Source: Leptolyngbya ohadii IS1 (GTDB lineage: Bacteria > Cyanobacteriota > Cyanobacteriia > Elainellales > Elainellaceae). From it: a stretch of DNA of 64,000 nucleotides. The stretch is taken from NCBI RefSeq assembly GCF_002215035.1, contig NZ_NKFP01000007.1, positions 124,001 to 188,000 of the forward strand, in the 5' to 3' direction. Under the pieces are notes generated by a model that was given only the letters and a program-made list of their open reading frames with translations, searched no databases and was not told where the DNA came from. The position numbers and the translations under genes are program-made. The number at the start of each line of letters is the position of its first letter. Within the stretch, counting starts at the first letter, position 1. Of this stretch, positions 1 to 64,000 are shown piece after piece.

Positions 1-1
1 G

Positions 2-517
2 TCCAGCAATGCAGATGCTTCAATCAGTGCCCTATCAATCACAGACGATCGTAAGAAAATTGTTGCCTTCTCCCGCCCCTACTTCAAGGGAGGACTGACG
101 ATCGCAGTCAGAGAAAATGACATCGCCATTAATTCACTGGAAACGCTGCAAGGGAAGCGAGTTGGGGTACAGAAAGGCAGCACCGGGGCAGAAGAAGCAA
201 AGCAGGTGACAGGTTCTCAAATCAAAGAGTTTGACTCTACCCCTGACGCACTGCGCGAACTGAGTGAGGGACGATTGGATGCTGCCATCAATGACGCAGC
301 AGCACTCTACTACGCCATCCGTACCGAAGGGATTGAGAACATTAAGGTCATCGGAGATTTCATTACTGAAGAGTTCTACGGTATCGCCATGCCTAAAGAC
401 AGCCCTTACGTTGAAACGATTAATTCGGGCATTCGCACCTTGATGGAAAACGGGAAGTACGCCGAAATCTACCGAAAATATTTCAACGCAAATCCCCCTT
501 TACTGCCCAGCGCGTAA
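2..517 (+). CDS. Amino-acid ABC transporter substrate-binding protein, 5'-truncated by window edge
   Basis: The frame is open from base 2 and ends at TAA 515-517, so 171 residues of the C-terminal part are visible. The reading is typical of type 2 periplasmic binding proteins for polar amino acids: an ITDDRKKIVAFSRPY segment, a second-lobe GKRVGVQKGST segment and an LREL..GRLDAAINDAAA stretch. The C-terminal motif GIAMPKDSP followed by an LMENGKYAEIYRKYF helix is characteristic of the family. The protein would bind a small polar solute outside the inner membrane and deliver it to an ABC permease, which is not visible here. The signal peptide lies left of the window. Ligand specificity cannot be read from the sequence. 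Confidence 0.85.
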   Translation, partial: SSNADASISALSITDDRKKIVAFSRPYFKGGLTIAVRENDIAINSLETLQGKRVGVQKGSTGAEEAKQVTGSQIKEFDSTPDALRELSEGRLDAAINDAAALYYAIRTEGIENIKVIGDFITEEFYGIAMPKDSPYVETINSGIRTLMENGKYAEIYRKYFNANPPLLPSA

Positions 518-555
518 CACTATTTCGGCAACTGGACTAGAGGATTGAGTGTAAT

Positions 556-717
556 CTAATTATCCTGAAATCGACCACGCTCTGACGTTTGATAGAAGCG
601 ACAAGCCAAATTGTTGAGCAGAATAACAATTAGCTGCTCCGAATCTGCTTTTTCTATTAAAAAAGCAATCCCTGAAGAGAGATGGCGGGATTTTAGCGAT
701 CGCGTTAAGTCTTCCAT
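556..717 (-). CDS. Possible small hypothetical protein
   Basis: A minus-strand frame runs between the binding-protein gene and the kinase gene. It could start at ATG 717 (about 53 aa), or at TTG 753, which would overlap the kinase start. The translation has two amphipathic stretches (LTRSLKSRHLSSGIAFLIEKA and EQLIVILLNNLACRFY) and reads like protein rather than noise. No family was recognised and no ribosome binding site is visible. It may be spurious. Confidence 0.25.
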   Translation of the reverse strand: MEDLTRSLKSRHLSSGIAFLIEKADSEQLIVILLNNLACRFYQTSERGRFQDN

Positions 718-760
718 CACGACCTCTTCAACACTGGCTTGAATGCTTATCAAAACTTAT

Positions 761-2629
761 ATGCTAGGAAAGCTACTCAACGAGAGGTATCTCGTCTTGA
801 AGGAGCTTGGCTCAGGTGGGTTTAGCACAACCTACCTGTGTCGAGATAGCTCTTTACCGGACGATCCCATCTGTGTCGTTAAGTTCATGTCGCAGCATCC
901 TGACTTGTCGGATGCTGAAGTTGAACGTTTATATCTGCGTGAAGCAGAGATTTTGTATAAGCTCAAACATCCTCAAATCCCAACTCTGTTAACCCGGAGA
1001 ATTGAGAATGAACACCGATATCTCGTCATTGAGTATATCGAAGGGGATGACTTGGCGCAGTTGTTGACACAAAAACAGTTGTCGCAGCGTCAAATCTTTT
1101 CTCTGCTTGAAGGACTTTTTGAGGTCTTAAAATTCATCCATTCCCGACAAATCCTGCACCGGGACATCAAACCCAGTAACCTGATCTGGCGACATCGCGA
1201 TCGAAAACTTGTGCTGATTGACTTCGGCAGCGCAATTGACCTGACGCGAGATCAGCAAGCACAGCGGTTTGGGACACATGGCTATATGCCTCCCGAACAG
1301 CAGGACGATGGCAATCTCACCTTTCGCAGCGACCTGTATGCCGCAGGCATCACAGCGATCGAGCTATTAACAGGTGTTTCCCCTGGTCAACTACCTCGCA
1401 GTCCTGAGACAGGCGAATTCGTGCTGGAACCTTTACTTAAGCAGCATCGCGTTCCGGCTCGATTGATTGAAATTCTGACCAAGCTCACCCGATTTCAAGC
1501 AAAACATCGCTACGCAAACGCCAATCAAGTCCTGCATGACCTGAAAAGGCTATCGCGTCCTCAGCCTGCCAAGTCGAAAAAACGCAATCCAATTCAGCAT
1601 CCTGTCCTCAGACTCCTGTTCGCCGGAATATTGGGAGCAGCCACCCTTCTGGCAATGGGTCAAGGACAGGTGAGCCTCCCAGAATCGCTTCAAACCCTCT
1701 GGGAGGCAATACTAGAACCAATGCCGCGCCAACTCCTGCCTGCGGCATTACAGCCGCCCCGATTGACCGTACAGCCTGTGCGCTCCGTTCAGACTGGACT
1801 GCTAGAGCAGTTGGTAGGCGGCAACGAGCTGATTACCCGCGACGTTGAGGATCGAGTGACGATCTGGAACTGGGACGGAACAAAACTGGCGCAAATCCCT
1901 GCCCGTCCCAGACAGGACATCCGGCACATGGTCTTGAGTCCAGACGGCAGCCGTCTTGCCTTGCTCTACAGCCAGGAAATTCAAGTCTGGAGTGTGCCGG
2001 ATGGAGAGTTGAAACGAACACTTCCTCTCCCCATGCGCTTCGTACAGGCAATCGCCCTGGGAAGGGATGGCGCAAGACTAGCAATGACAGACGGGCAGCG
2101 TGTCCAGATCTGGGACTTGCGTAAGCCGCAACTGGTGCAGGAAATTGATGCCCGTGCCTGGGGCGATCGGATTACCTTTCTTTCGTATCTTCCCAACAAC
2201 CTGCTGGCTTGCGGCTCACCTGATTATCGGCTGCATTTGTGGGACGCAGGTTTGGGGCGACGTACTCAGACCTTTGCTGGACATCAGGCGAGCGTCATTC
2301 AAGCGCAGCTTAGCCCCAATTACCAGCAGCTTTACACGCTGGGACAGGATCGACTGCTGACCTGGGACTGGCAGACCCGATCGATTGAGCAGGTATTCCC
2401 TCCCCAATCAGGGGGGATCGTTCAGCTTGCAGCATCAGCCAATCATCTAGTGGGCTTGCACTCAGACGGCAGGCTGTCGCTCTGGAACAGCAGCAACGGC
2501 AGATTGCTGGATGCTCATGCCCCTTACTCAGGACTGGTCGCAATTAACGGAATGGGAACAGGACTGGCTCAAAGCCAAAACGAGCAATTAACCTTTTACT
2601 CCATCAACACGAACTATGGCAATCCCTAA
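761..2629 (+). CDS. Serine/threonine protein kinase with C-terminal WD40 repeats
   Basis: A Hanks-type kinase domain fills about residues 8-270: glycine loop GSGGFSTTY (17-25), catalytic Lys41, HRDIKPSN catalytic loop (133-140) and metal-binding DFG (154-156). A basic stretch and one hydrophobic segment (about 277-300, RLLFAGILGAATLLAM) follow, then a region with WD40 repeats (about 340-620; units such as IQVWSVPDGELKRTL and LHLWDAGLGRRTQTF). The predicted layout is a cytoplasmic kinase tethered to the membrane with a beta-propeller on the other side. ATG 761 gives the usual cyanobacterial N-terminus MLGKLLxxRY; ATG 743 is an alternative adding six residues. The next gene overlaps the end of this one by 14 bases, so they are probably co-transcribed. 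The downstream FHA protein is a plausible reader of its phosphorylation, which is inference. Confidence 0.9.
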   Translation: MLGKLLNERYLVLKELGSGGFSTTYLCRDSSLPDDPICVVKFMSQHPDLSDAEVERLYLREAEILYKLKHPQIPTLLTRRIENEHRYLVIEYIEGDDLAQLLTQKQLSQRQIFSLLEGLFEVLKFIHSRQILHRDIKPSNLIWRHRDRKLVLIDFGSAIDLTRDQQAQRFGTHGYMPPEQQDDGNLTFRSDLYAAGITAIELLTGVSPGQLPRSPETGEFVLEPLLKQHRVPARLIEILTKLTRFQAKHRYANANQVLHDLKRLSRPQPAKSKKRNPIQHPVLRLLFAGILGAATLLAMGQGQVSLPESLQTLWEAILEPMPRQLLPAALQPPRLTVQPVRSVQTGLLEQLVGGNELITRDVEDRVTIWNWDGTKLAQIPARPRQDIRHMVLSPDGSRLALLYSQEIQVWSVPDGELKRTLPLPMRFVQAIALGRDGARLAMTDGQRVQIWDLRKPQLVQEIDARAWGDRITFLSYLPNNLLACGSPDYRLHLWDAGLGRRTQTFAGHQASVIQAQLSPNYQQLYTLGQDRLLTWDWQTRSIEQVFPPQSGGIVQLAASANHLVGLHSDGRLSLWNSSNGRLLDAHAPYSGLVAINGMGTGLAQSQNEQLTFYSINTNYGNP

Positions 2630-4394
2630 TTCCTTGCAAAAGATCCCAGAAGCGATCATGCACAATGTTCGTCTCATCCTGGCGATTGGATGGCTCGTTT
2701 TAATTGCCTCAATGTTTTACGACCCCATCACGCCTTACTTCACGCAGCCAGGGGCAAATACACCCTTTGCCCTGAAGCCAGAAATTTACCTTAATCCAGA
2801 ACGCTGCGTCAGAGTTCAGGGAGAGTGTATGGAAGAACAAACCTTCTCCATGTCGAACATGATCTTCTGGGCAATGATTGTGCCCGCAGGGATCTTGATT
2901 CTGATGACCACTGGACATGAACTGTGGCGACGGATTTGCCCGCTTTCCTTCCTTTCACAAATTCCCCGCTCATTAGGTCTGGTGCGTCAGCGCAAAGTAA
3001 TCCAGAGTGACGGCACAATCGCCTATGAAACGGTGAAGGTGGCTCAAGATAGCTGGTTGGGAAAGAACCACCTGTATCTGCAATTTGGGCTGTTCATCGT
3101 GGGGCTTGCAATCCGCATTCTATTTATCAACGGCGATCGCTATGCGCTAGGAACCTTCCTTATCCTCACTATTTTGTCAGCGATCCTGGTGGGCTACCTC
3201 TACGATGGCAAGTCCTGGTGTCAATATTTCTGTCCGATGGCTCCGGTGCAAATGATTTATGTGGGTCCGCGAGCCATGTGGGGAACCAAAGCCCATACTC
3301 AAACGCGACCTGCAATCACTCAGTCTACCTGCCGCACCGTTGACGAAAATGGGCAGGAGCAAAGTGCCTGTGTCGGCTGTAAGGTCGGCTGCATCGACAT
3401 TGATTCTGAGCAATCTTACTGGCAGGAGTTGGAGAAGCCCGGTCGTCGGTTAGTGCAGTATGGCTATCTGGGCATGGTCATTGCCTTTTATCTATACTTC
3501 TTCCTCTATTCCGGCGACTGGAAATACTATTTCACAGGCGCATGGTCACACGAAGAAACGATCGTCAGTAAGCTGTTTGACCCAGGATTCTACCTTTACG
3601 GGCAAACCATTCCCATTCCCAGAGCGATCGCCGTATTCATTACCTTTGGAGTCCTGACGCTGGCGACTTACCTGCTGGGGCTAATCGTCGAGCGATTGGT
3701 GCGTCGAGTTGTGTGGAGAGGAGTTCCGCTCTCGCGTCAGCAGGCGCAGCACATCACATTCACCCTGTTTACGGTTATTTCGTTCTACACCTTCTTTTCC
3801 TACGGCGCACGTCCGACGATCAACCGCTTCCCCGAATGGGCTGTACTGGGCTTTAACGGGATTGTGGTGGCAGCAGGCGCTATATGGTTTATGCAGACGA
3901 TCGGACGCACTCAGCACCAGTACAACCGCGAAACCGCTGCCGCCACCCTTCGCAATCAGCTTAGGAAGATTGAAGTGCCCCAGCGAATTTTGCAGGGACG
4001 CACGATCGAGCAACTGTCCAGCGATGAGATTTTTACGCTCGTGAATGCTCATCGAGAGTTTTCAAAGCAAGTCCGGTTCGATTCTTACATCAGCATTGTC
4101 AAAGACCTGCTGGCGGATCGCACCACCAGCGCGATGCACAGCCTGGAGTATTGCAGCGGTTTACGACAGGATTTAGGACTATCTTCTGAAGATCATCATC
4201 GCGCCATTCAGACGATCGCTGAAACCGATGCAGACTTGCTTCATGCACCTGCTTCGATGACCGTCCCTCTGAAAACTCGTGTCTTGAAAACGGCTCCTGC
4301 CAGCCTCACAGCAAAGGTCGAGAACGCAAAACCCAAGACCGCTATTCTCCCACAACGCCCGAAAACGCACGTTATTAAGCGCAAGGATAAATAG
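2616..4394 (+). CDS. Polytopic membrane 4Fe-4S protein, NapH/NosR/CcoG-like
   Basis: The 592-aa protein has about eight hydrophobic segments (near residues 8-27, 75-97, 150-168, 173-195, 275-295, 335-360, 378-397 and 410-430). It carries a CPLSFLSQIPRSLG motif, a C-x3-C-P motif (CQYFCPMAPVQ) and a cysteine cluster ACVGCKVGCID. C-x3-C-P motifs after transmembrane helices are typical of NapH, NosR and CcoG-type proteins, which move electrons through membrane-bound iron-sulfur clusters. The cysteine cluster is shorter than a classical double 4Fe-4S ferredoxin motif. About 150 hydrophilic residues follow the last helix. The start overlaps the kinase stop (ATGGCAATCCCTAA); a downstream ATG at 2658 would still include the first helix. 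The FHA-reductase-ferredoxin gene begins 2 bases after the stop and is the obvious electron-transfer partner. The terminal acceptor is unknown. Confidence 0.75.
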   Translation: MAIPNSLQKIPEAIMHNVRLILAIGWLVLIASMFYDPITPYFTQPGANTPFALKPEIYLNPERCVRVQGECMEEQTFSMSNMIFWAMIVPAGILILMTTGHELWRRICPLSFLSQIPRSLGLVRQRKVIQSDGTIAYETVKVAQDSWLGKNHLYLQFGLFIVGLAIRILFINGDRYALGTFLILTILSAILVGYLYDGKSWCQYFCPMAPVQMIYVGPRAMWGTKAHTQTRPAITQSTCRTVDENGQEQSACVGCKVGCIDIDSEQSYWQELEKPGRRLVQYGYLGMVIAFYLYFFLYSGDWKYYFTGAWSHEETIVSKLFDPGFYLYGQTIPIPRAIAVFITFGVLTLATYLLGLIVERLVRRVVWRGVPLSRQQAQHITFTLFTVISFYTFFSYGARPTINRFPEWAVLGFNGIVVAAGAIWFMQTIGRTQHQYNRETAAATLRNQLRKIEVPQRILQGRTIEQLSSDEIFTLVNAHREFSKQVRFDSYISIVKDLLADRTTSAMHSLEYCSGLRQDLGLSSEDHHRAIQTIAETDADLLHAPASMTVPLKTRVLKTAPASLTAKVENAKPKTAILPQRPKTHVIKRKDK

Positions 4395-4396
4395 CC

Positions 4397-5974
4397 ATGC
4401 CTCCCATCGTTATTCGATATTCAAACTTAGAGTCAGAATTTGACGGCACAGCCACACTGGAACAACAGCTAGGGCAAACAAGCTGGACGATCGGACGGGA
4501 TGAAACGTGCGATTTGCCGCTCCCGCTCGATCATGCGATCAGTGGTTTCAACTCGCTGATCACTTTTGAGGAAGGTCGGTACTGGATTATCGACCAGCAT
4601 TCGACCAACGGTACAAGGGTCAATGGCTCAACCATTCGCTCTGGTGAACGAGTCCCGCTGGAAATCAAAACTCGAATTGAAGTAGGGCAAACGACTTTGC
4701 TCATCAAGGAACTTCAGCCATTAGAAATTACAGAGCCACAGGGTAGCCCTGCAACAGATTTCTGGCAGGCAGAAGATGTCGAGGTAGAGTGCATTCACAT
4801 TGACCTGGAAAGTCTGGATACAAAAACCTTCTGGTTTGCTGTTCCAGATCGTCTCCCTTACTTTTCCTACTTCCAGCCAGGGCAGTTTGGCTTGATTGAG
4901 GTCAACATCGACGGAATGCTGCATAGCCGCGCCTACTCGATCTCTTCCGCACCGTCGCGACCCTTCAACCTGACCTTCACCATTAAGAAAAAGCCTGGGG
5001 GGATTGTCTCAACCTACTTTTACGATTGCTTTCAGGTGGGCGATCGCATTGTCTTGAAGGGCGGACCAATGGGCGCGTTTACCTGCATGAGCGGAACAGG
5101 AGAGCTAATCAACTCTAAGCTGCTGTTCATTGGAGCAGGCAGCGGCATGACTCCCTTAGCTTCAATGACCCGATGGCTCTATGACACGGTAACGCCCTGC
5201 GATGTCATTTTGATGCAGTCTGCTCGGACTCCCATTGATCTCCTATTTCACACTGAACTGAGTGAAGTGATTGCCCGAAAACGACCAGAGTATTTCCGTT
5301 ATCTTGCAACACTTACAGGCGATCTCCTGGGGTTTGGGTGGTCAGGTGTGCGAGGGCGAATTAACAGCGACCTTCTCAGAAGCCAAGTTCCTGACTTAAT
5401 GGAACGCGATGTGTTTGTTTGCGGACCCAACGGATTCATGCAGGCGATCGAAGCAGCTTTACAAGACCTGGGATTTCCAATGGCTCAACTGCATCAGGAG
5501 AGCTTCGGCAGCGACAGCACTCCGACTGAAACAATTAATCCTCCCCAACCTGAGAAGACATCTCCCGTTCCAGCAAGTCAGCCTACAACAGCAACCATTA
5601 ATCAGGCGATGCAGCCTGCCCAACTTCAGCGGACTTCACAGGCAAATAGTCATGTGATGAGCAATGGCTCGACCCCCATCGTTCCTGTCTCTACATCAAC
5701 TATTTCGACGGCAACGAAAACAAGGGTCATGTTTATGAAATCCCATGAATCGATCGACGCATCAGGGAATCAGACCATTCTAGAGTTGGCAGAACAGGCA
5801 GGCGTAAACATGCCTGCGGTCTGTCGTGCTGGTACTTGCAAAGCCTGCAAGTCAAAGGTGCGGGGACAAGTTGAATACAAAGCGAATTGCAGTCTCTCGG
5901 ATGCTGAGAAAAACGAGGGATGGGTTTTGACCTGTATCGCCAAACCTGTTGGAACTATCGAAGTGGAGCGTTGA
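4397..5974 (+). CDS. FHA domain-flavin reductase-2Fe-2S ferredoxin fusion protein
   Basis: Three modules are visible in 525 aa. Residues 1-115 form an FHA domain (GRDETCDLPL, then STNGTRVNG), although the usual S-x-x-H is replaced by SGFN. Residues about 130-370 are a ferredoxin-NADP reductase-type module with the flavin motif RAYSISSAPS, the dinucleotide-binding LLFIGAGSGMTPL and FVCGPNGFM. After a Pro/Thr/Gln-rich linker, a C-terminal 2Fe-2S ferredoxin has Cys476, Cys481, Cys484 and Cys513 in the plant-type C-x4-C-x2-C...C pattern. Such a protein should pass electrons from NAD(P)H through flavin to the Fe-S centre. An FHA domain on this scaffold suggests phosphothreonine-controlled docking. 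It sits in a tight operon, 2 bases after the membrane Fe-S gene and 3 bases before the next gene. The partner assignments are inference. Confidence 0.85.
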   Translation: MPPIVIRYSNLESEFDGTATLEQQLGQTSWTIGRDETCDLPLPLDHAISGFNSLITFEEGRYWIIDQHSTNGTRVNGSTIRSGERVPLEIKTRIEVGQTTLLIKELQPLEITEPQGSPATDFWQAEDVEVECIHIDLESLDTKTFWFAVPDRLPYFSYFQPGQFGLIEVNIDGMLHSRAYSISSAPSRPFNLTFTIKKKPGGIVSTYFYDCFQVGDRIVLKGGPMGAFTCMSGTGELINSKLLFIGAGSGMTPLASMTRWLYDTVTPCDVILMQSARTPIDLLFHTELSEVIARKRPEYFRYLATLTGDLLGFGWSGVRGRINSDLLRSQVPDLMERDVFVCGPNGFMQAIEAALQDLGFPMAQLHQESFGSDSTPTETINPPQPEKTSPVPASQPTTATINQAMQPAQLQRTSQANSHVMSNGSTPIVPVSTSTISTATKTRVMFMKSHESIDASGNQTILELAEQAGVNMPAVCRAGTCKACKSKVRGQVEYKANCSLSDAEKNEGWVLTCIAKPVGTIEVER

Positions 5975-5977
5975 AGG

Positions 5978-6628
5978 ATGCCACTCTCCCCTCTAGCGAA
6001 ACGCACAATTTGGGTTTCTGCCACGGCTTTTCTGTTAAGCGTTGGGGCTGGGATCGGGCTGCGAATTCTAGGACAGGCAGAACGACCTGTTGAGGCACAA
6101 ATCCCGCAGGCAGTCCCGCAACAAACCCCGCAGGCAGAGCCAACACCTGACCCTCCACCTATCCCTTCTCCTCCGCTTCCTCAACTGGACGATCGGCTTA
6201 AAGCATCCGTGCAGTTGGCAAACCAATCCCGCTATGCTGAAGCTCTAGAACAGCTCGATAAAATTCCTGCCAATGATCCTGCAACCGCTCAAGCCCAGAC
6301 GCTTCGGGAAGCATGGGCGACACAAATGCTCGATCGCGCTCTGGCAAAATACAATGAAGCGGACATCAAAGGAGCCATTACGATCGCCCTGTCGATTCCT
6401 CCTGAGACAGAAACAGGACGGGCAGTATTACAACAGCTTCCAACATGGCGCAGGCAGGAGCTAATCATTGACGATGCCCTGGCATTAATCAAATCGAATC
6501 CGCAACAGGCTCTAGCACGGTTCAAAATTTTAGCAGATACGCCCTTTGCCAAGAGCAGCCGATATCAAAAATGGGTTGAGCAGGCTCAGGCGCAGAATCG
6601 CTGGCGACAGCAGCAGTATAGCTACTGA
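5978..6628 (+). CDS. Membrane-anchored TPR-like hypothetical protein
   Basis: A 216-aa protein with one N-terminal hydrophobic segment (IWVSATAFLLSVGAGIGL), a Pro/Gln-rich linker (about residues 40-65) and a helical domain with TPR-like spacing (SRYAEALEQLDKIPANDPATAQ, then AKYNEADIKGAITIALSIPP). It is probably anchored in the membrane with the helical domain outside the cytoplasm. It is the last gene of the kinase/Fe-S/FHA operon, 3 bases after the previous stop. The helical part resembles the N-terminal half of the protein at 17391-18527 in length, spacing and several residues (...A.AL...IP.N...), suggesting a shared ancestor. No enzymatic motif is visible. Confidence 0.7.
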   Translation: MPLSPLAKRTIWVSATAFLLSVGAGIGLRILGQAERPVEAQIPQAVPQQTPQAEPTPDPPPIPSPPLPQLDDRLKASVQLANQSRYAEALEQLDKIPANDPATAQAQTLREAWATQMLDRALAKYNEADIKGAITIALSIPPETETGRAVLQQLPTWRRQELIIDDALALIKSNPQQALARFKILADTPFAKSSRYQKWVEQAQAQNRWRQQQYSY

Positions 6629-6656
6629 AAAAAGGCAGACATTTGATAGCCTGCCT
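6627..6656 (-). terminator. Rho-independent terminator of the RTX gene
   Basis: On the minus strand, arms AGGCAG/CTGCCT (6651-6656 and 6633-6638) enclose a 12-base loop and run into six T residues (complement of 6627-6632). It follows the stop of the minus-strand RTX gene and abuts the stop of the convergent operon. Confidence 0.7.
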
Positions 6657-6682
6657 CAACCCTCGATTATCTGAATAAATTG

Positions 6683-7918
6683 CTAAGCCTGCACCATAAA
6701 GTCATCTGCTTGAATATCGGGCTTGTCTGCGAAGATTGCGAAGGCTTCCTCGCCGCCGCGACCTAAACCCTGTTCGGCACGATTTGAATTGTAGAATAGG
6801 CTTCCCGATCCCTTGTCATAAACGATCAACGCTTCACTGGAGTCAACCTGGGACGCATCGCCGACCACAGCAAAGTCACTTGCCGCTGAAAATCCTTCTC
6901 CCGCTTCACTGGTCAAGGCTTTGAACGTTGTTTTGTCCAGTACAATTTTGTCGCCTTCCTGGAAGTCTTTAATCAAGTCTTGCCCGATCGCTTCAGGGTT
7001 AAACACATCCCTGGTGTCGTAGACAATTCGATCTTGTCCCTGACCTGTTCGGATGACATCATCACCCGCACCACCGCTAAAGAGGTCGTTACCTGCATTC
7101 CCTCGCAGCACGTCGTCTCCTGTACCGCCCAGCAGAGTATCATCGCCCTTTCCACCTTTACCAACCAGCGTCGTATTAGCAGCACTGCCATCAAACAGAT
7201 CGTTACCTGCGCCACCATCAAAGCGAACGGTTTGCACTTCGGTTCCAGCCAGGGCAGCGACACGATACTGGTCATCGCCATCAAGGGCGTTAAGCCTAAC
7301 TGTTTCGGTTCCACTCATATCGACGGTAAAAGGTTTGTCCCCCGCCCTGGCAAACTGTGCGCCTGTCTCGGTTGCTTGAAGGGTGAAAACCTCGCTATCG
7401 GCTCCGGCGTTGATCAGAGATTCATCGTTGCCAGCCCCGCCGATCACCCGATCGTTACCACCTTTCGGATTCCAGATCATCTGGTCATCCCCAAATCCAC
7501 CGCGCATCACATCGTTGCCTAAGCCACCGTCGATGACATCATTTCCTAACCCCCCTCGAATCGTTTCATCTACAGCGGTTCCAATCAAATTGTTATTTCC
7601 ATCATCCCCTTGAGGCGTGATAGGAACGGGTGGAACAGCAGGTGGAACAACCATCGCATCCAGGGTAGGCAAGGCAGATCCAGCATTCTGCATAGCGGGA
7701 TCAACCGATGGGACAACAGTTAAGGGATCGGCTGCTACTACAGTCGGATCAACAGTTACGGCTACAGATGGATCGACTGGCATTGTTGCTGGATCAACGG
7801 TTGCAACTGGATCGACAACCGGAGCCGATGGCTGTCCTCCGTCTCCAATAATCAAATCATTGCCTTCGTCTCCAGTTAGCACATCGCTGCCGCTTGTTCC
7901 GATAATTGGATCACTCAT
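6683..7918 (-). CDS. RTX (hemolysin-type) calcium-binding repeat protein
   Basis: The 411-aa protein has RTX nonapeptide blocks: GSDVLTGDEGNDLIIGD at the N-terminus, GNDVIDGGLGNDVMRGG near 120-140 and GDDVLRGNAGNDLFSGG near 265-285. These bind Ca2+ in beta-roll structures outside the cell. Residues about 30-90 are a low-complexity Val-Asp-Pro/Ala-Asp-Pro stretch. The C-terminal domain contains DFQEGDKIVLDKTTF, typical of the region before a type I secretion signal. The protein has no N-terminal signal peptide, as expected for a type I substrate. A strong ribosome binding site (GGAGGA) lies five bases before ATG 7918. The ABC exporter and HlyD-like adaptor encoded upstream on the same strand are the likely export machine. 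Its function after export is unknown; no enzymatic domain is seen. Confidence 0.85.
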   Translation of the reverse strand: MSDPIIGTSGSDVLTGDEGNDLIIGDGGQPSAPVVDPVATVDPATMPVDPSVAVTVDPTVVAADPLTVVPSVDPAMQNAGSALPTLDAMVVPPAVPPVPITPQGDDGNNNLIGTAVDETIRGGLGNDVIDGGLGNDVMRGGFGDDQMIWNPKGGNDRVIGGAGNDESLINAGADSEVFTLQATETGAQFARAGDKPFTVDMSGTETVRLNALDGDDQYRVAALAGTEVQTVRFDGGAGNDLFDGSAANTTLVGKGGKGDDTLLGGTGDDVLRGNAGNDLFSGGAGDDVIRTGQGQDRIVYDTRDVFNPEAIGQDLIKDFQEGDKIVLDKTTFKALTSEAGEGFSAASDFAVVGDASQVDSSEALIVYDKGSGSLFYNSNRAEQGLGRGGEEAFAIFADKPDIQADDFMVQA

Positions 7919-7957
7919 CGTTTCCTCCCAAAAAAATACAACAATGAAAAGAAGGAA

Positions 7958-7988
7958 CGGAGTTATAGCATTTCTTGCTATAACTCCG
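7958..7988. promoter_or_regulatory. Perfect 12-bp inverted repeat upstream of RTX gene
   Basis: Arms CGGAGTTATAGC and GCTATAACTCCG are separated by 7 bases. On the plus strand the repeat is followed by GATTTTT and could act as a plus-direction terminator. On the minus strand it would lie in the 5' leader of the RTX gene, 40 bases before its start, where it could be an operator, a leader hairpin or an RNA-stability element. Confidence 0.5.
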
Positions 7989-8141
7989 GATTTTTAGCTG
8001 ACTTGAACCTTTCTTGCTTGGCTTGAATCTATAAACAAATTATCAATTTCAAGCTCTAAAAATATCTACAATATGACTCGAATTAAAAACGGAATAATAC
8101 ATCAATAGTTAGAAGCAAAACCAACTAAAAACACCAGAGTT

Positions 8142-8846
8142 CTACAAATTAAAAGACAGGGGATACAAACAAAAGCCTGCCCCAACAAAAATTAACAAAC
8201 TTCCCACTACCAGTGAGAAAAGCTTGCCATGTTCCCACTGCCGTTCAACCACCATTACAACAGTTAAGACTGCCATTAGAGTAGCGTTGCTCATGCCTGC
8301 CACCAGCATGAGCAACATTAAAGCCCAGCAGCAACCCAGACAGTTTAGAGAGTATCGTGTTCCCATTCGCAGCATTGAAGATGCACCTGAACTATAATAA
8401 GTCAGCAACATTGCGACTGCGGAGCGACAACCCTCCAAGCAAGCTTGCTTGAGCGGCGTAAATTGAAAAATTCCTGCTCCAATTAATACAATTTCCTGCC
8501 AAAAAGAAAAGGGAATAGCCTGAATTCCACTCATACTTTGAGAATGATGAGCAAACGGCTTCAATAAGAGAAAAACCGCAAAGCTTGACCAGATTAACCA
8601 GTAAGGAAAAACAAAAGCAATCCGATCGATCAATCGTGGCGTTAACTGCATTAGCGATCGAAAAACAGGCAATACAGATGGCAACATCATCACTATCAGC
8701 ATAAGCTGCCATTCTAAAAATAGCAGCAGCCCGTTTGGATGATGGGCGATCGAGTGAAGGGTTAGCAGCCCTATCCAGGCAACGCCGATTCCAGTCCAGG
8801 CAAGAAGATTCCAGACAGAAGGGAGTGGGACTAGAGCTTGAGTCAT
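8142..8846 (-). CDS. DUF2182 family integral membrane protein
   Basis: A 234-aa protein with about six hydrophobic segments. It shows the family's marks: WQLMLIVMMLPSVLPVFRSL early, PLKQACLEGCRS in the middle, and CLGCCWALMLLMLVAGMSN with two adjacent cysteines near the C-terminus. DUF2182 proteins are described as predicted metal-binding membrane proteins of unknown activity and are commonly encoded next to DUF1326 proteins, as here. ATG 8846 overlaps the stop of the DUF1326 gene as ATGA, which argues for translational coupling; a GTG at 8855 in the same frame is less likely. A role in metal handling is only an inference from cysteine content and neighbours. Confidence 0.8.
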   Translation of the reverse strand: MTQALVPLPSVWNLLAWTGIGVAWIGLLTLHSIAHHPNGLLLFLEWQLMLIVMMLPSVLPVFRSLMQLTPRLIDRIAFVFPYWLIWSSFAVFLLLKPFAHHSQSMSGIQAIPFSFWQEIVLIGAGIFQFTPLKQACLEGCRSAVAMLLTYYSSGASSMLRMGTRYSLNCLGCCWALMLLMLVAGMSNATLMAVLTVVMVVERQWEHGKLFSLVVGSLLIFVGAGFCLYPLSFNL

Positions 8847-9280
8847 ACCTGGCACTCAAAATTAACTGCTTTCAAGTCACTTTTCTGAAATAAGCTACCG
8901 ACAGATACCGAGACTTGCTGCTGCTGTCGAAAAGCTTGAATTGGAGCCAGTTTGGGAGGAAGCTGAATCGGAGCCAACCGCGATAGATCGGCAAGCTTTC
9001 CTCCCATCCGTCCTGTGAAGGCACTCACCAAAGCCTGCTGCTGTGAAAATGACAGACTGGAATCCAGGTAGAGAATTGACTGTCCTCCATCGCCAGCAAT
9101 TAATCGAATGAGAACTGCCCCAGCAACATCGACTTGATTAATAGTTCCTGCCTCAATTTGATATGCCACAAACTGAGAGCAGGGAGAGGACGATCGCCAG
9201 CAGGAACACCCCAATGATCCTTCACAGCCGCAGGTTCCCGTTGTCCATCCTTTGAGCGAGTAGTGCTGCATGGCGTTCAT
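8843..9280 (-). CDS. DUF1326 domain-containing protein
   Basis: The 145-aa protein begins with YSLKGWTTGTCGCEGSLGCSCW, followed by a conserved YQIEAGTINQVDVAGAVLIRL core, matching the DUF1326 pattern (Cys-rich start, then Y-x-I-E-x-G...D-V-x-G). Seven cysteines fall in the first 40 residues, which suggests metal or Fe-S binding, though no function is established. Its ATG at 9280 overlaps the stop codon of the ancestral Cys-rich gene (stop 9277-9279) as ATGA. The DUF2182 gene overlaps its own stop in the same way. The three genes were therefore one coupled unit before an IS entered the first of them; the coupling upstream is now lost. Confidence 0.75.
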   Translation of the reverse strand: MNAMQHYSLKGWTTGTCGCEGSLGCSCWRSSSPCSQFVAYQIEAGTINQVDVAGAVLIRLIAGDGGQSILYLDSSLSFSQQQALVSAFTGRMGGKLADLSRLAPIQLPPKLAPIQAFRQQQQVSVSVGSLFQKSDLKAVNFECQV

Positions 9281-9345
9281 TTATCGGAAGTGTTCTGGTT
9301 GTCGAGATCAAAGCCATCAAAATTAAGCGGATTATCCCTGTCACC
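9277..9345 (-). pseudogene. Severed 3' end of the Cys-rich gene
   Basis: Read on the minus strand from the target duplication, this stretch continues the frame of the Cys-rich protein for 19 residues (beginning DNPLNFDGFDLD) and stops at TGA 9277-9279. The stop overlaps the DUF1326 start. It is cut off from the rest of its gene by the IS at 9346-10634. Confidence 0.85.
9336..9345. repeat. Target-site duplication, left of IS copy 1
   Basis: CCCTGTCACC at 9336-9345 is repeated exactly at 10635-10644, directly flanking the element. Confidence 0.95.
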
Positions 9346-10634
9346 CTGCTTGACTGACAAAACGGGAGTGGGATGAAAGGAAAGCTAGGAGGGAAGCAGA
9401 GCGTGATTTAAGCTGATGAGTAACCACACAAATCAATTAAATCCATGACTCCAACTTCCCGTCTTTATGATGCGCTGTCTCGCTATCTGAGTCAATGTGG
9501 AATCGAGTGGCAAGATGTCCGCCATCTGCAAACGCTGTGTTGGATGATCATCGGGATGATCCAGAGCCAGAACGTCCATCTCAACGGGTTTAGCGTGTAT
9601 GTCAAAAGCCGTGCTCAAGTCGCTCAATCCCATCAACGACGGTTTCGTCGCTGGTTGTCGAATCGACGGATTGATGTGGTGAGTGCTTATCACACGCTGA
9701 TTGGGCAAGCCCTGTCCGAGTGGGGAGACCAACGGCTGTACCTGAGCCTGGATACGACGGTCGTATGGAATTGTTTTTGCATCGTCTGGGTCGGAGTGGT
9801 GTATCGGGGTAGAACCGTTCCGGTCGCTTGGCGAGTCGTGGCACAATCGAGCAGCACCGTCAGGTTGTGGACGATTCAGAGGGTTCTCAGACAAGCCCAA
9901 AGAATCCTGCCCGATGGGGTGGCAATTGTCCTGTTGGCAGACCGGGGCTTTGCCGATGGCAAACTGATGAAGTACCTCAGAGAGAATCTGGGCTGGCATT
10001 TTCGGATTCGGATTAAACGCTCGTTCCAGTTTCAGCGAGAGGGTCAGTGGCACAAGGTTTCTGGAGTGCAGTTGCAGCCCGGACAGGCTTACTTCACAAG
10101 TGCAGTCTCGGTGGGCAAAACGAAGCCTTACCGTGGTGTTTACTTGGCTTTCGCCCATGACAAGCAGAGCGGGGAGGATTGGACAATTGTGAGCGATGAA
10201 CCAACGAACTTGCAGACGTTTGCCCAATACCGACTGAGGTTTCAGGTTGAGGAATCCTTTTTAGACCTCAAGTCGAACGGGTTCAATCTTGAAGCCTCCA
10301 GGCTCAGAGACAAATTTGCGCTTTCCCAGTTGTGCGGAGTGATTGCTCTGACCATGCTGTTTCTCATCCTGCAAGGCGTGAATGTCGTGACATCGGGCAA
10401 GCGTCGCCAAGTGGATACCCATTGGAATCGGGGCATGAGTTATCTCAAGCTCGGTTGGAATTGGATTCGCCTTGCTATCACCCAGCAATGGAAGATTCAG
10501 GTTTATTCATTCCTCTCAAGCCTACCTGACCCTCAACCTGCCATTGCTTCCAGGCGACAACTCAACGATTCCTTCGAGCGTGAATTCACCGTCCTCAGCC
10601 GCTTTCCAGCTTCTTAGTTTTGTCAGTCAAGCAG
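9346..10634 (+). mobile_element. IS4-type insertion sequence, copy 1 (1289 bp)
   Basis: The element is bounded by 18-bp terminal inverted repeats, CTGCTTGACTGACAAAAC at the left and its reverse complement at the right, and by a 10-bp target duplication (CCCTGTCACC). It holds one transposase gene. A second copy of the same length lies in opposite orientation at 54806-56094; their transposase translations are identical. The insertion replaced the last 19 codons of the Cys-rich gene with two IS-derived alanine codons and a stop. Confidence 0.95.
9445..10617 (+). CDS. IS4-type DDE transposase (copy 1)
   Basis: The 390-aa protein shows the DDE catalytic triad with the IS4-family Y-x2-R-x3-E-x6-K signature. 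Asp103 lies in LYLSLDTTVVW, Asp166 in LLADRGFADGKL, and Tyr262, Arg265, Glu269 and Lys276 lie in YRLRFQVEESFLDLK. It would cut and move the surrounding 1289-bp element. The reading frame is intact, the terminal repeats and target duplication are complete, and the second copy encodes the same protein, so the element was probably mobile recently. A long open frame on the opposite strand (264 codons) is a shadow of this gene. Confidence 0.95.
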   Translation: MTPTSRLYDALSRYLSQCGIEWQDVRHLQTLCWMIIGMIQSQNVHLNGFSVYVKSRAQVAQSHQRRFRRWLSNRRIDVVSAYHTLIGQALSEWGDQRLYLSLDTTVVWNCFCIVWVGVVYRGRTVPVAWRVVAQSSSTVRLWTIQRVLRQAQRILPDGVAIVLLADRGFADGKLMKYLRENLGWHFRIRIKRSFQFQREGQWHKVSGVQLQPGQAYFTSAVSVGKTKPYRGVYLAFAHDKQSGEDWTIVSDEPTNLQTFAQYRLRFQVEESFLDLKSNGFNLEASRLRDKFALSQLCGVIALTMLFLILQGVNVVTSGKRRQVDTHWNRGMSYLKLGWNWIRLAITQQWKIQVYSFLSSLPDPQPAIASRRQLNDSFEREFTVLSRFPAS

Positions 10635-11109
10635 CCCTGTCACCAGTTCGTTGGAACCGTTCTACAAAATCATCGACAAGCTCCTGCACTTCTCCCCCCA
10701 ATTGTCCGCGAACTGCGTCAAAGTCGATCCCTTCTCCATCGGTTCGATTCTCTTGCAGGATGTCTTGGAGGGCGGACTTGATGTTTTCGCTAAGGAGGTC
10801 TGAAGGACTCTTATCAGATCCTCCGGGCGATCGCTGCCCTTCAGCAAAATCAAAGTTGTCCGCCTCGTCTACTGCTCGACTGCTGAGGCAATTGCAGGGA
10901 GCGCAGTTGCACGAACCCGAACAGCCACAGAGCGTTTCTGTCGTTTTGCCACTGCTGCCGTTGTCACGACTGCTGCGATCAAAGTCTTTCAAAATTTCGT
11001 CATCGCTCACTGACGTACCAATCGTGCGGTTGACATTATCAATATGCTTTTGATCCGGTTCGACTAAGAAGCCAGATTCCTGCTGATTTGGCTCAAATTC
11101 AGAACTCAT
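10627..11109 (-). CDS. Cys-rich hypothetical protein, C-terminus replaced by IS
   Basis: The surviving frame encodes 160 aa. It is acidic and Ser/Asp-rich, with a compact cysteine knot (CGCSGSCNCAPCNC, about residues 62-75) and a helical C-terminal region (LLSENIKSALQDILQ...VQELVDDFVERF). The original ended 19 residues further on; joining across the IS gives 177 aa and a stop overlapping the DUF1326 start. A clear ribosome binding site (AGGAGG) precedes ATG 11109. No family was recognised. The cysteine cluster suggests metal binding, or a secreted disulfide- or metal-bound peptide carried by the nearby type I exporter; both are inference. The truncated protein may still be made, since only its tail is lost. 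Confidence 0.7.
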   Translation of the reverse strand: MSSEFEPNQQESGFLVEPDQKHIDNVNRTIGTSVSDDEILKDFDRSSRDNGSSGKTTETLCGCSGSCNCAPCNCLSSRAVDEADNFDFAEGQRSPGGSDKSPSDLLSENIKSALQDILQENRTDGEGIDFDAVRGQLGGEVQELVDDFVERFQRTGDRAA

Positions 11110-11185
11110 CGTTCCTCCTAGAAGTTGTATTTGGGGAAAGACTTATGTGATCGGGCACAGTACGTCTTTCCCCGCTTCAAACGCG

Positions 11186-11689
11186 CTATTGATAGCTCGA
11201 ACCTTCGTTGCTGTAGCCTGCCTCTCCGATCGTGTTGGTTGGGGCACGAAAAGCAGCAGGGTTCGATCTACTGGGGCGAATTAGATATCTGGCATTGGGT
11301 CGCTGCGGCGATTGCCACACGACTAGCTCACGTCCGTTACCCAAATCCATCAGAGCAAACGCGACATCGGTTCTCAGAAATTGCCGATCGAGAGGAATGC
11401 CCTGATTCTCAGGAAAGTCACCACCCCGATTAACAATCACAAATCCAGTCAACAATCTCGATGCTAGATCGTTAACACCCTGCAAATCCCCTTCAAAGTT
11501 GGGGTCTTGCGCCAAGTTGGGTAAATCACCCACGGACAAGTTTTCGGGCTGTTGAGCAATCTCTCGAATCTGTACTCCAGTCAACCGTCCTTGACGAATC
11601 ATTTGCTGTGCTGAAGCCGGAAAAGTGTCTGCGATCGACAAAGCAAAAATAGCAGCACTAATTCCCCACTGTTTCCACTGGAATTTCAT
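11186..11689 (-). CDS. Exported hypothetical protein
   Basis: A 167-aa protein with an N-terminal signal peptide (ISAAIFALSIADTFPASAQQ, likely cleaved after ASA). The mature part contains IREIAQQPENLSVGDLPNLAQDPNFEGDLQGVNDLASRLL, then a beta-rich segment (DVAFALMDLGNGRELVVWQSP) and a Ser/Asn-rich tail. No family was recognised. A GGAAAG ribosome binding site precedes ATG 11689. It lies between the HlyD-like adaptor and the Cys-rich gene in the same direction, so it probably belongs to the secretion locus as a periplasmic or exported component. The next gene (ATG 11109) follows after 76 bases. Confidence 0.65.
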   Translation of the reverse strand: MKFQWKQWGISAAIFALSIADTFPASAQQMIRQGRLTGVQIREIAQQPENLSVGDLPNLAQDPNFEGDLQGVNDLASRLLTGFVIVNRGGDFPENQGIPLDRQFLRTDVAFALMDLGNGRELVVWQSPQRPNARYLIRPSRSNPAAFRAPTNTIGEAGYSNEGSSYQ

Positions 11690-11804
11690 GATGTCTTTCC
11701 TTTTGTTGTTAGTTGAAAAGCTAAATGGCTGCGTTCACATACCTTGCCCATTATTGAAATTCTAGGTAATTGAGTTTGTTTTATTCATCAATCAAAATGT
11801 AGAG

Positions 11805-13283
11805 TTAGTTAGTTGCTTTTAAGTCGTCAGCCGTTTTGATAATCGGTTCTAGTACGAACATGATGGGGGCACGATTGCCAGTGATGACTTGAATTGACAA
11901 TGACATCCCCGGAACTAGCGGAAAACGACGACCGTTCTGTTCTAAGAAGGGCTGATCTAGCCTGACTTCAACCGGAAAAACACTCTGCCCTGTGGGGTTT
12001 TGACCATCGACCGGAACAGCATCACTGGCAATATTGGTAATGCGTCCTGTAATTTCTCCGAACTCGGTAAACGGGTAAGCATCAACACGCACTTTTACCG
12101 GATCGCCAATGTTTAATCCAGCAATATCCTTGTTGGAAATCTGTGCTTTTGCGATCAAGTCTTCGTCGGGTGTGACATTGACCAGGGCTTGCCCTGCTTG
12201 TGCCACGACTCCGGGCTGCGAGACTTGCAACCCAAACACGCGACCCGATACTGGGGCACGAAGATCCTGCGCGTCCAAATCTAGCTGAACCTGACGAATT
12301 TGAGCATTCAGTTCAACAAGCTGTTGTTCACTTTGCTCGATCGTGCGATCCACTTCGTTATCAAGCTGCGTTAGTTCTGCCTGTACTGCACGAAGCGATT
12401 CTGCAACCGCCCGACGACCGTTCACCACTGCCTGCGACTGCTGCACCTTCAGTTGTGCCTGCTGCACTCGATTCTGGTTCAGTTGATTTTGGATGCCGTT
12501 CAGGTCGGTAACGCGATCGATAAAATCAACTCTGGGGATTGCCCCTTCTCTTGCCAGCGTTGAAAGCCGACCCACTTGATCCCGCTGCACACGCAGGCGA
12601 GTTTGAGTTTCATCGATTGAAGATTGAATCCCCACATTCTGCGTGGCGAGGGATTGTGCTGTCAATTCGATCAGAGCTTGCTGATCCCGAAGCTGCTGGG
12701 TAAACAGTTCAAACCGCTGCCGCTGCGCTGGCGTTAGTCCGGTTGGATCGCCGCTTAATTGTGCCACTAACAGTTGACGATTCTGGACTCGGTTAAACAA
12801 CTCAGGTGTGATCTGTAGCTGCCCAAGCTGTGCTGGATCGATCGATTTTCCCTGTCGGGCTGCCCGTAACACTGTCACGGTTTTTTGCAACGGGTCACGC
12901 TGTTGCAGCAAGGTTTGGAGTTGGTTTTGCAGCTCTGTTTTATCAAGCTGCACCAACAACTCTCCCCGTTCGACCATTTCACCCTCCTGTACCTGGATCG
13001 CAGTTACAACGCCACCGCGCCTGCTCTGAACAGGCTGAGATGAGGATAAGGGTTCGAGCTTGCCCCGCGCCGGGACAATCACATCAATTCGCGCCACGAT
13101 TGACCAGAGCAGGACAAACACGAGCGTCACGACCATCCCGGCAATGCTCAATACTGCCCACCGTTCCTGACTGGGGAGGGTTGCTTCTCCTGTGGGAGAG
13201 ACTGCCTGCACCAGTTTGTTGCGCTGAGTATCAACCCAGGACAGTAAATAATTCAACAACTTCCACCGCATCTGAACTCTCAT
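11805..13283 (-). CDS. HlyD-family membrane-fusion (periplasmic adaptor) protein
   Basis: The 492-aa protein has a short cytoplasmic N-terminus, one transmembrane helix (about residues 45-68) and a lipoyl-like half-motif (SRRGGVVTAIQVQEGEMVERGELLVQLD). A long Gln-rich coiled coil follows (about 110-340), then a second half-motif (LRAPVSGRVFGLQVSQPGVV) and a beta-barrel C-terminal region. This is the standard plan of HlyD adaptors, which link an inner-membrane ABC exporter to an outer-membrane channel. The ABC exporter gene ends 2 bases upstream, indicating one operon. No TolC-like outer-membrane gene is in the window, so a chromosomal one is probably used. Confidence 0.9.
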   Translation of the reverse strand: MRVQMRWKLLNYLLSWVDTQRNKLVQAVSPTGEATLPSQERWAVLSIAGMVVTLVFVLLWSIVARIDVIVPARGKLEPLSSSQPVQSRRGGVVTAIQVQEGEMVERGELLVQLDKTELQNQLQTLLQQRDPLQKTVTVLRAARQGKSIDPAQLGQLQITPELFNRVQNRQLLVAQLSGDPTGLTPAQRQRFELFTQQLRDQQALIELTAQSLATQNVGIQSSIDETQTRLRVQRDQVGRLSTLAREGAIPRVDFIDRVTDLNGIQNQLNQNRVQQAQLKVQQSQAVVNGRRAVAESLRAVQAELTQLDNEVDRTIEQSEQQLVELNAQIRQVQLDLDAQDLRAPVSGRVFGLQVSQPGVVAQAGQALVNVTPDEDLIAKAQISNKDIAGLNIGDPVKVRVDAYPFTEFGEITGRITNIASDAVPVDGQNPTGQSVFPVEVRLDQPFLEQNGRRFPLVPGMSLSIQVITGNRAPIMFVLEPIIKTADDLKATN

Positions 13284-13285
13284 GG

Positions 13286-16200
13286 TTAATCTCCTTTGGA
13301 TTGCTGGGAATAAAGCGTGTAGTAAAGCTGTCGCTGCGCCATCAGTTCAACGTGAGTGCCACGCTCAACAATCGCGCCCGACTGCAAGTAGAAAATCTGG
13401 TCTGCCTGCCGCAGATTAGCGAGTCTATGGGTGATGCAAAACACGGTCTTACCCTTGAACACTTTCATCAGGTTCGCCACGACTCGCCGCTCAGTTTCAT
13501 AGTCCAGGGCACTGGTCGCTTCATCTAAAATCACTAACCTGGGGTTCTGCAAAATCACTTGAGCAATCGCAATTCGCTGACGTTGCCCACCGGATAACCG
13601 TGATCCTCTTTCCCCAACGGGCGTGGCGTAGCCTTGAGGCAGTTTCTCGATAAAGTCGTGGGCTTCCGCCAGTTGAGCCGCCTCAATCACCTGAGCGTCG
13701 GTATAAATGCCCTCATAATCGATGTTGTCTCTGACTGACGCATCAAACAGCAGCGGTTCCTGGGGAACCATGCCCACCTGCTGCCGCAGTGAGTCAAGGG
13801 TCACTTTGTTGATGTCATAGTCATCGATCGTAATTACGCCTTTTTGGGGCACGTAGAGGCGATTCAGGAGCTTCACGAGCGTCGATTTGCCAGAGCCGCT
13901 GAGTCCCACCAAGCCGACGAATTGCCCTGGCTCAACCGTGAGGGAGACATCGGAAAGCTGCATCTCTCCGGTTGACTGGAATCCGAAGGAGACATTTTTT
14001 AGTTCAACTTTGCCGATCACAGGCGGCAGGCTTAGCTGATGTGCGTCTGTTTCTGAGAATTCTTCAGTGGTATCAATTACATCCGCGAGGCGATTGATTG
14101 AAAGCTGGACTTCCTGCACCCGCTCGGAAAGTTGAGCCAGCCGCAGCAGTGGTCCGGTCACGTATCCAGCAATAATTCGGAAGGCAATCAGTCCACCCAG
14201 CGTTAAGTCGCCCTGCACAGCCAAAAGTCCACCCACCCACAGCACGACCAAACTGCTGAGCGTATTTGCCAGCGTGTTGATCGAACCATAGACGCGACTG
14301 GTCATCGTCGAACGAAAGCTGACTTCCAGATATTTGAGATACTGGTCATTCCATGTGGCTTCCACGAACTGTTCCCGGTGCTGTGCTTTCACCGTAAACA
14401 CCCCATTGAGGGTTTCAATCAGATAGCTTTGCAACGCTGAATTCTTGTCAGCCCGTTGCTTGTACAGATCCCGCACTGAAGACGCACCGAACAGGGTGAT
14501 TGCGAGAATGACCGGAATGGTCAGCAGCGTACAAAGGGTGAGTATGGGGCTGTAACTCAGCATGACCACGATGTAGATCAGTGAGAACAGCACATCCATG
14601 ATGACTGTGAGAAACTGGCTGGTCAGGAACGATCGAATGGTTTCCAGTTCACTGATCCGGCTTGATAATTCCCCCACAGGGTATCGCTGGAAAAAGGAGA
14701 GGGGCAGTCGTAGCAGGTGACGCAGCGTATAGCTTGCAATTTGCACATCTACTCGATTCGAGACGCTGTTAAAGATAAAGTTGCGGGAAATGTCCAGCAC
14801 TGACTGAGCGATGCTCAAACTCAGCATGAGGATGCCAAAAGCGGGTAAAGCTCCGGCAGATCCGTTAATAATTACCTTGTCAATAATCTGCTGCGTCAAT
14901 AGGGGTGTCGCTAACCCCAATACCTGTACAAAAATGCTGGCAACCAGGACAAGCAAAAGGGACTTGGCTTCTGGCTTGACATAGGGCAAGACCCACTTCC
15001 AGCCAAATTGCCGCACCGCAGCTCCAGGCTTGCGCGAAAACACGAGAGCTTCGACCAGCGTTCCGTCTTGATCCAGGCTCTCAAGCTGCGGCAGCACATC
15101 CTCAATGGGCAATGTCTGAACGCCCCAGGCTGGATGTGCCAGAGTCAGAACATCGCCTTCTGCTTCACTTCCTACGTCATAGAGAATGCAGGGCTTCCCA
15201 TCCAACTCCAGCAGGGCTGGACACTGAATGCGTCTGAATCCCCCAGGACTGGCAGAGAAATGAATTTGCAGGGCATCCATGTGGAAGCCTTCTGCAATCT
15301 TGCTGTAAAAATCTAACCGATCTGGTTTTTGATCAATGCCTTTAACCCGGCTCCGCAATAGCTGGTGTCGAAAGGGCAGCTTCAATAAATCGGTGAGGTT
15401 CCAGAAGGCAACGACAGTCGCTTCTGCCAGCGTGTCTTCTCGCGCTGTACGCCCTGGATAGTGAGGGGACTCTGAAGGAAGTGGTATCTCTGTTGAAGGC
15501 GGTTGCAGCAAAGCCTCCAGACGGGACAGCGTTTGAATTGCTTCCGGCTCAGTTGCGATGGTGTGCTGAGGGTCAAGCGGTAGGGATTCCGTTTGCAGGA
15601 TGACTGCGATCGTTGGGCGATCGACTCCGACAAGACGAATGGGATAAATCAAAGAATCGTCAAGCCTGATCTGCTCAACATCCAGCACCGATCGCCCAAT
15701 CTGATCTCCTCGGACACTGCCGCCGCTTACCAGCCAAAGAAATTCTGGCGCGAGCGGACTAGGATCACCCACAAACCAGTGGCACACCTTAATTGCTTTC
15801 ACACGAAGCAGATAGTCTGCAAGGTCTTTGGTGCTGGGTAAAACGCTACGGTTTGCCAGTCGCCCCAAAAAGCGATCCAGCAAATCATAGACCTCTAGCA
15901 GGCTAATTTCAGCTTCTAGAATGGGTAACAGCAGGGGCAGGATTGCCTCTATCCGATCGGAGGGAATCGCAAGCGTCTGTACATCTTCTTCAAGGCTGGC
16001 AGCGCGAACACTACCATAAGGAACCCGGCGCAACAGAGGTTCCCAACCAATGCAGGTTCCGGGCTGAAGGGTTTGGATCGTGGGCTTGCCTGATTGACTA
16101 TCTCCTAGCGCCCGTGCCCGTCCCGTCAGTAGAATATGGGTCATCGCCGGAAGTTGCCCCTCTGGAGAAAGCGTTTCCCCCACTTCAAACGTTTGAAGCG

Positions 16201-16309
16201 TAGCAGAGCCGAGCAATTCATCCAGGGTCGTAGGGTCTAAATGGCGCAGTAAAGAGTCCTGCACCGCAGGCTGAATCACAGTCGGTTCTTCGATCGGCAA
16301 TGCCCTCAC
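13286..16309 (-). CDS. Cyclic-nucleotide-domain ABC exporter (peptidase-like domain, type I secretion)
   Basis: The 1007-aa protein begins with a cyclic nucleotide-binding-like domain (about residues 20-145, LLTGRARALGDSQSGKPT). A region resembling a C39 peptidase-like domain (about 345-430) follows, without a recognisable catalytic Cys. Then come an ABC transmembrane domain (about 440-740) and a nucleotide-binding domain with Walker A GLSGSGKST, the Q-loop region QEPLLFDASVRDNI, signature LSGGQRQRIAIAQ and Walker B LVILDEATSALD. It is an ATP-driven exporter of proteins or peptides. A cNMP domain on this scaffold is a HetC-like cyanobacterial arrangement. Its start overlaps the PPIase stop as ATGA and its stop is 2 bases from the HlyD-like gene. 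Likely cargo is the RTX protein or the small Cys-rich protein; this is inference. Confidence 0.9.
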   Translation of the reverse strand: MRALPIEEPTVIQPAVQDSLLRHLDPTTLDELLGSATLQTFEVGETLSPEGQLPAMTHILLTGRARALGDSQSGKPTIQTLQPGTCIGWEPLLRRVPYGSVRAASLEEDVQTLAIPSDRIEAILPLLLPILEAEISLLEVYDLLDRFLGRLANRSVLPSTKDLADYLLRVKAIKVCHWFVGDPSPLAPEFLWLVSGGSVRGDQIGRSVLDVEQIRLDDSLIYPIRLVGVDRPTIAVILQTESLPLDPQHTIATEPEAIQTLSRLEALLQPPSTEIPLPSESPHYPGRTAREDTLAEATVVAFWNLTDLLKLPFRHQLLRSRVKGIDQKPDRLDFYSKIAEGFHMDALQIHFSASPGGFRRIQCPALLELDGKPCILYDVGSEAEGDVLTLAHPAWGVQTLPIEDVLPQLESLDQDGTLVEALVFSRKPGAAVRQFGWKWVLPYVKPEAKSLLLVLVASIFVQVLGLATPLLTQQIIDKVIINGSAGALPAFGILMLSLSIAQSVLDISRNFIFNSVSNRVDVQIASYTLRHLLRLPLSFFQRYPVGELSSRISELETIRSFLTSQFLTVIMDVLFSLIYIVVMLSYSPILTLCTLLTIPVILAITLFGASSVRDLYKQRADKNSALQSYLIETLNGVFTVKAQHREQFVEATWNDQYLKYLEVSFRSTMTSRVYGSINTLANTLSSLVVLWVGGLLAVQGDLTLGGLIAFRIIAGYVTGPLLRLAQLSERVQEVQLSINRLADVIDTTEEFSETDAHQLSLPPVIGKVELKNVSFGFQSTGEMQLSDVSLTVEPGQFVGLVGLSGSGKSTLVKLLNRLYVPQKGVITIDDYDINKVTLDSLRQQVGMVPQEPLLFDASVRDNIDYEGIYTDAQVIEAAQLAEAHDFIEKLPQGYATPVGERGSRLSGGQRQRIAIAQVILQNPRLVILDEATSALDYETERRVVANLMKVFKGKTVFCITHRLANLRQADQIFYLQSGAIVERGTHVELMAQRQLYYTLYSQQSKGD

Positions 16310-17103
16310 GTTGAAACCTCCGTTTCAGCTTTCAGTTCATCGTCTGAGGCTGGAGCGGGGGTGCGATAAATCTCAAACTGCGTGGGATCGTTCATCAGAG
16401 CTTTTGCTTTTCGCTTAAGCCATTCTTCAAACAACCGATTGCGAAGTTCCTCCTGAATCACCCCAGTAAACCGTGCTGGAGCAAATCGCTCAATGCGGAC
16501 AATCCAGTAAGCGGAACCCACTTGAATAGGGGGATAAATTTGTCCTTCACCGGGGTCTTGATAAGCAATGCGAGCGATCGCTTGGGGAAGCTGGTACAGG
16601 CGGAGCGGACCCACCCACCCCTGCGTATGGCGTTCCTCGCCTTCCGAATACAGCGATGCCAGTTTGGGGAAAGTTGCTTCCCCATCTCGAAGCTCGAAGA
16701 AGATTTCTTCTGCTCGTTTCTCCTGGCTAACCAGAATGCGGGAAAACTCAACCTGATCAAACAGGGGTTTACAGCGCATGAACTCCGATTCGAGTTGGGG
16801 TTGAAACAACTGATATTTTAACTTCTCGGTGAGGAGCGATCGGTAAATGGTGGCTTGAAACTCTTCCGGGGTCAGCTTTTTCGATTTCAGCCAGTTTGCA
16901 AAAAACGCATCAAAATCGTCGGGCAGATCCGTTCGACCCGTGAGATATTGATGCAATTCTTGTTTGGTCACTTTTACTTCGCGGAGATAGCTGCTCAACA
17001 AAACCTGCTCAACAAATGCAGGCATCTGCCGAAGCTGGGTCAGGGTCATAGCAAGCTGCTCTCCGCTGAGAACGGTTGAACCGATTCGCACACACGGAGT
17101 CAT
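16306..17103 (-). CDS. Parvulin-type peptidyl-prolyl isomerase (PpiC/SurA-like)
   Basis: The 265-aa protein has a SurA-like helical N-terminal part (ELHQYLTGRTDLPDDFDAFF, LKSKKLTPEEFQATIYRSL) and a parvulin domain at about residues 130-225 (FSRILVSQEKRAEEIFFEL, FPKLASLYSEGE, GWVGPLRLYQLPQAI). No signal peptide is evident. This kind of PPIase is commonly encoded beside cyanobacterial type I exporters, where it may act as a chaperone or maturation factor for exported proteins. It is the first gene of the exporter operon and overlaps the ABC gene by four bases. Confidence 0.8.
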   Translation of the reverse strand: MTPCVRIGSTVLSGEQLAMTLTQLRQMPAFVEQVLLSSYLREVKVTKQELHQYLTGRTDLPDDFDAFFANWLKSKKLTPEEFQATIYRSLLTEKLKYQLFQPQLESEFMRCKPLFDQVEFSRILVSQEKRAEEIFFELRDGEATFPKLASLYSEGEERHTQGWVGPLRLYQLPQAIARIAYQDPGEGQIYPPIQVGSAYWIVRIERFAPARFTGVIQEELRNRLFEEWLKRKAKALMNDPTQFEIYRTPAPASDDELKAETEVST

Positions 17104-17335
17104 GAAGACCGCTTTGGATAGGATTTTGAGAAAAAGAAAGATACTGCGTTCTGTGTATCACGCAGACTGCTTCACCAGACTGTATCCAATGACAGAGATC
17201 GGATGTCTACCCAGATATACAGGATCGGCTCAATCAAACGAAAGAGGGGCAGGAATGTTGATGCTCCCTACACTGAAATCACACTAGAATCAAAAATAAG
17301 TCCGTCCAAAAAGCTTTTCCAAATTCAATCAACTT

Positions 17336-17368
17336 GAGTGCGTTCTTCCTGTAAGAACGCCTGCACTC
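17336..17368. promoter_or_regulatory. Long hairpin in the leader of the TPR-like gene
   Basis: GAGTG-CGTTCTT pairs with AAGAACG...CACTC around a 5-base loop, with a small internal bulge. It sits 22 bases before ATG 17391, just upstream of the GGAGGA ribosome binding site. It could be a terminator-like or regulatory leader element. Confidence 0.45.
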
Positions 17369-17390
17369 TTATTCATTTACCGGAGGAAGC

Positions 17391-18527
17391 ATGAAAGGTC
17401 GAAACAAGTGGTTTCGTCAAGGCACAGTTGCTACGGCAATTTTGGCTGGGGGTTTAGGAATTCTGGGGGTTAATCGTCAAGCGTCAGCCGATCGCGCAGC
17501 CCTGCCCGATGATCTGGAGAACCAGTACGCCGAGCAGGTTGTTGCCGCCGAAACCAAGGCAAACGGGGGGCAGTTTGCAGATGCCCTAAGAATTGGTGAG
17601 GGGATTCCGACGAACAGTAGGCATTACAGCACCATTTTACAAAAGCAGGAAATGTGGGCAAAGCTCCTGCTTCAACAAGCCCGTGATGCCAGCCAACGGG
17701 GAGAACTCCAAAAAGCAACTGCTCTGGTGCGTCCTCTAGTGAGCCGCCCCAATCTCGCCCCTGAAGCCCAGCGGCTATCAGCCCAGTGGCAGCAGCAGGC
17801 GGAATTAATGGCTCAGGTCGAGCAGGCACAAGTCCAGGAGGACTGGCAGGGAGTGAGGCAATCGATTGAAACCATTCGTGCGACTGACACAACCCTCGCC
17901 AATACGCCGAAGTTACAGGCAATTAGCCAGGAGGCGACCCTGAAGGCGTATGCGTCTCCTGAAGGAACAACCACAGCCGCTTTCACCGAAAAACCAATCG
18001 CAACACCTGCCGCCTTTACAGACGTAATTGGACGAAATCTAGCACCTAGTCCAGTCATGCTCCAGATTGGCGACACTGCGATCGACATCTCGACCGTGAC
18101 AAAAGCGACTCAACCTGAAAAGCCTACTGCCGTTGTGACTCCGCAACCGATTCCCAGGCGGGTTGTGAGAACGACAGGCAATGAAGTCCTTAGCGCGACT
18201 GTCTCTAAGTCTTCTAAAGAAGTTGCCCTAGTGGATTCAGGAGCATCGATATCAGAAGTTACAGGAGGCGACAATGCGCCGACACTGACTGAAATCGAGT
18301 CGATCGGGACTTCCCCATCTATGCCTACGGCAATGGAAACTTCTACTTTTGAATCTGCACCTGCCTACACGACTTTGCCAGATTCCCCTTCTCTAAATCT
18401 TCCAATGGAGACATCTACAGCGGTCGAGACAGTTGGGGCGACCGTACCCGTGGAAGGGGTAAACATTCCTTTGGAAATCATTCAAAAAGACGCTCAAGGA
18501 AAAATCAGCAATTCCTTTGTTCATTAG
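17391..18527 (+). CDS. Exported TPR-like hypothetical protein
   Basis: The 378-aa protein has an N-terminal signal or anchor segment (TVATAILAGGLGILGVNRQASA) and a helical region (about residues 40-190) with TPR-like periodicity (AAETKANGGQFADALRIGEGIP, then LLQQARDASQRGELQKATALV). The second half is Thr/Ser/Pro/Val-rich and low in predicted structure. The helical part resembles the protein at 5978-6628. A GGAGGA ribosome binding site lies three bases before ATG 17391. The gene diverges from the exporter operon (start 17103) and ends at a strong terminator. It is probably surface or periplasmic; no catalytic motif is seen. Confidence 0.7.
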   Translation: MKGRNKWFRQGTVATAILAGGLGILGVNRQASADRAALPDDLENQYAEQVVAAETKANGGQFADALRIGEGIPTNSRHYSTILQKQEMWAKLLLQQARDASQRGELQKATALVRPLVSRPNLAPEAQRLSAQWQQQAELMAQVEQAQVQEDWQGVRQSIETIRATDTTLANTPKLQAISQEATLKAYASPEGTTTAAFTEKPIATPAAFTDVIGRNLAPSPVMLQIGDTAIDISTVTKATQPEKPTAVVTPQPIPRRVVRTTGNEVLSATVSKSSKEVALVDSGASISEVTGGDNAPTLTEIESIGTSPSMPTAMETSTFESAPAYTTLPDSPSLNLPMETSTAVETVGATVPVEGVNIPLEIIQKDAQGKISNSFVH

Positions 18528-18551
18528 CATTCCAAGAGCCGATCGCGCAAG

Positions 18552-18572
18552 AAGGGGGACTCCCCCTTTTTT
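18552..18572 (+). terminator. Rho-independent terminator
   Basis: AAGGGGG and CCCCCTT form a 7-bp GC-rich stem with a 3-base loop followed by TTTT. It lies 25 bases after the stop of the TPR-like gene. Confidence 0.85.
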
Positions 18573-18672
18573 GCTAGACTTGCTAATCAAATCAGTCTAG
18601 CAAGTCAACCCTGTGTAGCTCGACTAGGGAAATAAGCTAGTCAAGCTAGAAAAGTTGCTAGATTGACTAGCT
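18571..18672. repeat. CTAG-rich nested inverted repeats
   Basis: Two perfect inverted repeats lie close together: TGCTAGACT...AGTCTAGCA (18572-18580 and 18594-18602) and AGCTAGTCAA...TTGACTAGCT (18635-18644 and 18663-18672). The stretch holds seven CTAG tetramers in about 100 bp, a tetramer usually scarce in bacterial DNA. The rest of the 18528-18882 gap shows no gene. It may be an operator array for the following PAS gene or a structured RNA. Confidence 0.6.
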
Positions 18673-18882
18673 ACGCCAATTGGTCTAATTAAGTAGTCTG
18701 CGATACGATTTGGAGAAGGAATAATATTGGCAGTTAGAGCAAGCTCAACCTTGCAGAGGGAATCTACCAAAAGGAAGACAAGACAAACGAATAACTCAAT
18801 TTAGAGTAAACAAAAACAAGCTTGAGAAACATCCTTTTTTGCGTTAATCAGATGGGCGCAAGGCTGTATCTCTAATTACAAA

Positions 18883-19713
18883 ATGTGGGATCAAATGCGG
18901 GACATTCAATCTCAACGTTCTGCTGGCTTCGATGATAGTTGCTTGCTTCACTTCGTTCGCAACCATCTCATTGCCGCTTGCTTGACTGCCGATGGCTTTG
19001 TGGTGAACTGCACCCCGAAGTATCAGGCTTTGTTTGGTAGCGATAGTTGTTTTGATGACTTTGTACACCCTGATGATGTTTATCAGGATGTGGAATTGAA
19101 ACAGCAATTAGTCGCCGGAAACATCAACGAATTTCGCGTTGAGAAGCGATTAGTGGATCAAAGTGGTCAGGAGCATTGGTTCGAGGTTGAAACTTCACTG
19201 CTTCAAGCAGCAGCGGACAACGGGGAGCCTATTTTTGCGGTCATATTGACCGATATTACTGAGAATCGAAAAATTTACGATGCACTGCTCTGGAATGAAA
19301 AGCGATGGAGAGATTTAGTCAACCACAGCTTGCTGCTGTTTTTCCAGTGCGACATTGGCGCGAACCTGCTTTACTTTACGCCTAGAGTAGCACAGCTTCT
19401 AGGAATTAAAGCGAACGAGTGGATTGAACGATCCATTACCGATTTGATTCACCCTGACGACCTGGATGAGTTTGAGCAGTTTTTTATCTCAAATTTGAAC
19501 GGCAATTCTTCTAGCTACATCTGCCGTTTCAGGACACAAGATGCGGGATGGGTGGAACTAAAGTTAAAAGCACAGGTTAATGACTCAGAATCAGGCATCA
19601 TTCTCCATGCTCAAGACCTGAGCGTACAGTTTACTTTGGCAGGACAGCTTCAGTTTTATCGTTTCCAGTACAAAGCCCTGCTGACAGAGCTTTCCCAGAT
19701 GATTTCGATCTAG
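18883..19713 (+). CDS. PAS-domain protein without output domain
   Basis: The 276-aa protein has two PAS domains. The first covers about residues 28-125 (LTADGFVVNCTPKYQALFG, DDFVHPDDVYQDVEL, then PAC-like VILTDITENRK). The second covers about 138-255 (FFQCDIGANLLYFTPRVAQLLG, DLIHPDDLDEFEQFF). Both have the HPDD/HPEDR-type turn of cyanobacterial PAS sensors. No kinase, cyclase, HTH or receiver follows, so it should signal through a partner. The stop overlaps by four bases the stop of the convergent unknown gene. The linker joining the domains (DITENRKIYDALLWNEKRW) closely matches that in the larger PAS protein at 21267-23837, so the two are paralogues. Confidence 0.8.
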   Translation: MWDQMRDIQSQRSAGFDDSCLLHFVRNHLIAACLTADGFVVNCTPKYQALFGSDSCFDDFVHPDDVYQDVELKQQLVAGNINEFRVEKRLVDQSGQEHWFEVETSLLQAAADNGEPIFAVILTDITENRKIYDALLWNEKRWRDLVNHSLLLFFQCDIGANLLYFTPRVAQLLGIKANEWIERSITDLIHPDDLDEFEQFFISNLNGNSSSYICRFRTQDAGWVELKLKAQVNDSESGIILHAQDLSVQFTLAGQLQFYRFQYKALLTELSQMISI

Positions 19714-20975
19714 GAATTTGCCCTACGCTTCAACTGCACTCCCTTAATGCTGCGAAAAAACTTTTCTAGAAAAGTTAAAGGGTCAGTCACCTCAGCACTG
19801 AACTCGATCATTAAATTTCGCCCAATCTCTTTATCTCTCTCTGAATATCGCGTACTACTCGCATTCTGCGAAATTTGTACACCCAGATCGCGACACCATT
19901 CTGAAAGAACGTTGAGCGGCATATTTCCAGGCAAAACCTCTTGAGTATTGACTCTGATTTCAACAATTGTTCTTTGACTCGAATGCAGCAACTTATAGTT
20001 TAAGTTGCTCAGATTAAGCTGCCAGGGTGAATCAGGCAAAGCTTTTTGGGAGAGGACAGCAAGCTGCCTCAGATAGCTTGTCATCAAGCTAGTTTTAGCT
20101 TGATTAACAATCATAAAAGTAGAATTGGGCTGCATTTTAGGCTGGCGGATGTCCCTGATTTTAGGCGGAACGGATTGAGAGAAGCCAGAAACCTGCGAGT
20201 CCTTTTGTGCAAGCTTTGAAGTTGATGCAGCAAGTGTTGCTGCCTTAACAACCGTGACTTGATCCCAATAGTCTCGATCGAAAACCCCAGATCGAAACAT
20301 ACAAGCTGGAAACTGATGTTGTTCCCGCTCTACTATTTGTAAGTTATCATCTAAAATCTCAACGTGCAGAAAAGAGGGGATTCGATTGTAAATCTCAGGT
20401 CTGATCTTCATCACGTCATAGTCTGGAGGCGGCGGAGTCAGCATCACCAGCCGCACAATTTTATACTGACTGCTTCGAGACGATTCCAGACGAAAAACGC
20501 TAGTCTCTGGATTGAATTGAAGTGCCCCTAGCCGACTGGAAACATAATCGAGAACATATCCTGCCTCAACAAAGAATAAAACGCCCATGTAAATGTCGCC
20601 ATGAACTTTATACTTTGCGCTAATCGAGATGTAATATTGCTGAGGACAAGTTAATCCGAATTTACGAAAACTATAATCCTTCTTAACCTTGATCCGGTGA
20701 ACAGGGATCTTTAGCTTCGATGGCATTCCGCCCTGCTGCTCGATCTGGTCACGTTCGTTCTCTTCGTCTTTGATAAATTTCTTCAAAGGCTCTAGTTCAT
20801 ACGAAGGCAGTTGCGTAATCAAATGGCGAATCAGTGATACCTTCTGCCTCGGATGCAGCGAGCCAGTCAAGTCGAGCAAACTATTATCCGATAGTCCGCT
20901 CTCCTTAGCCGCTTTACTTTGATCCAGATCCACAGTCTCCTCATCCAATCCGAACTGGTTTGGGTCTTTAGTCAT
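19710..20975 (-). CDS. Conserved-looking hypothetical protein, 421 aa
   Basis: No family was recognised. The N-terminal 110 residues are charged and helical (LIRHLITQLPSYELEPLKKF, EENERDQIEQQ). The middle is beta-rich with aromatic residues (YYISISAKYKVHGDIYMGVLFF) and includes a PPPP segment. The C-terminal 130 residues look like a separate alpha/beta domain ending in FLEKFFRSIKGVQLKRR. No transmembrane helix, signal peptide or nucleotide-binding motif is visible, so it is probably soluble and cytoplasmic. It converges on one PAS-only gene (4-base overlap of stops) and starts 291 bases from the other, so the three may form a conserved set. It also lies close to the replication region. Confidence 0.65.
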   Translation of the reverse strand: MTKDPNQFGLDEETVDLDQSKAAKESGLSDNSLLDLTGSLHPRQKVSLIRHLITQLPSYELEPLKKFIKDEENERDQIEQQGGMPSKLKIPVHRIKVKKDYSFRKFGLTCPQQYYISISAKYKVHGDIYMGVLFFVEAGYVLDYVSSRLGALQFNPETSVFRLESSRSSQYKIVRLVMLTPPPPDYDVMKIRPEIYNRIPSFLHVEILDDNLQIVEREQHQFPACMFRSGVFDRDYWDQVTVVKAATLAASTSKLAQKDSQVSGFSQSVPPKIRDIRQPKMQPNSTFMIVNQAKTSLMTSYLRQLAVLSQKALPDSPWQLNLSNLNYKLLHSSQRTIVEIRVNTQEVLPGNMPLNVLSEWCRDLGVQISQNASSTRYSERDKEIGRNLMIEFSAEVTDPLTFLEKFFRSIKGVQLKRRANS

Positions 20976-21266
20976 CGAGCTAATGCCCCAAGAGTCACCA
21001 CATCAACAAATTGCTTTTACTTCGCTGCTATTAATTTATCGCTATATCAAAAGGATAGATTATCCTGGAGGGGGGCATTTTTCTCCTCAAGCGATTACGT
21101 CTTTCGGTAGATTTTGCGGCAGTTCAGGCAGAACTCCTGCACCTGATCACTTCTCCAGTATGAATCAAAGCTTATAATCTCAATCATAAAAATTGCAGTA
21201 GGGGTGCTGTCAAGTTCCTCCTCGGCTTTTGATTCCTCTCAGTAAAGTTACGGTTTGCTACCCACT

Positions 21267-23837
21267 ATGAATGGATTTGCTCAATTGCTTGTATCTCTTA
21301 CGGAGGAGGAGCTTTTAAGCCAGTTTGTAGAGCCGATCGCCATCTATAGCCGACAGGGAGATTGCCTGTATAAAAGCAAACGATTTTTAAGCACACTCTG
21401 GGAGACGAATACCGATGAGAAAGGGTTCTCCAGGGTAGCTAATCCCAGTTCGCACCTATACGACTACTGGCAGTCTGCCCTCCAGCAAAACGTCTGCGAG
21501 TTCATAGAATCACAACTGTTTTGCTCTTTCCACACCATGCCGGGGGCTGAAACAGTGGTTCTTAGAATTCAAAAGTGCCCATTACGGCTCATTGTCAATA
21601 GTATCAACTATGCAGCAGCCGTCGTCAATCAGCGGTCAGAGATCGTTTACTACAATCAGCAGTTTGTTGATCTATTAGGAATTCAGCCACCTGATTCATT
21701 CCAACTCAATCAACTGATACATCCAGAAGATCGCAATGTCGATCGATCGCGCTGGACAGATCTGATTGAAGGCAAAATCGCTGCCTATAACATTGAGAAG
21801 CGTTTTCTCTGTGGAGAGCAGGGAATGGTCTGGGCAAATGCTCATATTCAAAGCGTTGCCCCAGAAGAAGTACCTGGAACAGATTTGTTTTACACCGTCA
21901 TTCTCGAAGATATTTCAGAGAACAAGGCAAACTATGAAGCCCTGATTTTAGATCATCATCGGTGGAAGATTTTTCTATCGAATCAACTGAACCTGTTTTT
22001 CCAGACGAATCTAAACGGTCGAATTTATTCGGCAAGCAATGCGGTTGTGACCACGTTGGGATACCCCCAGGAAGCCCTCAAAGGAATGCAGATTGCGGAT
22101 CTGGTACATCCCAGAGATCGGGCTAATTTCCTCAGATTCCTGAAACTTTGGGGTCAGCCAGAGCATCCGTCAATCATGATTGAGTGCTGTTTTCAGAAAT
22201 ATCGCTCTCACAAGGAGGTTTATCTCTATATTCACGGGCAACGTCTCACAGGCACAGGAACCGTGGCAGATTCAGGCATCATTTTTTATGCCGTCGATAT
22301 TACAGAGCGAAAACAGCTAGAGCAAGAGAATCAAGCCAAAGAAGAACGGTATCGATCGCTGGTGTCTAATCTTCCCGGAGCCGTGTATCGCTACTGGAGT
22401 AATTTATCAGAGGACTATTATGCCTTTGAGGTCATCAGCCCAGAGATTGAGCGGATTACAGGCTATGCCGCGCACGAATTCTTGAGCAATCCACACCTTT
22501 ATCAAAGTTTGATTGTAAAAGACGATCGGACGATCATCGAACAGGCTATCGCCAGAGCCGTAGCATTGCAGGAACCGTTTGCCGTTGAGTATCAAATTCA
22601 AGATGCTTTGGGTCATTTGCGTTGGGTACAGGATCGCGCTCGGTGTGTGGTGAGTGAATCGGGGACACTGCAATGGATTGATGGGGTTTTGCTCGATGTG
22701 ACTGAGCAGAAACAGTCTGAAGAACTGCTGCGGGCTGTTTTTGAACAGGCTGCGGTCGGGATCAACCTGATGGATCAACAGGGCAATCTAATCCGAGTGA
22801 ACCAGAAGCAGTGCGAAATGCTGGGCTACTCTGAATCGGAACTGGTTGGGCTTCCAGCAATTGATTTGACGCTGCCAGAGGAGCAAGAACAGAAACAGAA
22901 AATTTTGCAAGACCTGCTCAACGGCAAAATAGAAAGCTATTCAGCCGATAAGCTTGATGTGAAAAAGAATGGCGAGTTGTTGTGGGTCACAATCACGATG
23001 TCAGCCATTCGGGAACGCAACCAACTGAAATACGTGGTGACGATCGTTCAAGATATCACTGAGCGAAAATGGGCAGAGGCACAACTGAGGGAGCAAGAAG
23101 CACAGCTTCAGGCAATTTATGAATCGTCTCCCATTGGGATTGCCGCAACCGATTATGAAGGGAAATACCTTTGCGCGAATCCGGCATATCAGAAAATTAT
23201 GGGCTACGACACGGATCAGCTTCAGCAGATGAGCTTTCACGATCTGACATACCCGGAGGATCTAATCCCCGATGCGGAACTGTACCAGAAGGTTGTGGAC
23301 GGGGAAACCAGCACTTACCAGATTGAAAAACGATACGTTCGTGCAGACGGGTCAGTTTTCTGGGGACGCTTGACGGTTGCCGCTGTCGAACGACCCGATG
23401 GACAGGTTCAATTTTCATTTGCCCTGGTCGAAGACTTTGACAAGCAGAAGCAGGCAGAGCAATCGGCTTCCCACTTCCTGCAATTGCTGAGAAGCAGCCT
23501 GGAGCTATCCACAGACGGAATTCTGCTGCTGGACTTACATTGGCATCTCATTCACTACAACCAGAAATTCATTGAGTTGTGGGAGATGTCTGAGGATGTG
23601 CTGAAACTGCAAGACGACTGGCAACTGGTGAATGCTATGCAGGAGCGCGTCGTTAATCCTGAAGCGTTCGTTGCTCAAATTCAGGAGGAGTACAATTCTC
23701 CCCATATCGAGGATGTGAGGGAGTGGCAATTAGTCAACGGCAAAACCTACCTGCGGATCTCGCGTCCACAAGTTATTGACGGTCAGATTGCAGGACGAGT
23801 TGTTTCCTATAGGGAAACTGAATCCTTCCGACAGTAG
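21267..23837 (+). CDS. Multi-PAS sensor protein (about seven PAS domains), no output domain
   Basis: About seven PAS/PAC units follow one another. Sensor-like segments include EIVYYNQQFVDLLGIQPP, GRIYSASNAVVTTLGYP, GNLIRVNQKQCEMLGYSES and GKYLCANPAYQKIMGYD. PAC endings include FYAVDITERKQLEQE and VTIVQDITERKWAEAQ. The protein stops after the last PAS (VVSYRETESFRQ) with no kinase or cyclase, so a partner must carry the output. ATG 21267 was chosen; a TTG four codons upstream (21255) is in frame and no clear ribosome binding site decides between them. It is a larger paralogue of the PAS protein at 18883-19713. Confidence 0.8.
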   Translation: MNGFAQLLVSLTEEELLSQFVEPIAIYSRQGDCLYKSKRFLSTLWETNTDEKGFSRVANPSSHLYDYWQSALQQNVCEFIESQLFCSFHTMPGAETVVLRIQKCPLRLIVNSINYAAAVVNQRSEIVYYNQQFVDLLGIQPPDSFQLNQLIHPEDRNVDRSRWTDLIEGKIAAYNIEKRFLCGEQGMVWANAHIQSVAPEEVPGTDLFYTVILEDISENKANYEALILDHHRWKIFLSNQLNLFFQTNLNGRIYSASNAVVTTLGYPQEALKGMQIADLVHPRDRANFLRFLKLWGQPEHPSIMIECCFQKYRSHKEVYLYIHGQRLTGTGTVADSGIIFYAVDITERKQLEQENQAKEERYRSLVSNLPGAVYRYWSNLSEDYYAFEVISPEIERITGYAAHEFLSNPHLYQSLIVKDDRTIIEQAIARAVALQEPFAVEYQIQDALGHLRWVQDRARCVVSESGTLQWIDGVLLDVTEQKQSEELLRAVFEQAAVGINLMDQQGNLIRVNQKQCEMLGYSESELVGLPAIDLTLPEEQEQKQKILQDLLNGKIESYSADKLDVKKNGELLWVTITMSAIRERNQLKYVVTIVQDITERKWAEAQLREQEAQLQAIYESSPIGIAATDYEGKYLCANPAYQKIMGYDTDQLQQMSFHDLTYPEDLIPDAELYQKVVDGETSTYQIEKRYVRADGSVFWGRLTVAAVERPDGQVQFSFALVEDFDKQKQAEQSASHFLQLLRSSLELSTDGILLLDLHWHLIHYNQKFIELWEMSEDVLKLQDDWQLVNAMQERVVNPEAFVAQIQEEYNSPHIEDVREWQLVNGKTYLRISRPQVIDGQIAGRVVSYRETESFRQ

Positions 23838-23866
23838 GAATGCAATCTCAATAAACAATCTGTCCG

Positions 23867-26800
23867 CTACCCAGCGATCAGTGCCTCAAATACTGCTCGA
23901 ACTGCCTCTCGTTCCTCGTCAGTCGTGGCATCAGCCCACATTGCTTGCAGATCTTCGATCGAATCTTGAGGGATTGATCCGGCTGTTGGGGACTGTAGCT
24001 CGGTTTCAGTCACTTCTACTTTTGGATCTCCCGTCTGTTTTTGAGAATCTATAGTGGGGGGTGATCCGTTCGATTGAGCCGCTTTTCGGCGTTGTTCGCG
24101 GCGGTCTAAAATGCCCTTGAGTAGATGCCAGTGAGAACTCTCTACTCGATAAACGCGCAGCTTTTCGCCTTCATAGCCCTCGACGGATCGGGACCAGCAA
24201 AAATCAACCTTGATTCCCAGTTGGGAGAGAAGCTGATGGACAATTTGTACCTCGCTCATCTTCTCCGACACAGTGAAATGGAGGTGTGCTTTAACAGCCG
24301 GAGCAAACTGCAAAGCTTTTTCTGCATAGGTCTGAAGGTCGTACTTTGTCCATTCCTTGTCTGGGTTCAGAAAATCATCTAGCCCTAGTTCTTTGCGAAT
24401 CGCTTGCCGCACTGCGCTATTGGCAATGTCCCACGGGCAAAGCCCCTGGTTCCAGCTTGCCTGTTTTTCCAGTGCCTTCACCGTGCGATCCGTCGATGCC
24501 TCCGGTGAGAACTGTGCTTCCAGGTTGGCAATCTCCCCGCGCAATCGACCCTGTTTGTCCAGCAGTACAAAATCGACGGTCAGAGTGTGGGGATCAATCA
24601 CGTAGAAATCACAGAGATTAAACCGCTCGATTGCTAACTTATCTTCTGGACTCACGCTATCCTTGCTCTCCAGTTCTAGCTTCTCTGCTAGGGTCAGGAT
24701 ACGCGCAGCGACGATCGCCTCAGCATCCATCTCCTTCAGTTCTGACCGGGTTTCTGCCAGCATGGAGCGTACAGATTCGTCACGTTCCCACCGGGCAACG
24801 GTCAGACGATTCCCCTCATATCGGAGCCGAACCTGAAGGGCATCTGCAAGTTGCAGCATTGACCAGTTTTGCTCGGCAGCAATTTTGCTGTAGAGATCTA
24901 CATGAGGGTCGGATTGCCAGTCGTAGTTGTCCAGTTCCCCGGCGATGTCTTCACGCAGGCTGGAACGAATCAGCGAAACGGTTACAGCAGTTCGCTCTTG
25001 CAGATGTCGCTTTAGTTCCATTGCGTTGGTTGAGCGACTGACTTTGTTAAAGCTGCTTCCGGTCTGGGCACACCAGACGATGCGCTCGACACGTTCTCTC
25101 ACTCGCGAAAGTGCCTGAGACATATCGGCATCATTGATGCTGACTCCGGTAAAGATGCCGTAGACCCGTTGGACGATGCCCTGACATTCGATTGAAACAC
25201 CAGTGCCCATACTAGGAGTCGCGAGAATCACCAGCCGATTCTTTGCTTGGGCAGCTTCGAGCAGATGGGGGTCAGGGCTACTGATGACGGATCGCTCAAA
25301 CTCACCGCCCGACGATTCGCTGTTGATATTCCAGACCGTGATGCCATTGTTGCTTTGTTCGATCAGTCGCTCGATCGTTCGGGCAAGTGCTTTAGAATCC
25401 AGGCACACAAACAGGGCATGACCGGGAGGAAGACTGCCAATCTCATCCAGCAGTTGTCCAACCACTGCACTACGATCTGAAGATTCAATAAACGTGCAGG
25501 GATAGCCGTTACTCTGATAGTCGTTGCGGATGAGAAAGACCTGAGCATCTTCACCCCGCAGTTCTCGAATGTAGTGCAGCGTGGCATTGTCCAGGTCTGC
25601 GTCTGCCACAATGACCCGTCGCGCCATTTGAATTAAGGATCGAAACCGCGCCAGCAGCGCCGGACGCTTCCCATCTTTAGCACAGGTGGAGCTGGTCAAT
25701 AAGTGACGCACGACCTGGACGACTTCATCCAGCACCAGATCGCAGCCCCGAAACTGCTCTGGATCGATCGCCAACAGCGAATCTACACAGAAGCCAATGC
25801 GAAGGGTATAGGCAGAGCCGTTGATGAACTGACCCTTTGCTTTATCGCAGTCGCCAATGTAATCCAGTCCCAGCCGTTTAGAGAGGTTGCGCTGGAGGGC
25901 AATCCGGTGTCCGGCAGAGAGAACCGCAGGCAAGTCTAAGACCTGTTGTGCCGTCCACTTGGTCTTGCCCGTTCCCTTACCGCTAGAGACACCGATGATG
26001 CCTTCCTGGGGAATTTGGTCGAGTTCCAGGGTAGAGAGGTCGGCAGTGTTGATTCTGAGATTGGCTTTCCAGGTGAGCCGAGACTCTAGTTTTTGCCAGA
26101 TGCGCCAATGTGCAAGAGGCATTGCCTGATCTAGAGCCGTTCCCCACGCGCCAGCTCCGGAGGCGACAATCAAATCGTCTACCCCCTTGCCCAATCGTCC
26201 GTCCCAGGTGGCGATCGTCACGGCACATCCTGCTTGCTGCAACAGTCCGCCGAAGCGTGAGAGGGCAACGTTTACCCGCAGTCGGGTTTTGACTTCTGCA
26301 TCCTGGTCAAATGCCAGGACGATTGATCTCCCAGGCACGGTGAATCGTCCAACATCCTCAATCAGCAATCGTTCGCCGATCGAGTTTTTGCAATATCCAC
26401 CATTTACCCCGTACAGTGCGATCGCCACGTAGCCCAAGCTGAGTAAAGACAAAGCTTTCTTGCCGCCCTCGGTGAAGAGGATTTCGATTTCAGGGTGCTG
26501 TTCGAGCCACTGCCAGAAAGAGCCGGTGGTCGGAACATCGATGCCATAGCGGTCAGCGATCCTGCGGCGGATTGAAGTTGGAATGTGAGGTAAAAATGCT
26601 CTAGAGCCATTGCCCTTGCGGGTTTCGTACTTGATAGTCTTGCCGCGATCATCTTTGCGGGGCTGGCTCAGCTTGGCTTGCCAAAGTGAGCCGTCTTCAT
26701 TGAGGAGCAGCGCACCATAGAGAGTCTGCTTCACTTGGAAGCCAAAGCGCGTGTACCGCCAGTCGAGGGCATCATGAATGGGAGTGATTGGTTCGCCTAC

Positions 26801-26953
26801 GGCATCAAATTCTAAATCCGATCGAATCTGAACCGTGGCGGCGAACAGTTCGGTATCGATGCCGCTGCCCTGGCAAAACTCCCGCTCAATCTGCTGCTGA
26901 AATTGCTCACAGGAAAGGACGGTTCTAGCCGTAGAGGAAGGGGATAGCATCAT
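23867..26953 (-). CDS. CyRepA1-type plasmid replication protein (DUF3854/toprim-like plus helicase)
   Basis: The 1028-aa protein has an N-terminal toprim-like DUF3854 region (ILFTEGGKKALSLLSLGY, then IVLAFDQDAE and GKGVDDLIVASG). A P-loop ATPase/helicase region follows with Walker A SSGKGTGKTKW (about residue 340), a DEVV box in CDLVLDEVVQVV, and ADADLDNATLHYIREL. This matches the cyanobacterial large-plasmid initiators called CyRepA1, the type that includes Slr7037 of the Synechocystis plasmid pSYSA. It should start plasmid replication and may open DNA. ATG 26953 has a GGAGGG ribosome binding site. The stop of the upstream 191-aa gene is 2 bases before it, indicating coupling. The nearby iteron/Rep module makes this the second initiator candidate in the window. 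Confidence 0.85.
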   Translation of the reverse strand: MMLSPSSTARTVLSCEQFQQQIEREFCQGSGIDTELFAATVQIRSDLEFDAVGEPITPIHDALDWRYTRFGFQVKQTLYGALLLNEDGSLWQAKLSQPRKDDRGKTIKYETRKGNGSRAFLPHIPTSIRRRIADRYGIDVPTTGSFWQWLEQHPEIEILFTEGGKKALSLLSLGYVAIALYGVNGGYCKNSIGERLLIEDVGRFTVPGRSIVLAFDQDAEVKTRLRVNVALSRFGGLLQQAGCAVTIATWDGRLGKGVDDLIVASGAGAWGTALDQAMPLAHWRIWQKLESRLTWKANLRINTADLSTLELDQIPQEGIIGVSSGKGTGKTKWTAQQVLDLPAVLSAGHRIALQRNLSKRLGLDYIGDCDKAKGQFINGSAYTLRIGFCVDSLLAIDPEQFRGCDLVLDEVVQVVRHLLTSSTCAKDGKRPALLARFRSLIQMARRVIVADADLDNATLHYIRELRGEDAQVFLIRNDYQSNGYPCTFIESSDRSAVVGQLLDEIGSLPPGHALFVCLDSKALARTIERLIEQSNNGITVWNINSESSGGEFERSVISSPDPHLLEAAQAKNRLVILATPSMGTGVSIECQGIVQRVYGIFTGVSINDADMSQALSRVRERVERIVWCAQTGSSFNKVSRSTNAMELKRHLQERTAVTVSLIRSSLREDIAGELDNYDWQSDPHVDLYSKIAAEQNWSMLQLADALQVRLRYEGNRLTVARWERDESVRSMLAETRSELKEMDAEAIVAARILTLAEKLELESKDSVSPEDKLAIERFNLCDFYVIDPHTLTVDFVLLDKQGRLRGEIANLEAQFSPEASTDRTVKALEKQASWNQGLCPWDIANSAVRQAIRKELGLDDFLNPDKEWTKYDLQTYAEKALQFAPAVKAHLHFTVSEKMSEVQIVHQLLSQLGIKVDFCWSRSVEGYEGEKLRVYRVESSHWHLLKGILDRREQRRKAAQSNGSPPTIDSQKQTGDPKVEVTETELQSPTAGSIPQDSIEDLQAMWADATTDEEREAVRAVFEALIAG

Positions 26954-26955
26954 TG

Positions 26956-27531
26956 TTACCCTCCCTGCATCCGCCGACTTACCTGCGCGAATTGCTGCTG
27001 CTCCTGGGGCGTGAACTGTGCCCAAACCTTCTCCTGGAAGAATGGGGGAAGTTGAACAAACTGGTATAGAGCAGTAGTAGGGTCAAGCGATCGAAGATTT
27101 GCCGTGACCTTCTTGAGCAAATTTGCTTCCCCAATCACGCAAACTGCATTGCCATAGCAAGCATGAGGTTCTGCGGCAAAAGCACAGGCAACATCGGTAG
27201 CTGTAGTGCTTCTTTCCAGTAGCATTGCTAGCCGCCGATCAACCGTTTGGTAAACTGCGAAGAGTTCAGATAGGGGAACTACTGAATCGGGAGCAAACCG
27301 ATCAAGTATTGGGGTTTGAGTATCGGCAATAATTTGAGAGCGATTAATGCCATTCGTCTGAGCAGAGATTGTTCCTGCCCGACAGGATGGTTTTCCTGGA
27401 GCACTAAGCGAGTGCTGTGGTGAAGGTTGAGATATCAGTTCATAAAGTGCTTCGCTGTCTTTTCGCGAAGGAGGGACTGAGCGATCTGGGTTAGAAGAAC
27501 TCGCGGAAGAAAATAAGAATTGTTGAAACAC
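26956..27531 (-). CDS. Hypothetical protein upstream of and coupled to CyRepA1
   Basis: The 191-aa protein starts at GTG 27531. The first 65 residues are Ser/Pro-rich and probably disordered. The rest is helical, with SELFAVYQTVDRRLAMLLERS and a C-terminal LPPFFQEKVWAQFTPQEQQQF. No known domain was recognised. It ends 2 bases before the CyRepA1 start, so both are read from one transcript and it may be a replication accessory or copy-number protein. A later start is possible, as no strong ribosome binding site precedes the GTG. Confidence 0.6.
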   Translation of the reverse strand: MFQQFLFSSASSSNPDRSVPPSRKDSEALYELISQPSPQHSLSAPGKPSCRAGTISAQTNGINRSQIIADTQTPILDRFAPDSVVPLSELFAVYQTVDRRLAMLLERSTTATDVACAFAAEPHACYGNAVCVIGEANLLKKVTANLRSLDPTTALYQFVQLPPFFQEKVWAQFTPQEQQQFAQVSRRMQGG

Positions 27532-27958
27532 AAAATATCAAGACTCCAAAAAGCAGTACATGGAGCCGGATACATTGGTTAGAAACTCAAAAGCAAAGCA
27601 GAATTCAATGAAGCGATTCACAAGTTATCGATCGCCCATTACTGCTACAAATATTAGATTGCATCAAATCTAAGCCTTGCCAAAGTTCTAACACCCTCCG
27701 GCAAGGCTCAGAGTAATGAAAAAAGTGAAAAATCTTTCATACTCTGATCCCAAAAACTTTGCATGAAAAATTGGGATCTGATATGATGCGAAGTAGAAGG
27801 ACGCACTATATCAGTCCTCTTCCACAACCTGTGTCCCCGCCAAGGTAAGAGGTTGTGATCTAGGTGAATCTCCGGGTCGAAGCTTCTAACTGTGTCCTAT
27901 CACCTTTAGCAAGCTCTCCCGGTGTCTTATCAAAAGTAATCGTGATATGGGAACGCTC
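27532..27958. other. Leader/intergenic region of the CyRepA1 operon with inverted repeats
   Basis: This 427-bp gap holds no gene but several signals. There is an inverted repeat AGCCTTGCC/GGCAAGGCT (27673-27681 and 27700-27708) and another, GATCCCAA/TTGGGATC (27746-27753 and 27771-27778), that overlaps the plus-strand promoter. Two mutually exclusive stems are possible: CCTCTT 27816-27821 with AAGAGG 27847-27852, or CACAACCT 27823-27830 with AGGTTGTG 27850-27857. A minus-strand extended -10 (TGATATAGT, TATAGT at 27805-27810) could start the operon transcript leftward. Confidence 0.6.
27759..27787 (+). promoter_or_regulatory. Near-consensus sigma-70 promoter, plus strand
   Basis: TTGCAT (27759-27764) and TATGAT (27782-27787) are exactly 17 bases apart. 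They point rightward, away from the CyRepA1 operon and toward the 3' end of the HTH gene. No plus-strand protein gene follows, so the product would be an RNA. Expected start near 27793-27795. Confidence 0.7.
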
Positions 27959-27990
27959 CTAGACGGTCTGTGTAGAGAGCGTCGGTTTTT
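27793..27990 (+). ncRNA. Candidate structured ncRNA/antisense RNA (about 195 nt)
   Basis: The span starts at a near-consensus promoter and ends at a hairpin ACGCTC/GAGCGT (27953-27958 and 27977-27982) followed by GGTTTTT. No open frame with a ribosome binding site lies between, and two alternative stems can form near the 5' end. The RNA is complementary to any minus-strand transcript reading from the HTH gene into the CyRepA1 operon, and overlaps the last 32 bases of the HTH gene. Antisense RNA near the Rep gene is known to set pSYSA copy number in Synechocystis; the same role here is inference. Confidence 0.45.
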
Positions 27991-28546
27991 CATAGGCTTC
28001 TCCTGTTGATTTGCAGATAGGAGCTTTTCGAGGTTGCTTTTTTAGCACTGGTTCGGCAACGACTTCAACTTGAAACAATTGGTCGATTGTTTTCAATTGA
28101 AGAGCTTGAGCGATTTTATCAAGCGAACTTAGGAAAAAAGGCTGCTCTGATATAATCGCTTCTTGCTGCAACGACTTTAATAGTCGGCGGCTCACTATTT
28201 GCTGCCTTTGTAGTGCTGTTTTAGTTGTGCCCGCGCGTTTAACGCATTCATCAAGCCGACTGACTACGGTCAAGTGTGGCTGGTCTTCCAGGATGTCTGG
28301 AAGTGACCACTGTGCTTGCTCGAAATCAATAATATCGCTGAGGCGTTTCAGGTGAAACGCCCTGCACATATCAAGCATGAAGAATGCAGTAACCTCTATA
28401 CTGCCTTTGCATTCCCAAAAGTTTCGGGAATACCAGGCTGTGTCTCCAGAACAGTGATAGTTAAGCGAAACATCAAGATGTTGAAGGAATTCCCTCAACG
28501 TCCTAATTTCCCAGATCTCAGCTACTTCCCTAACCTTAATTCGCAT
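27959..28546 (-). CDS. Helix-turn-helix-like regulatory protein
   Basis: The 195-aa protein has a C-terminal region (about residues 97-160) that reads like a Cro/CI-type HTH: VKRAGTTKTALQRQQIVSRRLLKSL, then LDKIAQALQLKTIDQLFQVE. The ending KIAxAL...xxxLF is the usual last helix of that fold. The N-terminal part (VREVAEIWEIRTLREFLQHL) may be a second, degenerate HTH. A basic tail (KKQPRKAPICK) follows. Lying between the iteron-Rep gene and the CyRepA1 operon, it may control replication genes. The match is by pattern only, with no exact family. Confidence 0.5.
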   Translation of the reverse strand: MRIKVREVAEIWEIRTLREFLQHLDVSLNYHCSGDTAWYSRNFWECKGSIEVTAFFMLDMCRAFHLKRLSDIIDFEQAQWSLPDILEDQPHLTVVSRLDECVKRAGTTKTALQRQQIVSRRLLKSLQQEAIISEQPFFLSSLDKIAQALQLKTIDQLFQVEVVAEPVLKKQPRKAPICKSTGEAYEKPTLSTQTV

Positions 28547-28625
28547 GGGAATGTATTTCTGACCTGCACTTAAAAGATACCACCTTTCTTTGGGAAGATC
28601 ATCTCTGTAGCGATGGATGTCAAAA

Positions 28626-28660
28626 TTAATTTGACCAGAATTAACCTCTAGTCAAATTAA
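28626..28660 (-). terminator. Inverted repeat after the Rep-like gene, probable terminator
   Basis: Perfect 10-bp arms TTAATTTGAC/GTCAAATTAA enclose a 15-base loop, 34 bases after the stop of the minus-strand Rep-like gene. On that strand it is followed by TTTTG. A TTGACA (complement of 28618-28623) lies just beyond and could be the -35 box of the HTH gene. Confidence 0.45.
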
Positions 28661-28693
28661 GAGTTTCTTCAGTGTGTCAATCGGGTGCTGTCC

Positions 28694-29785
28694 TCAGGTT
28701 CCGCTTGCTTTTAGCTTCTCAGGATTAATCTGAAACTGAATCGTTGCAGCCTTCCTTTTGCCAGGAAGCTCTTGTGCCCCTGAGATGTAGCCATCCTGCT
28801 GTAACTCCTCTACTGTACGCCAGAAGATTTGGTTATTGCGGGCTGTGTTGCTTCCGAATAAGTCAAGGTTCTTGAATAAATATTGCTTAGATATTGTGAG
28901 GTACTGCCCGTCCTGTGGAGAATCCCACTTCAATCGGCTGGCTAGGTAAATTAGCAACTTTGTTTTGTAGTCGTTTTTGGCGTTGTTTCCTAGCTTCTGC
29001 TTTAGATCAATGTCGCTAGCAAAGAGTACATAGTCTCCGGTACGTCCCGGACCCTCAAAAAATTCCAGGGCAACTGTGTAAGCATCTGCTAACTCATAGG
29101 TGTAGTCAGCAGCCTTCGACAAGTCAAAATCGCGTGGAACGTTATCAATCTCGTAATCCTTAATTCGCAGGACACTCTTGATCATGACTTTTGCCCCCAC
29201 TTGATTACCCTTGCGAAGGGATTGGGCAAGGACAAGTTCTGTGCGGTGTAGAGCGACCAAATCGCGGTTAAGCTGTGAGCGCACCTTTGAAGCAAATCCG
29301 CCGTCTTTAGTACGTTTGTATCCAAGACAATCAAGCAAGTCATTTGATCTGAACGTAACAAGTCGCCCGTTACCCTGGTGGGCTGCCAGACGATATAGAT
29401 AAAGAACAATTGCAACCTGTCTGGGGTTGAGGAATGTCAGCAGCGCCATGAACAGTCGTTGGATTCTACGATCCTGAATTTTTTCTAGTCCATTACTAAT
29501 CCCCTCATCGGTGCAGGACTGTAGATCGAGATTGGCATACTGCTGCTTTAGTTCTTCCCATTCTTCTACCGATAGGTTTTCTAGTTGTACCCTTCGGGTC
29601 AGGGTCACTTCACTAGGATCATTAGAATCTGACTCAACCCGCATCTCCAGGTAGTAGCCATCCTCATCGGCTCGCAGGATTGGTAGCTTAACATCGGGGT
29701 TCCTAAGAGACGCTCCTGCGCGAGGCAACACCATTAGGAGTTGTCCATCGACGGCGAAAGCTCCATTCTCTTGCTTGTCTAGCAT
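28694..29785 (-). CDS. Putative iteron-binding plasmid replication initiator
   Basis: The 363-aa protein seems to contain two winged-helix-like regions. One is near residues 140-190 (TFRSNDLLDCLGYKRTKDGG, then VRSQLNRDLVALHRTELVLA) and one near 300-350 (LTISKQYLFKNLDLFG, then FWRTVEELQQDGYISG). Two winged helices are the plan of iteron-binding Rep proteins such as RepA and RepE. An array of twelve 18-bp iterons begins 145 bases upstream of its start, with a TTGACA...TAATAT promoter between. Together these support an initiator that binds the iterons and may repress its own promoter. ATG 29785 has an AGGA ribosome binding site. No named family was recognised, so the call rests on context and fold pattern. 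Confidence 0.6.
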   Translation of the reverse strand: MLDKQENGAFAVDGQLLMVLPRAGASLRNPDVKLPILRADEDGYYLEMRVESDSNDPSEVTLTRRVQLENLSVEEWEELKQQYANLDLQSCTDEGISNGLEKIQDRRIQRLFMALLTFLNPRQVAIVLYLYRLAAHQGNGRLVTFRSNDLLDCLGYKRTKDGGFASKVRSQLNRDLVALHRTELVLAQSLRKGNQVGAKVMIKSVLRIKDYEIDNVPRDFDLSKAADYTYELADAYTVALEFFEGPGRTGDYVLFASDIDLKQKLGNNAKNDYKTKLLIYLASRLKWDSPQDGQYLTISKQYLFKNLDLFGSNTARNNQIFWRTVEELQQDGYISGAQELPGKRKAATIQFQINPEKLKASGT

Positions 29786-29839
29786 AAGTTCCTGCTGGTC
29801 GATCTGGGGGTTGTTTGAGAATTTTATCAGTGAAACGCG

Positions 29840-29870
29840 ATATTAAGCACACTTTTTGAGTATCTGTCAA
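29840..29870 (-). promoter_or_regulatory. Candidate promoter of the Rep-like gene
   Basis: On the minus strand TTGACA (complement of 29865-29870) is followed after 19 bases by TAATAT (complement of 29840-29845). The spacing is slightly long; TTAATA at 18 is the alternative. The transcript would start near 29833 and lead into the Rep-like gene at 29785. The iteron array ends 60 bases upstream. Confidence 0.5.
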
Positions 29871-29930
29871 TATCCTAGAACTAGCGTTTTCTGCCCAAAG
29901 AAAAAATAAGTCCACTAAATCTAGAAGTAG

Positions 29931-30316
29931 CCTGTAACTCCGGCGTATGATTTTTGGGAAGTAGCCTGTAACTCCGGCGTATAGTTTTCGGAGAAGTAGC
30001 CTGTAACTCCGGCGTATAGTTTTACCTGTAGATCCGGCGTACTGCAATTAAATGAGCCTGTAACTCCGGCGTATGGTTTCACCCTGTAACTCCGGCGTAT
30101 GAATTGCAAAAAGTAGCTTGTGGAAGTATGAAGCCTGTTAGATCTTCCTTTGATAGCCTGTAACTCCGGCGTATGGTTTCATCCTGTAACTCCGGCGTAT
30201 GGTTTTAGGAATAGCCTGTAACTCCGGCGTATGGTTTTACCCTGTAACTCCGGCGTATAATTTTGGGAAAAAGACCTGTAACTCCGGCGTATAGTTAGCT
30301 TGTAACTCCCGCGTAT
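29931..30316. repeat. Iteron array, probable plasmid origin (12 copies)
   Basis: The 18-mer CCTGTAACTCCGGCGTAT is repeated in the same orientation at 29931, 29965, 30000, 30025, 30057, 30083, 30157, 30183, 30215, 30241, 30275 and 30299. Ten copies are exact; 30025 (GA for AC in the centre, final C) and 30299 (two changes) are variants. Most start-to-start distances are 24-35 bases, with one of 74 around a degenerate piece near 30134. The gaps have varied sequence, often AT-rich. The array lies between the divergent Rep-like and primase genes, the expected place of an iteron-controlled origin. The rest of the 29786-30513 gap holds a promoter on the Rep side and a terminator on the primase side. 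Confidence 0.9.
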
Positions 30317-30364
30317 ATTAGGATTGAGCCGCTTGAGATTCTTATAGTGCAGTGATACCCTTCA

Positions 30365-30423
30365 TTTTAGGAAAACCTAAAAAACCGGGGCAGAGCCTCT
30401 TGCAAAGCCTCTCTACACCCGGT
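30365..30423 (-). terminator. Strong minus-strand terminator plus adjacent inverted repeat
   Basis: Read on the minus strand, ACCGGG...AGAG pairs with CTCT...CCCGGT (30384-30423) and is followed directly by TTTTTT. Next to it, TTTTAGG/CCTAAAA (30365-30371 and 30376-30382) forms another small hairpin. Because the U-run is on the minus side, it would stop a leftward transcript coming from the primase side before it enters the iterons. Confidence 0.6.
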
Positions 30424-30513
30424 TCTCTAGTTTGAGTCTGAAGCGACTGCCATCGTTTCAGGCTCGTTTGATTTACCTTTTTGCTAAGGCTACCACATCT
30501 TACTTCAGTGTAG

Positions 30514-32349
30514 GTGTGGGAGTCTACATTTTGTGTTGCTTACAAGCTGGAGAATCGTCAGAGGTATTTGCTGCTCGCCCTGGCTCCTAATGGAGTCATT
30601 ATGGTCAGTGCAGCTCGTGAATTTCAATATGTTCAGGAGTGGGATGATGCATTTCTCATGCTCTTTCCACACCGTTTTGATTATATTTGGGCAAACCACC
30701 CAGAGCCGGGTGTAAAACCTCGGTGGCAGACAGAAAATCGTCATCCCTTGAGCGATCGCCTGATCCGACAGGGAGCGTATTTGTATGGCGTGCGATTTGG
30801 GGCGGAAACTCAGTATGCTCTAGTGGATATTGACATAACTAGTCTGTATCATCCCAGCCAAGATCCGCTTGTCGTTTCTCGAATTGTTGCTGCTTTAGAA
30901 CCACTCGGACTGGTAAGCTATCTAGCCTGCACTTCTAGTTACAGTGGAGGGCTGCACCTTTATTTTCCGTTCCAGCGATCCCAGAGTTCCTGGCAAGTCG
31001 CTATTGTTCTCGCTTGCCTTTTGGAGAATGCTGGATTTAAGCTCCAGCCTGGACAGCTTGAGGTCTTTCCAAATCCGCGTCCTTTCACAACAGACGGGAG
31101 CTACAGCCTCTTTAATGCTCACCGTCTTCCCTTACAGGCTGGGTCTTATCTCTTAAATACTGAGTGGCAGCCTGTTTGGAGCAACTCCCAAACCTTTGTT
31201 CAGCAATGGCAGTTTGTCCAGCAACGGAATGATTTGGATAGCAGCACCATTAAGCAAGTGCTGAAGCAGGCAAGGCGACGGCAATATGGCATTTCTGGGA
31301 AAGCAGAGAAGTTTATCAATGACCTGAACACTGAAATCGAACAAGGCTGGACTGGAGCAGGACAAACGAATCGACTGTTAGGGCGTATTACCTTGCGCTC
31401 TTATATCTTTCATCATGTCTTATCCGGTGGAAAGCCATTGGAAGGGCAGGCATTGATTGATGAGATTGTTGCAGTCGCACGATCGCTGCCGGGCTACGGA
31501 GAGTGGTGTCATCACCAGCATGAAATTGAACACCGAGCTGAAGAATGGGCACGCTGTATTGAAAATAGCCACTATTTTCATTTCGGTTCTCAACTTCCCA
31601 AGCCCAAACTAGAACCTCAAGATCCAGAACTGGTGAGCGCAATTGGACAGTTGCCCTCCTGGAACGAGCGGCAATCTGCCGCAACCAGAGATCGAATCAG
31701 ACAAGCGATTGCAGATTTATTGGAGAAGGGAAGTTTACCTGCTCGACCGACGGCTCGTTTTCAGGCATTGCTCGAATATGGCATTGGGGGTGGTTCACTC
31801 TACCGCCACCGCAATCTCTGGCATCCCAATTATCTTGGGCTGGAGACTGCTCAAGAGGCAGAGAGTCCATCTCATTGCCTTGTGGAAAACCCCCCGCACC
31901 CCCCTGCTTCAAGTGAGAACAGCCAGTTAGATTGCACTGAAAAGGCATCTAACTGGCTCAGTTCTCCAAGCTTATTATCTAATGATGGCGGTGATAATAG
32001 GCAGAATAAGGCTTCTAGCGATCGATCTCGTTCTCAGGAGCGATCGGTTGATGGTAATTTTCCTGTGTCTTCAAGTTCAGTTGGGGCGGAGTATATTCAG
32101 CAAGTGCTATTTCAGATGCAGGCGCAGCAGGAAGCGTATCAGCAGGCAAGGCGATCCGCTCAATTGCAGCGACAGCGCATTCGCTCCGAGGCGCAGCAGA
32201 AGCAGCAGATTGACCAGATGCAGCGGTATCTTGGATCGGGTGATCCAATTCTCATAGCAGAAGCGAGGGCATGGGCAGAAATTAATCCAGGCGTGCTGGA
32301 TATGGAGCAACTGCAACTGCCGCTCATCCAGATGCCTAATTCTGAATAG
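30514..32349 (+). CDS. Archaeo-eukaryotic-type primase / plasmid replication protein
   Basis: The 611-aa protein has primase-polymerase-like motifs. A DxD lies in YALVDIDITSLYHP (about residue 107), and SYSGGLHLYFPF (about 143-154) matches the S-x-G-G-x-H-x-Y-F motif of archaeo-eukaryotic-type primases. LEVFPNPRPF and a region rich in aromatic residues follow. After about residue 380 the protein becomes Gln/Ser-rich and partly coiled (QMQAQQEAYQQARRSAQLQRQ). It would make primers for plasmid replication. The GTG 30514 start is the first in frame; the next gene-like ATG is at 30601. It diverges from the iteron-Rep gene across the origin, which fits a replication role. No helicase domain is attached. 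Confidence 0.7.
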   Translation: MWESTFCVAYKLENRQRYLLLALAPNGVIMVSAAREFQYVQEWDDAFLMLFPHRFDYIWANHPEPGVKPRWQTENRHPLSDRLIRQGAYLYGVRFGAETQYALVDIDITSLYHPSQDPLVVSRIVAALEPLGLVSYLACTSSYSGGLHLYFPFQRSQSSWQVAIVLACLLENAGFKLQPGQLEVFPNPRPFTTDGSYSLFNAHRLPLQAGSYLLNTEWQPVWSNSQTFVQQWQFVQQRNDLDSSTIKQVLKQARRRQYGISGKAEKFINDLNTEIEQGWTGAGQTNRLLGRITLRSYIFHHVLSGGKPLEGQALIDEIVAVARSLPGYGEWCHHQHEIEHRAEEWARCIENSHYFHFGSQLPKPKLEPQDPELVSAIGQLPSWNERQSAATRDRIRQAIADLLEKGSLPARPTARFQALLEYGIGGGSLYRHRNLWHPNYLGLETAQEAESPSHCLVENPPHPPASSENSQLDCTEKASNWLSSPSLLSNDGGDNRQNKASSDRSRSQERSVDGNFPVSSSSVGAEYIQQVLFQMQAQQEAYQQARRSAQLQRQRIRSEAQQKQQIDQMQRYLGSGDPILIAEARAWAEINPGVLDMEQLQLPLIQMPNSE

Positions 32350-32474
32350 CGTAGGAGATTAAGCTATCTTGAGAAAAAATAGCAGTGTGGGAAGGATAGA
32401 ACGGAATAGCGTCTGTCCCCACCCTCAGCGTTAGTGGGGTGGGGTAGGAAAGCGAGTGAGCCGGAGGCGAACAA

Positions 32475-32615
32475 TCAGTCTTTAGGCTTAGGCAATCGCT
32501 TAATGTAGTCAGTCAACATCTCAGAAACCGTTGTATTGCGCTCTTTTGCAATTTTCTCAACTTTTTCTTTTAGCTCAGGAGCGATCCTGAATTCAATCCT
32601 TTCAGATCGTACCAT
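32475..32615 (-). CDS. Small ribbon-helix-helix protein
   Basis: The 46-aa protein reads like a CopG/Arc-type ribbon-helix-helix: a beta strand ERIEFRIAPELKEKVEKIA, then a turn RNTTVSEMLTDYIKRL. It is divergent from tnpB with 28 bases between the starts. Two direct copies of TGTC(C)GTACA (32615-32624 and 32627-32635) lie in that gap and could be its operator, giving self-repression and control of tnpB. A longer start at 32660 would overlap tnpB and is less likely. Confidence 0.65.
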   Translation of the reverse strand: MVRSERIEFRIAPELKEKVEKIAKERNTTVSEMLTDYIKRLPKPKD

Positions 32616-32643
32616 GTCCGTACATTTGTCGTACAATGAGGAT

Positions 32644-33906
32644 ATGCTAACACGGCGCATTACCTACAGGCTCTATCCATCTTCGACCCAAGCGGCAAAG
32701 CTGCACTGGGCACGAAAGATGCACTGTGCTTTGTACAATGCGGCGGTCGCAAACCGCAAAACTCAATACAAGCAGTTCAATCACTCGGTTGATTACTTTG
32801 AGCAGCAAAACAGTTTGCCGGACTTCAAGCGAATTTGGACTGAGTATCGGGAATTGGGCGGTCATGCGTTACAGGCAACCCTGAAGCGGGTTGATTTTGC
32901 GTTTCAGCGGTTCTTTAAGCTCAAGTCTGGCTATCCCAAATTCAAGGCATCGCGTCGTTATCGCGGCTGGACATACCCGGATAAACAAAGCTGGGGAGTC
33001 TCGACCAACGAAGGAGTGAATGGACAACTGCATCTGAAAGACCTGGATCTCAAGGTGCAGATGCGGGGCGAGGCTCGCACCTGGGGGACACCCACCACCT
33101 GCACGGTTATTTTTGATTCGGGTAAATGGTACGCATCAATTACGGTGCAGTGCCAGCCCGAACGGGAACTCGGATCAGGTGTCATTGGTGCTGATTTTGG
33201 CTGCAAAACTGCGTTTGCATTGAGTGATGGCACAAAGATCACGTCGCCCAAGTTTTTGGCTCAGGCGCAAGATCAAGTCCGGCAACTCTCGAAGCAACAG
33301 CGGCGGAAGCGCAAACCTGAAAAGCGCAAATTCAAGGCATCGCGCCGATGGAAGAAGGCACAAGCTCAAATCAGCAAAGTTAAACGCAGGGTTAAAAACC
33401 AGCGGCATAACTGGACGCATCAAGTTGCGGCAGACATCACACGCTCTCACAGCATCGTCGTAACTGAAAAAATCAACCTCAAAGGCATGACCTGCAAAGC
33501 CAGGAGGGGAAAACGAAAAGCTCAAAAGACTGGGCTGAATCGCTCCCTGTTGGATGTGGGGATTGGAATGCTGAAAGATGCAATCGAGTACAAGTTGCTG
33601 GAAGGGAATGGATTCTTGCTCCATGCTCCAACTCGTGAGTTAAAACCGACACAACGCTGTGCGAAGTGTTGGGAACTCACGCCTAAAACATTGTCCGACC
33701 GATTGCACGTTTGCTCTAATCCTGAATGTAGCCATGTCGAGGATCGTGATATCAACTCCGCTCAAGTGTGCGAAGTTTGGTATGGGAGGCGGGAACCGTC
33801 TTCCTCAGTCGCAGAGTCGCCTAGCTCTACTTTATGCGGAAGCATGAAGCAACTGGGGGCAATGAAGCGACGGAAACTCTCCGCTCAGCAAAGCGGCGGA
33901 GAGTAG
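32644..33906 (+). CDS. tnpB: TnpB-family RNA-guided nuclease (transposon-encoded)
   Basis: The 420-aa protein has the split RuvC catalytic triad: Asp184 in IGADFG, Glu275 in VVTEKINLKG and Asp369 in DRDINSAQ. A zinc ribbon (Cys339, Cys342, Cys357, Cys362) sits between the last two. TnpB proteins of IS200/IS605-type elements cut DNA guided by an omega-RNA made from the element's right end. The triad and zinc finger are intact, so it is probably active. ATG 32644 was chosen; an in-frame ATG at 32536 would overlap the divergent RHH gene. The 3' end of the gene forms a hairpin (33876-33904) that should be part of the omega-RNA, with the guide beginning near 33911. Confidence 0.85.
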   Translation: MLTRRITYRLYPSSTQAAKLHWARKMHCALYNAAVANRKTQYKQFNHSVDYFEQQNSLPDFKRIWTEYRELGGHALQATLKRVDFAFQRFFKLKSGYPKFKASRRYRGWTYPDKQSWGVSTNEGVNGQLHLKDLDLKVQMRGEARTWGTPTTCTVIFDSGKWYASITVQCQPERELGSGVIGADFGCKTAFALSDGTKITSPKFLAQAQDQVRQLSKQQRRKRKPEKRKFKASRRWKKAQAQISKVKRRVKNQRHNWTHQVAADITRSHSIVVTEKINLKGMTCKARRGKRKAQKTGLNRSLLDVGIGMLKDAIEYKLLEGNGFLLHAPTRELKPTQRCAKCWELTPKTLSDRLHVCSNPECSHVEDRDINSAQVCEVWYGRREPSSSVAESPSSTLCGSMKQLGAMKRRKLSAQQSGGE

Positions 33907-33926
33907 TTCATTCTTTTAGCGAGGGA
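33780..33926 (+). ncRNA. Candidate omega-RNA (approximate)
   Basis: By analogy with characterised TnpB systems, the guide RNA covers the tnpB 3' end and right end. The terminal hairpin 33876-33904 and following AGTTCA fit the scaffold end, and 33911-33926 would be the guide. The 5' limit is a guess. Confidence 0.3.
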
Positions 33927-33947
33927 GTGCAGATAATGTGAGAGGCT

Positions 33948-34205
33948 TTAGTCATTTACATACTCGGAGCGGCAGTCCGCAAACGTGATTGCCTCACTGT
34001 CCAGAAAGCCTGCGACCCCTTGCGGGTAACGCGAAGCGATCGCCATTTCCAGAATCATCTCGATCGGGTACTGCGTTTCCTGAGAGTGTGCCAGCAATGC
34101 TCGCTGAATGTGTTCCGGCAGAGCCGTCAGGAACATCTTGGCAGCGATCGGGCTAAGATGCTCGTCGCTTTGCTCAGGGGGTAGGGGTGTACCGACGGTC
34201 TGCAT
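33948..34205 (-). CDS. Hypothetical protein (85 aa)
   Basis: The protein is mostly helical (AAKMFLTALPEHIQRALLAHSQETQYPIEMILEMAIASRYP) with an acidic tail. No family was recognised. Its ATG overlaps the stop of the upstream GIY-YIG gene by one base (TAATG), so the two are probably co-translated. The helical core could be a small DNA- or protein-binding domain, but nothing decides this. Confidence 0.6.
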   Translation of the reverse strand: MQTVGTPLPPEQSDEHLSPIAAKMFLTALPEHIQRALLAHSQETQYPIEMILEMAIASRYPQGVAGFLDSEAITFADCRSEYVND

Positions 34206-34633
34206 TAGTCCCTCGCAGGATATCTAGCGTTATAGGGTGGCTGTGCCGCAGCAATAATAATTGCCTCTAAACTCGATGATAGCGTCTGAAGCTGGACGAA
34301 ATTGAGGGGGTAAAGTAGGAGCCTGATGTCCTCTGGCTTGTAGAGATCTAACCAGGACCATAAAAAGGCTTTGTGCCCATCCCGAAACCGTTCACGGCTA
34401 TAGCGAGTTTTTCCCACGTAGAGTAGCCCAAGCTCCCGGTGTAGAACAGCATAAATACTGGCACTTGCCGTGACATCCTTAAACGATCGGGTAACAGCAA
34501 TACATTGCTCAAAGGGAGTAGAGACAGTTGCAAGCTGGTTGCTGCCGATCGCTCTGCCCGACCAGTGCAGCATTTTTTGTAAGGTTGAAAGATAAACCTT
34601 ACAAAAAATGCTGCTTTCGTTCTTCTGATTCAC
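34205..34633 (-). CDS. GIY-YIG nuclease-family protein
   Basis: The domain core reads SIYAVLHRELGLLYVGKT, RERFRDGHKAF, a later SSSLEAIIIAAA and PPYN. This matches the GIY-YIG plan (first strand S/G-IY, second strand L-Y-VGKT, Arg, Glu, final PPYN). Members are small nucleases in homing endonucleases, restriction and repair. GTG 34633 gives 142 aa; ATG 34573 gives 122 aa and keeps the whole domain. A perfect 19-bp inverted repeat lies exactly between these two starts, so it is either coding or a leader hairpin. The 85-aa gene is coupled downstream. Confidence 0.7.
   Translation of the reverse strand: MNQKNESSIFCKVYLSTLQKMLHWSGRAIGSNQLATVSTPFEQCIAVTRSFKDVTASASIYAVLHRELGLLYVGKTRYSRERFRDGHKAFLWSWLDLYKPEDIRLLLYPLNFVQLQTLSSSLEAIIIAAAQPPYNARYPARD
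34568..34613. repeat. Perfect 19-bp inverted repeat
   Basis: Arms at 34568-34586 and 34595-34613 are perfect reverse complements (CAGCATTTTTTGTAAGGTT and its complement) with an 8-base loop. It overlaps the possible start region of the GIY-YIG gene and could hide or expose its initiation site, act as an operator, or be a relic of a mobile element. Confidence 0.75.
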
Positions 34634-34665
34634 TTTGTGCTTACCTATTTAGCCGGCTGACGTAT

Positions 34666-34717
34666 CGCTCTTGCTCCGCGCCGTAGCGCGATGCGGTTTG
34701 GGCTTTGCCCAAGAGCG
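34666..34717. repeat. Hairpin-forming repeat between GIY-YIG and Uma2 genes
   Basis: CGCTCTTG (34666-34673) and CAAGAGCG (34710-34717) flank a GC-rich stretch with further short self-complementary pieces. It may be a dispersed palindromic repeat or a bidirectional terminator. The remaining gap to 34854 shows no gene. Confidence 0.4.
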
Positions 34718-34854
34718 GAGAAGCCCGCTCCTTTGAAGTTGCCGTGTTCCTTAGCTGCAATGCTCCCGTTACAATGGGAGGATGAAGCTTATTACAGGCT
34801 CAGGATGGGCAATCAAGCATCCCAGCAATTTGAGGTAAAACAAAGGGAGACGGC

Positions 34855-35481
34855 ATGACTCCAGCAGTTCAGATTCCACCCCTCACTTTTGAGCAGTTCC
34901 TCGACTATGACGATGGGACGGAAACTCTGTACGAATTGATTGATGGTTGTCCCCTTGCCATGCCCGAACCTTCGCGCCAGCATCAAAGCATTGTTCGCTA
35001 TCTCGATCGTGTCTTCAGTGATGAGATTGAGCGGCTAGGGAAACCGTGGGAGACTGTCAGAAATACAGCAATTCGAGTTCCAGGACGATTTCTTGCCGAT
35101 GGTAGAAGACCGGATCTCGCGATCGTCGATCTGCCCCAGAGCGAAGCAGAGCAGCAGGAAAAAGGAATTAAGACCACACCACACATGGTGATCGAGGTTG
35201 CCTCAAGTAACTGGAAAGATGACTTGCGAGACAAGATTTTCGCTTATCTACATCTGCAAGTGCCGGAATATTGGATTTTAGATTACGCAGGACAAATCCC
35301 AGAGAAATACTGCGAGCGGGGAAGAGGCGTTAAAACGATTGTTCACACCCTTCGTACCGTAGGACGGTATGGATATGACAAGCAGGAGTTTATTGGGAAT
35401 GAAGTCATTCCTTGCCAGACTTTTGAGGATCTGCAATTGACTACCCAGCAAATTCTTCAGCTTGGGAAAACAAGTTTGTAG
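34855..35481 (+). CDS. Uma2-family (DUF820) putative restriction endonuclease-like protein
   Basis: The 208-aa protein has the Uma2 pattern: LTFEQFLDYDDGTETLYELIDG at the start, RPDLAIVDLP in the middle, then MVIEVASSNWKDDLRDKIFAYLHLQVPEYWILD. The Asp of RPD, the E-x-S of IEVAS and the Lys of RDK form a PD-(D/E)xK nuclease-like core. The family is abundant in cyanobacteria; its biological role is not established. A ribosome binding site AGGGAG lies five bases before ATG 34855. It appears intact and of normal length. Confidence 0.85.
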   Translation: MTPAVQIPPLTFEQFLDYDDGTETLYELIDGCPLAMPEPSRQHQSIVRYLDRVFSDEIERLGKPWETVRNTAIRVPGRFLADGRRPDLAIVDLPQSEAEQQEKGIKTTPHMVIEVASSNWKDDLRDKIFAYLHLQVPEYWILDYAGQIPEKYCERGRGVKTIVHTLRTVGRYGYDKQEFIGNEVIPCQTFEDLQLTTQQILQLGKTSL

Positions 35482-35575
35482 CCAGATTCGTGAAGCTCTT
35501 CCGCTTGTATCGATTCCAGGGTGTATCGTCTTCGATCGTTCATCGAACGATTCTCTTTAACTTGCCAAAAGATTC

Positions 35576-35836
35576 ATGCGGAATAAGTCTGGGCAGACTA
35601 TTTTGAGAGTATTCTGTTTGATTTCCAATTACGGCTACTACAAAGCTCAAGCAGATCGCCCCCTCTTCGAGGGCAAGGGTGGCGTGACCCGCTACCTTCA
35701 CTTAGGCAAGAAGGGAAGCAAGAAGCACAAGGAGTGGGCTGCGCGGATTGCGCGACGGAATGCGATCGCCTTCATCACATCTGCTGTCTTGGAGTTGAGC
35801 AAGTTGGAGGAAGAGGAAATTGCTGCGATCAATTGA
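35576..35836 (+). CDS. Small basic hypothetical protein
   Basis: The 86-aa protein is basic in the middle (YLHLGKKGSKKHKEWAARIARRNA) and ends in an acidic helix (LELSKLEEEEIAAIN). No family was recognised. The order basic core, hydrophobic helix, acidic tail reads like a real nucleic-acid-binding small protein. ATG 35576 has no strong ribosome binding site. Confidence 0.5.
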   Translation: MRNKSGQTILRVFCLISNYGYYKAQADRPLFEGKGGVTRYLHLGKKGSKKHKEWAARIARRNAIAFITSAVLELSKLEEEEIAAIN

Positions 35837-35901
35837 ACCGCGTTAAGGGAGAGCTACCGCCCTTTAGGAGTGATCCTTACTAATTCAAGGAACACTTCAT
35901 C

Positions 35902-36123
35902 ATGAATGGAGAACCCTCAAGAATCCTGGATGCTGCTTTATGTGATCTGATTGCTCAAGTGGCTCACTTCTCTGATCCCTGGTTTGATGTCCAGGAGATG
36001 CACCTGAGCGAATGGAAGCTGGAGTATCTAGTTTGCCAGATCTTGCGTTTCTGTCGGCAGTTGATCGATGGGCGATACCTAGCGAGATGGTTATTGGAGT
36101 GTCGGGAAGGGGCAGTGTTTTAG
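35902..36123 (+). CDS. Possible small hypothetical protein
   Basis: A 73-aa frame with a plausible protein-like sequence (ILDAALCDLIAQVAHFSDPWFDV, then YLVCQILRFCRQLIDGRYLARWLLE). No family or strong ribosome binding site was seen. A different frame at 36012-36326 overlaps it, and only one at most can be real. Confidence 0.3.
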   Translation: MNGEPSRILDAALCDLIAQVAHFSDPWFDVQEMHLSEWKLEYLVCQILRFCRQLIDGRYLARWLLECREGAVF

Positions 36124-36402
36124 CAGGAAGAAACGGAAGCGATCGCTTGGGGCGAAAGGGCAGGAAAATTGGTTTTCCCTTTGCTCTATCAGCCCAGACT
36201 GTTTTCGTGGTCTGCCTCCCAGTGGGAGAGACCGCTCTCTGCTCATTGGGGAGGATTGACTTTAGTCCTCAAACACTCGACTTTCTACATCGCACTGCTA
36301 CCCACACCCTTATGACGTGCCGGTAAGGGGCAGTGCTCTACTAGGAAAAAGGAATGGGAGCGATCGCTTGGGGACAAGGGGTAGAAAAATTAGGCTTCCC
36401 CT
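36107..36402 (+). repeat. Imperfect direct repeat pair in a non-coding stretch
   Basis: About 75 bases at 36107-36180 are repeated at 36325-36402 with roughly 70% identity by eye. Both contain GGGGCAGTG, then GCGATCGCTTGGGG and GTAGAAAAATT/GCAGGAAAATT-like pieces. The gap 36124-36446 otherwise shows no gene I can support. Confidence 0.45.
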
Positions 36403-36446
36403 AGCTCCTGCCTGATTTTCTACTTTGAGATTAATATGAACTCCAA

Positions 36447-38240
36447 CTAGCTATATAGTTGAACAATAAAAGAAATTCGGTTATTTTTACTTTCCACTGT
36501 AATTTTGCCGTTCATCTGTTCAACCAGCTTCTTAACAAGTGCTAGACCTAAGCCTGTACCTCCATATTTCCAAGGATCGTTGTTGGGTATACGGTAGAAC
36601 TTATCGAAAATACGAGGTAATTCATCAGGGGTAATTTCAACTCCCGTGTTAGCGATTGCAAGTTCTAAGCAACGAACTGGGCTAGTTACTGCCGTTTCTT
36701 GAGCAATGTTGGCTGAAATTGAGATGGTTTCACCTGCGGGAGTATATTTACAGGCATTGCTGAGGAGTTCTGTCACAACTCGGTTAAAACTGCGTGAGTC
36801 AAGATAGAGAGTCGGTAAATTGGGAGAAATTTCAACGTGGAGCGTCTGCTGTTGATGTTGAGCACGGCTCTCAAATGGCTCAATTAAATGAGGCAGCAAA
36901 TCTTGTAAGTTGATTGGGATCGGCTGGGCGGTATAGGTTCCAGCTTCAATATGCTGAAGGCTCAATAGATCCTCGACCAAAGCCAGCTCCCGATCGCATT
37001 CATCCTGAAGCACCTTAAAGTATTGAACTACTTTGTTGCCCTGCACAGGAGATTTTGAAATCTCCTCTATAAAATCTTGCCCCTGATTCGTCACGGTCGT
37101 TAGGAGTTTAATCACCATTTTCATACTGGCGATCGGGGTTCGCAGTTCATGGGAAATAGTGCTCAGGAAGTCATCTTTGAGTTTGTTGAGCCGTTCTAAT
37201 TCTTTAACCTGTGCCTGAGCTGCTTCGTATAACCGTGCCTGCCGGAGGGCGATCGCACACTGGTTGGCAACTTGCTGCACGAGATGAATTTCGCCTTCAC
37301 TAAAGCTGGAATAGGTATCTCTAAACAGCCAGAGATCCCCTAGAATTCCGACCTGATCTACTTGATCGTCAAAGATAGGACAAGCCAACGTTGCAGAGTG
37401 ATTCCGAATGGGGCTGGGCTGAGTCTGACAAAAGGCAAAACACACCCGACTATCTAGCTGGTCGTATAACTCTGGAAAGTCCTGCATGTACAGCATTTGA
37501 CCTTGAGTTGCGCTGGAACCCGGTTGTACCCACTGATAGCGGATAGTAGAAGTTGAGTGATCTGCGTTGTATAAAGCCGTATCACAACAACGAACTTCTA
37601 ATGTTTTTGCCAATGTTTCAACAACGACTTGCAGAATTTTGTGCTGATCTAGAGAATCACGAACCTGATCAGAAATATGCTTTAGTGCCACTTCAAAATT
37701 CAGAGCTTGTTGAAGTTCTAACGTCCGCAGTTGCACCTGTCGCTCCAGATCCGCATTGAGGCGTTCTAAACTGATGTTGAGTTGCCGGACTTCAGATTCC
37801 GCTTGTCTGCGAGTTTCAATCTCTTGCTGAAGCTGTCGTTTTTGCTGTTGAATGAGCAGTTGGTTTTGCACCCGTGCAAGAACTTCTAATTCTTGGAAGG
37901 GCTTTGTAATATAATCTTGTCCTCCCATTTCAAATGCTCGAACTTTGTCATTCACTTGATCTAAGGCACTGATGAAAATCACTGGAATGTTTGCAGTTAC
38001 TTCAGATGCTTTCAATTGCTGGCAAACTTCATATCCACTCATTTCTGGCATATTGATATCAAGCAGAATCAAATCAGGCGGGTTGCGCTGCGCTGCCTGT
38101 AATGCCATTCTGCCGTTGAGCGATTTAAGAACCGTGTACTGCTGAGATTCTAAAATTTTGCCTAGTAAGCGCAGATTGTCGAGAGTATCGTCTACAACTA
38201 GGATGCTAAATTGAGCCATTGCTTGAAATGAAGCGATCAT
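36447..38240 (-). CDS. REC-GAF-histidine kinase (hybrid two-component sensor)
   Basis: The 597-aa protein starts with a receiver domain: acidic pair in ILVVDDTLDN, phosphoacceptor Asp in LILLDINMPEMSG, Lys in YITKPF. A coiled coil (LIQQQKRQLQQEIETRRQAES), a GAF domain (about 200-335) and HisKA with FLSTISHELRTPIAS follow. The HATPase domain ends NDPWKYGGTGLGLALVKKL. It can receive phosphate and phosphorylate a partner. An AGGAGG ribosome binding site lies just before ATG 38240, only 11 bases after the phytochrome gene, so the two are co-transcribed. The GAF-HisKA-ATPase half closely matches the end of the giant kinase at 58902. Confidence 0.9.
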   Translation of the reverse strand: MIASFQAMAQFSILVVDDTLDNLRLLGKILESQQYTVLKSLNGRMALQAAQRNPPDLILLDINMPEMSGYEVCQQLKASEVTANIPVIFISALDQVNDKVRAFEMGGQDYITKPFQELEVLARVQNQLLIQQQKRQLQQEIETRRQAESEVRQLNISLERLNADLERQVQLRTLELQQALNFEVALKHISDQVRDSLDQHKILQVVVETLAKTLEVRCCDTALYNADHSTSTIRYQWVQPGSSATQGQMLYMQDFPELYDQLDSRVCFAFCQTQPSPIRNHSATLACPIFDDQVDQVGILGDLWLFRDTYSSFSEGEIHLVQQVANQCAIALRQARLYEAAQAQVKELERLNKLKDDFLSTISHELRTPIASMKMVIKLLTTVTNQGQDFIEEISKSPVQGNKVVQYFKVLQDECDRELALVEDLLSLQHIEAGTYTAQPIPINLQDLLPHLIEPFESRAQHQQQTLHVEISPNLPTLYLDSRSFNRVVTELLSNACKYTPAGETISISANIAQETAVTSPVRCLELAIANTGVEITPDELPRIFDKFYRIPNNDPWKYGGTGLGLALVKKLVEQMNGKITVESKNNRISFIVQLYS

Positions 38241-38251
38241 GATTGTTCCTC

Positions 38252-41200
38252 CTAGCTCTGGGTTAGGGAAGCGATCGCCTCAAACTGAAGCGTATCGACC
38301 AGCGATATCATTGCTTCAATCAGCCATTGCTCGTTATTGGGAATCTGGGCGACCAATTGGTACAATCGCTCATCTTGTAAATCAAGAGCTGCCTCATGAA
38401 CCTTGATGAGCCACTCATCTGGCATGATCTCAAGGTCTTGAGCAGTCAGGTTCTTCTGCACTGCTGGAGCCACTTCCGGGGATTGATTGCAGTAGCGATA
38501 GCCAACATTTAGATAGCGGGCGATCGTCTCAAATAGCACCGTTTCATTAAAAGGCTTAGCAATATGCTCATTGCAACCTGCTTCAAGACTCGCTTGGCGA
38601 TCCGCTTCAAACGCATAAGCCGTGAGTGCAATAATCGGGGTTGGTGGTCGCTGCTTTGCAACTTCGTGTAAGCGAATTTGTTGGGTTGCCTCAAGACCAT
38701 TCATTTCAGGCATTTCCAGATCCATCAGAATTAAGTCAGGCTGCCACGTTTGCCATTGGGCGATCGCCTCAATTCCGTTTTCGACGGTTTTGACCTCAAA
38801 GCCGATCGACTCTAACAACGTCAGCAGTAACTGCCGATTTTCTGGGGCATCCTCAGCCACCAGAATACGGTAAGTGGGCTGATTCGGTTCCAAACCAATG
38901 ATGAGACGACCCGTCGTTGCCTGTAGCAGTGCTACCGCTTCAGGCTGATAGATGAGAACTTGACAGTTGAAGGTTGACCCTTGATTAACTGTGCTTTGAA
39001 CAGTAATATCTCCCCCCATCAAGCGGGCAAACTGACGGCTAATGCATAGTCCCAGTCCAGTGCCTTCAGCCTGACGACCGCGTTCGGTTTGCATGAACGC
39101 CTCAAAGATAGTACCCCAATCACGGTGTTCGATGCCACATCCGGTATCCTTGACAATGAAGGAAAGATTGAGTGAATGACAGGGCGGCATGGCGTTGGGA
39201 TAACATGTACAGCCTCGTTCCGTCGGTTGAGTCCTTGCTACGCTCACCCGCACTAGAACACCACCCTGCGTCGTAAACTTAATGGCGTTGCTAATTAAGT
39301 TAATGAGAATCTGCCGTAACTTTGCTTCGTCACTGCACACATAGCAAGGAACATCGGGGTCTTCCTCAAACACGAGAGTTAAGCCCTTTTGAACTGCTTT
39401 AAGCGCAAACATTTCCTGTAAGGAGCGCAGTAATCGATGCAGATTAAAGTGCCGCTCTGTCAGAAGAAGCTGTCCTGCCTCAATCCGAGACATTTCTAGT
39501 ACATCATTGATCAGAGCTAATAAATGTTCGCCACTGCGGTTAATAATGCGAACGGGTTCTTGAAACTCAGTCGGGATATTGGGGCTACGATTCATCACCT
39601 GGGCAAATCCCAAAATTGCGTTGAGCGGTGTTCGCAGCTCATGGCTCATCTTGGCAAGAAACTGGCTCTTGGCACGGTTGGCGATCGCTGCTCGTTCAGC
39701 CGACTGCTCTAACGCGATTTGGGAAAATTCCAGCACCGCCAGCATCAAGGTGCTTCGCATCATCCTGGCTGCCTCAATTTCTGCGGTCTGCCAGGGAAGT
39801 GACGTTTCCTGTACGGTTTCTTTCCACAGTTCAAACGACTTACGCGGGCACAGGTTCAGATTGCCCAGTTCATCAATTGTGACCGCATCTTTGGGATTTC
39901 CTGCCCAGTGAACTGTTTGAATTTGCTCAGGTCTAAACCAGACAATGTGATAAGACCTCTGGTGTAAAACAATAGAAATCGCGAGAATACCACTGGCAGC
40001 GTCTTTGAAAACCCTGGCAGGGGGGTAAGGTCGAGCAAGGCAATCCGTAAAATAAAACTCTGGCTGGTTCAAGCGAGCTAGCCAACTCAGGAGATCCTGG
40101 ACTGCCTCTAGCGGAGGGGTTTGTCCGATGAGTGAGATTCGCTCATCTAAGGCGATCGCAACTCCCTCAGCTTGGACGAGATGCAGTAGACTAGATGAAT
40201 TTCGCGTTAGCACCTGCTGGATAAAGTTTGGCTCTCGTAAGAATGCCTGCTGAAGTTTGTCTTGAATCGCCTTTACCTGAGTTTGATAACGGAGCAATTC
40301 ACGCTCCTGCTGGTGAACGAGTTCAATTGAGGCAAACTGCCCTAAAAATTCACAGGTTTTGCGTGTTTCGTAATCAACCTGTTTAGGGCTGGAATGATGA
40401 CAGGCAATCAGCCCCCAAAGGTGCTGATCATCAATGAGGGAAACAGTTAATGATCCACCGACTCCCATGTTCTGGAGGTATTCAATGTGGTAAGGAGAAA
40501 CGCCACGCAATACACAATTACTTAAGTCTAATGGCTGTCCTTCAGGGAATGCTTCCGCTGGAATTAAACGAGATAGCGTGTAATTGACGTTAGGAATTTG
40601 GCGAACCCAGTTGCGAAGAAATAATTTTCGGGCAGGAACCGGAATATCGATCGTCGGAAAATGTAACCCCAAATAGCTCTCTAAATGGGATTCCTTCTCC
40701 TCCGCAATCACAACCCCGTGATCGTCTGCTTCAAAGCGATAGATCATGACGCGATCGAACCCTGTTAATGCTTTGACTCGCTGAGCAAGCTTTTGGACTA
40801 AATCAGTTGAGCTGGTTGCACTCCGCAGACTGAGGATTGTGGCTTGCAAGCGATGGTAGAACTGGAGGGAATGAAGTTTTTCATTGGATAGCTGCGGTTC
40901 TATTTCCAGAAGTAGAACATTATTGGTTCGCGATAAGGTTCCTCTGAAAATTCGCGATCGTGCCTTCAACTCAAATGGATTCCACAATTCCAGGTCATCT
41001 TGTTGTAGAAATTCGGCAATTTGCTGAACCTGGAGACGGGAAAAGAGTCGATATAAGGATTTACCGACCACGGTTGTTGCAGGAACGCCTAAAAATTGCT
41101 CGACCGTCTCACTCACCTGCAAAATTTTGAGGTCGGGTTCCTGTAGTACAACAAGAACACCGTTGGGTTGGATATAGCCTGAAGCATAAACCGATGCCTC

Positions 41201-41272
41201 ACTGCACTCTTCCAAATGGGTCAGGGCTGAAGCAGTGAATTCAACTTGTTCAGTAGTGATTGAAGAGTTCAT
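38252..41272 (-). CDS. Bacteriophytochrome hybrid histidine kinase (PAS-GAF-PHY-HK-REC)
   Basis: The 1006-aa protein has a full phytochrome sensory core. Cys23 precedes the PAS domain at the position used by biliverdin-binding phytochromes (nine residues before the Gly of GYIQPNG). The GAF domain has FDRVMIYRFEADDHG, TIDIPVPARKLF and VSPYHIEYLQNMGV, and no Cys at the plant/Cph1 position. The PHY domain has the tongue motif PRKSFELWKE and VHWAGNP. HisKA (AKMSHELRTPLNAI), HATPase and a receiver (ILMDLEMPEMNG) follow. It should sense red/far-red light with a covalently bound bilin. It lies 54 bases after the giant CHASE kinase and 11 bases before the REC-GAF kinase, in one operon. The bilin type needs experiment. 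Confidence 0.9.
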   Translation of the reverse strand: MNSSITTEQVEFTASALTHLEECSEASVYASGYIQPNGVLVVLQEPDLKILQVSETVEQFLGVPATTVVGKSLYRLFSRLQVQQIAEFLQQDDLELWNPFELKARSRIFRGTLSRTNNVLLLEIEPQLSNEKLHSLQFYHRLQATILSLRSATSSTDLVQKLAQRVKALTGFDRVMIYRFEADDHGVVIAEEKESHLESYLGLHFPTIDIPVPARKLFLRNWVRQIPNVNYTLSRLIPAEAFPEGQPLDLSNCVLRGVSPYHIEYLQNMGVGGSLTVSLIDDQHLWGLIACHHSSPKQVDYETRKTCEFLGQFASIELVHQQERELLRYQTQVKAIQDKLQQAFLREPNFIQQVLTRNSSSLLHLVQAEGVAIALDERISLIGQTPPLEAVQDLLSWLARLNQPEFYFTDCLARPYPPARVFKDAASGILAISIVLHQRSYHIVWFRPEQIQTVHWAGNPKDAVTIDELGNLNLCPRKSFELWKETVQETSLPWQTAEIEAARMMRSTLMLAVLEFSQIALEQSAERAAIANRAKSQFLAKMSHELRTPLNAILGFAQVMNRSPNIPTEFQEPVRIINRSGEHLLALINDVLEMSRIEAGQLLLTERHFNLHRLLRSLQEMFALKAVQKGLTLVFEEDPDVPCYVCSDEAKLRQILINLISNAIKFTTQGGVLVRVSVARTQPTERGCTCYPNAMPPCHSLNLSFIVKDTGCGIEHRDWGTIFEAFMQTERGRQAEGTGLGLCISRQFARLMGGDITVQSTVNQGSTFNCQVLIYQPEAVALLQATTGRLIIGLEPNQPTYRILVAEDAPENRQLLLTLLESIGFEVKTVENGIEAIAQWQTWQPDLILMDLEMPEMNGLEATQQIRLHEVAKQRPPTPIIALTAYAFEADRQASLEAGCNEHIAKPFNETVLFETIARYLNVGYRYCNQSPEVAPAVQKNLTAQDLEIMPDEWLIKVHEAALDLQDERLYQLVAQIPNNEQWLIEAMISLVDTLQFEAIASLTQS

Positions 41273-41326
41273 TTTAAAGCCAAAGCATTTGGGAATTACA
41301 ACGAGGAATAACAGACGCTGGAAAAT

Positions 41327-44300
41327 TTAGGATGAAAAATTACGATGAATCAAACGGATGATTTGCTCAAACTCACATCGGTTAGCAAGATCCAATAACT
41401 GAGCTTTGAGGGCATCCAATGCTGGTGCTAACTGATTGGTAAGGTCTACGATCGCTCGATCATTTCCACAGAGTGCCAGATCTTCTAGCGTTTCCAGCCA
41501 ATTTACAGGTAATTGAGTTAGCAGTTTTGGATCAAAAAAACTCAACTGATTCACATCCGCATCAGGTACTGCAACAGAAGGAGAATTTGGTAGATCTGAG
41601 GCTTCAGCATAGAGATACTCTAAGCCCAAATATTCTTTCAATTTAAGAAATAGAGTTTCTTCTCGGAACGGCTTACTGATGTAATCATTACAACCTGCGG
41701 CGAGGGCAAGGGCGCGATCGCTCTGAGAAGCCTGAGCCGTTAGAGCAATAATAATGCTGGCTTTCTCATGCTCCATTGCCCGGATCTGTTTCGTTGCCTC
41801 ATATCCGTCCAGTCCCGGCATCCGAATATCCATCCACGTCAGATCGGGCTTCCACTCCTGCCAGAGCGCGATCGCTTCCTGCCCGTTGGTTGCTTCTTGC
41901 ACCTCCAACCCCAGACGAGTGAGCAGTCGAACCATGAGCGATCGATTTTCACGTTGATCATCAACAACCAAAATTCGGCGATGGGGTTGCTCTGGAACCA
42001 ATCCAATAATCGTGCGCTCCTGTTGTTCGACCTGACCATCAACCCCACTGGCTGGACAGACGGGAACCGTCACTGTAAAAGTACTTCCCACTTCTGGGAT
42101 ACTTTCAACAGAAATGGTGCCATTCATTAATGCGAGCAGCCTACGGCTAATGGTCAGTCCCAAGCCAGTTCCACCGATTGATTTGCGACCCGCCTCTGCT
42201 TGTGCAAAGGCATCAAAGATGGACTCTTGCTCTGTTTCGGCAATACCAATTCCCGTATCTGCGACTTCAAACTGAAGGGTGCAAGCAATACTGGCAATAG
42301 GGGGATTGAGAGAGTCATATTGTGAGACATTGGGTACTAAGCAGGCTTTTTGGAATGATTCCCAACTGGTCACTCGTAAGGTTACACTTCCCTGCTTGGT
42401 AAACTTAATGGCATTGCTAAGGAGGTTAAGGAGAATCTGGCGTAGCTTCTGCTCATCCCCAATAACGAACTGAGGCACTTCTGGAGCAATGTCAAAGGAC
42501 AGTTGAAGTTGCTTTGCCTTCGCCCGTTCAGCCATCATGGTACGAAGCGTATGGAGCAGAGAAATTAAATCAAATCCTGATTCTTCTAGGATGCAGTGCC
42601 CGGTTTCAATTTTGGATAAATCTAACACATCATTAATTAAGCTTAAAAGATGATCGCCACTCCGCTGAATCGTTTGTAGATCATCTCGTTGAGCAGGGGT
42701 AAGAGATGAGTCATGAGACATGACCTGAGCAAACCCAAGAATGACATTTAATGGAGTACGGAGTTCATGGCTCATATTTGCCAAAAACATACTCTTAGCC
42801 AAATTTGCTGCTTCAGCCGCCTCCATTGCCTGTCGTAATTGTTGAGACTGCTGTTGGACTTGAGCAAATAGTTCAGCCTGTTGAATTGCAATGCCTAACT
42901 GAGTTCCAATTTGGCTGGCAACCTGAACTTCACCCTCACGCCATTCTCGTGGCTCAGAGTTTTGGTAACTGGCAAGCAGTCCCCAGAGTTTGTTGTTGCT
43001 AAAGATAGGAACCGTCAAATAGGCTCGCGTCTGAAATTTCTCTAGAAATTCAACATAGCAGTTTTCAAAGCCTGACTGGTAAATATCTTTGACAACACGA
43101 TATGAAGTTTCCTGATAGTAGATATTACCTTGAGTTTTCTGAATATAAGTATCTTGCGTTTCTGCCTCTTGGCTATCCCATCGTTTAATGATGCAACGAT
43201 CGGACTCCAGTGTTTGCGCCGCAAACGAAGCATCCTCATTCATCAAAGTTTCAATAACAGAAATCCAACCCTTACCAATTGATTCAGCAACCACCGCGCC
43301 ACTCCAGTCTGGATTAAAGCGATAGACTAAAACGCGATCACAGTTCAACACTCGCCGCAATTCCTGAGTTGTAGTCGCAAAAATTGCTTCCAAACTCAAG
43401 CTTTGGCGCATTTGTTGAATGATCTGGGCAATTGCTTGTTCTCGTGTAGCACTTTCTTGGAGTGCGATTTCAGCTTGCTTGCGATCGGTAATTTCTCGTA
43501 CCATAACGAGAACTTCGTCATGTTGGAGAGGCACAATTCGCACTTCCTCATAGTGTTGGGTTCCCTCAACTAGGATTTCTTGTTCGTACACCTGTACAAT
43601 TTCAGTTTGTAAAGCTTGTTGGGTGTAATGCATTCGCAATTGTGCAAGAGCACCTGGCAGTACATTATAAATATTGATCTCTTCAATAAATTGCGTTGGG
43701 TTGATGAGGTTAAAGGGGCTATTAGAAATAAATTCAACATGGCTTCCATCCGAATACATTCTCATCAACAAATCCGGAATTGCCTGGATAATGGCTTGTT
43801 TAGTGGCTTCGCTCTTACGCAACGCTGCTTCAGCTTGGTGTTGTTGGGTGATATCAATCGCCACGCCTCCAACCAACAGTTGCCCAAACAAGTTGGGCAT
43901 TGGAAATTTGTAGACCAGAAAAGTTCCCATTGTTCCATCTCGACGGGGAGCAACCTCAATCGCTTCTAGAACTTGCTGAGTGTGGGCAACCGTTTGAATG
44001 TTTTCTAGTAAAGGTTGAGCAACATCAGCCGGAAACAAATCAAAAATAGATTGACCAATTACATCTCCGTCAGGTACTCGAAATGTGTCAAGATAAGCCT
44101 GACTGAGGTAGGCAATCTTACCTTCAGAATCGCTAATCCAAGCAGGAGCCGGGCTATAGCGCATAAAAGCCTGGAAACGAGCTTCACTCTCTCGTAATGA
44201 TTGCTCTGATTGTTGACGCTCGGCTTCGAGCCGTATCCGTTCACTAATGTCTCGATTACTCGCTCGTTTACCTAAATAAGTTCCTGTATTACTAAATACA

Positions 44301-47300
44301 GGTTGGCAAATGTGGGCAATCCATCGAACTTCCTGGGAGCGAGTGATAATCCGAAATTCAACCGCTCCAGTCTTTGACTCGCTGTCACAAATATGATGAG
44401 CAAAGGTGGAAGAATCATCTGGGTGAATGATTGTTTGAATCAAATGAGGATTTTCGATGAACTCAGCAGGCGTATATCCTGTTATTCTCTCGCAAGAGGG
44501 TGAAACATAAACAAATGAACCATCAGGAGCCTGCCAATACTCCCAGTTATAAGTAAAGTCGATCGCCATCCGAAACTTTTCTTCGCTTTGGCGCAAGAAA
44601 AGCTCTGCCCGTTGACGTTCGGATTCATATTGTACTCTTTCACTGATATCGCGCAAAAACGTGGTGAAGATAATCTCCCCATTGAGATTTAGCTTCGCAA
44701 TTGATGCTTCTGCTGGAAACTCAGTACCATCCTTGCGTCGTCCAAAGATTGCACCTCGCTGTGCCATTTGCCGCGTCTGGCTTCCATCCTGTGCGTATTG
44801 GTTGATGTGGTGTTGGTGAGCCTGGGCAAAGCGATCGGGCATCAACAGGGCTAGAGGCTGACCTAAGACCTCTGCTGCTGTGTAACCAAAAATGCGCTCA
44901 GCTCCTTTATTAAACAGCGTGATTTGTTGTTTGATGTTGACCGAGATGATGGCATCGCTGGCGATTTCTAAAATTCCAGCAAACCGTGCTTGCGAGTTTT
45001 GTAAGTCAATTTCGGCTCGTTTACGATCGGTAATGTCTCGTACCATGACGAGAACTTCATTGTGCTGGAGAGGAACAATTCGTACTTCCTCATATCGTTG
45101 CTGTCCTTCAATTACGATTTCATGTTCATAAATTTGTACTGTGTTGGATTCCAGTGCAAGTTGAGTATAATGTATTCGTAATTGTGCCAAGTCATAAGGC
45201 AATACGTTGTATATATTGACATCTTGACGAACTTGAGCAGAATTAATGATATTAAAATTGCGGTTAGAAACAAATTCAATATAATCGCCATTAGGATGCA
45301 TTTGAATTAGAAGATCTGGAATTGCTTGAATAATGGCTTGTTTGGTTGCTTCACTTTGGCGGAGTGCGTCTTCTGCTTGTTTTTGTTGAGTAATATCTTC
45401 AGCGATTCCTGTAAAGCGAATCACTTGACCGCTTTCGTCTTTGAGTGGAAAAGATTTGGCAGAGATCCAGCGGATCTCCCCATTTTGGCGAATGACCCGA
45501 TACACTTCATCGAATGGCTGTCCGCATGAAATCTGATTGTGAAAGGCAACAGCGACTCTCGGTAAATCGTCTACATGAACTGAGTCTAACCAGGAACGAG
45601 AGTCCGCATAGAGGCTATCACAACTTCGTTGCCAAATCTGCTCATAAGCTGGAGAGATGTAAACCATATCCCCTTGCGCTGATAGAATGAAAAATGCTTG
45701 ATGAATGTTGTCTATCAACTGCCGGAATTTCTCTTCACTGTCTCTTAAAGCCTGTTCCGCTCTGTGTCGCTTTGTAATATCACGAACAACGACCAACACC
45801 TCATCAATCGTAAGGGGTACTATTCTTGCTTCTTCATAAACTACTTCGCCATTGAATTCAAACTGATACTCCTGTGTTTGAACCAGACTCGATTTCAAAG
45901 CCTGTTGAACTAATGCAAGGCGTTCATTTGCAATATCAACTGGCATTGTGTCCGAGATTGATCGACCAACAATATCTTCCCCATTGGGTAAAATACCCTG
46001 AAGCGATCCACGATTTAAAACTTCTAAATTTATGCCATCTCGTCGCAGTCTCACCAGGAAATCGGGAATTGCTTCAATCAACGCCTGCTTGGTCATTTCT
46101 GCTTGCTTGCGATCGCTAACATCCCGGCAGATGCAGAAGTGCGTCATCTCACCGTCTAATTCTGCCCGGTTATAGCTAATCTCTACATCATAAAGAGAAC
46201 CATCTTTCCGCTGGTGGCGTGTCTCAAATACAGGAGGAAGTTCAATTGACCGCTCCAAAATTTGTTGTAGTTCTTCCCGCGTCCATTGAATATCCCAATC
46301 AACCACGTTCAACTGGAGGGTGTCTTCAACGGTATAGCCTAACATCCTAGCAAACCCAGAGCTGGTTTGAATCACATCCCCTTGATGATTTAGAATGACA
46401 ATCCCGTCGATCGAAGTATTAAATAGAGTTCTACTTCGTAATAGTTCTTTTTCTAGAGCAGCTTCAACTCGCTTACGAGCCGTAATGTCCTCTGCAATTC
46501 CAGCAATGCGTTTCGTCATTAAAGGCTGATTTTTAATTATAAAACTGCGATCGTGAATCCAACGAATCGAACCATCGGGTCGAATAATTCGATACTCTTC
46601 GTTGTAAGTTCCCTGAAATACATCATTAATTTGAGCTTGCTCAACACGGTCGCGATCCTCTGGATGAATTGCATCAATCCATTGAGAAAAATCTTGATAG
46701 AGAGCTTCACATGGCTGCCCCCAAATTTCTTCGTACGCTGGGCTGACGTAAAGAACCTGTCCAATACTCAGATCAGACATCCAAAATACAGCACGAATAT
46801 TTTCAGTGAGCTGGCGAAAATTTTCCTCACTTTGCCGTAATGTTTCTTCAGCTTCCTTGCGATCGCTAATATCAATCAAAATTCCATCCCAAGCAGCACC
46901 CTCAATGGTTTGTTGTGCTTGGGACTTCCCTTCAATCCATTTCATCTGTCCTGATGGCACGACAATTCGCCCCTCCCAGTGCCAGGGTAAAAAGTGTTCT
47001 ACTGCATAGGCAACGGAAGACACAAAAGATGGTAAGTCTTCGACATGGATTAAATTGACGAAGGCATTTGCATCTTGAATCATGACCTCTGGTGCTAGCT
47101 CCAGTAGCTCATAAGAATGAGGACTGACGAAGGTGAAGTGATGGGATCTAGCATTCGTATGGGGATAGTAGCGATAAACCATACCCGGTATATTGATGAT
47201 TAATGCTTCGTACCGGGATTGACTGAACTTGAGTGATTCTTCAGCTTGTTGTCGATGAATGAGTTCGTTCTGTAGCTGTTGATTGATAATTCGGGTCCGA

Positions 47301-48184
47301 CGGGACTGGCGATTTGCCTGTTGCCCCAGATGAACCACGAGTGCAAGTGTCCACGCACCTACTAAACCACCCCCTAAAACAGTAGCGGCAAGGGGAGACT
47401 CATACTCATGCTCATGGATCAATGATGCTAGAGCTACCTGTATCTGCAACCCTTGACCATAGACTCGAAGGGTCACGGTCTTTGATGGAGACGAGGGCAG
47501 AATCTCTCCGTGTTGATAAATTAACCCAGTTTCATCATAGATCTGAACCCGATACTGATATGAAGGAAGCAAAGTACTGTCGAATAAAGGTTGCGGTGAC
47601 AGGACTCCTAGAATAAACCCATCAAAACGATCGCCTATCTTATCTGCTTGTGCCTCTACAAAGAGTGGGACAATGACTAAAAAGCCTTTTCCTCCATCTG
47701 CAAATGGAAATATAGGCGTTAAACGAGGTTGACGCAGGTTGCGTGCCTCATTTAAGGTCGATTGAAACCGGGGGTCTTGGCGGAGATTGAGATTCTGCAA
47801 TCGATCATTCTGAGGAACAACCCACTGCACCCGGAACGACGAATCGATCCACGCGATCGCCTGTAATCCAGGAAAATGCTCGATGTTACTGGCTGCCGAT
47901 ACCTCCCAAACGTTTTTGCTGGTACCCACAGCTATGTCCCACCGTTTTGCCATGCGTTCAAGGGTTGCAACGTGAGCTGTCAGGTCTTTCTCAAGTTCTG
48001 TTTGAATCGTAGTCACCTGCTGTTGAACTAACCGTTCGGTGTGCAAATGTTCTTCTGCAAGCACCTGCTGCCATAAGACCAGTACAGCGATCGTCGCAAT
48101 AATTCCCAGTAACAGAGGGAGCGAAAATCGCTGAGCTACTGCCCTACTCCAGTAGAACCCTTGAAAATAACGTTGTCTTTCCAT
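41327..48184 (-). CDS. Giant CHASE/PAS/GAF hybrid histidine kinase (2285 aa)
   Basis: The N-terminus has a transmembrane helix (SLPLLLGIIATIAVLVLW), a CHASE-like extracytoplasmic sensor (about residues 55-240) and a second helix. About ten PAS domains follow, then a phytochrome-like GAF (CDRVLVYRFNPDWSGAVV), HisKA with FLANMSHELRTPLNVI, HATPase (FKQGSVTLRV then GGTGLGLTISRRL) and a receiver (DLTWMDIRMPGLDG). Two PAS blocks (near 45010-45355 and 43470-43815) are near copies of each other. The GAF has CY instead of CH at the bilin cysteine site, so chromophore binding is doubtful. It is the first gene of a three-kinase minus-strand operon. An AGGAAGAG ribosome binding site precedes ATG 48184. 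Confidence 0.9.
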   Translation of the reverse strand: MERQRYFQGFYWSRAVAQRFSLPLLLGIIATIAVLVLWQQVLAEEHLHTERLVQQQVTTIQTELEKDLTAHVATLERMAKRWDIAVGTSKNVWEVSAASNIEHFPGLQAIAWIDSSFRVQWVVPQNDRLQNLNLRQDPRFQSTLNEARNLRQPRLTPIFPFADGGKGFLVIVPLFVEAQADKIGDRFDGFILGVLSPQPLFDSTLLPSYQYRVQIYDETGLIYQHGEILPSSPSKTVTLRVYGQGLQIQVALASLIHEHEYESPLAATVLGGGLVGAWTLALVVHLGQQANRQSRRTRIINQQLQNELIHRQQAEESLKFSQSRYEALIINIPGMVYRYYPHTNARSHHFTFVSPHSYELLELAPEVMIQDANAFVNLIHVEDLPSFVSSVAYAVEHFLPWHWEGRIVVPSGQMKWIEGKSQAQQTIEGAAWDGILIDISDRKEAEETLRQSEENFRQLTENIRAVFWMSDLSIGQVLYVSPAYEEIWGQPCEALYQDFSQWIDAIHPEDRDRVEQAQINDVFQGTYNEEYRIIRPDGSIRWIHDRSFIIKNQPLMTKRIAGIAEDITARKRVEAALEKELLRSRTLFNTSIDGIVILNHQGDVIQTSSGFARMLGYTVEDTLQLNVVDWDIQWTREELQQILERSIELPPVFETRHQRKDGSLYDVEISYNRAELDGEMTHFCICRDVSDRKQAEMTKQALIEAIPDFLVRLRRDGINLEVLNRGSLQGILPNGEDIVGRSISDTMPVDIANERLALVQQALKSSLVQTQEYQFEFNGEVVYEEARIVPLTIDEVLVVVRDITKRHRAEQALRDSEEKFRQLIDNIHQAFFILSAQGDMVYISPAYEQIWQRSCDSLYADSRSWLDSVHVDDLPRVAVAFHNQISCGQPFDEVYRVIRQNGEIRWISAKSFPLKDESGQVIRFTGIAEDITQQKQAEDALRQSEATKQAIIQAIPDLLIQMHPNGDYIEFVSNRNFNIINSAQVRQDVNIYNVLPYDLAQLRIHYTQLALESNTVQIYEHEIVIEGQQRYEEVRIVPLQHNEVLVMVRDITDRKRAEIDLQNSQARFAGILEIASDAIISVNIKQQITLFNKGAERIFGYTAAEVLGQPLALLMPDRFAQAHQHHINQYAQDGSQTRQMAQRGAIFGRRKDGTEFPAEASIAKLNLNGEIIFTTFLRDISERVQYESERQRAELFLRQSEEKFRMAIDFTYNWEYWQAPDGSFVYVSPSCERITGYTPAEFIENPHLIQTIIHPDDSSTFAHHICDSESKTGAVEFRIITRSQEVRWIAHICQPVFSNTGTYLGKRASNRDISERIRLEAERQQSEQSLRESEARFQAFMRYSPAPAWISDSEGKIAYLSQAYLDTFRVPDGDVIGQSIFDLFPADVAQPLLENIQTVAHTQQVLEAIEVAPRRDGTMGTFLVYKFPMPNLFGQLLVGGVAIDITQQHQAEAALRKSEATKQAIIQAIPDLLMRMYSDGSHVEFISNSPFNLINPTQFIEEINIYNVLPGALAQLRMHYTQQALQTEIVQVYEQEILVEGTQHYEEVRIVPLQHDEVLVMVREITDRKQAEIALQESATREQAIAQIIQQMRQSLSLEAIFATTTQELRRVLNCDRVLVYRFNPDWSGAVVAESIGKGWISVIETLMNEDASFAAQTLESDRCIIKRWDSQEAETQDTYIQKTQGNIYYQETSYRVVKDIYQSGFENCYVEFLEKFQTRAYLTVPIFSNNKLWGLLASYQNSEPREWREGEVQVASQIGTQLGIAIQQAELFAQVQQQSQQLRQAMEAAEAANLAKSMFLANMSHELRTPLNVILGFAQVMSHDSSLTPAQRDDLQTIQRSGDHLLSLINDVLDLSKIETGHCILEESGFDLISLLHTLRTMMAERAKAKQLQLSFDIAPEVPQFVIGDEQKLRQILLNLLSNAIKFTKQGSVTLRVTSWESFQKACLVPNVSQYDSLNPPIASIACTLQFEVADTGIGIAETEQESIFDAFAQAEAGRKSIGGTGLGLTISRRLLALMNGTISVESIPEVGSTFTVTVPVCPASGVDGQVEQQERTIIGLVPEQPHRRILVVDDQRENRSLMVRLLTRLGLEVQEATNGQEAIALWQEWKPDLTWMDIRMPGLDGYEATKQIRAMEHEKASIIIALTAQASQSDRALALAAGCNDYISKPFREETLFLKLKEYLGLEYLYAEASDLPNSPSVAVPDADVNQLSFFDPKLLTQLPVNWLETLEDLALCGNDRAIVDLTNQLAPALDALKAQLLDLANRCEFEQIIRLIHRNFSS

Positions 48185-48641
48185 CTGTATCTCTTCCTAA
48201 ACCCGTAACAATTCCTCACTAATCAAAACTTGTGCTCTTCGGGGGCGATCGCACTCGCTGGGGGTCGGGAGCTTATTTATTGTGCCAATCCAACGTTATT
48301 GGGTTAGAATCAGCACAGTTTGGCTGTCTAAAGATTGGGGTGTAACGCTTATTCCAGATTAGCTTGGCAGGTTCGAGGTGAAATTCTCGAACAATCTGGT
48401 CTACTAATTTCTCAATTAGGTAAGGGATAAACCATTCCATTGCAAAACTCATATTAACGACTATCGCCGTTTACACTTCGCTGTGTGGTTGAAAGATACG
48501 GAGATGGTATTGCAGTTACCAAACTCCAAAGATTTGACTTTGTAATTGACAGTGATAAGTTTGGTCAACAGTTTTCACGATGCTTGAAGCTAAGTGGTAA
48601 AAGCAAAAATTTCAAGTAATAGAAATTTGTAAGCTAGTGAA
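48185..48641. other. Intergenic region with an inverted repeat
   Basis: This 457-bp stretch holds no convincing gene. GTTCGAG/CTCGAAC (48371-48377 and 48386-48392) is a perfect 7-bp inverted repeat with an 8-base spacer, a typical size for a regulator site. It lies 190 bases upstream of the giant kinase operon. Confidence 0.4.
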
Positions 48642-48839
48642 TTAAATGGTGACGGGCGCTCGCCTCCATAGGGGCACAGGATATCGCTCTAAATTAGATG
48701 GAACTAGATTTAGTCCGGGTTTCTCTAGCAAGGACATCTCTTGCCAGCAACTCCGACAGAACCAGTACACCTCGTGATAGCGAATGTGGTGGACCATAAA
48801 ATTTAAACAACAAGGGCAGTTGGTCATAATACTTATCAT
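48642..48839 (-). CDS. Small zinc-ribbon-like protein
   Basis: The 65-aa protein contains CPCCLNFMVHHI, then VYWFCRSCWQEM: two C-x2-C pairs 20 residues apart, as in a zinc ribbon, with the Y-W-F-C-x-x-C-x-Q-E-M ending seen in small cyanobacterial proteins of this kind. ATG 48827 and ATG 48839 are both possible. The role is unknown; a regulatory or structural Zn-binding role is only a guess. An overlapping longer frame on the same strand (48694-48960) is a shadow. Confidence 0.6.
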   Translation of the reverse strand: MISIMTNCPCCLNFMVHHIRYHEVYWFCRSCWQEMSLLEKPGLNLVPSNLERYPVPLWRRAPVTI

Positions 48840-49214
48840 TTCTTAAACAAAGTAGGCAAAACAGCGTTTTACTGTTCAATGAAGCGGTTGCTTCTGAACT
48901 TGAATTTATGAATGAATTTTGAAAAACTTTTGAACTTTCTTGAAATCTGCTGGATTGCAATTATTCTTTACGCACTAAGAAGTTGCCTGCTCCTCAAATC
49001 CCTAAATTTACTGGGCAAGAACCTTTGCTTCAAAAAATTTTCCAGTAGATTTACTGGAAACAGCTTCAAAATTACGTAACAGGGAATTATAAGAACATTG
49101 ATTAAGCCCAAAACATCCGGTAATAGCATGCACCACTCTTGCCTTCACATAATAAGGTGCATTACTAGAACCGGAGTACTACCTGTTTATTCTGAGAGAT
49201 GAGGATTGAAGACG
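48840..49214. other. Intergenic region upstream of the multi-domain regulator
   Basis: No gene is supported in this 375-bp stretch. It has a perfect 9-bp inverted repeat TTTCCAGTA/TACTGGAAA with a 4-base loop (49039-49060), about 150 bases upstream of the regulator gene, and otherwise is AT-rich. Confidence 0.4.
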
Positions 49215-51065
49215 ATGAAAGCATTGTTAATTGAAGACGATCGCGCCATCGGGGATATTCTCACAGATGCTCTCAGTAGCCACTATTGGGTTGTAGAGCG
49301 AGCCTGGGATGGAGAATTAGGGCTAGAGTTGACCAGTGTCCAGGAATATGACTTGATTTTGCTCGATATTGGATTGCCTAAAGTTGATGGCATTACGGTT
49401 TGTAAACAACTCCGTAGCAGAGGTTGCCAGACTCCTGTTCTTTTATTGACGGGGCAAAATAGTGCTGAAGCCCAAATCGCTGGGCTAGACGCGGGGGCTG
49501 ATGACTATATTACAAAGCCATTCAATCTCGACATTGTTCTGGCACGAGTGCGGGCAGTGGTTCGTAAAGGCAAATCAGCAGCACCGATCGTGACCTGGGA
49601 AAATATCCAGCTTGACCCAGCCCGTGGAGAAGTGAGGTGTGATGATAAGGTGATCAACCTGAGAGCGAAAGAATTTGGCTTATTAGAGCTTTTTCTCCTC
49701 ACCCCCAAGCGAATTTTTAGCCGTCGTGCCATTCTGGATCATCTTTGGGACTCTGCACACTCATCGGGTGAGGAGACCGTTAGCACTCATGTTAAATGTG
49801 TGCGGCAGAAGTTAAAAGCGGCAGGTGCCTCTGACCCCATTGAAACCGTGCATGGCTTGGGCTATCGATTGCGATCGCCCCGAACTGATCCAACTCTCCC
49901 GCTCCAGGCTGAAAAAGCCCCATCAACTAGTGGACTAAGCCTCAGCACTTCTGACCAGAAAGCGCAGGCAGTCACTTCAAAGGTCTGGAATCAGTTTAAA
50001 ACGCAGTATGCTGAGCAGATTCAAACTTTGGGAACCCTAATCCATGCCCTTAAACCCGCTGTAGCTTCTAGCCAACAGCAGGAATGTAAGGATTTAGCCC
50101 ATAAATTAGTGGGTTCGATGGGGATGTTTGGTTTGATAGACGCTTCTCAACGTGCCAGAGACTTGGAGCAAGTCATGAAAGTTTCTTTCCTAAAGGCAGA
50201 GCAAATCGAAGAAGCCATTCAAGCCGTTGAGTTTTTGAAGCAGGCGATCGCCCAGGCACAGGTAACACCTCCACCCAAAACACAGTCCCTGCCCACTCCA
50301 AACACTTTTTCTCATTCATTTACCCAAATTTTAATTGTGGATGATGACTTACTGTTAGCTGATCGCCTGCGAATTGAGGCAATTGCTTGGCATCTCCAGG
50401 TTGAGATCGCCACCGATCTCACCGTTGCTCGTCAGATGATCGCTCAACATCCACCCAATGTCATTTTGCTCGACTTGAGTTTTCCCGGAGAAGAGAGTGG
50501 GCTGACCTTAATGCAGGAGTTAGAACAACGATCGCTCAAAATTCCAGTTGTCATCTTTACCGCAAAAGAGAATTTGCGCGATCGGATAGCAGCGGCTCGA
50601 TTGGGAGTGAGTGCCTTTTTACAAAAACCAATCCCTGCTCACGAAATCTTAAAGACAGTTACCGATGTCCTGAACCGAAACTCTCACTTTCCACAAACCG
50701 ATCGACTCCTAATTGTGGATGATGATCCAGGATTCCTCAAGGCGCTCTCAGAACGACTATCAGAACGTGGGCTACAGGTAACAACCACTGCCGATCCTCA
50801 AAGTTTCTGGCAAACTTTAACCTCCTGTAGCCCTAATGTGTTGATCTTAGATCTGGAAATGCCTGAATTTGATGGGGTGGAATTATGCCAGGTTGTGAGG
50901 GCAGATCCGAAATGGCAACATCTTAAGGTTTTGTTTTTATCAGCTCATACGGAAGCAGAGATGATTAACAAAGCCTATGCTGCTGGAGCTGATGATTACA
51001 TCAGCAAATCCGCGCTAGGCAACGATTTAGTCACTCGCATCCTCTACCGTGTTGGACGCAACTAG
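49215..51065 (+). CDS. Response regulator REC-wHTH-Hpt-REC-REC
   Basis: The 616-aa protein combines five modules. A receiver (LLIEDDRAIGD, LILLDIGLPKVDG, DYITKPF) is followed by an OmpR-type winged helix (about residues 125-225, ending ETVHGLGYRLRSP) and an Hpt domain with the phospho-His motif AHKLVGSMGMFG. Two more receivers follow, with LIVDDDPG and NVLILDLEMPEFDG visible in the last. Such a protein could gather phosphate from several kinases and regulate transcription through the winged helix. ATG 49215 was chosen; a TTG three codons earlier (49206) is possible. The DUF4118 kinase begins 53 bases downstream and is the likely partner. Confidence 0.9.
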   Translation: MKALLIEDDRAIGDILTDALSSHYWVVERAWDGELGLELTSVQEYDLILLDIGLPKVDGITVCKQLRSRGCQTPVLLLTGQNSAEAQIAGLDAGADDYITKPFNLDIVLARVRAVVRKGKSAAPIVTWENIQLDPARGEVRCDDKVINLRAKEFGLLELFLLTPKRIFSRRAILDHLWDSAHSSGEETVSTHVKCVRQKLKAAGASDPIETVHGLGYRLRSPRTDPTLPLQAEKAPSTSGLSLSTSDQKAQAVTSKVWNQFKTQYAEQIQTLGTLIHALKPAVASSQQQECKDLAHKLVGSMGMFGLIDASQRARDLEQVMKVSFLKAEQIEEAIQAVEFLKQAIAQAQVTPPPKTQSLPTPNTFSHSFTQILIVDDDLLLADRLRIEAIAWHLQVEIATDLTVARQMIAQHPPNVILLDLSFPGEESGLTLMQELEQRSLKIPVVIFTAKENLRDRIAAARLGVSAFLQKPIPAHEILKTVTDVLNRNSHFPQTDRLLIVDDDPGFLKALSERLSERGLQVTTTADPQSFWQTLTSCSPNVLILDLEMPEFDGVELCQVVRADPKWQHLKVLFLSAHTEAEMINKAYAAGADDYISKSALGNDLVTRILYRVGRN

Positions 51066-51118
51066 ATGGCAGCACTACCCCAAAATCACCTTCAAACCGT
51101 AATGGCAGGGAGAACTGT

Positions 51119-54100
51119 ATGAATTCAAGAGCTTATCGCTGGTTGCTCCATTACGGAATGGCGATCGGGTCAACAGCCGTTGCCCTCTTATTAACCCTAT
51201 TGTTAGAACCTTTTCTCAATCAAACCATTAGTCCCTTTTTCTTTGTTGCAATTACTTTGACAACCTGGTACGGCGGAATTCGACCCGGAATTGCTGCAAT
51301 TGTCCTCTCAACTTTAGCAATCAGCACATTTTTTGCATCATCTTTAGGAAGTATTTCTGCCCACTCAATTAGTGATCTCGTTCGGCTTGTCACCTTTAGT
51401 CTTGTTGCATTAACAATTCATGGGTTAAAACATGATCTGCAAAAAAGCCAGCATCAAATCAATCAACTCAATCGACAACTTTTAGAAGAAAGTGCTGATC
51501 GTCTACAAACTGCCCTGACTGCTGCCCAAATGGGAATGTGGGACTGGGACATTGTAACCGGAAGAATTACCTGGTCGCCAGAGCATGAATCCTTGCTGGG
51601 TCTTCCTCGTGGCTCGTTTGACGGCAGATATGAAACCTTTGATAATTGCCTGCATCCGGATGATCGAGCAGGGCTGAACCAGGCGGTTGCCCATGCTCTG
51701 CAACATCGGGTTCCTTATTATCATGAGTTTCGAGTCATTTGGGCGGATGGCAGCATTCACTGGCTTGAAGGACGGGGGAATGCCTTTTACAACCCAGATG
51801 GGCAACCTGTACGGATGAGCGGAACGGTCATGGCGATCGATGACCGTAAGCAAGCTCAACTCCTGCTACAGAAGCAATTTGAGCAACAACGTTTAGTTGC
51901 AGAGATAGCAAACCGTATTCGTCAATCCCTTAACCTGCAAGAAATCCTACAAATAACCGTCAATGAAGTAAGACAGTTTCTTCAAGTTGATCGCGTCATC
52001 ATTTTTCAATTTACGCCAGACTGGGGTGGAACCATTGCTGTGGAGTCTGTAGTCGATGAAGCTTTTGCACTATTTCCATTTGATATTCATGACCCCTGTA
52101 TTGGCGATCGCTATGTTGAACCTTTCCAGCAAGGCTTAGTGACAGCAAAAGCAGATATTTATACAGCAAATATTAGTTCATGCCATGTTGAGTTTCTGGC
52201 GCAATTTCAAGTCAGGGCAAACCTTGTGGTTCCCATTTTGAGAAACGGTGAGCTGTGGGGATTGTTAGCTGCCCATCATTGTGTCGCTCCGCGTCAATGG
52301 CAAGAGTCCGAGATTGATTTACTGCGGCAACTGGCTTCTCAAGTCAGTATTGCCTTGCAACAAGCCGATTTGTTTGAGCAGATACAGGCTGAACTAGTGG
52401 AGCGCAAGCAAGCCGAAGCAGCATTACGAGAAAGAGAACGTCTATTTTCTACTCTGGCAGAGGCGTTGCCCGTCGTCATTTTTCGCTTTGATCAAAATAG
52501 CCACTGTAATTACATCAACGACTATTGGACAAGTCTGACGGGTCGAACAATTGAATCTGTAGCGGGGTTAGGTTGGGTGGAAACTTTGCATCCAGAGGAT
52601 CGCGATCGTCTAGCTCAGCAATGGCTGGCATGGAGCCAAAGTCCGCAGCAAGGGCTATATCAGAATGAAGGCAGATTGGTCCATATCAGTGGTCAGGACA
52701 TTTGGTACGACATTCAGGCACTTCCGGAAGTGGATAGCGAAGGTCAAATCGTTGGTTTCGTTGGAGTGATGACAGATATTACTAGCCGTAAACAAGGTGA
52801 GGCATCCCTACGGCAAAGTGAAGCCCGTCTTCGTCTTGCTCAAAATGCCAGTACATCGGGAGTATGGGACTGGGATGTGAAAAAGAATATCCTTTTCTGG
52901 TCGCCTGAATATTACCAGCTCTATGAACTTGATCCCAGCATTGAACCAAATTACGAAAACTGGCTTGGTTGTATCTATCCTGATGATCGAGAAAAGGCAA
53001 ACCAGCAAATTCTACAAGCCTTGGAAGGAGCTTCTGACTTAAGAGTTGAGTTTCGAGTCATGCGATCGACAGAAATTCGATGGTTTGCGGGAATTGGACA
53101 AGTCTTGCGAGATGAGGCAGGACAGCCCACCCGTATGATTGGCATTACGATCGACATCACTCAGCAAAAACAAACGGAGATTGCATTACAACAATTCAAT
53201 GCTGAGCTAGAACAACGGGTTGTAGAACGCACCGACGAGTTAAACGCCTTAAATAGTCGCCTTTTGATTACATTAAAAGAACAACACCAGGCGAGGCAGG
53301 AATTAGAGGATCTGTATAACAATGCTCCTTGTGGCTATCATTCCTTAGATGCAGAGGGCATAGTTGTCCGCATTAATGACACCGAACTCCGTTGGTTAGG
53401 ATATAGCCGTGATGAAGTCCTTAATCAGATGAAGCTTACAGACTTTATCACGACTGAAAGCCAAAAAACATTCCGCCAAAACTTTCCTCAATTTATTCAG
53501 CGAGGTTGGGTAAATGATTTAGAGTTTCAGCTTCGCCATAAAGATGGTTCTACTCGCTGGGTTAATCTGAATGCAGCAGCAGTCAAAGACGATGCCGGAA
53601 ATTTTGTAATGAGCCGATCGAGTATGTTTGATATCAGCGATCGTAAGCAAGCCGAAGCAGTTTTGCAGCAGCAAGCCAGATTGGAGAAAATGCGCTGGGA
53701 GATTACTCAGGCGATTCGCCAATCGTTAGATCTCAAAGCAATTTTAGATACGGCGACAGGGGAAATGCGTCATATATTACAAGTAGATCGTGTTGCTGTT
53801 TATCGCTTTCAACCCGATTGGAGTGGTGATTTTATTGCTGAATCTGTAAAGGATGATTGGGTAAAGCTTGTCAGTTCTGACATTCAGAAAGTCTGGGAGG
53901 ACACCTATCTCCAGGAAACTCAAGGGGGTCGTTTCAAAAACCACGAGACATTTGTAATTTCAGATATTTATACAGCAGGGCTGCAAACCTGCCATATTGA
54001 ATTACTAGAGCAATTTCAGGCAAAAGCCTATGCGGTCGCCCCTATTTTTTTAGGAGAACACCTATGGGGCTTACTTGCGATCTATCAAAACTCAACTGCT

Positions 54101-54817
54101 CGTAGCTGGCAGGATTGGGAAATGGAATTACTGCAAGAAACTGCAAGTCAGCTATCGATTGCTCTGAAACAATCAAATCTCTATAACCAACTTCAAGTCG
54201 AATTGCAGGAACGTGAACGCTCTGCTTCCAGCATAAAAGAGGCTGAACGACGCTGGCGATCGCTGCTGGAAAACGTACAGCTAATTGTCGTTGGACTGGA
54301 TCAAGGTGGCAACATTAACTATGCTAACCCCTTCTTCTTAAACCTCACAGGGTACACGCCTTTAGAGGTTTCGGGCAAAAATTGGTTTGAAAACTTCTTA
54401 CCATCCTCTAGCCATCAGGCAGTTCAAGATGCTTTTTCTGAAGTTTTCTCCCACAACGATCATCCCTGTTATCAAAGCTCAATTCTGACCAAATCAGGCG
54501 AAGAACGATTTATTGACTGGAACAATACGATGCTGCAAGACATTGATGGCAATGTTATTGGCACGATCAGCATTGGAGAAGATATTACTGAACGGCAAAA
54601 GATTGACCAGATGAAACAGGAATTTATTTCGGTCGTGAGTCATGAACTACGCACGCCTCTCACTTCTATTCGAGGATCTCTGGGGTTGATAGCTGGAGGT
54701 GTGTATGACAAAAAACCAGAAAAGATGAAAGAGATGATTACGATCGCAGCTCGTCAGAGCGATCGCTTAGTGCGGCTCGTTAACGACATTCTTAACTTAC
54801 GACACCTGCTTGACTGA
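51119..54817 (+). pseudogene. DUF4118/PAS/GAF histidine kinase, N-terminal part, interrupted by IS
   Basis: This is the first 1229 codons of a sensor kinase, then four IS-derived codons (LLD and stop). Four N-terminal helices form a DUF4118-like domain (SPFFFVAITLTTWYGG). PAS, GAF, three PAS, GAF and PAS follow, ending with HisKA (His1175 in VVSHELRTPL). The first GAF has DPCI with Cys327 and, 28 residues on, Cys355 in SSCHVEF, as in DXCF cyanobacteriochromes. The ATPase domain is missing: it lies beyond the IS at 56105-56623. An AGGGAG ribosome binding site precedes ATG 51119. Without ATPase the product cannot autophosphorylate, so the kinase is probably inactive. Confidence 0.9.
54796..54805. 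repeat. Target-site duplication, left of IS copy 2
   Basis: CTTACGACAC at 54796-54805 recurs exactly at 56095-56104 on the other side of the element. Confidence 0.95.
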
Positions 54818-56094
54818 CAAAACTAAGAAGCTGGAAAGCGGCTGAGGACGGTGAATTCACGCTCGAAGGAATCGTTGAGTTGTCGCCTGGAAGCAATGGC
54901 AGGTTGAGGGTCAGGTAGGCTTGAGAGGAATGAATAAACCTGAATCTTCCATTGCTGGGTGATAGCAAGGCGAATCCAATTCCAACCGAGCTTGAGATAA
55001 CTCATGCCCCGATTCCAATGGGTATCCACTTGGCGACGCTTGCCCGATGTCACGACATTCACGCCTTGCAGGATGAGAAACAGCATGGTCAGAGCAATCA
55101 CTCCGCACAACTGGGAAAGCGCAAATTTGTCTCTGAGCCTGGAGGCTTCAAGATTGAACCCGTTCGACTTGAGGTCTAAAAAGGATTCCTCAACCTGAAA
55201 CCTCAGTCGGTATTGGGCAAACGTCTGCAAGTTCGTTGGTTCATCGCTCACAATTGTCCAATCCTCCCCGCTCTGCTTGTCATGGGCGAAAGCCAAGTAA
55301 ACACCACGGTAAGGCTTCGTTTTGCCCACCGAGACTGCACTTGTGAAGTAAGCCTGTCCGGGCTGCAACTGCACTCCAGAAACCTTGTGCCACTGACCCT
55401 CTCGCTGAAACTGGAACGAGCGTTTAATCCGAATCCGAAAATGCCAGCCCAGATTCTCTCTGAGGTACTTCATCAGTTTGCCATCGGCAAAGCCCCGGTC
55501 TGCCAACAGGACAATTGCCACCCCATCGGGCAGGATTCTTTGGGCTTGTCTGAGAACCCTCTGAATCGTCCACAACCTGACGGTGCTGCTCGATTGTGCC
55601 ACGACTCGCCAAGCGACCGGAACGGTTCTACCCCGATACACCACTCCGACCCAGACGATGCAAAAACAATTCCATACGACCGTCGTATCCAGGCTCAGGT
55701 ACAGCCGTTGGTCTCCCCACTCGGACAGGGCTTGCCCAATCAGCGTGTGATAAGCACTCACCACATCAATCCGTCGATTCGACAACCAGCGACGAAACCG
55801 TCGTTGATGGGATTGAGCGACTTGAGCACGGCTTTTGACATACACGCTAAACCCGTTGAGATGGACGTTCTGGCTCTGGATCATCCCGATGATCATCCAA
55901 CACAGCGTTTGCAGATGGCGGACATCTTGCCACTCGATTCCACATTGACTCAGATAGCGAGACAGCGCATCATAAAGACGGGAAGTTGGAGTCATGGATT
56001 TAATTGATTTGTGTGGTTACTCATCAGCTTAAATCACGCTCTGCTTCCCTCCTAGCTTTCCTTTCATCCCACTCCCGTTTTGTCAGTCAAGCAG
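54806..56094 (-). mobile_element. IS4-type insertion sequence, copy 2 (1289 bp)
   Basis: It has the same 18-bp terminal repeats as copy 1 and the same length (1289 bp), inverted. It is flanked by the duplication CTTACGACAC. Element plus duplication is 1299 bases, a multiple of three, and the host frame resumes after it (...LRH then LESGQ...). The insertion separates the HisKA and ATPase domains of the kinase. Confidence 0.95.
54823..55995 (-). CDS. IS4-type DDE transposase (copy 2)
   Basis: It encodes the same 390-aa protein as the transposase at 9445-10617, with Asp103, Asp166, Glu269 and the Y-x2-R-x3-E-x6-K signature. The frame is intact. It is read against the direction of the interrupted kinase gene. 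Confidence 0.95.
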   Translation of the reverse strand: MTPTSRLYDALSRYLSQCGIEWQDVRHLQTLCWMIIGMIQSQNVHLNGFSVYVKSRAQVAQSHQRRFRRWLSNRRIDVVSAYHTLIGQALSEWGDQRLYLSLDTTVVWNCFCIVWVGVVYRGRTVPVAWRVVAQSSSTVRLWTIQRVLRQAQRILPDGVAIVLLADRGFADGKLMKYLRENLGWHFRIRIKRSFQFQREGQWHKVSGVQLQPGQAYFTSAVSVGKTKPYRGVYLAFAHDKQSGEDWTIVSDEPTNLQTFAQYRLRFQVEESFLDLKSNGFNLEASRLRDKFALSQLCGVIALTMLFLILQGVNVVTSGKRRQVDTHWNRGMSYLKLGWNWIRLAITQQWKIQVYSFLSSLPDPQPAIASRRQLNDSFEREFTVLSRFPAS

Positions 56095-56104
56095 CTTACG
56101 ACAC

Positions 56105-56623
56105 TTAGAGTCAGGGCAAGTCAAGTTTAATTTCCAACAATGTTCTGCTGTTGACTTAATTCAGCAATCAGTGGATGTCATGCGTCCTCAAGCAGAACAG
56201 AGTCAAGTAACCTTAGCCATAACTCCGACAACGGCTGAAGTTTGGGCTGATGCTGATGCGATCGTACAAATGCTGACTAATCTCCTCAGCAATGCCATAA
56301 AATTTTCTCCCCCCAATTCTACTGTTACCGTCACGGCTAATGCTTATCAATCTGTTCCATCTCCCCATTCTTTAACCTGCTTCTCCGTACAGGATCAGGG
56401 AAGAGGTATCCCATCAGAGCAGCTCGAAACCATCTTCGGGCAGTTTCGACAGGTCGATGCGTCTGACTCTCGTGAAAAAGGTGGGACTGGATTGGGTTTA
56501 GCAATTTGTCGCACCATAGTAAAGCAGCACAGCGGTAGAATCTGGGCTGAGAGCATACTAGAACAGGGCAGCACTTTCTATTTCACACTTCCATCAACCC
56601 AACCTGCATTGGATAATGATTGA
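56105..56623 (+). pseudogene. Severed ATPase domain of the interrupted histidine kinase
   Basis: The frame continues the kinase directly after the duplication (LESGQVKFNF, then DLIQQSVDVMRPQAEQS) and encodes a HATPase domain with the N-box MLTNLLSNAIKFSPP, G1 VQDQGRGIP and G2 GGTGLGLAICRTI. Joined to 51119-54805 it restores 1401 aa. An ATG at 56171 could start an isolated ATPase fragment of 150 aa, though no ribosome binding site is obvious. A response regulator gene follows 33 bases after the stop. Confidence 0.9.
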
Positions 56624-56656
56624 GAGTAGAGGATTGCTTCTGGGAGATGCACAAGA

Positions 56657-57037
56657 ATGCCCACTAAACGAGTTCTGGTCATTGACGACGAGGCAGATAT
56701 TCGAGCAATTATTCGAGGTTGCTTAGAGGATATTGCAGAGTGGAAGGTATTCACCGCAGCCTCTGGAGAAGAGGGCATCCAGTTAGCCATCACAGAACAG
56801 CCTGATGGTATTCTCATGGACGTATCAATGCCAGGAATGAGCGGACTGGAAGCACTTCATAAACTTCAGGAAGAGAGTAAGACGCGGATGATTCCCGTTG
56901 TGTTCCTAACTGCCAAAGCCCTTTTAGAGGAACAAGAAATTTTCACAACGTTAGCGATCGCTGGAGTTGTCGTCAAGCCATTTGACCCTATGACCTTAGT
57001 GGATCAAGTAACTGGGGTCTTTGGCTGGAATTCTTAA
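56657..57037 (+). CDS. Single-domain response regulator (REC)
   Basis: The 126-aa receiver has the acidic pair in VLVIDDEADI, the phosphoacceptor Asp in GILMDVSMPGMSG, Thr in VFLTAKA and Lys in VVKPFDP. There is no output domain, so it probably relays phosphate or docks to a kinase. It lies 33 bases after the interrupted kinase and would have been its partner. The next REC gene is a close copy (about 60% identical by eye over the first 50 residues), so the two arose by tandem duplication. Confidence 0.85.
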   Translation: MPTKRVLVIDDEADIRAIIRGCLEDIAEWKVFTAASGEEGIQLAITEQPDGILMDVSMPGMSGLEALHKLQEESKTRMIPVVFLTAKALLEEQEIFTTLAIAGVVVKPFDPMTLVDQVTGVFGWNS

Positions 57038-57212
57038 ATCTTCTTAAAGTTCAAAATTAGTTCAAAACTTGCTTCTACGGTAAGGACGAAGCAGATCGAA
57101 TTTGACTGTTTATAGCTAACTCTTATTAGTTTTGGTGGATGAACGCTTTAAATATTGTCCTTTAATTTCAGTCAAAGCATCTCAAACCTATGAAGCAGAA
57201 ACTTTTTTAGCA

Positions 57213-57599
57213 ATGACAACAAAGCGAGTTTTGATCATTGACGATGAAGCGGATGTCCGAGCCGTTGTACGAGGGTGTCTAGAAGACATCGCCGGATGGG
57301 AAGTTGTGACAGCAGATTCTGGAAAAGAAGGGTTGGTTAAAGTGATCACGGATTCACCTGATGCCATTCTTCTAGATGTGATGATGCCAGGTATGGATGG
57401 ATTAGCATTTCTGTCAGCCTTACGCGACTATGCAAAAGAATCATCTTTACCTGTTGTCCTCCTGACTGCAAAAATTAGTATAACTGAGTCTGATAAATTT
57501 CCAGGATTGAATGTTAAAGGAGTTATTGCAAAGCCGTTTGATCCGTTTTTGTTGGTCGAGCAGTTTGCTAATCTCCTTAATTGGGAAGTAAAAATATAA
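57213..57599 (+). CDS. Single-domain response regulator (REC), paralogue
   Basis: The 128-aa receiver has VLIIDDEADV, AILLDVMMPGMDG with the phosphoacceptor Asp, LLTAKIS and KPFDP. ATG 57213 gives an N-terminus aligned with the preceding REC protein (MTTKRVLIIDDE against MPTKRVLVIDDE). A longer TTG start at 57132 would add 27 residues with no match and is less likely. Both regulators lie downstream of the IS-split kinase. Confidence 0.85.
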   Translation: MTTKRVLIIDDEADVRAVVRGCLEDIAGWEVVTADSGKEGLVKVITDSPDAILLDVMMPGMDGLAFLSALRDYAKESSLPVVLLTAKISITESDKFPGLNVKGVIAKPFDPFLLVEQFANLLNWEVKI

Positions 57600-58482
57600 C
57601 ATTATGATTGAACTAAGATCTAATGTTCCTGGCGAACCAGTCAGAGAAAAGTATGTACTATCCAACTTTCATCTAATTATGAATGGAAAAGGGTGATTGA
57701 AGGGTTGCTGCAACGAGATTTATCAGATCGTCCCCATGAATATGCAACAAGATTTATCCTTGCCTTTATTGTGCTGGGCGTTGGGGAGTTCTATTTGCTG
57801 ATTGTGCTGATGGACTGCTTCCTGTACGGATAGAGCATTGGGAAAGAGGTCTGAGGGCTGGTCAAAGATGGGCTTGCCGTAGAGTTGATTGTTGGTTCTG
57901 CTCATCTCAGCGCTCGTTTCACGCTGCCGCCATAGGCGGGTCGGCTTGCTGCTGCGCGATCGCTTGTCTGTTGATAAACCAGCGATCGTGAGGATCGGTG
58001 CAGGACTGGTTATGCTGGATGATAGCTTGAATTGCTCTCAGGATATGGTCTTGTGGGGGGAGCTTGCCTGCGGTTTTGCAAGGGTTGCGGGGTCCGTGCT
58101 TTTCTGCCTGAGCTGTGGCAGGGTCAATTCCGGAAGTTCTTGGAGTTGGGATCGCTGCTTGGGGAATGGGAATTGGGGCTGTGGGTTTTTCCGGATAAGT
58201 ATTGGCACGGATCGTCGTTGCCAGAGGAGTCAGACAGGTTGATCGCCCTGGTGCGCTATTTGGCTTCTTGGGTCTGCTTTTAGTGAGCTAACTGGTTGGA
58301 GGCAGTGATGTAGGGCAATCAGAGCAAGGACAATCGGAATTCCCTTGCCCTTTGGGTGCAGTAGTTGAGTGATGGGCTTCCCTTTTTCTATCTAGAGGAG
58401 GAGTTTATTAATCTCCCCGATCGGGAAGGATCAGCGAGGACGATTTACTTCGATTCTTCACCTGGCTCAACTGCGTTTTCCT
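57600..58482. other. 883-bp region with no convincing gene
   Basis: Several short frames exist on both strands (57723-57905 minus, 57889-58242 and 58032-58283 plus) but none has a recognisable family or ribosome binding site. The plus frame ending 58283 (FPDKYWHGSSLPEESDRLIALVRYL) reads like a decayed gene fragment. A perfect 10-bp palindrome CCCGATCGGG (58416-58425) precedes the next REC gene. Confidence 0.4.
57723..57905 (-). CDS. Possible small hypothetical protein
   Basis: A 60-aa frame with a Gln/Asn-rich, helical-looking sequence (LFPNALSVQEAVHQHNQQIE). It is the more protein-like of the frames in this stretch, but an opposite-strand frame is equally open. No family was recognised. Confidence 0.2.
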   Translation of the reverse strand: MSRTNNQLYGKPIFDQPSDLFPNALSVQEAVHQHNQQIELPNAQHNKGKDKSCCIFMGTI

Positions 58483-58878
58483 GTGACTGTCTCCAAACAC
58501 CGAATCCTCGTAGTGGATGATTTGATGGACAACTTGTTCCTGATGCAGACCCTATTGGAGGCAGAAGGGTACGAAGTTGAAATGGCTGATAACGGACATT
58601 CAGCGATAGAAAAAACAGAATCAACTTCCCCTGATTTGATTCTGCTTGATGTGATGATGCCAGACATGAATGGTTACGAAGTGACCCAGCGAATCCGACA
58701 GAACCCGAATATTCCCTATATTCCAATTCTTTTGGTTACAGCTCATGACCAGCCGAAAGCAACAGAGGGATTAAATTCAGGTGCGAATGATTTTATTCGG
58801 AAGCCAATTGATTTTGAAGAGCTTCTAGCGCGAGTTAGAGCCTTTTTACAATTTAGAGACCGAACGCAATCTGCTTAA
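58483..58878 (+). CDS. Single-domain response regulator (REC)
   Basis: The 131-aa receiver has ILVVDDLMDN, LILLDVMMPDMNG with the phosphoacceptor Asp, LLVTAHDQPKA and IRKPIDF. GTG 58483 is the most likely start; no ribosome binding site is evident. There is no output domain. It converges on the giant kinase (stop 58902, 23 bases away) and may relay for it. Confidence 0.8.
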   Translation: MTVSKHRILVVDDLMDNLFLMQTLLEAEGYEVEMADNGHSAIEKTESTSPDLILLDVMMPDMNGYEVTQRIRQNPNIPYIPILLVTAHDQPKATEGLNSGANDFIRKPIDFEELLARVRAFLQFRDRTQSA

Positions 58879-58901
58879 TCGGCTTCTACAAAGCCAATTC
58901 T

Positions 58902-61900
58902 TCATGCAGAAGCTCTAAATCGAAGCATAAAGGTGGTCTGTCCATTGCCACTTTCCAGGTGAATTGTCCCTCCTAACCGTTGCGTCATCTTTTTCACCAG
59001 GGCTAAACCTAGCCCGGTTCCCCCATGCTTCCAGGGGTCGTGATTGGGGATGCGGTAGAACTTGTCAAAGATGAGATCGTATTCTTCTGGGGAAATTTCA
59101 ACGCCAGAATTGCTCACCTGGATTTGCAGCCATTCTGATGTAGCTTGAGCAGACAGGGTAATAGTTTCTCCAGGGGGTGTGTATTTACAAGCATTGTGGA
59201 GCAGTTCCGTCAGAATTCGTTGCAGGTGGGGCAGGTGAGTGATCAGTGGAGGTAAGTCATTCGCCATTTGAATCACAAAATGCTGCTCCTGCTGGTGCAT
59301 CCGTTCAGAAAAAGGTTCTGCCAGATGGTCAAGATAGAGAGGCAAATCAATTTCAGTGAGATCAAGGGGGTCTGTATCCCCATCCAGCCGAGTGAGGTCT
59401 AGAAGGTCATTGATTAAGCCAATTTCGCGCTGCCCTTCCTCGCGCAGTACCTTGAAGTAGCGATAAACGGGGGTTGATTCATCTGCAAGAACGCCCAGAC
59501 GACTGAGGCTGATTTCCAGCATTTGGGTCGCCATCTTGATGTTGGACATGGGGGTTCGTAGTTCATGGGAAACGGTGCTCAGGAAATCATCCTTTAATTG
59601 GTTCAGTCGCTCTAACTCCTGAACCTGAGCTTGAGCGGCTTCATAGAGACGGGATTGACGAAGTGCGATTGCACACTGGTTGGCGACTTGTCGCACGAGT
59701 CGTACTTCTTGGTCATCAAAGCTTTCGTGAGGTGGTTTGAATAGCCACAGGTCACCCAGTACCCCCTGGTCATCAAGTAAGGGAACTGCTAGGGCACACA
59801 TCGGCTGCTGTTCAGAGCGCACGGCATTTGCAGTCATGCAAAAATGGCAGCTCTGCCCCCCCAACAAATTGGCATAGATTTCAGAGTAAGGGGTGGCTGC
59901 GATCTCGAAGGTGCATCCCTGGGCAGGATTTAGAGTTTCAACGTACTCATAGGCAATGGTCGAAGTGGTTTGTTGTGCATTGTAGATGGCTGCATCGCAA
60001 GCAGAGACTTGTAGCCCTTGTGCTAATTCGTTAACGGCAGCCTGTAGGATTTGCCTTTCGTCAAGACTATCGCGGACTTTATCTGTAATGCGCTTTAATC
60101 GGGCTTCAAAGTCCAGAGCTTGCTGAAGTTGGGCAGTGCGATCCTGCACCTGCACTTCTAATTGGGTGTTCCATTGCTGCACTTGCCGATAGAGTTGGGA
60201 TTGTTGAATGGCAATCGCGACTTGAGCTGACAATTGCAGGAGTAGATCCCGTTCTAGGGGTTGCCAGGGGCGAGGAGCATTACATTGATGCACGACCAGT
60301 AAGCCCCAGAGAGTGCTGCCCTGCCAGATGGGGACGACGAGTTTGGCTCTGACCTGAAGCTTTTCTAGAAGTTCAATATGGCAGTGGCTCAATCCCGCTG
60401 TATAAATATCATTCGTCGCTTGAATCGCCCGATTCACGTAAGCTTGCTCACGGTTCTCGACAAAATAAGTGTCTCGAATTTCCCAGTTGAGGATTGGCTG
60501 CCAGCCAGGAGCCACTGATTCTGTCACCACGACCCCGCCCCAATCGGGGTTGAAACGGTAAACAATCACGCGATCGCATTGGAGGAAGCGCCGAACTTCT
60601 GCGACAGTGGTGTTGAGAATAGTCTCCAGGTCAAGGGAGTCGCGAATATGCTGAACAATGGCAGTCATCATCTGCTCCCGTTCGGCTTGGTGACGTAGTG
60701 TGAGTTCTGCTTGCTTTTGAACGGTGATGTCTATGAATGAAGCGACGACTGCGTAGGGTAGAGGCTGCTCCGGGTAAAACAATGGTTGAGTGTTGATTGA
60801 GATCCAGGTGAGATCCCCGTTGGGCTTATGAACGCCCATGATGACGTTAGACTGTGGCTCTCCGGTTCGCAGTGTCACCATTGACGGATGGGTTTCACCG
60901 GGAAAGGGTGAGCCATCCTCGTGAATTGCCTGCCATTGCGGATCAACTGAGGTGTGCCCCATCATCTGATCCTGCGTCAACCCTAAAATTCGTTCGGCAC
61001 TGGTATTGCAAGCCGTGATTTGCCCATCCGCTTGCTGAAGCACCACGCCTTCTGCCAGTACGGTGACGACCGAGCGGTAGCGATCTTCGCTTTCCTGCAA
61101 TGCCTGGAGCAGGGTATTTTTCGCTTCAAACTCCAGCGCCAGTTGAATGGCAGTCGCCAGAAATCCTGCGAGCAGTTGGAGAGTCTCAATGTCTACTTCG
61201 GAGAAAGCATCTGGGACTTGAGCAAAGATATTCAGAACTCCCACACAGCCGCCTGAAGTCAATAGGGGAACGGCGACGATGGATTGCACCCCCATTTGCT
61301 GGCAAGCCGCGAAGTCAACTCTTGGATCAGTGGCAACGTCACTGCATTGCAGAATCTTGCCTGCCGCAACACAGTGACTGGATAAGCTGTTTTCTGCCTG
61401 AAGACGAATGCCTGGATAAGCAGGCGCGACACCACGGGCGAGGCGATAAACTAATTGGTCTCCATCCAGCAGTTCAATCAGTACCCCCGCTGCGTCCGTT
61501 AATGCCTGGACTGATGCAAGACTCGCTGCAATTACAGCATCCAGGCTGGCATTGTTGAGAGTGATGTCCTGTTGAGCCTGGATGATGGCAGCAAGCCGCT
61601 GGGATTTTTGCTGGAGTGCGGCTTCTACCTGTTTCAGCTCAGTGATATCAACGGAGTTCCCAATGATGCCACAAACCTCATTATTGGGGCTGATCCAAGG
61701 GCAAATCCTGGTTTGATACCAGCGCAGGTCTCCCTGAGCCGTCGGAATTTGCTGAACGTGCAGTTGTGCCTGACGGTTCTCCATCACGGCACGGTTACTG
61801 GCTAAAAACTGCTCCAGTTGCGCCTGACTAAGATTTGAGTTGAATTCCAGTTCTCGCTTACCGAGCATCGCTTCCGGGCTGCTGCCGTGAACATCGCTAC

Positions 61901-63999
61901 TTGCCTGATTGACAACGAGGAACCGTCCTGCTTTGTCCTTGACAAAAATGGAGCTGGGAACCGTGTCGATAATTTGCCGCAGAAAAGCTTGTTGGGCTTC
62001 CAGTTCAGCTTCAGCTTGTTTACGATCGCTGATGTCTAACAGTACGCCTAGTAGCCGTAGCGGTTGCCCAGCCTTGTCGTACATCCCCTTGGCGCGTGCC
62101 ATCATCCAGCGAATAGAACCATCGGCGTGAATCACGCGATACTCTGCGGCGTAGTCGGTCTGAGTGTTGAGAGCATCCGAAAGTTTTTGATTAACCCAAT
62201 CAAGGTCATCGGGGTAAACATGGTTTGACCACAGTTTCTCACTGGCTTCACAACGCCCAGGGACTAATCCAAGCAGGGTAAAGTGATTGTCATTCCAGAC
62301 CATTTTTCCACTGGGCAGGTGGTAATCCCAGAAGCCAATGTGGGTTAAATCTAATGCTAATCGCCGTCGTTCCTCGCTCTCGCGCAGGGCTTCCTGAATC
62401 TGGGCTTGCTCCTGATAGGCAACCAGTAAGCGATCGTTGAGGGCAACCAGTTCTGCGGTGCGTTCTGCGACCCGTTGCTCTAGCTCTGCGTTTAACGCTT
62501 GCAGTGCTAGCTCTGCCTGCTTTTGTGGAGTAATGTCGATCGCAATGCCGATCATGCGGACAGGTTCACCAGAATTGCCATAGAAGATTTGTCCGATATC
62601 AGCAAACCAGCAGATTGTGTCCGACCGGATGACGCGAAACTCAATTCTGATGTCAGAGGCTCCGGTTTCTACGGCTCGTTGGGTTTGTTGGTGGACTCTC
62701 TCTCGATCGTCGGGATGGATATGACGCAGCCAGTTGTCATAGCTTGCTGCAACACTGGGGTCAAGTGCATAGAGCTGATAATATTCAGGCGACCAGAAAA
62801 CCGTGTTCGACTGGATATCCCAATCCCAGACCCCAGAATGACTGGCAACTTGAGCTAATCGCAATCGAGCTTCACTTTGTCGAAGTGCAGCTTCATTTTG
62901 TTTGCGTTCGGTGATTTCCTCACAAACCGCACTAATCCCGATGATGTGATTTCCATCCCACAGCGGCAAAAAGTGTTCGAGCCAGGTGCGTCGCACTCCG
63001 GGTTGAGCCGGGGTTTCTCCGGTGATTTCGACATTCAGCCGGGGTTCTCCCGTTTCTAGAATGGGACGTAACAGTTGGTCAGCCGTATCAGCCAGGTCTG
63101 GCACGAGATCTCGAATAGTACGCCCTAAATGATCTTCCACCGAAAAGCCATTCATTTCCGCTAATCGTTCGTTGATGCGAACAAAGCGAAGGTTCGTGTC
63201 CAGCACGGCTAACCCAACAGGAGCATTGCGGTAGATAGTTTCAATTTCAGCTAACTGTCGCTGGATTTGGTTCTGGCTCTGTTGCAATATATCCTTCGCT
63301 TGTTTGTGCTGAGTGACATCGAACGAAAAGATGATGATGCTACCAATGTCATCCGTGGGCTTGTACCAGGGGCGAATTTCCCACGAGATCCATTGGAGTG
63401 TTCCATCTGCCCGCACAAACAAATCTTCATCTCCTCGTTCGATCGCTCCAGCCAAGCACTGCCGATGAATCTGCCGCCAGGTTTCTGGAATTTCGGGAAA
63501 GACTTCGTAGTGGGATCGATTCAGTAAAGATTCAATGGAATCCAGTTGATATTCATTTACCCACTGCTGACTTGCCATGAGATAGCGCATCTCCGAGTCC
63601 AGCATGGCGATACCAGCAGGCGCGTACTGAATAAACAGGCGCAGGAGCAATTCCTTTTCTTGCAGGGCAGCTTCAACTCGCTGGCGCTGAGCTAATTCAG
63701 CCTGTAATTGTTCAACCAAATTCATCTGCTGAAGCGAAATTCCGACCTGTAAAGCGATTTGTCGGAGCAGGTTGATTTCTGAGTCCTGCCATGTGCGAGG
63801 AGCCGCACAATGGTGAGCAATGAGCAGCCCCCAGAGTTCACCCCCCTGCATGATTGGCACGACGAGGTTGGCTCTCACTTGAAACTGAGACAACAGTTCT
63901 AGATGACATGGCTTAATTTCAGCCGTATGAATGTCAGCTTTGGCTGTGACTAGACCTTGTTTGAAGGGTTCAACGTAAGTTTCACTAAAGCAGGGGTCG
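58902..63999 (-). CDS. Giant PAS/GAF histidine kinase, N-terminus beyond window
   Basis: The frame is open to the right edge; 1698 residues are visible. In order: end of a GAF domain with DPCF (Cys codon 63991-63993) and CH (Cys codon 63907-63909), five PAS domains, GAF, PAS, a phytochrome-like GAF (SHCHIELLEKLQVRAKLVVPI), a further GAF, HisKA (FLSTVSHELRTPMSN) and HATPase (NHDPWKHGGTGLGLALVKKM). The first GAF has its two Cys 28 residues apart, as in DXCF cyanobacteriochromes. The last GAF-HisKA-ATPase block closely matches the kinase at 36447. One PAS and its linker match the IS-split kinase. No receiver domain is fused; the REC protein at 58483 is adjacent. Confidence 0.9.
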   Translation of the reverse strand, partial: DPCFSETYVEPFKQGLVTAKADIHTAEIKPCHLELLSQFQVRANLVVPIMQGGELWGLLIAHHCAAPRTWQDSEINLLRQIALQVGISLQQMNLVEQLQAELAQRQRVEAALQEKELLLRLFIQYAPAGIAMLDSEMRYLMASQQWVNEYQLDSIESLLNRSHYEVFPEIPETWRQIHRQCLAGAIERGDEDLFVRADGTLQWISWEIRPWYKPTDDIGSIIIFSFDVTQHKQAKDILQQSQNQIQRQLAEIETIYRNAPVGLAVLDTNLRFVRINERLAEMNGFSVEDHLGRTIRDLVPDLADTADQLLRPILETGEPRLNVEITGETPAQPGVRRTWLEHFLPLWDGNHIIGISAVCEEITERKQNEAALRQSEARLRLAQVASHSGVWDWDIQSNTVFWSPEYYQLYALDPSVAASYDNWLRHIHPDDRERVHQQTQRAVETGASDIRIEFRVIRSDTICWFADIGQIFYGNSGEPVRMIGIAIDITPQKQAELALQALNAELEQRVAERTAELVALNDRLLVAYQEQAQIQEALRESEERRRLALDLTHIGFWDYHLPSGKMVWNDNHFTLLGLVPGRCEASEKLWSNHVYPDDLDWVNQKLSDALNTQTDYAAEYRVIHADGSIRWMMARAKGMYDKAGQPLRLLGVLLDISDRKQAEAELEAQQAFLRQIIDTVPSSIFVKDKAGRFLVVNQASSDVHGSSPEAMLGKRELEFNSNLSQAQLEQFLASNRAVMENRQAQLHVQQIPTAQGDLRWYQTRICPWISPNNEVCGIIGNSVDITELKQVEAALQQKSQRLAAIIQAQQDITLNNASLDAVIAASLASVQALTDAAGVLIELLDGDQLVYRLARGVAPAYPGIRLQAENSLSSHCVAAGKILQCSDVATDPRVDFAACQQMGVQSIVAVPLLTSGGCVGVLNIFAQVPDAFSEVDIETLQLLAGFLATAIQLALEFEAKNTLLQALQESEDRYRSVVTVLAEGVVLQQADGQITACNTSAERILGLTQDQMMGHTSVDPQWQAIHEDGSPFPGETHPSMVTLRTGEPQSNVIMGVHKPNGDLTWISINTQPLFYPEQPLPYAVVASFIDITVQKQAELTLRHQAEREQMMTAIVQHIRDSLDLETILNTTVAEVRRFLQCDRVIVYRFNPDWGGVVVTESVAPGWQPILNWEIRDTYFVENREQAYVNRAIQATNDIYTAGLSHCHIELLEKLQVRAKLVVPIWQGSTLWGLLVVHQCNAPRPWQPLERDLLLQLSAQVAIAIQQSQLYRQVQQWNTQLEVQVQDRTAQLQQALDFEARLKRITDKVRDSLDERQILQAAVNELAQGLQVSACDAAIYNAQQTTSTIAYEYVETLNPAQGCTFEIAATPYSEIYANLLGGQSCHFCMTANAVRSEQQPMCALAVPLLDDQGVLGDLWLFKPPHESFDDQEVRLVRQVANQCAIALRQSRLYEAAQAQVQELERLNQLKDDFLSTVSHELRTPMSNIKMATQMLEISLSRLGVLADESTPVYRYFKVLREEGQREIGLINDLLDLTRLDGDTDPLDLTEIDLPLYLDHLAEPFSERMHQQEQHFVIQMANDLPPLITHLPHLQRILTELLHNACKYTPPGETITLSAQATSEWLQIQVSNSGVEISPEEYDLIFDKFYRIPNHDPWKHGGTGLGLALVKKMTQRLGGTIHLESGNGQTTFMLRFRASA

Positions 64000-64000
64000 T

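What the first reader, a model, noticed from the sequence alone, without database searches (positions are those of the whole stretch)
27759..27990. Promoter-hairpin-terminator unit in the CyRepA1 leader region: candidate ncRNA
TTGCAT-N17-TATGAT is followed by about 195 nt with alternative stems, then a hairpin with GGTTTTT. No protein gene is on that strand. In the related pSYSA plasmid an antisense RNA near the Rep gene is known to control copy number, so a similar controller is plausible.
Basis: partly seen in the sequence, partly recalled or inferred. Interest (0 to 1): 0.6.

Follow-up and report, generated by a model that had tools for sequence, protein, structure and literature searches.

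The report
Antisense RNA beside plasmid replication gene
A cyanobacterial plasmid seems to carry a small RNA made from the strand opposite the start of its replication gene; such RNAs usually act as brakes on plasmid copy number, and the same layout recurs in many related plasmids although only one case has been tested.

Summary
TTGCAT (27759-27764), 17 nt, an extended TATGAT (27782-27787), about 198 nt and a hairpin with five Ts (27953-27990) lie on the + strand, opposite the leader of a CyRepA1-family replication gene. By a sigma-70 matrix the promoter ranks 3rd of 127,928 positions in the window. It is unchanged in the only relative found with this leader, and the block 27700-27900 is at least as conserved as the coding DNA beside it. 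The first ~150 nt fold into three stem-loops, on the + strand more strongly than on the opposite one.

The same scan of 32 CyRepA1 leaders finds an antisense promoter-terminator unit in 19, against 2 on the sense strand and 1-2 in shuffles. On pSYSA, where such an RNA is published at 153 nt, it predicts the right start and ~151 nt.

Best reading: a cis-encoded antisense RNA of the pSYSA asRNA1 kind that limits replication by pairing with the rep leader. Transcription, the sense transcript and the copy-number effect are inferred. Weak points: the terminator is not conserved, and no clear sense promoter is visible. New member of a known kind; the family-wide recurrence is the new part.

The parts
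27759..27787 (+). promoter of the antisense RNA: TTGCAT-N17-TATGAT, extended -10 (TG)
   Evidence: 3rd of 127,928 positions; identical in G001
27793..27990 (+). candidate antisense RNA, about 198 nt; start 27793-27795 inferred from the -10 box
   Evidence: + strand z -3.2 over 200 nt
27796..27820 (+). stem-loop 1
   Evidence: MFE fold of window and G001
27823..27857 (+). stem-loop 2: 8-bp stem, interior loop, 2-bp cap stem, loop CCGCCAA; the opposite strand reads TTGGCG (YUNR U-turn candidate)
27863..27931 (+). stem-loop 3, long, interrupted stem
   Evidence: outer and inner stems unchanged in G001
27953..27990 (+). intrinsic terminator-like hairpin with T5; not conserved in G001
   Evidence: alignment
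27672..27818 (-). four back-to-back hairpins in the rep-strand leader; one covers the antisense -10 box and start, one holds the antisense -35 box in its loop
   Evidence: - strand z -7.3 (window) and -5.9 (G001), + strand -5.7 and -2.7
26956..27531 (-). 191-aa ORF between leader and rep; its TAA stop is two bases before the rep ATG, so translational coupling is possible
   Evidence: 69% identical over residues 65-191 in G001
23867..26953 (-). CyRepA1-family plasmid replication protein (ATG at 26953; the open frame reaches 27025)
   Evidence: NF042913 347 bits, cut-off 200; start codon; 28% identical to pSYSA Slr7037
27959..28546 (-). 195-aa ORF upstream of the leader, no family hit; end overlaps the terminator
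   Evidence: codon-position bias

Best explanation
A cis-encoded antisense RNA for replication control. RNA polymerase starts at about 27794, copies the + strand away from rep and stops at about 27990 (or near the end of stem-loop 3). The three-stem-loop RNA is complementary to the 5' part of a transcript that runs the other way through the leader, the 191-aa ORF and CyRepA1. Loop-loop pairing (stem-loop 2, UUGG U-turn in the target loop) followed by duplex formation would keep the leader from taking up the hairpin structure needed for priming or Rep synthesis, so that copy number is limited and plasmids with the same loops are incompatible. Shown: promoter, conservation, fold, orientation, family-wide recurrence. 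Inferred: that the RNA is made, that the sense transcript crosses it, the pairing step and the copy-number effect.
For: Promoter 3rd of 127,928 positions and letter-identical in G001, including its -35 box in a hairpin loop whose other bases change. The block 27701-27900 is 84-94% identical per 50 nt, against 72-88% for the 195-aa frame and 44-64% for the first half of the 191-aa frame. Core fold z -4.0 and -4.4 on the + strand, -1.6 and -2.4 on the other. Antisense units in 19 of 32 CyRepA1 leaders (14 of 23 clusters), sense 2 of 32 (2 of 23), shuffles 1-2 of 32, control strands 3 of 172. Positive control: on pSYSA the best antisense hit gives -10 TAAGAT at 32494 for the published start 32481, ~151 nt for the published 153, z -3.9 antisense and +0.6 sense. 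Two CyRepA1 contigs of genome G001 (L034, L035) have predicted antisense RNAs that differ at 18 of 103 unpaired and 2 of 70 paired positions, as expected if loops diverge between coresident plasmids.
Against: No transcript data. The terminator is not conserved, and the unit scan finds none in G001 (L033). Only one relative carries this leader, so covariation cannot be tested; in the core, pair conservation does not favour either strand. The 1-of-74 versus 20-of-75 contrast rests on a consensus fold and shrinks to 7 of 84 versus 14 of 65 with the window fold alone. No strong sense promoter lies right of 27990. 13 of 32 leaders gave no antisense unit. A promoter of this score occurs in 7% of shuffled leaders. 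The target lies 263 nt from the 191-aa ORF and about 840 nt from rep.
Confidence: 0.72

Rival explanations
1. The conserved block is a DNA element: origin, Rep-binding site or single-strand initiation site made of four inverted repeats. The + strand promoter is incidental or only sets transcription through the origin.
For: Four adjacent hairpins with very low shuffle z on both strands; a 13-bp imperfect palindrome over the promoter; no known RNA family.
Against: Conservation and a + strand-biased fold continue for ~120 nt beyond the repeats; the promoter is among the best in 64 kb; equivalent antisense units recur in other leaders.
Confidence: 0.13
2. The + strand RNA is real but is not a loop-pairing inhibitor: it could be a replication primer, act in trans, or work by transcriptional interference with a converging rep promoter.
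For: No sense promoter is identified; the RNA starts next to the hairpin array.
Against: It runs away from rep and the array; pSYSA asRNA1 has the same geometry, and there extra sense RNA in trans raises copy number.
Confidence: 0.1
3. Chance promoter and hairpin in a structured leader; no RNA is made.
For: The consensus scan is not above shuffles; the terminator is not conserved.
Against: Promoter rank and identity in G001; 19 of 32 antisense against 2 of 32 sense.
Confidence: 0.05

Closest known systems
asRNA1 of Synechocystis plasmid pSYSA (PMC9978351; abstract, section 13, part 1 of section 23 and found passages read)
   Same: Antisense, upstream of a CyRepA1 gene, read away from it; sigma-70-like promoter; three stem-loops; antisense-biased fold.
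   Different: asRNA1 is 153 nt, complementary to coding gene ssr7036, starting 166 nt from the rep CDS. Here ~198 nt, facing mostly untranslated leader, ~840 nt from rep with a 191-aa ORF between; no Ssr7036 relative in the two neighbouring ORFs. Reps 28% identical.
I-complex plasmid RNAI / Inc RNA (ColIb-P9, IncB, IncK; passages and reference list of PMC10724649)
   Same: A stem with interior loop and top loop facing a target loop that reads UUGGCG, the motif named in a ColIb-P9 paper title in that list.
   Different: No CGCCAA partner for a RepZ-type pseudoknot on the rep strand of 26850-27960; three stem-loops, not one ~60-nt hairpin.
ColE1 RNAI (RF00106)
   Same: Three-stem-loop antisense RNA over a putative pre-primer (as compared in PMC9978351).
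   Different: No Rfam match; ColE1 has no Rep protein (recalled).
pT181 / pIP501 attenuation (recalled; pIP501 passages in PMC4485353)
   Same: Antisense RNA opposite a rep leader.
   Different: No canonical sense terminator right after the target; the one sense candidate is not found in G001.

Membership tests
pSYSA asRNA1-type antisense RNA | antisense strand, upstream of a CyRepA1 gene, read away from it | tested here: met
pSYSA asRNA1-type antisense RNA | promoter-terminator unit of 80-230 nt by the scan that recovers asRNA1 | tested here: met
   window ~198 nt, pSYSA ~151 nt; not met in G001 for lack of a terminator
pSYSA asRNA1-type antisense RNA | three stem-loops, stronger fold on the antisense strand | tested here: met
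pSYSA asRNA1-type antisense RNA | complementary over its length to a small coding gene like ssr7036 | tested here: not met
   faces untranslated leader; overlaps only the end of an unrelated 195-aa ORF
pSYSA asRNA1-type antisense RNA | hairpin with loop motif GCCGTCCAAAGC (seen here in pSYSA, L037, L061) | tested here: inconclusive
   a model built without window and G001 puts stem-loop 2 second in 4 kb, 9.4 bits, E 0.55
pSYSA asRNA1-type antisense RNA | expressed, cleaved by RNase E, affects copy number | not testable with these tools
   needs dRNA-seq, Northern blot, minireplicons
ColE1 RNAI (RF00106) | match to the covariance model | tested here: not met
   no hit at gathering score nor at E up to 5
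I-complex RNAI | target loop UUGGCG and interior loop | tested here: met
   likely convergence
I-complex RNAI | CGCCAA pseudoknot partner downstream in the leader | tested here: not met
   none on the rep strand of 26850-27960 or in G001
pT181/pIP501 attenuation | conserved sense intrinsic terminator after the antisense target | tested here: not met

The most novel reading that the evidence does not exclude
Antisense control of the rep leader is ancestral or repeatedly selected across the CyRepA1 plasmid family of cyanobacteria, not a pSYSA peculiarity. The RNAs are 100-210 nt, often end in a hairpin followed by TTTTTGGCTTT, and several share a recognition hairpin around CGYCCAA; their loops would define incompatibility groups and explain how one cell keeps several CyRepA1 plasmids.
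Probability: 0.45. Interest if true: 0.68.

Novelty: new member of a known kind. Interest (0 to 1): 0.55.

Why it matters
CyRepA1 is a widespread Rep of cyanobacterial plasmids (48 of 98 relatives and 222 PLSDB records have a match), yet antisense copy control has been reported, in the papers I could search, for pSYSA only. If most CyRepA1 leaders carry an antisense RNA, copy number and compatibility become predictable from sequence and tunable in cyanobacterial vectors, and the coexistence of several CyRepA1 plasmids in one cell becomes directly testable.

Tried and rejected
Rfam at gathering score and at E up to 5: nothing credible for the window or for pSYSA. Leader DNA in PLSDB: no match; in 98 relatives and 388 genomes of the class only G001, plus one 22-nt chance hit. 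IncI-type pseudoknot partner: none. k-mer search for a leader-wide motif: TCCCCGCC occurs on the antisense strand in 5 of 31 leaders and on the sense strand in none, but it is not general. Loop-motif descriptor: 16 of 32 antisense, but 13 of 32 sense too (shuffle mean 5.8), so not strand-specific. Covariance model R1 of the CGYCCAA hairpin: stem-loop 2 not significant (E 0.55); of the 7 seeds, 6 scored E 4e-4 or better and L053 0.12; the best non-seed hit was L021, E 0.03, antisense upstream of rep. My early note that pair changes in the hairpin array fit only the rep strand was too strong: with single-sequence folds 11 of 19 changed pairs are kept on the rep strand and 7 of 20 on the other. 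My note that the repeats always lie beside the 363-aa gene was also too strong: 7 of 12 loci. Single-sequence structure prediction of the 363-aa neighbour: pLDDT 41, not searched further. Of the fetched CyRepA1 loci, L021-L032 (mostly below 43% identity), the fragments L018 and L020, and L063 (same plasmid as L064) were not put into the 32-leader counts; the other low-numbered loci are duplicates of places already counted.

Full report
Setting. The window is 64 kb of a 292-kb contig (G000:C7) of a genome of 8 contigs. The finding lies upstream of a minus-strand gene whose product matches NCBIfam CyRepA1 (NF042913, 347 bits, cut-off 200) and Pfam DUF3854. Reading with rep (right to left): a 195-aa ORF (28546-27959), a 427-nt non-coding leader (27958-27532), a 191-aa ORF (27531-26956), and rep from ATG 26953, two bases after the TAA of the 191-aa ORF.

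Observation. On the + strand TTGCAT (27759-27764), 17 nt and TATGAT (27782-27787, extended by TG) are followed by about 198 nt and a bulged hairpin with T5 (27953-27990). The provided consensus scan is no better than shuffles here. A weighted sigma-70 matrix with approximate values from general knowledge ranks the site 3rd of 127,928 positions on both strands of the window. As the best antisense site in a 900-nt leader it has a shuffle frequency of 7% (2% for G001).

Conservation. Of 98 relatives only G001, a same-genus genome that matches Cyanobacteria bacterium FACHB-502 contig 87, has the leader, 87% identical over 27700-27940; of 388 class genomes only G000 and G001, apart from one 22-nt chance match. 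Promoter and start region are identical. Per 50 nt, identity is 84-94% over 27701-27900, 72-88% in the 195-aa frame and 44-64% in the first half of the 191-aa frame. The terminator region 27942-27975 is not conserved, and no unit with terminator is found in G001.

Structure. The first ~150 nt fold into three stem-loops in both genomes. Shuffle z of the core is -4.0 (window) and -4.4 (G001) on the + strand, -1.6 and -2.4 on the minus strand; the 1% quantile of 84 background strands is -2.49. Left of the start (27672-27818) the bias turns: four hairpins in a row fold better on the rep strand (z -7.3 and -5.9) than on the + strand (-5.7 and -2.7). This suggests a structured rep-strand leader RNA that also covers the antisense start, but changed pairs support it only weakly (11 of 19 kept on the rep strand, 7 of 20 on the other). 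Within the core, pair conservation does not separate the strands.

Family comparison. I took 32 leaders: the window, 23 CyRepA1 loci from relatives, 7 from named plasmids, and pSYSA. Leaders group into clusters of similar DNA. A scan for a promoter (score at least 8.5) followed after 80-230 nt by a terminator (at most -12 kcal/mol) finds a unit on the antisense strand in 19 of 32 and on the sense strand in 2 of 32; six rounds of shuffles gave 1-2 of 32. By cluster it is 14 of 23 against 2 of 23; 86 control pieces of 1 kb gave 3 of 172 strands; the excess holds for all 15 threshold pairs tried (one-sided Fisher for clusters 2e-4, 1e-3 without the window cluster and pSYSA). The thresholds were set after I had seen the pSYSA score. 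pSYSA is a positive control: asRNA1 starts at 32,481 and is 153 nt long (PMC9978351 section 13); the scan puts its best antisense -10 box at 32,494 and gives ~151 nt. Predicted lengths run from ~100 to ~211 nt; the window's is the second longest.

Loops. pSYSA asRNA1, L037 and L061 share GCCGTCCAAAGC in a hairpin (shuffle mean 0.02 leaders); L043, L038 and L052 carry variants. The window's stem-loop 2 has the same build (long stem, interior loop, 2-bp cap, loop CCGCCAA), but a model made without it does not find it significantly (E 0.55). The opposite strand reads UUGGCG, a motif named in a reference title on ColIb-P9 Inc RNA (PMC10724649, reference list), and contains a YUNR U-turn as found in recognition loops (PMC4485353, passages). 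The IncI pseudoknot partner is absent.

Mechanism. By analogy with pSYSA (PMC9978351, part 1 of section 23) the RNA would pair with the leader of a transcript that runs into the 191-aa ORF and rep. Conservation with G001 falls away right of about 28640, so the sense promoter should lie between there and 27818; no strong candidate is seen. The published sense start of pSYSA also has a weak score (6.4). Whether the brake acts on priming or on Rep synthesis cannot be decided from sequence; conserved attenuation by an intrinsic terminator is unlikely.

Novelty. Searches for CyRepA1 with antisense RNA found only PMC9978351; DUF3854 with plasmid and antisense found nothing; a broader search found no other cyanobacterial rep case in its listing. 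Most subscription journals are not held. The window RNA is a new member of a known kind; its recurrence across the family is the part I have not seen in print.

Noticed in passing
window 28694-29785 (-) and 29923-30321: A 363-aa protein without Pfam, NCBIfam or PHROG match, 'hypothetical' on six PLSDB plasmids, lies next to ten exact copies of CTGTAACTCC(C/G)GCGTA. Relatives, most of them 73-97% identical, occur in 29 of 60 genomes; the exact repeat lies by the gene in 7 of 12 loci checked and a variant array in L081. Candidate unrecognised iteron-type replication initiator.
   Followed up: partly
window about 28640-28694: In G001 the 363-aa gene is on another contig (C51) than the CyRepA1 locus (C87), and similarity to the window stops here: the 292-kb plasmid may be a fusion of two replicons.
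   Followed up: partly
window 27959-28546; L033 about 8709-9280: The 195-aa ORF has a one-base shorter T run in G001 that shifts the frame after about residue 157, while the shifted frame stays conserved: recent decay, slippage or an assembly error.
   Followed up: partly
L034 and L035 (two contigs of G001): Two CyRepA1 contigs of one genome have 88% identical leaders whose predicted antisense RNAs differ mostly in unpaired positions (18 of 103 against 2 of 70), as expected for coresident plasmids made compatible by loop changes.
   Followed up: partly
L050 and L062 leaders: Exact TTGACA-16-TAGAAT units on the sense strand upstream of CyRepA1 in two unrelated leaders, repeated in L050; they may be iteron-like or tandem promoters.
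   Followed up: no

What the first reader, a model, noticed from the sequence alone, without database searches (positions are those of the whole stretch)
51119..63999. Two GAF domains with DXCF cyanobacteriochrome double-cysteine signature
The first GAF of the IS-split kinase has DPCI then CH, and the GAF at the right edge has DPCF then CH. In both the two cysteines are 28 residues apart, the spacing I recall between the paired Cys of the DXCF photoreceptor TePixJ. These are candidate blue/green-type photoreceptors. The other GAFs nearby have only CH, or CY.
Basis: partly seen in the sequence, partly recalled or inferred. Interest (0 to 1): 0.7.

Follow-up and report, generated by a model that had tools for sequence, protein, structure and literature searches.

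The report
Two blue-type cyanobacterial light-sensor domains
Two neighbouring cyanobacterial sensor kinases each carry a domain with the two cysteines that let known photoreceptors sense blue light; such domains are common (17 in this genome alone), so this is a sound but ordinary find, although a mobile element has cut one of the two kinases in half.

Summary
DPCI(C327)...CH(C355) in the kinase at 51119 and DPCF...CH in the right-edge kinase have cysteines 28 residues apart, as TePixJ C494/C522. The motif occurs in 17 of this genome's 120 GAF hits; shuffled sequences give 0.01. Both GAFs are 66% identical paralogues in one clade (bootstrap 99) whose 14 members all keep both cysteines. Sequence and a predicted fold (DPCI GAF) match bilin-binding cyanobacteriochromes. 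The genome has heme oxygenases and a bilin reductase.

Best reading: dual-Cys DXCF-type cyanobacteriochromes with a blue-absorbing dark state. Photoproduct colour (green with phycoviolobilin, orange with phycocyanobilin) cannot be read from sequence.

Corrections: (1) the "CY" GAF (42884-43393) has its own second cysteine, an insert-Cys motif (DRCIIK), kept in 23 of 23 readable relatives; (2) the kinase's other GAF is an expanded red/green (WXDXXL) type; (3) DPCI is not the known DXCIP lineage, which lacks the canonical cysteine; the DPC[I/V] form recurs in relatives; (4) a 1289-bp IS with a 10-bp target duplication separates HisKA from the ATPase domain, so that kinase is probably dead here, while a relative has it intact.

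New member of a known kind.

The parts
51932..52357 (+). GAF 1 of the IS-split kinase: dual-Cys (DPCI ... CH) cyanobacteriochrome GAF
   Evidence: Pfam GAF residues 272-413; best PDB sequence matches are all bilin GAFs; AF2 model pLDDT 85.5, Foldseek top hits all bilin GAFs incl. TePixJ 4fof/4glq
52097..52099 (+). second Cys C327 (DPCI), predicted C10 ligand
   Evidence: codon read; aligns with TePixJ C494
52181..52183 (+). canonical Cys C355 (CH), predicted ring-A ligand
   Evidence: codon read; aligns with TePixJ C522
51119..54817 (+). N-terminal 1232 aa of the kinase: DUF4118, PAS, DPCI GAF, PAS repeats, XRG GAF, PAS, HisKA; ends in a stop inside the IS
53729..54166 (+). GAF 2 of the same kinase: expanded red/green type (VWEDTYLQETQGG ... 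CH), single canonical Cys
   Evidence: E 8.5e-61 to NpR6012g4 6bhn; XRG clade, SH-aLRT 99
54806..56094 (.). IS element (1289 bp, 17-bp terminal inverted repeats, 10-bp target duplication CTTACGACAC, DDE transposase on - strand) inserted between HisKA and HATPase_c
   Evidence: transposase Pfam DDE_Tnp_1
56171..56623 (+). severed HATPase_c (catalytic) part of the kinase
   Evidence: Pfam HATPase_c 5.3e-31; flanks read as one 1401-codon frame at the empty site; intact 1537-aa homologue in L031
63732..64000 (-). GAF 1 of the right-edge kinase: dual-Cys (DPCF ... CH) cyanobacteriochrome GAF; continues 157 bases past the window
63990..63992 (-). second Cys (DPCF)
   Evidence: codon read
63906..63908 (-). 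canonical Cys (CH)
   Evidence: codon read
58902..63998 (-). in-window part of the right-edge kinase: GAFs, PAS repeats, HisKA, HATPase_c (intact); about 2020 aa in the assembly
60207..60632 (-). second CH GAF of the right-edge kinase (DTYF ... CH), single canonical Cys, nearest solved relative PPHK 6oap
   Evidence: (E 9.6e-57)
42884..43393 (-). CY GAF of the 2285-aa kinase: insert-Cys dual-Cys type, insert Cys codon 43193-43195 (DRCIIK), canonical Cys codon 43058-43060 (CY)
   Evidence: Cys-to-Asp 14, to Tyr 16, as UG2 C569/D583/Y585 of PMC5240096
49206..51065 (+). response regulator REC-wHTH-Hpt-REC-REC upstream of the split kinase, conserved there in relatives
   Evidence: syntenic in L031 and L032
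56657..57599 (+). two single-domain response regulators downstream (56657-57037, 57132-57599), syntenic in L032

Best explanation
Both GAFs are cyanobacteriochrome photosensory domains of the dual-cysteine DXCF kind. The canonical Cys (CH) holds a phycocyanobilin-derived bilin by ring A; the second Cys (DPC[I/F]) attaches to C10 in the dark 15Z state and gives blue absorption; blue light isomerizes C15=C16, the second bond breaks and a longer-wavelength photoproduct forms. Photoproduct: green if PCB is isomerized to phycoviolobilin (a little favoured because the residue after the canonical Cys is His as in TePixJ), orange if not. The signal would pass through PAS domains and coiled linkers to HisKA and then to adjacent response regulators. 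In this strain the DPCI kinase has been severed from its ATPase domain by an IS and is probably not an active kinase; the DPCF kinase is intact. Shown: cysteines, spacing, homology, predicted fold of the DPCI GAF, conservation, domain order, IS. Inferred: bilin binding, adduct chemistry, colour, signalling partners.
For: Cys codons and 28-residue spacing (TePixJ C494/C522). All best PDB matches by sequence and fold are bilin-binding GAFs. The pocket residues D492, C494, C522, H523, L527, N535 of TePixJ are kept. Both Cys are invariant in the 14-row clade, including rows from genomes of other genera. The two Cys occur together in 17 GAFs against 0.01 expected. The genome encodes one ferredoxin-dependent bilin reductase and three heme oxygenases. 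Intact DPCI kinase with syntenic regulators in relatives.
Against: No spectrum or bilin-binding test was possible. TePixJ H498, W499 and Q526 are not kept (R/T, Y, F/L), though these positions vary among the 46 dual-Cys rows. Phe of the motif is Ile in one domain. Two related GAFs of the same family (G026 NSCF, G028 VPCI) have lost the motif Asp, so some of this wider group may have altered function.
Confidence: 0.88

Rival explanations
1. Dual-Cys GAFs that keep phycocyanobilin: blue dark state, orange (not green) photoproduct, or a mixed population. (A sub-case of the best explanation that differs only in colour.)
For: DXCF members with green, teal and orange photoproducts are known (PMC5578081); beta2 Phe of the teal type is Ile/Val here, so teal is unlikely but orange is open.
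Against: His follows the canonical Cys as in TePixJ; 35 of 46 dual-Cys rows share it. No sequence rule tested here separates PVB from PCB.
Confidence: 0.35
2. The second Cys is present but does not form the reversible C10 adduct, at least in the DPCI domain where Ile replaces Phe; the domain would then behave as a single-Cys sensor with a longer-wavelength dark state.
For: Ile/Val replaces Phe at the residue next to the Cys, a position listed as tuning the D-ring region (PMC5240096).
Against: The Cys itself is invariant across all 10 DPC[I/V] sequences of the clade, which predicts a kept function.
Confidence: 0.08
3. Vestigial or non-photosensory GAFs, with no bilin.
For: Many of the 120 GAF hits in this genome lack the canonical Cys; the DPCI kinase is already broken by an IS.
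Against: Pocket residues are kept, related GAFs keep both Cys, and the IS is recent (two identical copies with intact target duplications).
Confidence: 0.04

Closest known systems
TePixJ GAF (DXCF cyanobacteriochrome, PDB 3vv4, 4fof, 4glq, 6p58)
   Same: DPCF/CH with 28-residue spacing; predicted fold of the DPCI GAF matches (4glq TM 0.84 over the target); D492, C494, C522, H523, L527, N535 kept
   Different: About 40% identity; H498, W499, Q526 not kept; R507 is Leu; separate clade; effector is a histidine kinase, not a chemotaxis receptor; DPCI instead of DPCF in one
PPHK (dual sensor histidine kinase, PDB 6oap)
   Same: Closest solved GAF by sequence (E 2e-45 and 8.5e-49) and by fold
   Different: DQYF in place of DPC[IF]: no second Cys
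DXCIP cyanobacteriochromes
   Same: DXCI at the second-Cys motif
   Different: DXCIP members lack the canonical Cys (PMC5578081, PMC6628166); the window GAF has it and lacks the Pro. A DXCIP-like GAF does exist elsewhere in this genome (C6:1453484)
Insert-Cys cyanobacteriochromes UG1/UG2, NpF2164g3, NpR1597g2
   Same: The CY GAF at 42884-43393 has the CXXK insert motif and, like UG2, Asp at +14 and Tyr at +16 from the insert Cys
   Different: beta2 residue is Val where UG1 has Phe and UG2 Tyr; colour not tested
Expanded red/green lineage (NpR6012g4, AnPixJg2)
   Same: GAF 2 of the split kinase has a WXDXXL motif (WEDTYL), beta2 Phe, helix Phe, single CH
   Different: Part of a tandem with a dual-Cys GAF in one kinase

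Membership tests
DXCF cyanobacteriochrome | Cyanobacteriochrome-type GAF with canonical Cys on helix alpha4, followed by His/Tyr | tested here: met
   both domains
DXCF cyanobacteriochrome (right-edge GAF) | Second Cys in an Asp-Xaa-Cys-Phe motif | tested here: met
   DPCF
DXCF cyanobacteriochrome (GAF of the IS-split kinase) | Second Cys in an Asp-Xaa-Cys-Phe motif | tested here: inconclusive
   DPCI: Asp and Cys kept, Phe not; the Phe is also Ile, Leu or Val in 14 of 46 dual-Cys rows, so it is a member of the clade but not of the motif read strictly
DXCF cyanobacteriochrome | Covalent bilin and reversible second-Cys adduct at C10, blue dark state | not testable with these tools
   needs purified protein
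DXCF cyanobacteriochrome | PCB-to-phycoviolobilin isomerization (typical members) | not testable with these tools
   needs acid-denaturation spectra
DXCIP lineage | Canonical Cys absent | tested here: not met
   C355 present in the DPCI GAF
Insert-Cys (for the CY GAF at 42884-43393) | Second Cys in an insertion loop before the Asp motif, CXXR/K | tested here: met
   DRCIIK; a Cys lies in the insert of 23 of 23 readable relatives; spacing as UG2
Insert-Cys (for the CY GAF at 42884-43393) | Near-UV/violet dark state via the insert-Cys adduct | not testable with these tools
   needs spectra
Expanded red/green (for GAF 2 at 53729-54166) | WXDXXL motif and no second Cys | tested here: met
   VWEDTYL, single Cys, XRG clade

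The most novel reading that the evidence does not exclude
The sister lineages DPC[I/V]-CH and VESC-DPCF-CH are spectrally distinct dual-Cys subtypes: Ile/Val next to the second Cys, or a third conserved Cys in the beta2 region, changes the adduct chemistry or photoproduct colour, and tandem blue (DPCI) and red/green (XRG) GAFs in one kinase make a two-colour ratio sensor that an IS has recently disabled in this strain.
Probability: 0.12. Interest if true: 0.4.

Novelty: new member of a known kind. Interest (0 to 1): 0.22.

Why it matters
It adds well-supported candidate blue-light sensors to a genome very rich in bilin GAFs, and it places blue-type, red/green-type, insert-Cys and bacteriophytochrome-type sensors in one roughly 28-kb signalling cluster. 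The natural F-to-I/V change beside the second Cys, kept in a lineage, is a ready-made test of what that Phe does. The IS-split kinase, with an intact homologue in a relative, is a natural loss of function to compare. None of this overturns current understanding.

Tried and rejected
Rejected: DPCI as a DXCIP member (canonical Cys present). Rejected: chance Cys spacing (17 motif GAFs against 0.01 in shuffles; only 4 other GAFs have any 28-spaced Cys pair, none at the motif). Rejected: teal photoproduct, as the beta2 Phe is absent in both, on the trapped-twist rule taken from papers. A first regular-expression filter for own GAFs found nothing and was replaced by a hand-picked list. The number of F-to-I/V changes could not be fixed, because the base of the 14-row clade is unresolved when motif columns are left out.

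Full report
What was checked. The window is C7:124001-188000 of a 7.9-Mb cyanobacterial assembly with 120 Pfam GAF hits. The nearest named relatives of the DPCI GAF are filamentous cyanobacterium CCP2 (91%) and Elainella saxicola E1 (90%). The two GAFs of the finding are real. In the kinase at 51119-54817 the first GAF has D325-P-C327-I and C355-H; in the kinase that runs off the right edge the first GAF has D-P-C-F and C-H. The right-edge GAF was completed from the assembly and is whole. Both Cys pairs are 28 residues apart; TePixJ has the same spacing in the PDB sequence and its paired cysteines are C494 and C522 (PMC6955287).

Is it more than chance. The pattern D-x-C-(27)-C-[H/Y] occurs in 17 of the 120 GAF hits; shuffling each sequence gives 0.01 per genome set. 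Four other GAFs have a 28-spaced Cys pair elsewhere, none at this motif. The pattern is therefore real, and also common: these two are two of seventeen in this genome.

What they are. Every strong sequence match among solved structures is a bilin-binding GAF. An AlphaFold2 model of the DPCI GAF (pLDDT 85.5, pTM 0.82) matches bilin-binding GAFs as its best hits, including TePixJ 4fof and 4glq. No model was made of the DPCF GAF. Of the TePixJ residues that the literature names around the bilin (L527 from PMC7504144), D492, C494, C522, H523, L527 and N535 are kept in both; H498 is R/T, W499 is Y, Q526 is F/L, and these three vary among the 46 dual-Cys rows compared.

Lineage. In a tree of 63 GAFs the two fall in one 14-row clade (SH-aLRT 98; bootstrap 99 with motif columns left out). 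Inside it, four rows with DPCF, among them the right-edge GAF, also carry a third Cys in the beta2 region (VESC, 4 of 4); the other ten have DPCI or DPCV. All 14 keep both Cys. The DPC[I/V] form is therefore an old, kept variant and not a mutation of this strain. It is not the DXCIP lineage, which by definition lacks the canonical Cys (PMC5578081, PMC6628166).

Colour. A second Cys of this type predicts a blue dark state (established for the DXCF family; PMC6628166, PMC11284453). Photoproducts of the family range from teal to orange. The beta2 Phe that goes with teal is Ile/Val here; the helix Phe is present; Leu is kept at the Tyr/Leu tuning site. Green or orange cannot be decided from sequence. 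Chromophore supply is present: one bilin reductase and three heme oxygenases.

The CY GAF (42884-43393) carries DRCIIK in an insertion before its Asp motif, with Cys-to-Asp 14 and Cys-to-Tyr 16, the spacing given for the insert-Cys protein UG2 (C569, D583, Y585; PMC5240096). Of 24 relatives fetched, the insert region could be read in 23; all 23 have a Cys there, and in those whose printed stretch reached that far the canonical Cys is followed by Tyr. The +3 Lys/Arg of the motif is not kept in all of them. It is a third dual-Cys domain in the cluster. GAF 2 of the split kinase is an expanded red/green type.

Kinase context. The split kinase is DUF4118-PAS-GAF(DPCI)-PAS repeats-GAF(XRG)-PAS-HisKA, then a 1289-bp IS (54806-56094, 17-bp inverted ends, 10-bp target duplication), then HATPase_c. 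Read across the empty site the flanks form one 1401-codon frame, and a relative has an intact 1537-aa homologue (L031). A second identical IS lies at 9346-10634 with its own 10-bp duplication; these are the only full copies in the assembly. The truncated protein ends shortly after HisKA and is predicted not to autophosphorylate (inference). The upstream REC-wHTH-Hpt-REC-REC regulator is kept in L031 and L032, and the two downstream single receivers in L032. The right-edge kinase keeps HisKA and HATPase_c.

Verdict. Observation confirmed; interpretation right on type, open on colour, wrong on the CY neighbour. New members of a known kind.

Noticed in passing
   Followed up: yes
G000:C6:1453484-1453897: GAF with DPCIP and Glu at the canonical Cys position, as expected of the DXCIP lineage.
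   Followed up: partly
G000:C1:836081-836581: Second insert-Cys GAF of this genome (DRCVTKR ... CY).
   Followed up: partly
L041 (Tychonema) and L042 (Nostoc), match regions: DXCF motif appears duplicated (DPCLAENY ... DPTFAEDY or DPALVENY) with a 19-residue insertion; the Cys lies in the first copy, so its spacing to the canonical Cys is 47 instead of 28.
   Followed up: no
L123 (G026) and L125 (G028): Related GAFs keep both Cys but have lost the motif Asp (NSCF, VPCI).
   Followed up: no
right-edge GAF and L127, L122, L129: Third conserved Cys in beta2 (VESC) found only in the DPCF subclade, 4 of 4.
   Followed up: partly
38252-41272 (-): Phytochrome (PAS_2-GAF-PHY-HisKA-HATPase-REC) with Tyr at the GAF Cys position (SPYHIEYL) and an N-terminal Cys at residue 23, so probably of the biliverdin-binding type.
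   Followed up: partly
9346-10634 and 54806-56094: Two identical 1289-bp IS copies in opposite orientation, each with its own 10-bp target duplication; the only full copies in the assembly.
   Followed up: yes
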